From positions 1 through 31,999 of IMG/VR virus record IMGVR_UViG_3300030108_005585: 31,999 nt of DNA. One strand, written 5' to 3'. Below the pieces are notes generated by a model. It saw only the letters and a list, made by a program, of their open reading frames with translations, ran no database searches and was not told the DNA's origin. Shown in pieces: positions 1-31,999 of this stretch (positions are counted from its first letter, which is position 1; every line of letters starts with the position of its first letter). Made by a program: the position numbers and the translations under genes. This DNA is from a virus.

Positions 1-1854
1 CATATACATACGATTGACATCAGTTCCAGTTGCATCTTGACCTGCCATTCTAAAGTCAACAGCAGACTGAGGTGCAGAAGTTCCAATACCAACGGCACTT
101 AATGTTACTTTTTGCCCACGAGCACTTATGTTTACACCATCATCAAAGGTGTCTGTTCTAATCGCAACATTACCATCAGTTGTAACTATGAATTTTGAAG
201 TTGAGAAACCTGCGTTGTTGACTGTTTCAATGTAATTAGCACTATCACAAGTTGTGCCAATACCAACGCCTGCAAATTGAGTATGAGTTTTACTCTCTAC
301 CACCATATTGGTGAAAGTTGACACTCCTGATTCTGCTCTGACATTACCAATCAAATCTCCAGTTAAATTTCCTATGAAAGTAGAATTAGTGTTACCAGAT
401 ACAGTTAGATCATTTGCAATATTTACATCATTTCCGAAATGAGAATCACCAGTGAAAGTAGACAAACCTGAAACATGTAATGGTGCTATTGGTCGTGTTG
501 TTCCTACGCCTAGAGAACCTCCAATACCAGTCAATGTCATTAATGGAGTGGTTTTACCTTTATGCCAATGGAAGTCACCTGTGTTTGGTTTACTTTCATA
601 ATTAAGATAGTAGTTTACATGTCCATTATCATAGTTAATCAAATCTAGTGAATTTCTTGTGCTGAAATCTGTTGCTTCACTCTCATCACCATATCGTAGT
701 GATCCAAAATGAGATGATAATCCAGATGTACCACCATTTAAACTTGCGACATTTAATTGTCCATAAACGGATACACCTGCTCCAATTGTTTCAAATTTAG
801 AGGCATTTTGATATCTTAATTGAACAGTTCCATTGCTGAAGAACCTTGCCATGTCTTCAGTTTCATCTTCATTTCTTATTGCAACTTGATTGGATAATAG
901 TACTAAATCTCCAGTTCCAGAATCTTGAATGTAACTGTGGGTGCCTGAATGATATATTGCTAGATCATTTCCCGATCCAAAAAATGCTTTAACGTTATCT
1001 GGGAAAAATGCAGTTGTTCCAAATCCAACTGTCGCACCTGCTCCTAAAACCACAGTATCATTAAATGTGGTAACACCTGAAATATTAGTTCCACTTTCAA
1101 TATTAACTGAACTACCTGATACTCCTTTAAATTGAGTTGCAGTCACAACTCCAGACACAACCAAGTGGTCATCAATAGTTGTTTGACCTGTAGCAGAATC
1201 AATTGTTAATCCACCTGTAGCAGTATCAATTTCATTGTCGCCTGTAACACCAATCTGAATGTTATCAATCGTTGCACCACCATTTGCATCAATGGAACCT
1301 GTAAAGGTTGATATACCACCAACAGACAAAGTGTTTAAAACTGTGTGTTTATTTGCATCTATGTTACCATCAAAAGTTGATATACCACTGGCAGCAAACT
1401 GATTTACAAATAGTGTACCAATACTTGATGTGATTCCTATGAAAGTAGTGACTCCTGTAAATCTAGAGTCTCCAAGAACATCTAGTTGCGCTCCAACCAC
1501 TGTTGTTCCAATACCAACCTTGGCAGTTGTTGATAATGCTCCTGCATTGGCAATGAAACCATCGGTTGCAATGGCAACAATATTTGTTAATCCTGAAGCA
1601 TCACCAACAAATTTAGTAGCAGTAAGAACTCCTGATAGAGCATCTATTTTTATATTACCAGCTGTTATCACTCCACTTATAACTGTTCCAGCTAAACTCG
1701 TTATGCCTGTTATATTTGCATTACCACGAACATCTAATTGTTTCTCTGGTTTTGTGGTTCCAATTCCAACCAGTCCTACAGCATTGACAATAAAATTACT
1801 ATCATCAACCTGAACACCATTTCTAAAATTAAATGACTTTGTATAGTTAGACAT
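1..1854 (-). CDS. Fibre-like virion structural protein, C-terminus cut by window edge
   Basis: The frame is open from an ATG at 1854 to the first base of the window (618 codons, no stop), so the 3' end lies outside. The protein opens MSNYTKSFNFRNGVQVDD and continues with GIGTTKPEKQLDVRG near residues 30-44, the usual entry into marine T4-like phage fibre proteins. It is built of short beta repeats of the type 'GIGTT..P', 'LDVxG', 'FTGVTTF'. Residues around 290-365 (about bases 755-995) carry a DLAIYHSG...SYIQDSGTG module that recurs in the genes at 15377-19987 and 20977-25377. No signal peptide or enzymatic motif is visible in the part seen. The start lies 9 bases after the stop of the 1889-residue gene, without a clear Shine-Dalgarno sequence, and a NATAAATA box lies just upstream. 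A distal or side tail fibre or adhesin is inferred from repeat style and context. The missing C-terminus could hold a chaperone or a receptor-binding tip. Confidence 0.8.
   Translation of the reverse strand, partial: MSNYTKSFNFRNGVQVDDSNFIVNAVGLVGIGTTKPEKQLDVRGNANITGITSLAGTVISGVITAGNIKIDALSGVLTATKFVGDASGLTNIVAIATDGFIANAGALSTTAKVGIGTTVVGAQLDVLGDSRFTGVTTFIGITSSIGTLFVNQFAASGISTFDGNIDANKHTVLNTLSVGGISTFTGSIDANGGATIDNIQIGVTGDNEIDTATGGLTIDSATGQTTIDDHLVVSGVVTATQFKGVSGSSVNIESGTNISGVTTFNDTVVLGAGATVGFGTTAFFPDNVKAFFGSGNDLAIYHSGTHSYIQDSGTGDLVLLSNQVAIRNEDETEDMARFFSNGTVQLRYQNASKFETIGAGVSVYGQLNVASLNGGTSGLSSHFGSLRYGDESEATDFSTRNSLDLINYDNGHVNYYLNYESKPNTGDFHWHKGKTTPLMTLTGIGGSLGVGTTRPIAPLHVSGLSTFTGDSHFGNDVNIANDLTVSGNTNSTFIGNLTGDLIGNVRAESGVSTFTNMVVESKTHTQFAGVGIGTTCDSANYIETVNNAGFSTSKFIVTTDGNVAIRTDTFDDGVNISARGQKVTLSAVGIGTSAPQSAVDFRMAGQDATGTDVNRMYM
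838..937 (-). repeat. Shared tract, copy in the partial fibre gene
   Basis: These 100 bases match 17420-17519 with 12 differences by hand alignment and encode the module part around RNEDETEDMARFF. Confidence 0.8.
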
Positions 1855-1863
1855 TATTTCTTT

Positions 1864-4800
1864 TTAGTTATTTATTTGATTTTCAAGAGCATCAACCTTT
1901 GCAGATAATTCTTTAACAGCTTCGATTAATAGTGGAACTAATTTTTCATATTGTACTGTCAAGTAATCATGATTGCTAGGTGCAGGTTTAACTGCTTCTG
2001 GTAATACTTTTTGGACATCTTGAGCAGAGACACCAGCGTATGTTTGGTCTCCTGTATCTATGTCACATTTAAGTTTTGCAATTTCATTATGCTTGTAAGT
2101 AAATCCACTTAATGAATTAACTTTTTCTAGTGCCTTTGTAATAGGTGATATTTCATCTTTGAGTCTGATGTCAGATGTAAGTGCTGTTATGTCACCAGTA
2201 ACTTCTAGATCACCTTGAACTAAAGCACCAGCTCTTCTAACTCTAAACCTCTCAGCTCTAGGACCAGAACCTAAATTACCAGAGCTAGGTACGACAAATG
2301 CTAGATCACCATCATTTGGTCCAGTTCCATTACCATCAGCAATCATTTGAATTCGGGCATCATAATCCCCACCTGCTCTAGAAAAGTCTATGTAAGGACC
2401 TTGAGCATTAGAACTTCTGTTTATTTCTATTCCACCATCGGTAGTTAAAGATACACTATTACCAATTCCTGCATTTGTTATGAGAATTTTATCCCCACTA
2501 ATCGTAGTCGCACCAGCGATTGTTGTAATTCCTGTGATTATAACTCCAGAAGTTTTAGCACCAACTCTTTCTACATCATTTGAATCAAATAACTGAGAAT
2601 TATTAATTCCTTCTAAATTTGATCCATTACCATAATAATCTACAGCATGAACCTCTGCCCACTTCTTGCCAGTGCTACCCAAATCACGATTATTTGTAGT
2701 GGCATCTGGAAGAATATCAGAATTAACATTTGATGATATTGTTAAAGTTGTTCCACCAAGAGATACATTATTATTAAGTGCTGAAGTTCCACCTACTGAT
2801 ATATTTCCAGCAATGTTAAGGTCACTTGAAATTCCAACACCACCTGTTATAACCAGTGAACCAGTTGTAGATGATGTCGATTGTGTTGGTGATTTAATTT
2901 TAACAACATCTTTATGTTGCACTTCATTGTTGAATGTGACGGGACCATCAAACTCTGATAATGCAGTATTAGATTTTCCACCCTCAACAACTAATCTCTC
3001 CTTAATGGTAACTTCATCAAAGACGACACTCAATCGACCAGGATCTTCACCTGCAACAGATGGTATTGGTGTATCGAATGATGTTTCCTCACCAGTGAGG
3101 GCAGACTTTTTCTGGTTTCCAATATAGAAGTCACCTTTGTTGTTCATACCAGTATAAACTACAGCACCACCAGCTCTTTCTTGTGATTGTGACAAGAACT
3201 CTTCCTTCTCAGAAATTGTTTTAAGTTGGACTTGAGGTAATGCAGTAGAGTAGTTACCAGGACCATAACCAAGATATTCAAATGTATGACCTGATGCACG
3301 TAAGATTGATGGTCTGTTAAACTGAACAGGGAATGGTTTAACTTTTTTAATTAATGATCCTTCATCATGTGATGATGTTAATGTTCCAAATACACCACGA
3401 ATTACGTTAACTACAGGATTACTTGAACCTCCTACAGAATTTGTAGAAACTCTCATAATCTCTTCATCAATTAAAATGTAAGATCCGTATGGGAATCTAT
3501 CTAAAACATTTGAAGTTGATGTACTGAATGTAACTGCAGATCCCACTTTATCCATTTCAGTATGTAACTTACCTGTTTCAAAATCAAATAATTCTACACC
3601 TCTAATTGAAAGATTTTCATTTCCTTTTTCGGATACTCCATCATTAGCAGATAAACCATGTTTAAGAATATGTCCATTTGCTGTAACAATATCATTTGTT
3701 GATTCAAAAGTAAATGTATTAACACCAACTCTTGTCTTAACAATAAATGATCCTTGATTTTGATTATTTGAATCGTTTAATTGGAATCTATTTCCTGCAA
3801 CAAGTCCATGAGGTTCAAATGTTGTTACGGAAGAAATACCTGATGATGATATGAAAACTTTACTCAAAATTTGAGATGATGGATTTACGGTGAATCCATA
3901 TTGCCCTGCAATAGGTAAAACATCACCTGCAGTTTTTGCAATAGACACCTGCTTCTTATTATTAACAGATGTAATTCTAAAGTATCCATCAGAAGTTACT
4001 CCAATACCTGTAGTTTGAATAACTAGATTCGTTGAAATACCAATGTTAGATGCAGTCAATCCAGCACCAGACACAGAACCATCTAGAATTGCGACTCCAT
4101 TACCAGCAACACGAGTCGTATCAAAATATCCCTTATTTCCTGCCACCCAACCAGAACCTGGATTTGTTATTTCAAATGAACTTACAGCACCACCACCCAC
4201 CACAACTTTTGCTAATGTTCCATTCCATGTTGAATCATTTTGGGTTGTACTGTTAAAAACTTTAACATTTAAGTGTGTTCCATTATTATAACTAGCACCA
4301 CCACTATGAATTGTGGCAGTTACGATTCCAGCTAAGTTATGTTCTTGTGTAAATGAAACAATACCTGTTGTTGTATTATCTGTAAATGAGAATATTGATA
4401 TACCCATACCAATTTTCTGCATTAATTTATCATTTGTTTCTCTTGTGATACTCTTGAGTGGATCGTTTGTTATAACTTGTCCAAGTGGTGATCTGAGAGC
4501 AAATGTTTTTGATGCTTGTGGATTCTCATCTATATTATCTCTGTCAATTTGTGGGTATACATCAACAACATTTTGACTGTAATTTAATTCTGTGTATTCA
4601 GTGGGAATGAAATTACTTGAATTTAATGCAAATACTTGATACACACCATCCTGTGTTTCATTAATATATTCTGAGATAACATTATTTCTGAATATGTAAA
4701 CATTTGATTTTATATCTGTTCTTTCAAATCTAGGATAATCTATCGCACTATCACTAGTTTTGTCATTGAAATTATTTGTAGCAAAATTAGGAATGGTTGA

Positions 4801-7533
4801 GGTTCCAGTAGAATATTCGAATGTTAAACTGTTAGGAACTCCTGTGACAGTGGTTTCTAAATTATAACTACTGTTCGCAATACCAACAGAGTTATTAGTG
4901 TCAGTAATATTTTTAATTGTTACTAAATCACCTACAGTTAAATTATGTGGTCTCTCTGCTGTGATTGAAACTGTTTTTGAACCATCAGTGAAGGAACAAG
5001 TGCTAATGAATCTTGGATTTCGATCACGTAAGAAATCTTCTCTTGTTAATGTTGGTTTTTGAGTAAAATCACTGACGGATGCGATACCTGTATTTGCCGA
5101 TTCTTGTATTATGAATCCATTTTCAGGGTTCTTTGCATTGTCTATTTCTTTTGGAATAGCTAATCTAAGTTTGTATATTCTCTCATCTAAACTTCTTGTA
5201 TCAGATATTCTTTTTACAAAAGTTGGTTCTGTTCTTTCACCTGCAGTTCCTGATAAAGCACCTACAATAGTATTACCATCTTTGACATTTACATACCATT
5301 GTGATCCATCCCATTGAACTGGATGTCCAACATCACCACTATTTTTGTCTGTTACTCTACTTAATACTTTTAAGTTTGTTCCTCTGTAAGCTTTTATAAA
5401 TTCACCATTATCAGCATTTGTTTTTGATGATGCTAATTTAAATGTATCAGCACTAATACGAATTACAAAATATACTGTTTTCTCTTCAATATTTTGAGGT
5501 AAATCCCCATCATCACTTGTAATAATAACTTTCTCACCTGTTTCTAATTGATGATCAGATAAAACATTAGATTTAAATACAATATTAGTTGAAGACAGTG
5601 AAACATGATCAACAGTAATTTCCTTCACACTACTATTAGTTGGATTTCCATTTTCATTTGGCATCAATATTTCTGCTTCCTTAATCACACCAGAAATATC
5701 TAAAAATAACTTATCACCTTTTTTTGCACCAATTCTAAATCCTTGTGTAAGAGACGGTGGTTTAATATCCTTATCATTAAATCCAAATAGGTATAATCTT
5801 CTGGTATTACCATTTTTACTCTGATCTATTGAAACCCAATCAATATTTTCCTCTGCGGTTGTAATCGCTCTTGGTGGTATGACGTGTGTGATAAATGCGC
5901 GATCATCTTTCTGGAAGGCATTTTTTCTAAATCCATCTGAAACAAGAGCTAACTGTCCAAAGTTTGAGTTGGAGTTAGTAATTGATGCATCGGATCCAGA
6001 TTGTGCTTCGAAATGTGTATTATATCCAATCGCAAATACAGAAACAATCTGTAAAATTGAATTATTTGATATTTTAACATGTCTTGTTTCCCAACCACTT
6101 CGATAGATGGCATCAGAATCTAAATGATATATTTGTTCTGAACTCGCAGCTGAAGATTTATTTGCTAATTCTGCACCAGAAACAATAGATTGTGATAAAC
6201 TTTCATATGTTCCACTAGTAGGATTATATTTTGCAAAGGCACGATCATCCTTCTGTAGTGATACACCCGTAAACTGAGCAACAACCATTGAACGGAAACC
6301 AGTTGCTTTTGCACCGTCAGCGTGCATACCATTCATACCAAATACTGAACGTAATGATATGTTAAAGATATATGGTGATGCACCATTTACAGTGTCAGTT
6401 TCAACAATTATTTGTGCATCAACTACATTTGGATTTACTATGATATCCGATTTAAAATCAGGAAGAACATATGTAAACACTCTAGAGTTAGACGCATCAA
6501 CAGTCGCAACATTAGTTGATACATTATAATCAGATTCACTTACACCCTTAATACGAATTGGAGTTCCAACATCTAATCCATGATCTCTCTCTGTTGTTAC
6601 TGTAATAACTGGAGATGCGACTCCACCAGAACCTGACTCTATGCTAGTAATTTTAATTGGGTCAGCAGCAAAAGCTCCAACAATTTCAAATTCTGGTCTT
6701 TTAGATACAAATCCCTCAGTGCTACCAGGAAATTTATCCGATATGTTTCGATCTTCGGTTGCAGTACCATAAGCTATGGATAACTTATAGTAATACATGT
6801 CAAGATCTGTCAAATTAGTATTCTCATCTTTGTTTATACCATCTGCATACTCAAAACAAGTTAATTTGTGGTGTGAAAAAGAGGGTTTTACAAAATGTTC
6901 AGCACTAAACTCATTATTCTTTACATATACTTTTTCTGATAATTTTCCATCAAATAGTGAAAACTGCCAAAAATAACAAGCACCAGTGATTCTGAATACT
7001 GCAGACTCTGGAACTGAAGTATCTGTTGGATTGGGAACATATTTTGGTCTTATCTTTGTCTTTCTTAAGTCTAATCCTACAATTGAAGTTCCACGAGGAA
7101 CGATCACACCACCATTTACACTATTAAACTTATAAAGTATATTATCTTCTTGATTTATATCAAAGTTCGAATCTAAATTTAAACCTATTTTGTTTATGTC
7201 ATCTGCATTACCAATAGCATATCCGCTTGTGGTAGGTGAGAATATCCTTGCCTGTCCTGCAATATCTTTTATCTTGAAACCTGGTCTATTATCAATCATA
7301 TGATCACCAGGCATCAATAATATTGTGGTCTTCTCTGTTATATCATTATTATTTCCTGGCACATATGAAAATCTAGCTGCTTCGATCAGTGCCCTTTGTA
7401 TTGTTTTAAAGGGTGTTGTTTGCGAATTACCTTGATTCGACATCGCATCTGATGCATCCAAATCACTTGGACTCACATAAAGTATACGACCTTCGACATT
7501 TTTGAGGAAATTATCTAACTTATTCAGTGGCAT
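1864..7533 (-). CDS. Giant beta-helical virion protein with C-terminal S74 intramolecular chaperone
   Basis: This 1889-residue protein has three visible regions. Residues about 17-560 look pectin-lyase-like: ILYVSPSDLDASDA and TPFKTIQRALIEAARFSY are followed by ILLMPGDH and later a rung with QIVSVFAIG and TNSNSNFG. Residues about 560-1500 hold several 'HGL/HNL' beta domains (HGLDVGT, HNLTVGD, HGLVAGN) and a SGHTFEYLGYG...GDFYIG segment. The last 103 residues are a peptidase-S74 domain beginning SDIRLKDEI, with the expected Ser1787 and Lys1792 dyad, and ending in a heptad-like coiled coil. S74 domains help trimers of fibres fold and then cleave themselves off just before that serine. The gene is preceded by 72 untranslated bases (7534-7605), the longest gap in the window, where I see no clear terminator or Shine-Dalgarno sequence. 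A trimeric baseplate-attached or fibre protein is inferred; the exact particle position is unknown. Confidence 0.88.
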   Translation of the reverse strand: MPLNKLDNFLKNVEGRILYVSPSDLDASDAMSNQGNSQTTPFKTIQRALIEAARFSYVPGNNNDITEKTTILLMPGDHMIDNRPGFKIKDIAGQARIFSPTTSGYAIGNADDINKIGLNLDSNFDINQEDNILYKFNSVNGGVIVPRGTSIVGLDLRKTKIRPKYVPNPTDTSVPESAVFRITGACYFWQFSLFDGKLSEKVYVKNNEFSAEHFVKPSFSHHKLTCFEYADGINKDENTNLTDLDMYYYKLSIAYGTATEDRNISDKFPGSTEGFVSKRPEFEIVGAFAADPIKITSIESGSGGVASPVITVTTERDHGLDVGTPIRIKGVSESDYNVSTNVATVDASNSRVFTYVLPDFKSDIIVNPNVVDAQIIVETDTVNGASPYIFNISLRSVFGMNGMHADGAKATGFRSMVVAQFTGVSLQKDDRAFAKYNPTSGTYESLSQSIVSGAELANKSSAASSEQIYHLDSDAIYRSGWETRHVKISNNSILQIVSVFAIGYNTHFEAQSGSDASITNSNSNFGQLALVSDGFRKNAFQKDDRAFITHVIPPRAITTAEENIDWVSIDQSKNGNTRRLYLFGFNDKDIKPPSLTQGFRIGAKKGDKLFLDISGVIKEAEILMPNENGNPTNSSVKEITVDHVSLSSTNIVFKSNVLSDHQLETGEKVIITSDDGDLPQNIEEKTVYFVIRISADTFKLASSKTNADNGEFIKAYRGTNLKVLSRVTDKNSGDVGHPVQWDGSQWYVNVKDGNTIVGALSGTAGERTEPTFVKRISDTRSLDERIYKLRLAIPKEIDNAKNPENGFIIQESANTGIASVSDFTQKPTLTREDFLRDRNPRFISTCSFTDGSKTVSITAERPHNLTVGDLVTIKNITDTNNSVGIANSSYNLETTVTGVPNSLTFEYSTGTSTIPNFATNNFNDKTSDSAIDYPRFERTDIKSNVYIFRNNVISEYINETQDGVYQVFALNSSNFIPTEYTELNYSQNVVDVYPQIDRDNIDENPQASKTFALRSPLGQVITNDPLKSITRETNDKLMQKIGMGISIFSFTDNTTTGIVSFTQEHNLAGIVTATIHSGGASYNNGTHLNVKVFNSTTQNDSTWNGTLAKVVVGGGAVSSFEITNPGSGWVAGNKGYFDTTRVAGNGVAILDGSVSGAGLTASNIGISTNLVIQTTGIGVTSDGYFRITSVNNKKQVSIAKTAGDVLPIAGQYGFTVNPSSQILSKVFISSSGISSVTTFEPHGLVAGNRFQLNDSNNQNQGSFIVKTRVGVNTFTFESTNDIVTANGHILKHGLSANDGVSEKGNENLSIRGVELFDFETGKLHTEMDKVGSAVTFSTSTSNVLDRFPYGSYILIDEEIMRVSTNSVGGSSNPVVNVIRGVFGTLTSSHDEGSLIKKVKPFPVQFNRPSILRASGHTFEYLGYGPGNYSTALPQVQLKTISEKEEFLSQSQERAGGAVVYTGMNNKGDFYIGNQKKSALTGEETSFDTPIPSVAGEDPGRLSVVFDEVTIKERLVVEGGKSNTALSEFDGPVTFNNEVQHKDVVKIKSPTQSTSSTTGSLVITGGVGISSDLNIAGNISVGGTSALNNNVSLGGTTLTISSNVNSDILPDATTNNRDLGSTGKKWAEVHAVDYYGNGSNLEGINNSQLFDSNDVERVGAKTSGVIITGITTIAGATTISGDKILITNAGIGNSVSLTTDGGIEINRSSNAQGPYIDFSRAGGDYDARIQMIADGNGTGPNDGDLAFVVPSSGNLGSGPRAERFRVRRAGALVQGDLEVTGDITALTSDIRLKDEISPITKALEKVNSLSGFTYKHNEIAKLKCDIDTGDQTYAGVSAQDVQKVLPEAVKPAPSNHDYLTVQYEKLVPLLIEAVKELSAKVDALENQINN
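1869..1876 (-). promoter_or_regulatory. T4-type late promoter box, AATAAATA
   Basis: On the minus strand the sequence is AATAAATA, which fits the NATAAATA late box described for T4-like cyanophages and T4. It lies inside the last codons of the 1889-residue gene and 14 bases before the ATG of the fibre gene that starts at 1854. A chance match is quite possible in such AT-rich DNA. Confidence 0.4.
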
Positions 7534-7605
7534 GACACAATAATTCTACTATGATTCTATGTTCTATTTAGTTGGTCAAAAATTGTTATAATTTAAGATG
7601 TATCA

Positions 7606-9579
7606 TTAACCAGCCTCCAATGCAGAGACTTTTGTTTCTAATACCTCTATCTTAGCAACTGCTTCTTGTAATGCAGCTACTAATAAAGGAACTAATTTAG
7701 ATTGATCTATTTGTTGATAAACAGGATTATTATCAGAATCAACTTGATCTTTTGTTCCTACTATTGCTTCAGGAACTGCGGTCACTTCATGAGCAAGAAA
7801 ACCATCGACTGTTTTTTCAGGATAAGATTTAAAATTAAATCTATATGGCTTTAATGTTTTTAATCTAGTTATTCCGTCAGATATTCCAACTATGTTTTCT
7901 TTTAATCTGTAATCAGAACTTGTATTATAAGATGTGTTAGTTCCATCAGTTTCTATAGAACCCTTCACAGACCCATTATACTTGAATTCAAGTATTCTTC
8001 CAGTTGTGTTTGTCCTATTAAATATCCCAACAATAGTTTTGGCGTTGACTATCATAGCAAATCCATCACCTGGAGTAGAGGAAGATGTTGCACCAAGAAG
8101 TTTTATACCTGCGGCGACATCACCTGTTGCATTTACGGGGTCGTTAGTGAGAGCTCGACCTATATTTAATATCCCATTATGTGTAAGATGCATCCTTTCA
8201 ACTGGATTTATGGTCGTATCTTGTGTACTATCAGTATAAAATGATAATCCTATTTTATGACTTAATTCATCCATTGGTCTTATATCTGCAGCACCATATT
8301 GAGATCCTGCAAATCTTAGGTATGTGAATGGATTATCAGAAGTATGAGCTCCAATGAATACATTATTAGTAGATCCATTAACACGGAATTTTTCTTTACC
8401 TTCTGCCTTCACTATAAAGTGTCCGTCACTACCAGTGTCAATTACTTCTGCAGATGTATTACCTTCCTGAATTTTATCTGTTACAGTTTCACCAATAATA
8501 AGACCACTAGTCTTATATGAAACACTCATTGTTCCAGCGTCAAAACTTTTGGCATTAGTGATTCTTACTCTTAATCTGTCTATTGTCCCACTTACTGAAG
8601 ATAAAGAACCTCGTGCATGAGAACCACCAGAATTACTCCTTCTAAATTCACCAATTTCCGTGTAAGAATTAGAAGATGCTTTATTAATAATCATCGAACC
8701 GTGCAGCGCTGCAGAAGGAACATGAACGAAAATTGCAAACCCGTCTGTGTATGATATGTTATCAGTTCCTTGAGTATTCTCAGCATTACTTACATATCCA
8801 GATGTGATATAACCACTAGAAGTTCCTAATTGGACTTTAAAATCATTAGTCTGTCCGAAAGAAGTATCCCAATATCCAGATACTCCTTTAAACATTAATG
8901 TAATTTCCTGTGCATCTGAAGGAATGCCAGTAAATTCTACTATATTTCCTGTTGCTGTTTTTTCTGGTAATATTACAAATCCATTACCACTACCACCAGT
9001 GACACCACTACCACCACCCTCAGTTGTGTTTAAAACTTTAATTATATAACAAAGCGAGTAATATGGTGGTAGGTTTGCATTAGTTGCTGAAGAACCTTGA
9101 TTGTTAGTCACGCTCGATGACATTGGATTACCACCTGCTGCATATCCTATCTGATAAGATTGTCCACTACCAAGTGTAATATTAATCGTACTATCATTAT
9201 TTGGATTAAGACGTATAGCTGGCAGTTGGTGGGTGTGTTGTGCTATGATTGAATCAGCAGCACCACCAGTTGCAGCAGGAGAAACACCAGGATATGTGTT
9301 ATCTCCACTACTATTAGAGGCACCAACTATAAATCTATCTCTTAAATCAGGAATGTTAAATGTGCTTGAGCCATCACCAACTCCATGTATTGTTCCGATA
9401 AAAGAAAACAATGCAGTATAAGTTGTTCTACTTATTGCAGCTCCATCACATAAAAGATAACCAGCAGGAATATTACTAGATGTACCAGACCATGCAAAAA
9501 TAGTTCCTATAGACTCACCACCACTTCCTCCTCCAGAAACTGATACCCATTGATTTCCACTTCTTATCTTAACAGTCAT
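7606..9579 (-). CDS. Tail-collar fibre protein with C-terminal S74 chaperone
   Basis: This 657-residue protein starts MTVKIRSGNQWVSVSGGG. Residues about 22-187 match the phage tail-collar fold seen in T4 short tail fibre gp12 and many other fibres: IGTIFAWSG, IPAGYLLCDGAAISR, FNIPDLRDRFIVGA, a QHTHQLP histidine pair, then NLPPYYSLCYIIKV. A Gly-rich linker (about 188-205) leads to a beta-sandwich around 207-365. The final 103 residues are a peptidase-S74 chaperone starting SDYRLKENI (Ser555, Lys560) with a C-terminal coiled coil. In gp12-type collars paired histidines help bind metal in the trimer; the QHTHQ here may do the same, which is inference. The gene lies 8 bases before the next gene upstream and 72 bases from the next downstream. 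A receptor-binding short or side tail fibre is the best reading, and S74 auto-processing should release a trimer of about 554 residues per chain. Confidence 0.88.
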   Translation of the reverse strand: MTVKIRSGNQWVSVSGGGSGGESIGTIFAWSGTSSNIPAGYLLCDGAAISRTTYTALFSFIGTIHGVGDGSSTFNIPDLRDRFIVGASNSSGDNTYPGVSPAATGGAADSIIAQHTHQLPAIRLNPNNDSTINITLGSGQSYQIGYAAGGNPMSSSVTNNQGSSATNANLPPYYSLCYIIKVLNTTEGGGSGVTGGSGNGFVILPEKTATGNIVEFTGIPSDAQEITLMFKGVSGYWDTSFGQTNDFKVQLGTSSGYITSGYVSNAENTQGTDNISYTDGFAIFVHVPSAALHGSMIINKASSNSYTEIGEFRRSNSGGSHARGSLSSVSGTIDRLRVRITNAKSFDAGTMSVSYKTSGLIIGETVTDKIQEGNTSAEVIDTGSDGHFIVKAEGKEKFRVNGSTNNVFIGAHTSDNPFTYLRFAGSQYGAADIRPMDELSHKIGLSFYTDSTQDTTINPVERMHLTHNGILNIGRALTNDPVNATGDVAAGIKLLGATSSSTPGDGFAMIVNAKTIVGIFNRTNTTGRILEFKYNGSVKGSIETDGTNTSYNTSSDYRLKENIVGISDGITRLKTLKPYRFNFKSYPEKTVDGFLAHEVTAVPEAIVGTKDQVDSDNNPVYQQIDQSKLVPLLVAALQEAVAKIEVLETKVSALEAG

Positions 9580-9587
9580 ATTTCTAT

Positions 9588-9848
9588 CTAATTATATGGT
9601 GAAGTTCCAAGAATACTTGTATCCCATTGTTCCTTGAGTTCAAGGTCAGTTGTTGCAGTTGTTATACCAACAGCAGCGGGTGCATCCCTTAATGCTTGTT
9701 TTTGAGCAACAATTGATGTGGTTGCAGCACCAACCTCAAGTGCACGTTGGAAATCAACATCAAGAGCAGCAAGTTTTGATTCTCTTGCTCTTCTTATATT
9801 TGTTTTATGTATTTCTCTGGCTTTCGCCATATCGATTCCGAATCCCAT
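9588..9848 (-). CDS. Small conserved phage protein of unknown function
   Basis: This frame can be read from a TTG at 9872 (94 residues), but I prefer the ATG at 9848, which gives 86 residues starting MGFGIDMAKAREIHK. It begins 5 bases after the stop of the upstream gene, whereas the TTG start would overlap that gene by 19 bases. The protein is helical and charged, with REIHKTNIRRARESKLAALD followed by VDFQRALEVG and KQALRDAPAAV. This 'LDV.F.RALE ... KQ.LRD' pattern is familiar from short proteins located beside tail-fibre genes in marine and enteric tailed phages. I infer a tail-fibre assembly helper or small structural protein, but no function is established. No signal peptide or catalytic motif is seen. 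Confidence 0.7.
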   Translation of the reverse strand: MGFGIDMAKAREIHKTNIRRARESKLAALDVDFQRALEVGAATTSIVAQKQALRDAPAAVGITTATTDLELKEQWDTSILGTSPYN

Positions 9849-9853
9849 AATTT

Positions 9854-10057
9854 TTAAGGTGTATAAGTCCAAGCGTTCCTAAAACTTCGATCAGTAGGAA
9901 CTTCTGATTTATCTACTATATATGATGTTTTTCCTGCTGGAACAGATCTTGATTGAATTTCCTCAATAGTTAAACCACAATTATCAGCAGGACAAATGAC
10001 AGCAACAACACCATTATCTTGGATGTAAATTATTCTTTTATCAGATAAGTTTGCCAT
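9854..10057 (-). CDS. Small conserved phage protein of unknown function
   Basis: This 67-residue protein starts MANLSDKRIIYIQDNG and ends DRSFRNAWTYTP. The pattern 'R.IY.QD.G.VAVI.PA ... PTDR.FRNAW' is one I recognise as recurring in small proteins beside tail-fibre genes in marine T4-like phages. Two cysteines (ICPADNCG) lie in the middle. It sits directly upstream of the 86-residue gene, separated by 5 bases, so the two are probably translated together. The start is preceded by an A-rich tract with no Shine-Dalgarno sequence, and a perfect TATAAATA box ends only 12 bases before the ATG. A transcript from that box would have a very short leader. A role in fibre assembly or as a small virion part is inferred from position only. 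Confidence 0.72.
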   Translation of the reverse strand: MANLSDKRIIYIQDNGVVAVICPADNCGLTIEEIQSRSVPAGKTSYIVDKSEVPTDRSFRNAWTYTP

Positions 10058-10069
10058 TTTTTTTATTTT

Positions 10070-10077
10070 TATTTATA
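10070..10077 (-). promoter_or_regulatory. T4-type late promoter box, TATAAATA
   Basis: The minus strand shows a perfect TATAAATA in the 27-base gap before the 67-residue gene. The box ends 12 bases before the ATG, so a transcript starting about six bases after it would have a leader of only a few bases. It may therefore serve the following genes more than this one. Confidence 0.5.
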
Positions 10078-10084
10078 GTGTATT

Positions 10085-10468
10085 TTAATTGTTAGTATCA
10101 CAAAATATTGCCATAAAAATATATTCACAATCATAGAAACCATAATTGGTATTTACGGTATTATAATCAGCGTATGTATTAGTCACGTATATTGCCATAT
10201 TCTCAGATTGTAGTGCGTTGGTTACAGAGGGATCATAACTAGCTGATCCAACAGCACACGGATTTGACAATGTATTTAAAAAGTTCACTCTACCATATCC
10301 TGTGCCCAAATCTGTGAAGCCTGTAACACCAAATTTATTACGATCATCTTGTAAAACTCTCTGATCAAAATTTATCCAAGCTCTTGCTCTACCTTCAAAT
10401 ATTTGTGATGCTGTTGATTGATTACTACCAGTTGTATCTTGTAGTGTATTTACTTTAAGTGTTGACAT
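10085..10468 (-). CDS. Small fibre-like beta protein, paralogue of the preceding gene
   Basis: This 127-residue protein opens MSTLKVNTLQDTTGSNQ, a leader typical of marine phage fibre proteins and close to MSQLKVNS of the 184-residue gene at 11245-11799. Residues about 29-75 read RARAWINFDQR ... GVTGFTDLGTGYGRVNFLN ... CAVGSASYD. The 'ARAWxNF ... GxTDxGTGxxxxNF ... YxxxxSA' layout belongs to a short beta domain widespread in marine phage tail proteins. The upstream neighbour at 10473-10892 has the same layout (RAHAHFDG, DITDLGVGDYQLNF, YSVAGS), so the two are tandem paralogues with a 4-base spacer. No catalytic motif is visible. A decoration or receptor-contact subunit on a fibre is inferred. 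Confidence 0.75.
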   Translation of the reverse strand: MSTLKVNTLQDTTGSNQSTASQIFEGRARAWINFDQRVLQDDRNKFGVTGFTDLGTGYGRVNFLNTLSNPCAVGSASYDPSVTNALQSENMAIYVTNTYADYNTVNTNYGFYDCEYIFMAIFCDTNN

Positions 10469-10472
10469 AGTT

Positions 10473-10892
10473 TTAAGCTGAAATAATTACTCCCACGAAA
10501 CCATCCACTCTATGAGTTGAATCAAAATCTACAAAAAGTTCTACAACGAGTTTATCACTATATTGTGGAGATTTTGTATAAAGATTACAGTGATTATTTG
10601 GAGGAGGAGTTACTGGACCATTGGTGCTTCCAGCCACGGAATATTTTGCAGTTACAGTGCCACTATTATCTCTAATTTGATTTGTAAAATTAAGTTGATA
10701 ATCCCCAACTCCAAGATCAGTTATGTCAGTAACGTTGTAAAATGCAGATGAGTTAGAATTATTAGGATCTGAACCATCAAAATGTGCATGTGCTCTCACT
10801 AGTGTACCGATACTAGTACCCGAACTGTCTTCAAAGACTGGTGGAGTGTTTGCTGCAGGACTTTTAATTGTGCTTGTAATTAATGTGCTCAT
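10473..10892 (-). CDS. Small fibre-like beta protein, tandem paralogue
   Basis: This 139-residue protein starts MSTLITSTIKSPAANTPPVFED and carries VRAHAHFDG, then VTDITDLGVGDYQLNF and AKYSVAGS. This is the same short beta domain as in the 127-residue neighbour, with a proline patch (TPPPNNH) in place of part of its second half. The ATG overlaps the stop of the 119-residue gene in an ATGA (10889-10892), so translation is probably coupled. No Shine-Dalgarno sequence precedes it. I infer a small virion or fibre-tip protein; alternatives such as an assembly factor cannot be excluded. Confidence 0.75.
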   Translation of the reverse strand: MSTLITSTIKSPAANTPPVFEDSSGTSIGTLVRAHAHFDGSDPNNSNSSAFYNVTDITDLGVGDYQLNFTNQIRDNSGTVTAKYSVAGSTNGPVTPPPNNHCNLYTKSPQYSDKLVVELFVDFDSTHRVDGFVGVIISA

Positions 10893-11248
10893 GATTTTGG
10901 ATTTGAATCTTTTACTGATTTTACATGGTTAAACCAAGTTCCAGTACTATCTAGTTTACCTGCAACCATGTCATGATACAACATGTCCAATTGCTCACCA
11001 ATTTCAGAATATTTTGCCTTCCGAACTCGTTGATATTGTTTGTTGATATATTCTGTATTTAATCTAGATATTTCAGTGTTTAACTCTGCTTCAGTTGGCA
11101 TTGTTTGACCACCCTCAGAAACTGATGGTTCTAACCATTGAATATTAGAATAAGAATCACTACCATTAATTGTCCACTGAGATCCTGGTCTCAAAGACTC
11201 TAATGCTGCTGTAATTCCTGTATCCCATCCATCTCTTGTACTCGTCAT
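10889..11248 (-). CDS. Small conserved phage protein of tail-fibre neighbourhoods
   Basis: This 119-residue protein starts MTSTRDGWDTGITAALESLRPGSQW. Its N-terminal half mentions a WTINGSDSYSNIQWLEP strand region, and its C-terminal half is a helical segment with YINKQYQRVRKAKYSEIGEQ, LDMLYHDMVAGKL and TGTWFNHVKSVKDSNPK. The 'YxxIxxQLDMLYHD ... WFxxVKxVKxxxPK' tail is a familiar pattern in small proteins beside tail-fibre genes in many tailed phages. It overlaps the stop of the upstream 184-residue fibre-like gene by four bases (ATGA, 11245-11248) and the start of the downstream gene by four bases, so the three form a translationally coupled unit. Function is unproven; a fibre assembly or attachment role is inferred. 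Confidence 0.75.
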   Translation of the reverse strand: MTSTRDGWDTGITAALESLRPGSQWTINGSDSYSNIQWLEPSVSEGGQTMPTEAELNTEISRLNTEYINKQYQRVRKAKYSEIGEQLDMLYHDMVAGKLDSTGTWFNHVKSVKDSNPKS

Positions 11249-11799
11249 CCTGCTACCTCCATTGCTATTAAAGAAGAAGCTGCTGCAGCTTGATATATTA
11301 AAGTGCCATTAGTATCAGCAGGTGGTCGATTCATATGAAATGCATAAGAAGAATCTTGACATTGAACTTGCACCTTATATGTCAAAGCACTTGTTGTTGA
11401 TGGATCATCCAGTCCACAAAATCCTACTCCACCAGGCATATGATCAGTGTTGTAAGACCAACCAACTCCTTTATAGCAATGCCTTGGTCGATTTCCATCT
11501 GCATCTGCATTTAATTTATTATCCACACTACCATTTCTTAGAACACGAATTGCATTACCATGATCTAAATTATTTTGTCTAGTTCCTGCCATACCAAAAC
11601 AACACATAAGAAGAATCTTATTAGAATTAGAAAGAGGTGTAATAGTCACTTCAAAATTTGTGATGTCAACAAAACTTGTGCTACTTGTAGTAAAACGATC
11701 ACTTTTGAAAGTATGGACAACTTGAACAATACCACCACCAGAAGCTCCAGTTGGCACACCTGATACTGGGATAATGCTGTTAACTTTTAATTGACTCAT
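11245..11799 (-). CDS. Small beta-sandwich fibre-like protein
   Basis: This 184-residue protein begins MSQLKVNSIIPVSGVPTGAS followed by a Gly patch and IVQVVHTFKSDRFTTSSTSF, then VDITNFEVTITPLSNSNKIL. The 'K.VNSI.PV.G ... T.TS..FVD....VTITP.S.SNKIL' pattern is one I recognise from marine phage fibre proteins, where it forms a beta-sandwich ending a fibre or acting alone. The ORF has a strong Shine-Dalgarno (GGGAGGT) five bases before the ATG, the best-marked start in the small-gene cassette, so it is probably well expressed and leads the coupled group running down to 10085. A trimeric host-contact or fibre-tip protein is inferred. Four cysteines are present, unusual for such short beta proteins. 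Confidence 0.8.
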   Translation of the reverse strand: MSQLKVNSIIPVSGVPTGASGGGIVQVVHTFKSDRFTTSSTSFVDITNFEVTITPLSNSNKILLMCCFGMAGTRQNNLDHGNAIRVLRNGSVDNKLNADADGNRPRHCYKGVGWSYNTDHMPGGVGFCGLDDPSTTSALTYKVQVQCQDSSYAFHMNRPPADTNGTLIYQAAAASSLIAMEVAG

Positions 11800-11803
11800 A
11801 ACG

Positions 11804-11810
11804 ACCTCCC
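11804..11810 (-). promoter_or_regulatory. Strong ribosome binding site, GGGAGGT
   Basis: GGGAGGT lies four bases before the ATG at 11799 of the 184-residue fibre-like gene. Most genes of the window lack such a clear site, so this one probably sets the translation level of the coupled small-gene cassette. Confidence 0.75.
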
Positions 11811-11823
11811 TATATTATATATG

Positions 11824-14800
11824 CTATAAAATTGTAAAAGTAGAACCAGAATTAATTGTCAAAACAACACCATTTCCAATTGTATAAGGACCAAAAACTC
11901 CTCCATTTTTTGTGCCACTGACTGGGAACGTACTCGTTACCGTCAATGATGTCGGGTTTTGGAAAAATTTAGTTGCCTCTATGATATCACTCGTAGTATC
12001 ACCAGTGTTTTCTGTTGATTCTGTAGTATCATACCAAATATCACCTTCACAAACAGTATAACTTCCTCCACCTGATGTAGTTGGATCACTGGATTGAACA
12101 TATTTTGCACCATAAGCATTACTGGTTGTTCCAATACCAATAGTTGCAGTTCCTGAACTAACTACAACACCAATTGGTTCTTTACAAGTTCTCTCAGTTC
12201 TTGTAGGATCATTATCTGAATATTGTTTTACCTCTACATTAGTAAGACCAGTAGTATCGTCAGCGAATATGAGTGCATTACCACTGGAATTGACTTTTAC
12301 AGTTTTATTCGCAGTGAAAGAACTTGGAGTGTCACTTAAACCAAGAAAACTAAGATCTACTCCTGTGCCACCAGTGACTTGACCCCAACTCCATCCTCCT
12401 GAACCATCTGCCTTGATCACATAATTTGCAGTTCCAGTTCCATCACTACTATCTACAATTCCTCCTGGTTTCATTTGTGCAGCACTTAATCGGTTGGTGC
12501 TTGGATTAAATTGTAGATCATTATCACCATATAAAGGTAGATTAGTTCCAGTTGGATTTGAGGAAACGAATGTCAAATAATGTGCTCCAGCAGTGTCTCT
12601 TTGTGTTACTTTTACATTTTCTGCGTTTACTGCATCTGTAGCATTTGTTATTGTACCAGTAATCGTACCATTAATTGTATTAGCATATATTGTTCCCCAT
12701 CTATTATTAGTTGATCCCAAATCCAATGATCCATCAGTTACACTTGGAATAATACTCTTGGTCGGAGTAATTTGAGACGTATTGAAATTAACTATTTCTT
12801 GGTTGTTAGCCCATATTTCAAATTGACCATCACCATCTTGTGCAATACCAGTATCACTATCACCTATTACTAGAAAATGATCTACTGTAGAGTATAATGT
12901 CCCTGTTGTTTTTGGAGTGGCGTTTACTCCAATATTACCATTACTATCAATCTTTAATCTGTCTGCAGGAGATATTGAGTTTGATCCTGTGCGAACTAAA
13001 AATTCACTACGGGCAATTTTAACATGTTGGGTAAAAGTTCCTCCTCTATCTCCTGAAGCATAATCACCAAATTCGATATACTCAGCAGTTGTTACAGCAT
13101 CCTGATCATCATCTGTTGAAATTCTTAAATATCCAGCATTAGCAGAACCTTTCCATTCAATGTGAGCTCTATCATTTGCAGCGGTACCAGGACCAAATGT
13201 TATTCCACCGTCTGTTTTTCTTAATTCTAAAGTTCCAGCAACTGCATCATATCTTATATTAGTATTAGTCTTAATTGACTGATCAGCACCAGTGTCATTC
13301 GAAAAAAGTAAGTATCCATCCGTATCAGCAGTATCATCTGCCACATCAAGTAAGGAAGCTGATCCAGTAAGTTCAGCGGTAATATTATCTGCAGTTATAG
13401 TAGTAAAATAACCATGATTTATCTTATCACTAGATGATCCTATATTAATTGAACCACTCGGTATAATACTTTTCTTTGGATCAATTCCAGCAGTGCTGAA
13501 ATTAATTATTTCTACATTGTTAGCCCATATTTCAAATTCACCATCACCATCTTGTGCGATACCAGTATCACTATCACCTATTACTAGAAAATGATCAACC
13601 GTGCCATATAATGTTCCAGCTCCACCTGAAGTAACTGGAGTGGCGTTTACTCCAATATTACCATTACTATCGATGCGAAGTCTTTCACCACCAGCAGTAT
13701 CAAATGTAATTGTATCGGTTCCAAACTCAATTAAAGTATCTCCATCTCCACGATGTTTTATCTTACTGGGTATAGTTAAATCAGTGCCATTAAAAGTTAA
13801 ATTTGTTTCAGCATTTAATCCACCAGAACCTGTTGATGTAATGATTCTATTATTAGCATCATTTGTTATGGGTAGAGCACCAACAAATGATGTTGCTGTA
13901 AGTTGACCTGTATCAGAGTTAAATGTAAGATTACTACCACTCTTTGCTGCAAGGTCTCCAGTAGCAGCAGTAACGAATAGTGGGAAACATGTTGTGTCTG
14001 TTGACTCATCAGCAACAGAAACTTTAGCTGCTACATCTGCAGTACCTTGAAAAGCTCCATTAAATGTTTGTGCATAAACTGTTCTAAATCTATTATTTGC
14101 ATCTGTTCCCAAGTCATAAGTATCAGTGGCACCAGGTTTCAAATGGCCAGTGTCAGTAATACGAAGTCTTTCTACATTATATTGTTTAAATATAAATGGT
14201 CTTTTTGTTGCACTTACATCTTGATATGAATTAAATACTACACCTTCTGAATTAACAAGTGCGTAAAAGGCATTTAATGAATTGTTACTCCCATCTGGTT
14301 TACAATGAGTTAGTCTAATATTAGGTTCGTCTGCCCAAATTGTTAATTCATGATTAGGATTATTAGTTCCGATACCAACTGAACCATTAGAAGTTATACG
14401 AAGTTTTTCTGTTGCGTTTGTATAACCATTTGTGCTTCCTGTTGCAAAAGATATAAATCCATTAGTAATTGAATTTGCTATGGTAATTCCATTATGACCA
14501 CCAGCACCAACATAATCTACACCATGTCCTATCGCAGAGGCATTAATACCACCATCTTGCCTAAACACAATATATGGATTATCTTCTTCATTATTATTGT
14601 CAGTATCTGCTTCAAGAATTAACGTTGCATCTCCAGAAGTTCTTGATGAAATATGTACGGTTCCTTGTGGATTATTAAGTCCAATTCCCAAATTACCACT
14701 TGGATCAATGACCAGTCTATATGCAGTTGACGCCATGTCGTAAATATAGAAAGAATTATCTGGACTACCAGATGAACCTCTCGCTCCTAATTCCCAGTCA

Positions 14801-15342
14801 TTTCCATTTGTATATAATTTAAGTGTAGTTCTTGATGTAGCAGCAGTAGATTCTAAACTTAATATATCCCCACCACTATCTGATATAAATGCTTTACCTC
14901 TAATATCAAGTTTTTCAGCTGGACTATTAGTTCCAACACCAAACTTTCCGTCCTTATAAACTAAACCTGTGCTATCAACTTCTACACCATCATAACCACT
15001 TGTTTGACTACCAAAATGAACATAATGAGTTCCTGAATCAGATGTATCATCAGTTATGTTAATTGTATCTGCTTTATCAGTTGCAACATCATCATCAATT
15101 GTTCCCTTGAATGTTCCATAGTATTCATTAGCAGTTACAATACCAACTGCTAAAACATTTGTATTATTCTGTAACGATGTTTTAATATTTGAGGCAGTTG
15201 GATTTGTTGTTCCAATACCAACATCCCCACTAGAAACCTCAAGAGCTACATATGGGTTGGTAGTTCCTATTCCTATTCTATCTGCATTCTCTACGACTCT
15301 ACTATCATTAATGATGGTATCGCCTGATATTTTAATTGCCAT
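11824..15342 (-). CDS. Large repeat-built fibre-like protein
   Basis: This 1172-residue protein starts MAIKISGDTIINDSRVVENA and then runs through repeated 'IGIGTTNP', 'GNLGIGLNNPQGTVHIS', 'ERLRIDSNGNIGVNATP' units typical of phage fibres that form long trimeric stalks. About 37 residues of it (DHFLVIGDSDTGIAQDGDG and following FEIWANN) occur twice, near residues 579-615 and 820-855, with almost identical DNA. Unlike its neighbours it does not end in an S74 chaperone; it ends FGPYTIGNGVVLTINSG then STFTIL, a short hydrophobic beta cap of the type that closes many marine phage fibres. A GATAAATA late-promoter-like box lies 35 bases upstream of the ATG, and the Shine-Dalgarno sequence is weak. 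A long side or distal tail fibre is inferred; host-binding specificity cannot be read from the sequence. Confidence 0.85.
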   Translation of the reverse strand: MAIKISGDTIINDSRVVENADRIGIGTTNPYVALEVSSGDVGIGTTNPTASNIKTSLQNNTNVLAVGIVTANEYYGTFKGTIDDDVATDKADTINITDDTSDSGTHYVHFGSQTSGYDGVEVDSTGLVYKDGKFGVGTNSPAEKLDIRGKAFISDSGGDILSLESTAATSRTTLKLYTNGNDWELGARGSSGSPDNSFYIYDMASTAYRLVIDPSGNLGIGLNNPQGTVHISSRTSGDATLILEADTDNNNEEDNPYIVFRQDGGINASAIGHGVDYVGAGGHNGITIANSITNGFISFATGSTNGYTNATEKLRITSNGSVGIGTNNPNHELTIWADEPNIRLTHCKPDGSNNSLNAFYALVNSEGVVFNSYQDVSATKRPFIFKQYNVERLRITDTGHLKPGATDTYDLGTDANNRFRTVYAQTFNGAFQGTADVAAKVSVADESTDTTCFPLFVTAATGDLAAKSGSNLTFNSDTGQLTATSFVGALPITNDANNRIITSTGSGGLNAETNLTFNGTDLTIPSKIKHRGDGDTLIEFGTDTITFDTAGGERLRIDSNGNIGVNATPVTSGGAGTLYGTVDHFLVIGDSDTGIAQDGDGEFEIWANNVEIINFSTAGIDPKKSIIPSGSINIGSSSDKINHGYFTTITADNITAELTGSASLLDVADDTADTDGYLLFSNDTGADQSIKTNTNIRYDAVAGTLELRKTDGGITFGPGTAANDRAHIEWKGSANAGYLRISTDDDQDAVTTAEYIEFGDYASGDRGGTFTQHVKIARSEFLVRTGSNSISPADRLKIDSNGNIGVNATPKTTGTLYSTVDHFLVIGDSDTGIAQDGDGQFEIWANNQEIVNFNTSQITPTKSIIPSVTDGSLDLGSTNNRWGTIYANTINGTITGTITNATDAVNAENVKVTQRDTAGAHYLTFVSSNPTGTNLPLYGDNDLQFNPSTNRLSAAQMKPGGIVDSSDGTGTANYVIKADGSGGWSWGQVTGGTGVDLSFLGLSDTPSSFTANKTVKVNSSGNALIFADDTTGLTNVEVKQYSDNDPTRTERTCKEPIGVVVSSGTATIGIGTTSNAYGAKYVQSSDPTTSGGGSYTVCEGDIWYDTTESTENTGDTTSDIIEATKFFQNPTSLTVTSTFPVSGTKNGGVFGPYTIGNGVVLTINSGSTFTIL
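12803..12882 (-). repeat. Internal duplication in the 1172-residue fibre gene, copy 2
   Basis: This 80-base stretch matches 13517-13596 in 78 positions by my hand alignment. It encodes the VIGDSDTGIAQDGDG segment and surrounding residues. The similarity continues in a patchier form on both sides. Confidence 0.85.
13517..13596 (-). repeat. Internal duplication in the 1172-residue fibre gene, copy 1
   Basis: Partner of 12803-12882, 714 bases away in the same frame. A further match (GCGTTTACTCCAATATTACC on the plus strand) lies 723 bases apart, so a nine-base indel separates the two parts. Confidence 0.85.
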
Positions 15343-15376
15343 CTACCGTCTTCGTGTTTCCACTGGGTAATTTCTT

Positions 15377-18300
15377 TTATTTATCAATAAGACCTCTTAA
15401 TTCGTCAATTTGTTTTTGTTGATCTTTGACAGTTTCAATTAGCAATCCAATTAAACCACTATAATTGACAGATTTGACATCATCTCCACTTACAATTTCT
15501 GGTAATATTTTCTCTACATTCTGAGCTATGACACCCATGGATGGATCATTATCTTCCTTCCAATTAAATGTTACACCATCTATTTTTTTCACAGTCTCAA
15601 TTGGATTCTGAATTTGTTTTACATTTGTCTTTAATTTTAAATCTGAAAGTGAATCAAAATGAGTGGCAGCGACTGTTCCAGTCACTCTCATTTTATAAGT
15701 GGTCTGTGTATAATTACCACCAATGTTTACTTCACCAGTTGGTGTGATGCGAAGTCTTTGCTCTGGATCATCAGAATAACTAGCAGCAGATTTTGTCCAA
15801 AAAGTTATTGCTTTCCTAGCGTAAGTTCCACTACTAGTGAATTCAATTCTAGCAGAATCACCATCACCAATTAAACGTCTAGAAGCAATTCTTGGGTGTT
15901 CACCATTATCTGCGTGAAATAATAAATCAACTTCTACATTGGCAGCATTATTTGGACTTCCCAATCTGACAGCTGGATTTCTACCATCAATTAACTGATC
16001 ACCTTTAAATATTAAATCACCTCTACCTGCAAAACGAGCAGTACCAAATCCAACATTTAAAATATCACCATCTGGATCATTAATTCCAATACCAATATTA
16101 CCACCTGATGGATTTAAAAGAAGGTCATTATCACTAGAAAAATTATCTCCACCTGATCCCTGTTGCGATTGAATCGAATTTCGATAATTTTTAGTTCCAA
16201 ATTCTATTCTTCTGACTGCAGCTTGACCACCATCATTGTATAAACCACCTATATGTGCGTTAATTCCATCAGTTGCTGGTGATACAGTTTCAAGAGTACT
16301 ATCAGGATCACTAAGTCCGATTCCAACACTACCAGAAAAATAACCATCACCATTAGTCTTCACCCAGAAAGTATCAGTTAATGTTGCACCCTCTGCCGCT
16401 CTAAACGCAAATGTTTTCGCTGCATTGGTATAAGGATCCAACACCATGAAACCAGCGTTATTGGTATTATCAGTCCTGAAGTCAAAACTATTACGAACAA
16501 CAACACCACTTCTTAATGAAGTTGATTGAATATCAACATTAGTTTGATAAGATCTTCCACCAGTAGTAACGTTGTCATTAAAAGCACCTGCGACTATGGT
16601 GGTAATACCAGCAATTTGTAATCCACCATTATTATCAATACCTGACCTAGCAGTGATGATCCCAATAGAATCGATATTAGTTACATCATCATAAGTTAAA
16701 GTTCCTAATATTAATACATCTTGCTCAAATCGTGCATCATCCATAAAAGTAGATAAACCCGTTACTTTTAACTGTTGCGTTATTAAATTTTCTTGTGTTG
16801 TATTAACTTCTCCAATAAATTCGTTTGCATAAATCTTATCCCAAGGTGCACTTGAAGCACCTATATCTTGACCAGTTCCAGTTCTAAGTAAATTACCCGT
16901 AACATCTATACCATTAGCACTGGTAGCTAACCTTTTGGTACCAGTTGCATTCCAATATAATTCTGTAGCTCCATCATTTACACCACGAATCCAATTATTG
17001 CCATCGGTGTGCTCAAGAATTAAATTATCACTTGATTGAATATAAAGATGACTACCATCAGTGCTATTTTCGTGTTTAATGTAACTATGAGATTCGGTTG
17101 AATAAATTTCAAGATCTTTAGTATTACCACCATCAGCACCAAATACTGCCTTGGCACGAGTTACAAATTTTAAAGAACCAGCATCATGATCAAATCTGAT
17201 AGATGTTATTCCACTAGATCCATTAAAAAATACATCATTATTAAATGTGGAGATACCAGAAACTAATAAGTTAGATCCTATTCCAACTTCACCACTTAAT
17301 GTAGAAATACCTGAAACAAGTAGAGTATCAGTATCAGTTAAACCAGTAACCGTAACACCGACTCCAGATGTTTCGAATTTTCTACTACCATCATATCTCA
17401 ATTCAACACGGCCACCCTCGAAGAACCTTGCCATGTCTTCGGTTTCACCAGCATTTCTTATTGCAACTTCATTGGATAATATAACAAGATCTCCTGTTCC
17501 AGTATCTTGAATGTAACTATGTTGATCTGCCGAGGTTGGATCAAAAGGAGATTGTCCATGATATATTTGAAAATCCGCACTATTTCCAAATTTTAATTTT
17601 GCATTAGCAATAAACTTAAGAGAATCATCTGATTTATCAAATGTAATCGATGAAATTCCGCTTGTTCCATGAAACTCAACATCATCAGAGAAAGTTGAAA
17701 CACCAGATACATTTAAGTCTTGAGTAAAGGAAGAATTTGTAGTTACAATACCGACAGCTAACTTAACGGTATTTGAAGAGGTAACTGCTGCATTAGGATC
17801 TGTGGTTCCGATACCAACATTACCCAGTAAGTGTCCTCCTCTAGAGGACATAAGATAACCTATTTGAATTGCGGAATTTCCAGCTGCCTTATATGTTGAA
17901 TCAGAAACAAAGTTCCAAACACCACCTGTACCATATCCATATTGATTATCATCTTGATGCCAGATATGGTCTATATTATTACCACTTAGACCTTGACTCG
18001 GTGATCCAATGTTAGCAATTAATGCATTATTATTAAAATGAATATTTTTTGATGTTATTATTCCAGTTACAAATAAATTAGTAAGGATACCAACTGATTC
18101 ACTAAATGTTGAAACTCCTGATTGAACATGTATACCATTTCCAAATGTTGCGATACCAACGAAGGTTGATACTCCTGTCACTTTTAATTGATTAACTTCT
18201 AAATTTTCTTGCGTTGTTTGTATCTGACCTATAAATTCATCAGCATAAATTTTATTCCAACTAAAACTACCACTCTCTCCTATATTTCCACCCTTATGAG

Positions 18301-19987
18301 TTTTAGGTAATATGTTACCATTAACTTCAAGATTTGAACCAACTGTTAACGCTGCTCCAACTGTAGCAATGCCAGTTATCTTAACATTCCCTGATCCATC
18401 AATTCTAAATCCCTCAGTTCCACCCGCAGAGAACTTCATTAAATCATACGGATGAACATAATCAATTATCCCTGCGTCTGAACCATCATTAAATCGAATT
18501 GAACCAGTACTATTATTTGCAATCGTAATTCCTTTTTCTGACGATTGAGTTGTCTCTCCTACAATTAAATCATTAGCACCACTAAAGATATTTGAAACAT
18601 CATCTCCATTAATTTGAACTTTTCCATCATTATGAATACGTAATCTTTCTATCTGAGATACAGATGTTTTGAAAACAATCGCACCACCACCCTTTCCGTC
18701 AAGTATTAATTCCCCATAATTATTTTCAATAATACCGTTAGTGCTATTATGAAGTAAACGTAAATTATCTGTCTTTCCAATCGAAACAACAGCAGTATTT
18801 CCAACTCCAGATGCATATACATCATAAGCATCTAATTGACCATAAACACTAGCACCAACTCCAGAAGTTGCTAAACGTTTTACATTATCATAATATAATT
18901 CAACGGCTCCATTAGTAATAAATCTTCCTTTATATTCAGTAGCTTCTGCGTTCATAATATCGACATTGCCATTACCGATTAAACGCAAATTACCTGTTCC
19001 AGTATCAGATATATAACTATGATTGCCATTGTGATAAATTTCTAAATCCCCACTATCTCCAAACTTCGCCTTTACATTATCACCAAATTTTAATGAATCA
19101 TCCGATTTATCAAAGAAAATATTTTTTACATTGGCAGTCGTAAAGGTTACATCATCAGTAAAAGTTGTAAATCCTACAAAAGTTGTGACTCCTGTAAATC
19201 TTGAGTTACCAAGAACATCTAACAATCTATCAGGTATTGTGCTACCTATACCAACTCTATCATTATTAAAATCATAATAAAATTTATCAGCACCATCAAT
19301 AAGTCCAGTCGATCCATGAAACTGAATTTGTCCTATGGTTCCACCAGCACCTGCCTCAACACTATTCTGATTAGTCCACACAACTCCACCAGTTGCAGTT
19401 TTAACCAACAAATCTCCTGTGCTGCCAGGTTCATTATCCTCACCATATATTGTTTTATCTAATTTTACGTTACCAACCACATGTAAGTTTTGAGTTGGTG
19501 CTGTAGTCCCAATTCCAACCGATCCAATACCTGTTGTATTATCAAAAGTGAAATATGGTGATGTTGCAAACTCACCTGCATTATTAAATAAAACTCCATG
19601 ATCATCACCTGGTGGTGCAACAGTTACAGTCACAGCAGTGCCAGGATTTCCATTATCTTCAGTATATCCTGTAACAGTAATCGCAGCACCCTTAAAGTTA
19701 ATATCTGTTGTGCTGTTAATTCCAGAAGGAGGAACAACAGTTCCTTCTTCTCTCACAGTAATTGATCCAGGTTGTATACCACCAGTCAGAGGGATCCAAA
19801 ATCTTTGACCAGGATATTCTCTTAAAGATATGATTTGAAATTGTGATCCACCTGGTGGATTTGGTAACGGATTGGCAGGATCACCTAGGTTTGGTTCTGC
19901 TTGATCTAATCCAAGATATTGATATCTATCCGTTGTTAATGAACCTTGTGGAGTTCTTTTAACTCTACCACTTAAATACTTTGGCAT
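15377..19987 (-). CDS. Giant repeat-built fibre-like protein with C-terminal S74 chaperone
   Basis: This 1536-residue protein begins MPKYLSGRVKRTPQGSLTTD and has an N-terminal region to about residue 140 with QRFWIPLTGGIQPGSITVRE, possibly the attachment end. The central part is a string of beta repeats: 'IGIGTTAPTQNLHVVGN', 'VTTFVGFTTF', and three copies of a roughly 90-residue module with DLEIYHNGNHSYISDTGTG or close variants (about 18838-19090, 17340-17610 and 16895-17160). The last 89 residues form a peptidase-S74 domain starting SDLKLKTNV (Ser1448, Lys1453), with Lys in place of the usual Arg between them, ending in a coiled coil. Autocleavage before Ser1448 is expected. The start is one base after the stop of the 328-residue gene (TAATATG). 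A long trimeric tail fibre is inferred. Confidence 0.87.
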   Translation of the reverse strand: MPKYLSGRVKRTPQGSLTTDRYQYLGLDQAEPNLGDPANPLPNPPGGSQFQIISLREYPGQRFWIPLTGGIQPGSITVREEGTVVPPSGINSTTDINFKGAAITVTGYTEDNGNPGTAVTVTVAPPGDDHGVLFNNAGEFATSPYFTFDNTTGIGSVGIGTTAPTQNLHVVGNVKLDKTIYGEDNEPGSTGDLLVKTATGGVVWTNQNSVEAGAGGTIGQIQFHGSTGLIDGADKFYYDFNNDRVGIGSTIPDRLLDVLGNSRFTGVTTFVGFTTFTDDVTFTTANVKNIFFDKSDDSLKFGDNVKAKFGDSGDLEIYHNGNHSYISDTGTGNLRLIGNGNVDIMNAEATEYKGRFITNGAVELYYDNVKRLATSGVGASVYGQLDAYDVYASGVGNTAVVSIGKTDNLRLLHNSTNGIIENNYGELILDGKGGGAIVFKTSVSQIERLRIHNDGKVQINGDDVSNIFSGANDLIVGETTQSSEKGITIANNSTGSIRFNDGSDAGIIDYVHPYDLMKFSAGGTEGFRIDGSGNVKITGIATVGAALTVGSNLEVNGNILPKTHKGGNIGESGSFSWNKIYADEFIGQIQTTQENLEVNQLKVTGVSTFVGIATFGNGIHVQSGVSTFSESVGILTNLFVTGIITSKNIHFNNNALIANIGSPSQGLSGNNIDHIWHQDDNQYGYGTGGVWNFVSDSTYKAAGNSAIQIGYLMSSRGGHLLGNVGIGTTDPNAAVTSSNTVKLAVGIVTTNSSFTQDLNVSGVSTFSDDVEFHGTSGISSITFDKSDDSLKFIANAKLKFGNSADFQIYHGQSPFDPTSADQHSYIQDTGTGDLVILSNEVAIRNAGETEDMARFFEGGRVELRYDGSRKFETSGVGVTVTGLTDTDTLLVSGISTLSGEVGIGSNLLVSGISTFNNDVFFNGSSGITSIRFDHDAGSLKFVTRAKAVFGADGGNTKDLEIYSTESHSYIKHENSTDGSHLYIQSSDNLILEHTDGNNWIRGVNDGATELYWNATGTKRLATSANGIDVTGNLLRTGTGQDIGASSAPWDKIYANEFIGEVNTTQENLITQQLKVTGLSTFMDDARFEQDVLILGTLTYDDVTNIDSIGIITARSGIDNNGGLQIAGITTIVAGAFNDNVTTGGRSYQTNVDIQSTSLRSGVVVRNSFDFRTDNTNNAGFMVLDPYTNAAKTFAFRAAEGATLTDTFWVKTNGDGYFSGSVGIGLSDPDSTLETVSPATDGINAHIGGLYNDGGQAAVRRIEFGTKNYRNSIQSQQGSGGDNFSSDNDLLLNPSGGNIGIGINDPDGDILNVGFGTARFAGRGDLIFKGDQLIDGRNPAVRLGSPNNAANVEVDLLFHADNGEHPRIASRRLIGDGDSARIEFTSSGTYARKAITFWTKSAASYSDDPEQRLRITPTGEVNIGGNYTQTTYKMRVTGTVAATHFDSLSDLKLKTNVKQIQNPIETVKKIDGVTFNWKEDNDPSMGVIAQNVEKILPEIVSGDDVKSVNYSGLIGLLIETVKDQQKQIDELRGLIDK
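15378..15385 (-). promoter_or_regulatory. T4-type late promoter box, GATAAATA
   Basis: The minus strand shows GATAAATA, formed by the last codons and stop of the 1536-residue gene (GAT AAA TAA). It is 35 bases upstream of the ATG of the 1172-residue fibre gene, a sensible distance for a late promoter with a leader of roughly 28 bases. Confidence 0.5.
17324..17380 (-). repeat. Short shared tract between two fibre genes, copy in the 1536-residue gene
   Basis: These 57 bases match 23192-23248 with four differences and encode the GVGVTVTGLTDTDTL strand in both proteins. Confidence 0.8.
17420..17519 (-). repeat. Shared tract, copy in the 1536-residue gene
   Basis: Partner of 838-937, 16.6 kb away; encodes RNAGETEDMARFF in the corresponding module. 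Confidence 0.8.
17586..17685 (-). repeat. Shared tract between two fibre genes, copy in the 1536-residue gene
   Basis: These 100 bases match 24866-24965 with six differences by hand alignment, four of them C/T changes at wobble-like positions. It encodes the FDKSDDSLKF-type strand of the repeated module. Confidence 0.85.
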
Positions 19988-19988
19988 A

Positions 19989-20975
19989 TTATGTCGTACT
20001 GTTCTCTAGAATACTACAAATGAATTCCATTTGGAGTGGTCCGACTAATCCACCTGTTGTTGTTACTCCAACATTAACGGTAAAAGTATTAATACCAACG
20101 ACTGTTACAGCTTTGTTATTACCATTTGCTGCTGGATCAGTGCTACGAGGATAAGTTTTTTCCGCAAAGTAATTATCCTGTGAACATTTAAAAACCAAAG
20201 AATTATTAGTAAATTGAATATTATCCGAATTTGAAAGTCCGTGTGCTGCAGCTGCTGTGACTGAAAGTATACCCGTCACACCATCATATGTCGTTCCTCT
20301 TGCAGGGGTAATTTTAGTTCCATTTGCACTTCCACTTGTAACACTGATTGCATCTTTAGATGCTCGAATAAACTTGTGTAAAGATGGTGTAAATGTATGA
20401 GGTAAAGTTTTAACAATTCCTGTATTCGTTTCGAAAGTATTAACTCCCACAACGTTCTCAACTGTAAATGATACCTGTGGAGCTGGAAATATTGAACTTG
20501 TAATTCCTGCTGTCGATGGACAGGTAAAAGCAATTCCCGCCATTGTGATTTGATCATTCACACTTAATCCATGTGCGACTGAAGTAGTGACTGTTGTTAA
20601 TCCAGTTACGTTATCATAAACTACATTACTAATTGTTGTGATTCCAACTTGTGTTCCACTTATTACAATTGAATCAGAAACAAGTGCGGTTCTTTCTAAA
20701 ACTAATCTACCGTCAATTAAAACAAGAGAATCATTTGGAGGTATCTCACCATCTTTAATAATTCTGTTGTTTCGAATATTTCCTGCTGTTCTTGTTGCAA
20801 CACTTGTTCTTCGATGAGTAAAAGTCACAGTTGGATAAGTATTCACACCAACGTTAGCCACCTGTGCATATAATACAATTGCAGATGTTCCCACTGGAGC
20901 TTTGTATATTGTCTGTTCGCCTGGTGCAACGGGAACAGCAATTGTCAAAAATTTATTTAGTGGTGCGACTGCCAT
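19989..20975 (-). CDS. Virion structural protein with paired HGL beta domains
   Basis: This 328-residue protein starts MAVAPLNKFLTIAVPVAPGE. Residues about 28-95 (TSAIVLYAQVANVG, VTFTHRR, IIKDGEIPPNDSLVLIDG, RLVLE) form a compact beta domain of the type seen in marine T4-like phage structural proteins. It then has two copies of one module: YDNVTGLTTVTTSVAHGLS near residues 117-135 and YDGVTGILSVTAAAAHGLS near 231-249. The second copy is followed by TYPRSTDPAANGN and INTFTVNVG, which also has a relative in the 1466-residue protein (YNSTTGIMEI ... SYPRSKDP). It sits between two giant fibre genes with one-base spacing on both sides (TAATATG), so all three are probably co-translated. I infer a fibre connector or baseplate-fibre adaptor. 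No enzymatic motif is seen. Confidence 0.8.
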   Translation of the reverse strand: MAVAPLNKFLTIAVPVAPGEQTIYKAPVGTSAIVLYAQVANVGVNTYPTVTFTHRRTSVATRTAGNIRNNRIIKDGEIPPNDSLVLIDGRLVLERTALVSDSIVISGTQVGITTISNVVYDNVTGLTTVTTSVAHGLSVNDQITMAGIAFTCPSTAGITSSIFPAPQVSFTVENVVGVNTFETNTGIVKTLPHTFTPSLHKFIRASKDAISVTSGSANGTKITPARGTTYDGVTGILSVTAAAAHGLSNSDNIQFTNNSLVFKCSQDNYFAEKTYPRSTDPAANGNNKAVTVVGINTFTVNVGVTTTGGLVGPLQMEFICSILENSTT

Positions 20976-20976
20976 A

Positions 20977-23900
20977 TTATCTCAATGCTAGTATTAATGG
21001 TGTTACTTCTGCTTGAAGTGATCTACTAAAATCTCTTCCAGAAATTGTAGAAGTTGTTTGGTTGATTTGTAAACCTTGACCTATATCAAAATTACCTTTT
21101 TGGTCTGTAGATGTGAATGGAATCTGTGCCCCATCAGTAGCTACGACTTCATTGGCCTTTATCGGAATTGCACCTTGTAGGGGTGTCGAAATATTTATAT
21201 CCGTTCCAGTACCAACATATTCAAAAGAGTGGGAGCTAGTTAGTATTCGACTGATTCTTTGTAAAGTAAATGGATCATCAGCAAACAATTCATAAGGAAC
21301 AAATTCATTAAATGTAATCGTTGTAATACCACTGACTGGAACTGGATTGGTTGCAGTTTCCACAGTGTAATATATCGGACTCATTATTGCTGTGGCAAGA
21401 CCAGTGTTTCCTTCAATATCAACAACTATATTTTGTGTTGGAAGATAATTTCTACCCTGTGCAACAACAGTAATTTCAGTTAAAACTCCAGAGGCACTTA
21501 CACTTGCGGTCGCCTCCGCAATAATTCCTTGAGGTCCTTTTGGTTCCTGTGTTCCGTCAAAATCTCTAATGAGCACGTTAGGAGGATCTATCGCACTGAA
21601 TCCACTTAAATTCTCACCAATAAGTTTTACAGATGATAACTGTTGGAGAGGTGATGTAATTCTCCCTCCACCAGGAGTGTCTGGATAATTATCCAAATCA
21701 ATTTTAAAATATAATGCCTGTCCATCAAAAGGTCTTCTAACATTATTAGATAAATCAGTAAGACCAACAGCAACAACTGTGTCTTGCTGTTCAGCATTTG
21801 TACTAGTGATGATATCACCCGCAGGATCAGTATTACTTACGATACCAGTAAATGTTGTTGACCCCAATCCAGCTGCAACTAATCCAAAGTTACCAAAAGA
21901 AGAGTTTGAGTTAGTTAAATCACATTGTGCACCACTAGATGCATAAATTCCAATATCAGTATTAATTGTGAATATAGAAACTAACTGTGCATATGCATCA
22001 TTAGTTAAAGAGACACCTATACCTGCTTCATTATATTGTGTAAAGGAGTCACATACCATTGATTTAAGATCTGCACCAATTGTCGATGCAGTCGCATCAT
22101 TTCCATCTACTCTCATGCCAACACTCGCTGTCATAAAATTAGTACAGTTTCTAATGTATGGTGATCTCCATCTTCCACTAGGACCTTCAGTCGCAGGTCC
22201 AGGTTCGGTGTATCCTGATACTGCAGAGTTAGCACCAGCTGGTGTCGGAAATGCAACACAAGCAGCACCTTGATGATTTACTCCAACATTAGATCCACCA
22301 AAGTTAAGATTCTCAACTAAACATCCTCGTCTTACATGAAAAACATCTTTGGTCGGGTTTTGAGATTGTATGATAACTAATCTTAAATCCTCACCTGTAA
22401 CTGTAACATCTGTTCTTAAACCGATTGGATTATTTTCAACATATACTCCTGGCCTTACTTTTATTGTATCAGTTTCGACAGCGATAGTCGCTGCTGCACC
22501 TATGGTTGCTTTGGCATCACCTTCAAGTAATCCACTATTACTATCAGACCCACTCTTAGAAACCCATATGGTTCTTTTTGTTTGAACACCTGATGGTCTC
22601 CAAGAAACACCAGTTCCAACTGATGCCAAACGATAATCATACTCAACATATTGTCCTGAAGAGTGAAGAACACCACCACTTGCAGATACAAAATTATGTG
22701 TGACTCCAGCGGCAAGTCCACCATCTCCAACATCAACTTTAAAAGTGTTCGTCGTAACATTTGAAATTATTAACCATTTACCACTATTTGGATCTTTCGA
22801 TCTTGGATATGACTGACTAATTGTTACTCCCTTATAATTACAACTCAAAGTTATTGTGCCATCAGGTATTTGTATAGAATCACCATTTGCAAAACCATGA
22901 TTAGCGATGGTTATTTCCATTATACCCGTTGTTGAATTATAATCAGCATCTGTTATCGCATTTGAAAGATTCTCGGCGACTGTTGTACCAACACTATCGT
23001 TTCGATCTTTTATATGTAACCCTAAGTTAAGTGTTTTTGCAATACCTACTTCTTCTTTAAATGTAGATATTCCTATAAACGTAGAAACACCAACTACATT
23101 TAAACTACCAATACCAGCATTTCCCTGCACATCTAAATCTGCATTTGCGTCTATGTTTCCATCAAATGTAGACGTTGCTGATACATTTAAAGTATCGGTA
23201 TCAGTTAAACCAGTAACTGTAACACCGACTCCAGTTGTTTCAAATTTTTTCACATTATCTGTGAATAATGTCACTCCATATCCTACCTGACTTATTAGAT
23301 AAGTTTCACCACTGACACTTTTAAGTTGTTGACTATCAGAAATTATATTTAATTTACCTGTGGAATTATTAATTGTACCATCACTACCATCATGAAATAT
23401 TTGTAATTGTGCACTATCACCAAAAGTTATTTTTGCATTACTACCAAACTCAAAAGCATCATCAGACTTATCAAAAATTATATTGTAATCGTCACCAATA
23501 AATTGAACATCGTTATTAAATGTTGTTACACCTGTGATATTTACATCATCTAATTCTGTGTGTTGATTGACATTTATACCTGCGTTAAAAGTAGATCCTG
23601 CACTTACAAGTAATGAGTCGGAGGATGCATCACCAATATTTGTATTACCTTTTATAATAACGTTTTGATTAAATGTAGCTAATTCATCAACAGTCAGTGC
23701 ATCTAATGATGTATCTCCATCCACGTCAAGTGACGCATCAAAATCTACACCGTTAGCTACTCTAAATTCACCATCAATCTCCGAATTACCAGTGACTTTA
23801 AATTTCTTAGTTGTTTGAGTATAATCACCACCAATGTTTACTTCACCAGTTGCTGTAATGCGTAATCTTTCATTATTACCATTCGTCTTGAATATCATTG

Positions 23901-25377
23901 AGTCACTTGAGTGACTATATTGTAATCGACCAGATGAACCACTAGATTCATCTCCAAAGTAAATTGTTTGAGGATTTGTATCACCTGATGGTGATAATAA
24001 TTGAATTGTCGCAGCGTTGTTCGACTCTACAACTAACTCACCAATACCTGAAGTTTTAGACCCACAACCAGATCCCCTGTAAATATGTAAGACATGATTG
24101 CCACTTCCATTCAAGTTAGTTCCAATTCCAACATTTGTCATCCTATAGATTGAAGCGTTAGCTCCAGATCCATTATATCCCCACAAATCATTCGTGAATA
24201 CTGTTGATAAACCAGAACCTTGTGGAGTAGAAGTATCAGCAGCAGTCGCCACAAGTGTATCTGTACCAATACCAAGACTATTTGATTGTACGAAGTTTAT
24301 AGTGGTAAAGGTTTGTGCAAGTCCTGCTGACGGAACTTCTTGTCCCTCATTTTGTAATGTTATTCCACCTCCTTCACCTGGTGCGAGTAGTGTCCATCTT
24401 ATACCAGTACCAGTTCTTTTCAAATAATAATTACTTTGACCAGGTGAACCTTCACTATCATAAATGTTTCTTGAAATAGAAATACTACCATCAACCGCAA
24501 GTCTTAAAGTGCCCTCACCAGCATCATTTAAATTATTTGGATTAACAGGAACTATATGTGTAGTTCCGATTCCGACTCTAGCGAGTCTGGAACCATCATT
24601 ATCAACTACAAACTCTCCAAAAACTGAAGCACCAACTCCAGTAGTTTGAAATTTTTTACCTGTAGTACCTTCACCTTGCCAAAAAAGTGAAGCTCCACCA
24701 TCACTGACAAATTTAGCAAGACTTTGGTTACCAGAGACACCAGGAGTATCATTTTCGATTGTTACCTTACTATTAGTTTGAATCTTAATATCTCCCGTGC
24801 CATTCTCTTTAATATAACTGTGATCCCCATCATGATATATCTCAAGGTCTGGTGTTGTCTCATCACCAAATTTTAATTTTGCATTATCAATAAATTTAAG
24901 AGAATTATCTGATTTATCAAATGTAATCGATGAAATTCCGTTTGTTCCATGAAATTCTACATCATCTTTAAAGGTTGATATTCCCGTGACTAAAAGATTT
25001 TTTAACTCTAAATCTCTTATCTTTGCTTTTCCAAATATGTCTAATAACTCTGTTGGTTGTGTGCTTCCGATTCCAACTTTGCCAGGATTTAACTCTGAAT
25101 CTGCAACCATAACAGTTCCACCAGATCCAACCTGCAGTCTGTCCCTAATTTCTAAATCTGGAAATGATAAGGAATCTTGGAAATTAACAGTATCTGTAAA
25201 TGTGGTTTCACCAGTTATTGTTAACTGTGGATTACCTAAAATTAATGGAGTAGTTAATTTTGTTAGTGTTAATTCCTGATCAGGTACTAATAACGTTCCT
25301 TTAATATCAACGTCTTTAAGGAAAGTTACCTTTTCATTAAATTGTGCCTCGTTTCCAGTAACAGATATATTTGACAT
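20977..25377 (-). CDS. Giant virion protein: fibre repeats plus pectin-lyase-like beta helix
   Basis: This 1466-residue protein begins MSNISVTGNEAQFNEKVTF. Residues about 80-880 carry GIGSTQP/GIGTT repeats and two DLEIYHDGDHSYI-type modules (about 24610-24880 and 23215-23440), interleaved with 'VTGVTTFNNDV' strands. Around residues 815-925 there is an HGF domain with SYPRSKDP. Residues about 930-1190 look pectin-lyase-like: RTIWVSKSGSDSNSGL, IKVRPGVYVENNPI, RRGCLVENLNFGG, then QLVSIFTINTDIG and CDLTNSNSSFGNFG. The C-terminus (SSHSFEYVGTGT ... TDQKGNFDIGQGL ... LILALR) resembles a segment inside the 1889-residue protein. There is no S74 domain. The ATG is preceded by GGAGG inside the last codons of the needle gene. 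The position directly after hub and needle suggests a baseplate-associated protein linking the tail tip to fibres; the role is inferred. Confidence 0.85.
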   Translation of the reverse strand: MSNISVTGNEAQFNEKVTFLKDVDIKGTLLVPDQELTLTKLTTPLILGNPQLTITGETTFTDTVNFQDSLSFPDLEIRDRLQVGSGGTVMVADSELNPGKVGIGSTQPTELLDIFGKAKIRDLELKNLLVTGISTFKDDVEFHGTNGISSITFDKSDNSLKFIDNAKLKFGDETTPDLEIYHDGDHSYIKENGTGDIKIQTNSKVTIENDTPGVSGNQSLAKFVSDGGASLFWQGEGTTGKKFQTTGVGASVFGEFVVDNDGSRLARVGIGTTHIVPVNPNNLNDAGEGTLRLAVDGSISISRNIYDSEGSPGQSNYYLKRTGTGIRWTLLAPGEGGGITLQNEGQEVPSAGLAQTFTTINFVQSNSLGIGTDTLVATAADTSTPQGSGLSTVFTNDLWGYNGSGANASIYRMTNVGIGTNLNGSGNHVLHIYRGSGCGSKTSGIGELVVESNNAATIQLLSPSGDTNPQTIYFGDESSGSSGRLQYSHSSDSMIFKTNGNNERLRITATGEVNIGGDYTQTTKKFKVTGNSEIDGEFRVANGVDFDASLDVDGDTSLDALTVDELATFNQNVIIKGNTNIGDASSDSLLVSAGSTFNAGINVNQHTELDDVNITGVTTFNNDVQFIGDDYNIIFDKSDDAFEFGSNAKITFGDSAQLQIFHDGSDGTINNSTGKLNIISDSQQLKSVSGETYLISQVGYGVTLFTDNVKKFETTGVGVTVTGLTDTDTLNVSATSTFDGNIDANADLDVQGNAGIGSLNVVGVSTFIGISTFKEEVGIAKTLNLGLHIKDRNDSVGTTVAENLSNAITDADYNSTTGIMEITIANHGFANGDSIQIPDGTITLSCNYKGVTISQSYPRSKDPNSGKWLIISNVTTNTFKVDVGDGGLAAGVTHNFVSASGGVLHSSGQYVEYDYRLASVGTGVSWRPSGVQTKRTIWVSKSGSDSNSGLLEGDAKATIGAAATIAVETDTIKVRPGVYVENNPIGLRTDVTVTGEDLRLVIIQSQNPTKDVFHVRRGCLVENLNFGGSNVGVNHQGAACVAFPTPAGANSAVSGYTEPGPATEGPSGRWRSPYIRNCTNFMTASVGMRVDGNDATASTIGADLKSMVCDSFTQYNEAGIGVSLTNDAYAQLVSIFTINTDIGIYASSGAQCDLTNSNSSFGNFGLVAAGLGSTTFTGIVSNTDPAGDIITSTNAEQQDTVVAVGLTDLSNNVRRPFDGQALYFKIDLDNYPDTPGGGRITSPLQQLSSVKLIGENLSGFSAIDPPNVLIRDFDGTQEPKGPQGIIAEATASVSASGVLTEITVVAQGRNYLPTQNIVVDIEGNTGLATAIMSPIYYTVETATNPVPVSGITTITFNEFVPYELFADDPFTLQRISRILTSSHSFEYVGTGTDINISTPLQGAIPIKANEVVATDGAQIPFTSTDQKGNFDIGQGLQINQTTSTISGRDFSRSLQAEVTPLILALR
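23192..23248 (-). repeat. Short shared tract between two fibre genes, copy in the 1466-residue gene
   Basis: Partner of 17324-17380 in the neighbouring giant gene. Confidence 0.8.
24866..24965 (-). repeat. Shared tract between two fibre genes, copy in the 1466-residue gene
   Basis: Partner of 17586-17685 in a different gene 7.3 kb away; about 94 of 100 bases agree. Confidence 0.85.
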
Positions 25378-25380
25378 ATT

Positions 25381-25977
25381 CTATCCTCCAAGATTTGGAA
25401 GATCTCCAGTGCCAGAGACCACTGGTTTTGATATAAATTTATCACCTGGTGGAGGATTACTAAGATAATCTTCACCAACTTTACTACCTTTGAAGGCTCT
25501 TTGTAAAAAACCACCTACAGTTTTTTCTATCAAATTTCCAAGAAGACCACTCGCATCTACCTTCAAACCTTTTAAAAGAATTCTTGATGCAGCGTTTAAT
25601 GTAATATTTCTTCCAGCTTTCAAATTTATATCTTCATCTGCTTGTATCACAACGTTCCCTCCAGATATTTTTACCTGACCATTTCCCATCACAGTAATCG
25701 TAATGTCTCCCTCTACTGAACTAATTTTAACTGAAGTGTCACTTGGACTATTTTTAGATCCTGCAACAACTTCAATCATTCTTTCATTATGAACTCGAAA
25801 TACCCCAGACTCACTTAATGCACAAAATTGTTTATCTTTATTGTCGGTAACTGCATATTGTAACCATGTATTTGCACCATCAGCACCCATCTGAGGATTA
25901 TTGACATCAAGTCGAAACTTAGGTCCTCTACTATCAATTACTCTTTGTTCCCAATTTTGATTTTGTTTTTCCGCCAT
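25381..25977 (-). CDS. Separate beta-helical needle protein of the tail spike
   Basis: This 198-residue protein starts MAEKQNQNWEQRVIDSRGPK. An N-terminal part with WLQYAVTDNKDKQFCALSES and GVFRVHNERMIEVVAG leads to a regular run around residues 85-140: VKISSVEGDITITVMGNGQ, VKISGGNVVIQADEDINLKA, GRNITLNAASRILLKG. The alternating 'xVxIxxxGxVxIxAxxxIxLxA' spacing is that of the triple-stranded beta helix at the C-terminus of T4 gp5 and of VgrG-type spikes. In T4 this needle is the C-terminus of gp5, but here it is a separate gene. Its ATG overlaps the stop of the OB-fold hub gene by one base (TAATG), with AGGAGG six bases before it, so the two are translationally coupled. The C-terminal 40 residues are Pro/Gly-rich. 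A membrane-piercing spike or its shaft is inferred; a gpV-like role is also possible. Confidence 0.78.
   Translation of the reverse strand: MAEKQNQNWEQRVIDSRGPKFRLDVNNPQMGADGANTWLQYAVTDNKDKQFCALSESGVFRVHNERMIEVVAGSKNSPSDTSVKISSVEGDITITVMGNGQVKISGGNVVIQADEDINLKAGRNITLNAASRILLKGLKVDASGLLGNLIEKTVGGFLQRAFKGSKVGEDYLSNPPPGDKFISKPVVSGTGDLPNLGG
25385..25389 (-). promoter_or_regulatory. Ribosome binding site GGAGG inside the needle gene
   Basis: GGAGG sits within the final Gly-Gly codons of the needle gene and 7 bases before the ATG at 25377, so it fixes the start of the 1466-residue protein and couples it to the needle. Confidence 0.65.
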
Positions 25978-28262
25978 TAGTATCCTCCTCCATATCCACC
26001 ACCACCTGAAGGTGGAGCACTTGGTGGTGTTGGTGGTGGAGTGCTCGGTGGTGTTGGTGGTGGTGTATTATTTGTCATTGTTGATGTAGGAGTTATAATT
26101 GGTTGATCGGGGGTAGACTCTTGAGTTATGGTAGAGGCAACACTAACCCTTGTTGGAGTAAAACTTTGTTCTGGTGTATCATATATGATCTCATGTGGTG
26201 TTGATGTATGTGCTATACCTACCATTTTCACACCTTTTGTTGGATGTATATGATAAGGACCGTAATAAGGTTTACCATTTACATATCCCACCAAATTATT
26301 AGTTTCAGGTCCCACACAATCAACAACCTGAATAATTTCTCCTTGTGGAGTTAGTGGTAGTCTACCTATAATTGGTTTGATTAATGCACCCACACCAGTG
26401 GATGAAGACACAACAATTCTAGGTATTTCAGTAATCCTAACATTATTTATCGGTGTTGCTGAAATAATTTTTCCATTTTCGATTGTTAGGTTATATCCAT
26501 CTGCAAACGCATCAACATATCCCTCTCCACCATCTGTTACTTTAGTGCCAACAACACCTACAGGAATTTCATTAGAATTTATAACCTCATCAGTATTTGC
26601 ACTCGGATAATTTTCACCATCAGAAATGATATCAACACCCGTAATCTGTCCATATGTTGATGAATTTGGATCCCTATCAATTATAGCTCTACCAACTGCA
26701 CCATAACCTTGACTACATGGATCTTCAAAACTTACAACAGGGGGAGTTGTAAAATATGTTGATCCTGGATCTGTGATTTCTACACCTATAATACTTGCAG
26801 TTTGACTAACATCTGCAGTTACATCAGATAATCCCTCTGTGTTGTCTACAATCCCACCCAATATTATTTTACCAAATCCACCAATACCATCACCACCAAA
26901 GAAACTGACAGTTGGAGGTCCGCAAAAAGTTTTAGATGCACAATCTGGTTTACTTATAGGACTGTTAGGATTAGCAATATTCATATTTTCCAATACATTA
27001 TCATAAGCATCTCGCAAATCAAATGTTCTAGCAGGACCATATCCAAGAGTAAATTTCTTAACTTGACCCACACATTTTCCATCACTCTGATTACAATCTA
27101 TAAGTGCATTAATAGATTTAAATGTATCAGAAGAACTTCTAAGAAAATCCTGAACTTTAAAAGCTTTTGGTATAATCTCACTCAATCCAGCTAGTGGTGC
27201 ATCAAGTGCATCAGATATATCATTTGTAATTCCATTCAATAATGATCCAACAAGTTGTTCTGTAATACAAAATCCAGTATCTACTACCTCAAAAACTGCT
27301 TGCTCGATCATTCCTCTAATCGTTGCTCCCAAACCATCAACAATTTTACCTGGCAAACAATTAAGATCACCTTGAAGAGCTGCTACTTTTGGTATTTGAG
27401 CTTTTTGTGCTTCAACACCAGCTAGAGATGCAAGAGCAGCATTTTGAGTAGCTGCAAATACAGTGTTATAAGTTTTATTATATAATGATTCTAAACCACC
27501 TTGTATTTCAGGAATCATCTTTGAATATAAAGATTCCATCATTGTTGAAACCGCATTATTTGACAATGATTGTATTTTCTGAGTTACATATGCGACATCA
27601 CCTAAAAAATCTGTACTCTCACTTGCGACTGACAATAAATTATCTAAACTCGCAGATACTTTTCCTACAAAATTATCGGCACAGGCATCAGCAGGTATTT
27701 CTGCCTTTCCAAAAGTGGATGATGCTGATATTTTATCCTCTCCTGCATTTACTTTTCTTGTGACAGGAGATTCTTGTGCATCACCCCTATTTTCACCAGA
27801 CTCATTTGGTTTCAGTGTTCCATTTGGTGGTGGTATTTTATCACTATATCCAGTAAATGGTACAAATCCAATAGATTCAGAAGGTAAATCTTGTGAAACG
27901 TCATTTGTTCTTGAAAAAGCACCCATTATTATAGGTTGTTGTGCTGTTTCACCATCAAGAAAAAATCCAATTACTACATCACCTGGTCTTAAAGCAACAG
28001 ATGCTGCAAAGTTTGCTCCACCCGTGCCTGATGTAGAAGGAAGCATGACATTTGCCCAAGGTAAATCTTTATCCTCCAACTCTGCTTTTGAAAAAGGATG
28101 ATATCCCATGATACGAACTTTAAGACGATTTCCCCAAGACTTAACATCAGGTTTGTATGCAAGTTGCTCACCTTGAACATTTGCAGGTGCAACTTGACCT
28201 ACCCACCAACGAAAACCATCTTTCCCTACAAAATTAGTTTTTAGTAATGCTTCATCTATCAT
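25977..28262 (-). CDS. 5: gp5-like baseplate hub protein, OB fold without visible lysozyme domain
   Basis: This 761-residue protein has an N-terminal domain (residues about 10-125) with FRWWVGQVAP, RLKVRIMGYHPFSK, LPWANVMLPSTSG, RPGDVVIGFFLDGETAQQPI and IMGAF, the OB-fold layout of T4 gp5 that contacts the gp27 hub. I find no lysozyme-like stretch after it. Residues about 190-400 are helical with few motifs. Residues about 490-620 contain repeats like GVEITDPGSTY and GAVGRAII ... GVDIISDGENYP. Near 667-690 is YGPYHIHPTKG with an HxH pair (His671, His673) and AHTSTPH. The last 29 residues are proline-rich ending GGGGYGGGY. Nine cysteines are present. Its ATG overlaps the stop of the gp27-like gene (TAATG) with AGGAG upstream. 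Function as central hub and spike base is well supported; digestion of cell wall by this protein is not. Confidence 0.85.
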   Translation of the reverse strand: MIDEALLKTNFVGKDGFRWWVGQVAPANVQGEQLAYKPDVKSWGNRLKVRIMGYHPFSKAELEDKDLPWANVMLPSTSGTGGANFAASVALRPGDVVIGFFLDGETAQQPIIMGAFSRTNDVSQDLPSESIGFVPFTGYSDKIPPPNGTLKPNESGENRGDAQESPVTRKVNAGEDKISASSTFGKAEIPADACADNFVGKVSASLDNLLSVASESTDFLGDVAYVTQKIQSLSNNAVSTMMESLYSKMIPEIQGGLESLYNKTYNTVFAATQNAALASLAGVEAQKAQIPKVAALQGDLNCLPGKIVDGLGATIRGMIEQAVFEVVDTGFCITEQLVGSLLNGITNDISDALDAPLAGLSEIIPKAFKVQDFLRSSSDTFKSINALIDCNQSDGKCVGQVKKFTLGYGPARTFDLRDAYDNVLENMNIANPNSPISKPDCASKTFCGPPTVSFFGGDGIGGFGKIILGGIVDNTEGLSDVTADVSQTASIIGVEITDPGSTYFTTPPVVSFEDPCSQGYGAVGRAIIDRDPNSSTYGQITGVDIISDGENYPSANTDEVINSNEIPVGVVGTKVTDGGEGYVDAFADGYNLTIENGKIISATPINNVRITEIPRIVVSSSTGVGALIKPIIGRLPLTPQGEIIQVVDCVGPETNNLVGYVNGKPYYGPYHIHPTKGVKMVGIAHTSTPHEIIYDTPEQSFTPTRVSVASTITQESTPDQPIITPTSTMTNNTPPPTPPSTPPPTPPSAPPSGGGGYGGGY
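25980..26066 (-). repeat. Low-complexity Pro/Gly-coding tract at the 3' end of the hub gene
   Basis: The plus strand reads as GGTGGTGTTGGTGGTGGA-like units repeated at least twice. On the coding strand it gives TPPPTPPSTPPPTPPSAPPS followed by GGGGYGGGY. Such tracts are prone to slippage. Confidence 0.75.
25984..25989 (-). promoter_or_regulatory. Ribosome binding site AGGAGG in the Gly/Tyr tail codons
   Basis: AGGAGG is part of the Gly codons of the GGGGYGGGY tail of the hub gene and lies 6 bases before the needle ATG at 25977. The peptide tail and the binding site share the same bases. Confidence 0.7.
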
Positions 28263-29626
28263 TAAATTTCTCCTGCAAACGTATCTCTAACTAATGTCAT
28301 TGAAGTGAATGATCTTTTCGATTCAAAATGATGGCACAGTTCTTTTATCATATATTTACCACTTGTTTGTCTATCAATTTCATTTTTATCTTCTCTAGAT
28401 ATTTTAGGAAACTCACAAGTAATTATATCACCAGCTCGCAAATCAGTGTTACAAGGAATCATCATACTCACACTCTGTGTCATTAAAAGATTATATCTAA
28501 CAATATTTTGACCTTGATATTGACTTGAAGGATAATTATCAGCAGTAGATACACCCACTGTTGCACCAATGTCTACGATTTGAGAGACGGCTCTTGTTGG
28601 AATTTGATCTAACGTCTGATTTGAATCATCAGATATTTTTGGTAATTCTAAATCTCCTCCAAGGTTTGAAATTTTCTTATCTTTTCCCGTATTTTTTTCC
28701 CCATAACTAAAAAAATCTTGAGTAAAAGCATGTGTCAGAGGGTTAAATGCCAATCTAACAAATGAATAAGTTCCCATTCTTAAATTTTCAATCAGGTTTT
28801 GATTTTTATCAATATTGTATTTTAAAATGTTAAAATCATTATTTTTAGTCGTTGAGCTCTCATTTACATCTGTGTATCTATATGTTGCTTTTGATCCTTT
28901 TTTAATAAGTGAGTCAATTGATGAAAACTGAAAACCATCTTGAGTTTGAAAAAATACAAATCCAGCCGTTGAATTTTTTGAAACATCAGGAACTGATTTA
29001 GATGCTAATGTAATTAATGTTGAGAAAGGTTTTCTCAAATTACCGATAAAATCATAAGATCCCCTTGTACTTTCGACTATATCATCAAGTTTTGATTCAT
29101 CAACATTAAATCCGATTAATGGATCTGTCAGAATTTTTCTCACAGTTCCACTAATTGGTCCATTATATCTTTTCATAACTCTAGAGGTTTCATTTGTTAT
29201 TGCCTCTCTTGACACCAAATTTAGTAAAAAACTCTCTCTTTGCGTTTCCTGAAGAACTTGAGTAATACTTGATACAAACAAATATTTTCTAGGATCAGTT
29301 GAAAAATCAAGTCCAGTTTTTTCTTTACCATTGTTATTTGCTTTTCCTTGATCTAAAATCTTCATCACCAATCTCTCACCACCTCTTAAGGGAAGTCCAT
29401 TATAAATTGATTGTTTAGCACCATCAGTTTTCTTTGAATCTTGGGGATCTTTTGGTGAAATACTATCACCTGTGTTTATTACTCTTACCTTTGCAGTTAT
29501 TGTAGGTGAAAGAATGTCCTCATAATAATCAACACTAACAACACCTGATCTTAAATCAACAGTTCTCTCCTGATCATTTGATTCAAGTGTAAGTTCTTCA
29601 AAACTAGATGCTTCTGATGCTGACAT
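28262..29626 (-). CDS. 27: gp27-like baseplate hub subunit
   Basis: This 454-residue protein starts MSASEASSFEELTLESNDQE. An early beta domain (VDLRSGVVSVDYYEDILSPT, then ITAKVRVINTG and RGGERLVMKILDQG) is followed by RKYLFVSSITQVLQETQRES and FLLNLVSREAITNETSRV. After that come GPISGTVRKILTD, PFSTLITLASKSV and GFVFFQTQDGFQFSSIDSLI. This order matches hub proteins of the T4 gp27 and gpD class, where the trimer links the tail tube to the spike. T4 gp27 is 391 residues, so this one is somewhat longer. Its stop overlaps the ATG of the gp5-like gene by one base, and in T4 gp27 and gp5 are direct partners. The start lies three bases after the stop of the upstream gene, with no clear Shine-Dalgarno sequence. 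Family placement is likely but not certain by eye. Confidence 0.75.
   Translation of the reverse strand: MSASEASSFEELTLESNDQERTVDLRSGVVSVDYYEDILSPTITAKVRVINTGDSISPKDPQDSKKTDGAKQSIYNGLPLRGGERLVMKILDQGKANNNGKEKTGLDFSTDPRKYLFVSSITQVLQETQRESFLLNLVSREAITNETSRVMKRYNGPISGTVRKILTDPLIGFNVDESKLDDIVESTRGSYDFIGNLRKPFSTLITLASKSVPDVSKNSTAGFVFFQTQDGFQFSSIDSLIKKGSKATYRYTDVNESSTTKNNDFNILKYNIDKNQNLIENLRMGTYSFVRLAFNPLTHAFTQDFFSYGEKNTGKDKKISNLGGDLELPKISDDSNQTLDQIPTRAVSQIVDIGATVGVSTADNYPSSQYQGQNIVRYNLLMTQSVSMMIPCNTDLRAGDIITCEFPKISREDKNEIDRQTSGKYMIKELCHHFESKRSFTSMTLVRDTFAGEI
28270..28274 (-). promoter_or_regulatory. Ribosome binding site AGGAG before the gp5-like gene
   Basis: AGGAG lies 7 bases before the ATG at 28262, inside the last codons of the gp27-like gene, and supports this start in the TAATG overlap. 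Confidence 0.65.
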
Positions 29627-29629
29627 ATG

Positions 29630-30826
29630 TTAAAATAGAGATAAGGCGAATTGATCTTTAAGACTATTATTTTTTTGAACTATTGTTCTAGTTCTACTTT
29701 TAGTTCTCATTCCCATTTGTGTTTGAGATTGACCATTTTTGTTTCCAACAATCATCACCATATTTTTTGATTTTCTTTCTGGTGTTATCGTGGTGGTTTT
29801 TATTTCTTTCTTAGGTGCACTAATATTTAACTTCTTTTCAACTGGTGGTGTTTCTGATTTTTTTCTATCAAGTGCTTTTTCATACACGTCAAGTTTGTCT
29901 TGTTCGAACTCTATCTTTCTTTCATTTGCTCCTTTTTCCTCCATTTTATTAATTTTAGATTTAGTAGAGTCAACTTTTGATTCCAATTCATCAACTGTGT
30001 AATTGGTATCAACGTCAGTGAGAGTGAGTCTAATATATTTTTTATCATCTACCTCTGATGTCAACTCTTTATTCTCATCACCAACAATATCGATTCCAGT
30101 TCCCTCCTTCTTGATTGTATCCAGAGTCTTATTAAATTCATCAGATTTACCAGACAATGTTTCTTTCACATCAGATACACTTGATTTCTGTTCATTCTTC
30201 TTTTCTTCTTTTTTCATGTCTTCTGGTTTCTTATTTTTCATTCCAAGAAAACTTTTAACACCATCTAGAAGTTTATCTTTTATATTGTTAAATGAATCTT
30301 TTATTTTTCCAAACGCATTCTTAATTGCATCACCCATATCTGAGAACTCTAAATTTGATATAAAATTAAGAGCATTACCAATTACCTTACCAGTAGATTT
30401 AAAAAACCCTACTACTCCATCAAAAAATGCCTTAAACTTATCAACAATATCACGAATAACTTTAATAACTTTTTTAATAAAATTAATAATTTGAGGTAAT
30501 TTATTCAATACAAATCCAATTAAAAGTGTCTGAATAATTGACATTAATCTTCCTACAGGTGTTTTTTCAGACCCCATTGATTTTTCACCTTCTCCCTGTT
30601 CTTGAAGTTTTTGTTGTTCTAAAAGAGCTTCTTTCTCTTTTCTTTTTTTATCTTCTCTCCTCCTTCTCTTCATTCTTATTCTCATCACTCTTATTTTCTT
30701 TTTTATTTTAATATTTTCCAGTATAGATTTTGAAAGATTATTACTGCTTTTGATGACACCCTTCATGGCGCCAGTAGATTTTGATGCTATCTTTGATCCT
30801 AAGTTTAAAACTGGTGATTCTGCCAT
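29630..30826 (-). CDS. Basic, hydrophobic-helix virion protein upstream of hub genes
   Basis: This 398-residue protein starts MAESPVLNLGSKIASKSTGA. Residues about 38-75 form an extremely basic helix (IKIKKKIRVMRIRMKRRRRE, then DKKRKEKEALLEQQKLQEQG). This is followed by hydrophobic/amphipathic stretches around 90-165 (LMSIIQTLLIGFVLNKLPQI, VGFFKSTGKVIGNALNFIS) and a Lys/Glu-rich low-complexity middle. The C-terminus (about 355-398) has TRTIVQKNNSLKDQFALSLF. A sequence of this kind, beside a gp27-like hub gene, is reminiscent of T4-like virion proteins that fill the tail, such as the tape measure or a hub accessory protein. I cannot assign it to a T4 gene by eye. It lies one base after the stop of the 30828-31999 gene and three bases before the gp27-like gene, so it belongs to the same unit. 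Confidence 0.7.
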   Translation of the reverse strand: MAESPVLNLGSKIASKSTGAMKGVIKSSNNLSKSILENIKIKKKIRVMRIRMKRRRREDKKRKEKEALLEQQKLQEQGEGEKSMGSEKTPVGRLMSIIQTLLIGFVLNKLPQIINFIKKVIKVIRDIVDKFKAFFDGVVGFFKSTGKVIGNALNFISNLEFSDMGDAIKNAFGKIKDSFNNIKDKLLDGVKSFLGMKNKKPEDMKKEEKKNEQKSSVSDVKETLSGKSDEFNKTLDTIKKEGTGIDIVGDENKELTSEVDDKKYIRLTLTDVDTNYTVDELESKVDSTKSKINKMEEKGANERKIEFEQDKLDVYEKALDRKKSETPPVEKKLNISAPKKEIKTTTITPERKSKNMVMIVGNKNGQSQTQMGMRTKSRTRTIVQKNNSLKDQFALSLF

Positions 30827-30827
30827 G

Positions 30828-31999
30828 TTACACTAAAATATTATATTGAGTTTTTGCATATAATGTAAAATTATTATCAAAATTTGAGGAGGATATATTT
30901 GGTAATGATGTAGCTATTTCTTTATCTCCAAGTGTCGAAACTCCCCCACCACCAACATTTGTGGTTGCATCTACAATATTTGGAGGTGCTTCTTGAAGAG
31001 TGGAAACATCTTGTTTTTTAGGAACTGAATTTATAGTGGGTTCATATTTAGAACTCTTTAAGTTTAAATTACTTGATTTATATTTAATCTTACTAGGATC
31101 TACACCTGGAATATTACTGAGAACAGCGTTAATCTCCTCTTTAGTGTCATATTTTGATGGATCTTTCTCAATCTCAGACTTAACCATATCATACATTCCA
31201 AATGGAATAAGATTCTTATTATCCTCTAATACTACAAATGGATCAACTTTATCATTTTTTGTAGTATTTTCATTTACTACACTTGTGTTACCACTCCCAT
31301 CTCCTTTAGGTTTATCATATCCTATCGTTCTACCTCTACTGTTTTTGATAGGTTTACCTCTTGTTTTTTCCAGTTCTAATTTTTTTTCTTTGTTTTTATT
31401 AAATAATTTTTTTAAACCAAGAAAAGCTCCTACACCACCAGCTACAGCCAATGCGATTAATCCAGCAGGACTAACTAAAAATGCCAATATCGCACCACCA
31501 ATAGCAATAATACCAGTAACGACTCCTGTTATGATGGCTGGTAATGCCAATAAACCACCTTTTAATATTAAAAATATACCACCAACCACCGCAATTGATT
31601 TTATTAAAGTATTTCTCATATTCTTAAACGTCTCATCGTCACCAGACATTTTTGCCTGAATCATTTTAATTGCCTTATTTGTCACAAATCCCGCAAAAAG
31701 TGCCATGAAAGCTTTGCCTAAGTTACCTAAGACACCATTTACAGTTTTACCTACTGCCTCTACTGGTGCAAGTAGAGTTTTTTTTACTGATTTACCTACA
31801 CGTTCCAGAAGTCCTTCTTTTTTATCAGCTTTATCACTCTCATCTCCTAATTGTTGTTGTCTATCTTCCTCTCTCTGTGAATCTTGTGCGTTTTCTGTTT
31901 GTGTTGATATTAGTTGAGCAATTCTATTTGTGTTTAATATTACAACTTTTTTTAATAAATTTATTTCTCTTGAATTTCTTTTTACTTGTCTAGCAGTGC
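30828..31999 (-). CDS. Virion protein with Gly/Ala-rich hydrophobic helices, N-terminus cut by window edge
   Basis: An internal ATG at 31706 would give 292 residues, but the frame stays open upstream to the window edge. It reads through ARQVKRNSREINLLKKVVIL, QLISTQTENAQDSQREEDRQ and KKEGLLERVGKSVKKTLLAP before that methionine, so I annotate a gene continuing beyond base 31999. The middle holds two to three hydrophobic stretches (SIAVVGGIFLILKGG, ALPAIITGVVTGIIAIGGAI, LAFLVSPAGLIALAVAGGVG). The rest is Lys/Asn/Ser-rich, and it ends NNFTLYAKTQYNILV. Such a pattern suggests a tail-interior or membrane-interacting virion protein, possibly a tape-measure or hub-associated protein. The stop is one base before the next ATG (TAACATG). 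Function is inferred from composition and location only. Confidence 0.72.
   Translation of the reverse strand, partial: TARQVKRNSREINLLKKVVILNTNRIAQLISTQTENAQDSQREEDRQQQLGDESDKADKKEGLLERVGKSVKKTLLAPVEAVGKTVNGVLGNLGKAFMALFAGFVTNKAIKMIQAKMSGDDETFKNMRNTLIKSIAVVGGIFLILKGGLLALPAIITGVVTGIIAIGGAILAFLVSPAGLIALAVAGGVGAFLGLKKLFNKNKEKKLELEKTRGKPIKNSRGRTIGYDKPKGDGSGNTSVVNENTTKNDKVDPFVVLEDNKNLIPFGMYDMVKSEIEKDPSKYDTKEEINAVLSNIPGVDPSKIKYKSSNLNLKSSKYEPTINSVPKKQDVSTLQEAPPNIVDATTNVGGGGVSTLGDKEIATSLPNISSSNFDNNFTLYAKTQYNILV

Follow-up and report, generated by a model that had tools for sequence, protein, structure and literature searches.

Two adjacent genes on the minus strand of a marine T4-like cyanophage sequence, one encoding a 761-residue hub protein and the other a 198-residue needle protein, very probably specify the two chains of a central spike of the T4/VgrG type, which is the best explanation of the evidence taken as a whole. 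This reading draws on the domain content of the two proteins, on gene order, on the way in which the two chains tile onto single-chain spikes of known structure, and on the enzyme domains found in relatives. The DNA analysed, called the window below, comprises 31,999 of the 36,658 bases of the virus record and is therefore a fragment. On the minus strand, the order is the T4-GC 13-position gene, the T4-GC 14-position gene, the gp27-like gene, the hub, the needle and the tail fibres, and the features of this locus are as follows.

30828..31999, minus strand: T4-GC 13-position gene, truncated at the edge of the window (425 residues in full, reaching 32105 of the record), without a Pfam domain
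29630..30826, minus strand: gene before gp27 (T4-GC 14 position), 398 residues; homologue muralytic in some relatives, no such domain here
28262..29626, minus strand: gp27-like hub protein, 454 residues, PHROG 350, T4-GC 15; directly before the hub, with a TAATG junction
25977..28262, minus strand: hub protein, 761 residues, PHROG 1922, cyanophage gp5 family, no lysozyme
27885..28220, minus strand: hub OB fold, residues 15-126; best solved matches are the T4 gp5 OB fold
27165..27680, minus strand: predicted hub helical bundle, residues 195-366, in the place of the T4 gp5 lysozyme; helices of 54 and 36 residues
26361..26912, minus strand: hub beta-rich region, residues 451-634; no named relative found
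26193..26291, minus strand: optional C-terminal module of the hub, residues 658-690; conserved motif YYGPYHIHP..GVKMVG.AHT..PH
25980..26060, minus strand: hub tail, rich in Pro and with the ending GGGGYGGGY, in which the Gly codons GGAGGAGGA double as a ribosome-binding-like site for the needle
25381..25977, minus strand: needle protein, 198 residues, PHROG 3363; N-terminal beta domain (about 13-64), extended and putatively VgrG-like triple-beta-helix segment (about 65-142) and a low-confidence C-terminal part
25552..25785, minus strand: octad-type repeat of the needle, residues 65-142 (GGNVVIQA DEDINLKA GRNITLNA ASRILLKG); modelled as extended, with no intrachain pairing

The two reading frames, their lengths and their TAATG overlap are as the initial annotation gave them. 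On the coding strand the hub/needle junction reads GGAGGAGGATACTAATGGCG, with an overlap of 1 nt, and the gp27/hub junction is likewise a TAATG; the GGAGGAGGA stretch precedes the needle start while encoding glycines among the last hub residues. Tail-fibre genes (20977-25377) directly follow the needle, and the proteins of the window that were scanned include no PAAR tip protein. Outside the window, a 239-residue ORF (record positions 32280-32999) lies at the position where relatives carry gp26.

The hub matches PHROG 1922, named 'baseplate hub subunit and tail lysozyme', with an E-value of 8e-119, and the only Pfam family in it is Gp5_OB (E 2.7e-4, just under the family cut-off for this protein), which as PF06714 is matched by 31 of 47 hub homologues. 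Among solved structures, the T4 gp5 OB fold is the top match to residues 15-126 (2z6b, Z 8.2; 1k28 and 1wth, Z 8.0; 26-29% identity), Foldseek pairs the two OB folds at E 9e-4, and the Klebsiella phage spike 9f4a is a further hit of the hub profile (E 8e-8). In an AlphaFold model built from 47 sequences of its own family, the OB fold (18-116) is followed by a disordered linker (117-190), long helices (198-386), a beta-rich region (451-634), a small module (655-700) and, at the end, a Pro/Gly tail that is also disordered. The model is poor outside the domains (mean pLDDT 64, pTM 0.42); pLDDT is 73-91 over most of residues 490-640, and this region is conserved, with many invariant glycines and cysteines. 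The predicted helices of 54 and 36 residues are too long for a lysozyme, and their fold matches are generic bundles only; the Mx-stalk and BAR-like bundles matched by residues 195-366 (Z about 6), which represent a widespread arrangement, and a spurious match of the helices to ATP synthase b' were set aside.

An OB-fold hub lacking a lysozyme, with some 500 central residues that have no clear T4 counterpart, had been proposed from the sequence, and both parts of this proposal are borne out by the fold and profile matches, by a model in which a helical bundle precedes a beta region with no named relative, and by a Pfam scan of the homologues. No glycosidase or peptidase family matched any of the 47 at E<=0.1, no lysozyme motif was found in the hub, and a search for a glycoside hydrolase within residues 130-480 found none; the same procedure applied to an Acinetobacter T4-type gp5 as a positive control returned Phage_lysozyme at E 2.5e-8. 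The hub bears the database name 'tail lysozyme' with no muralytic domain to match it. Its beta region (451-634) is well predicted and conserved, with no known fold assigned, and its His-rich motif (YHIHP..AHT..PH) could bind metal, features that would suit an active wall enzyme in which either the beta region or the C-terminal His module is an unrecognised hydrolase. We consider such an enzyme unlikely, however, since the homologues lack muralytic families, the His (H-x-H) module is missing from 13 of 64 distinct hubs, all 13 of which still have a needle, and several relatives have their enzyme in another gene.

The needle belongs to PHROG 3363, a family of unknown function (E 2e-51), and the profile of its family matches the VgrG needle (PDB 8gra, E 1.9e-4) and other injection-system spikes; DUF2345, the VgrG needle family, is in turn matched by 31 of 46 needle-family members. 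The octad repeat reported in the initial annotation is weak when this needle is taken alone, where lag-8 hydrophobic pairing is equalled by 3.7% of shuffles and the periodicity score is reached by 30% of them if any lag is allowed; however, the claim is upheld at the level of the family, in which 8 is the best lag in 44 of 63 distinct members, and by the VgrG profile match. In the monomer model, a five-strand N-terminal domain (13-64) leads into a chain that is extended from residue 65 to about 142 (pLDDT 72-88) with no pairing within the chain, the appearance expected of one strand of a triple helix on its own. Confidence in this model is moderate (mean pLDDT 71, pTM 0.49). Ranking by VIA-align places VgrG, PVC, CIS, P1 and P2 spikes first, with Z of 4.9-7.0 and all values under 8, and Foldseek alone gives no needle match at E<=0.001. 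A non-helical fold would have told against a needle, and what was obtained is an extended chain with VgrG and contractile-injection spikes as its best fits; the agreement with the triple-stranded beta-helix of VgrG and CIS needles (Z up to 7.0) concerns the monomer only. Matches to Sarcoglycan_1 and rRNA N-glycosidase, and fold matches of the N-terminal domain to LolA, OspA and EspG, were set aside as spurious.

The main evidence that the two genes represent one spike cut in two is that the hub OB fold and the needle match adjacent stretches of five single-chain spikes. The hub OB fold and the needle cover residues 362-454 and 455-617 of VgrG (9jg9), 360-446 and 449-537 of the PVC spike (6j0m), 377-456 and 471-641 of the Streptomyces CIS spike (9gtr), and 3-82 and 97-209 of the phage P1 spike (9vzk_q), and on T4 gp5 (1wth) they fall at 6-110 and 386-512, with the T4 lysozyme between them. 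Because every Z-score is moderate (4 to 8), the case rests on the agreement of two independent lists and not on one score. Together with the conserved gene order, this tiling substantiates the separate needle gene beside an OB-fold hub that the initial annotation had claimed.

The 198-residue protein might instead be another beta-helical part, such as the base of a short tail fibre or a piece of an adhesin, with the tip formed by the C-terminal region of the hub. Tail-fibre genes adjoin it directly, many fibres contain beta-helical repeats, a fragment of the T4 gp34 fibre scores Z 3.8 against the needle, and the conserved C-terminal module of the hub carries an H-x-H motif of the kind known from the iron-binding tips of P2-type spikes. 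Yet the best matches of the needle are spikes, aligned exactly after their OB fold, the gene adjoins the hub in every locus compared (see below) whereas fibre genes vary, and the H-x-H module is missing from the 13 needle-bearing hubs mentioned above, which makes a fibre or adhesin quite improbable.

The pairing of hub and needle extends well beyond the window. Wherever a complete hub was followed by at least 250 nt of sequence (85 loci), the needle gene came next, and the order was gp27-hub-needle in all 85, so the gene order is not a matter of chance; these loci include cultured P-SSM2, P-TIM68, S-SSM7, S-PRM1, ACG-2014f, S-SRM01, S-SCSM1 and S-SKS1. The split, which had been presented as special to this phage, is therefore one established state of the cyanophage spike and the norm in a large subset of cyanophages. 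That another cyanophage clade has one longer gp5 with a different C-terminal half, and that broken ORFs occur in related records (the hub in L038, gp27 in L095), could suggest an assembly artefact in which a frameshift or stop has broken one fused gene, but the same break, start codon, ribosome-binding-like site and conserved needle N-terminus recur in many independent contigs and isolates, and this conservation refutes an artefact, leaving it a negligible probability. The split has been present in public genomes for two decades, a virion table for S-CREM2 shows separate spike-region proteins without comment, and no published description of it was found in the literature searched.

Other cyanophages present related arrangements. 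The needle gene of S-PM2, Syn1 and S-CAM1 is also separate, and is longer and annotated as baseplate lysozyme; the S-PM2 'base plate lysozyme' contains no Pfam domain, and this type of needle matches the needle family of the window (HMM 1.8e-10, hhalign 1.4e-7). A second large group, including S-RIM2, S-BM1, Syn19, ACG-2014a/d and others, has one longer gp5 chain, the C-terminal half of which, in S-BM1, is matched by 281 records. The N-terminal OB fold of this type is clearly homologous to that of the hub (hhalign 2.9e-29), and from its sequence the protein appears to be a single-chain gp5 with a putative needle; the match between its C-terminal half and the needle (hhalign 0.017; about 1e-5 by reverse HMM search among 88 sequences) is too weak to establish homology, and these fused relatives are not used as evidence for the pairing. 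The single-chain cyanophages cluster together with strong support (99/100) in a tree built from gp27, on which two changes of state suffice, or possibly one if the very long KVP40 branch, whose placement is not trusted, is discounted.

Wall degradation was initially suggested to be absent or supplied elsewhere. The second of these possibilities is borne out in some relatives by the gene before gp27 (T4-GC 14 position), which varies from 359 to 1131 residues. Among 57 such genes, Pfam identified M23 in 4, Phage_lysozyme2 in 2, SLT_3 in 2, SLT in 2, Phage_lysozyme in 1 and VanY in 1, with overlaps, and about 49 of the 57 had no recognised enzyme domain, so supply from this position is shown for a minority. 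For example, ACG-2014f has Phage_lysozyme plus M23, S-SRM01 has M23, S-SCSM1 has VanY, record L054 has Phage_lysozyme2 and record L070 has SLT_3 plus M23; in the nearest cultured relative, S-SKS1, the domain is Phage_lysozyme2, and in DSL-LC03 the two genes before gp27 carry SLT and VanY. In S-SCSM1 virions, both of the enzymes whose genes precede gp27 have been identified by mass spectrometry (PMC9602691). The 398-residue protein of the window matches the N-terminal third of the enzyme-bearing ACG-2014f protein (PHROG 3572, positions 14-192, E 1e-5), but Pfam finds no enzyme domain in it. In addition, a 210-kb relative (G001) has no match anywhere to Phage_lysozyme, M23, SLT, VanY, Phage_lysozyme2, M15_3, Amidase_2 or M15_4, in scans whose controls worked. 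The idea that the 630 hub residues outside the OB fold are a non-enzymatic replacement for the lysozyme, in a lineage that breaches the thin periplasmic wall of its host with no tail muralytic enzyme, is tentative and, in our judgement, rather doubtful.

From these observations we infer how such a spike might be assembled and used, including its trimerisation, stacking, coupled translation and shedding and the role of the central region. The hub OB fold would sit as a trimer beneath a gp27-like trimer, and three needle chains would form a triple-stranded beta helix stacked directly beneath the OB ring; assembly of hub and needle in trans is likely. Coupled translation at the TAATG junction could provide matched amounts of the two proteins. 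The other 630 hub residues, predicted to comprise a helical bundle and a beta region with no enzyme signature, would hang from the linker beside the needle, where T4 gp5 carries its lysozyme, and sheath contraction would push the needle through the outer membrane, after which it would be shed. The gene break would correspond to the maturation cut of T4 gp5, giving again a mature (gp27-body-needle)3 complex: it falls in the corresponding linker and the needle begins at about T4 residue 386, so the split would yield directly what T4 obtains by proteolysis. The cost would be the loss of covalent linkage during folding. Because the needle domain trimerises gp5 in T4, a split hub would have to trimerise through gp27, through its own OB fold or helices, or on a pre-formed needle trimer. 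Where these phages do have a tail muralytic enzyme, the product of the gene immediately upstream of gp27 carries it as a domain, and in this lineage that domain may have been lost or may have diverged too far to be seen.

The locus in the window is an unexceptional example of an arrangement that is common but had not been described in the literature searched, and its analysis provides a useful correction to annotation. In a large and ecologically important fraction of marine T4-like phages, the spike is very probably encoded by two genes; the name 'tail lysozyme' is attached to hundreds of cyanophage gp5 genes, those tested containing no lysozyme domain; the conserved gene that follows gp5, labelled 'hypothetical', very probably encodes the needle; and where a wall enzyme is visible, the gene preceding gp27 carries it as an exchangeable domain, of which five kinds occur. 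Together, these points give a testable view of how cyanophages pass through the wall of Prochlorococcus and Synechococcus.

Comparison with known systems places the two-gene spike among several related designs. With T4 gp5 it shares an N-terminal gp5-type OB fold following an adjoining gp27-like protein, with a needle predicted to be beta-helical and a body that would lie beside it; T4 differs in having one gene, with a lysozyme between OB fold and needle and one chain cut on maturation, whereas the window has two ORFs and a body predicted to be helical plus beta. The contrast with the one-chain gp5 of T4 drawn in the initial annotation was overstated, since T4 gp5 is cleaved between Ser351 and Ala352 to give the mature device (gp27-gp5*-gp5C)3, in which the needle is also a separate chain (PMC3004832). 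KVP40 gp5 likewise has no lysozyme, as its GenBank record already states, but carries OB fold and needle (Gp5_C, Gp5_trimer_C) in a single 421-residue chain. In gp5 of Stenotrophomonas phage Moby, the OB fold is followed by a long helical stretch that replaces the lysozyme (hub profile, residues 13-323, E 1e-22), but the needle is fused in the same 553-residue chain (Gp5_trimer_C, 469-532). These two single chains indicate that lysozyme loss and helical replacement occur with and without the split.

The VgrG of type VI secretion, the PVC and CIS spikes and the P1 spike (9vzk_q) combine OB fold and needle as the window does, but in one chain, and the VgrG and PVC spikes also include a gp27-like part; in the window, gp27-like protein, OB-fold hub and needle have three separate genes, with no VgrG-type fusion. 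Methylophilales phage Melnitz-2 likewise divides OB fold and needle between separate genes, the OB gene also giving a weak VanY-type match. In Anabaena phage A-1(L), wall-degrading activities reside in a baseplate protein other than the spike (PMC10966104); this phage belongs to an unrelated group, its peptidase and endoglucanase lie in the hub protein, and the OB fold and beta part of its spike form one chain. The cyanophage gp5 cassette (PHROG 1922 plus PHROG 3363; T4-GC 16 and 17 of P-SSM2) has the same domains in the order gp26-gp51-GC13-GC14-gp27-hub-needle. Its needle gene is annotated as hypothetical in P-SSM2 and S-SKS1, identity to the window ranges from 48% (S-SKS1) to about 25%, and the S-SKS1 gene before gp27 has a Phage_lysozyme2 domain that the version in the window lacks. 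Both profiles are matched in the window by genes that lie adjacent after gp27, and its spike is a member of this split-spike group.

The 761-residue gp5-family hub, which carries the OB fold, has two features near its C-terminus, both encoded on the minus strand:

26193-26291, (-) strand: optional C-terminal module of the hub (residues 658-690), with the motif YYGPYHIHP..GVKMVG.AHT..PH..IY
25977-26006, (-) strand: end of the hub gene, with GGAGG-rich codons for the last residues, GGGYGGGY

By pattern search, the module is present in 51 of 64 distinct hubs, and most of those that lack it stop immediately after a conserved VIDC/VVDC. A PHROG family search matched hub residues 598-715 to PHROG 32965, another virion protein, and the H-x-H motif of the module might bind metal. 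The GGAGG-rich codons of the Gly/Tyr tail double as a ribosome-binding-like site for the separate needle gene that follows. Where the gap in relatives is 22-28 nt, a Gly/Tyr tail is retained in most cases, so the tail seems to be selected as protein as well.

Upstream, the gene for the gp27-like hub protein and the hub gene form a tight pair, whereas in several cyanophages (L098, L102, L112 and L113-L121) CP12, tRNA or other small genes lie between gp27 and gp5. Interrupted reading frames also occur among relatives. For example, a stop after 235 codons breaks the hub frame of a 210-kb relative (L038 5001-7293, equal to L006 2709-5001); close relatives include intact copies of the hub, and the stop may be a sequencing error or a real break. 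In the deposited S-SKS1 record (L095 4680-6004), gp27 appears as two ORFs and the gene upstream of it has a late annotated start, which may reflect a sequence error.

In addition, the window contains three long tail-fibre genes that each encode a C-terminal Peptidase_S74 (endosialidase chaperone) domain, one of them with an additional collar domain:

1864-7533: long tail-fibre gene
7606-9579: long tail-fibre gene
15377-19987: long tail-fibre gene

Split spikes are also found elsewhere. The S-PM2 'base plate lysozyme' (L105 8928-10022) is a separate needle protein with relatives in 35 records; no lysozyme domain was found in it or in these relatives, so the name is misleading. Methylophilales phage Melnitz-2 (L109 6001-9044) resembles the window in having an OB gene followed by a separate gene with the needle, and differs in that its OB part has a weak VanY match (22.4 bits, below the cut-off), which hints at a split spike that could still carry its enzyme on the OB part.
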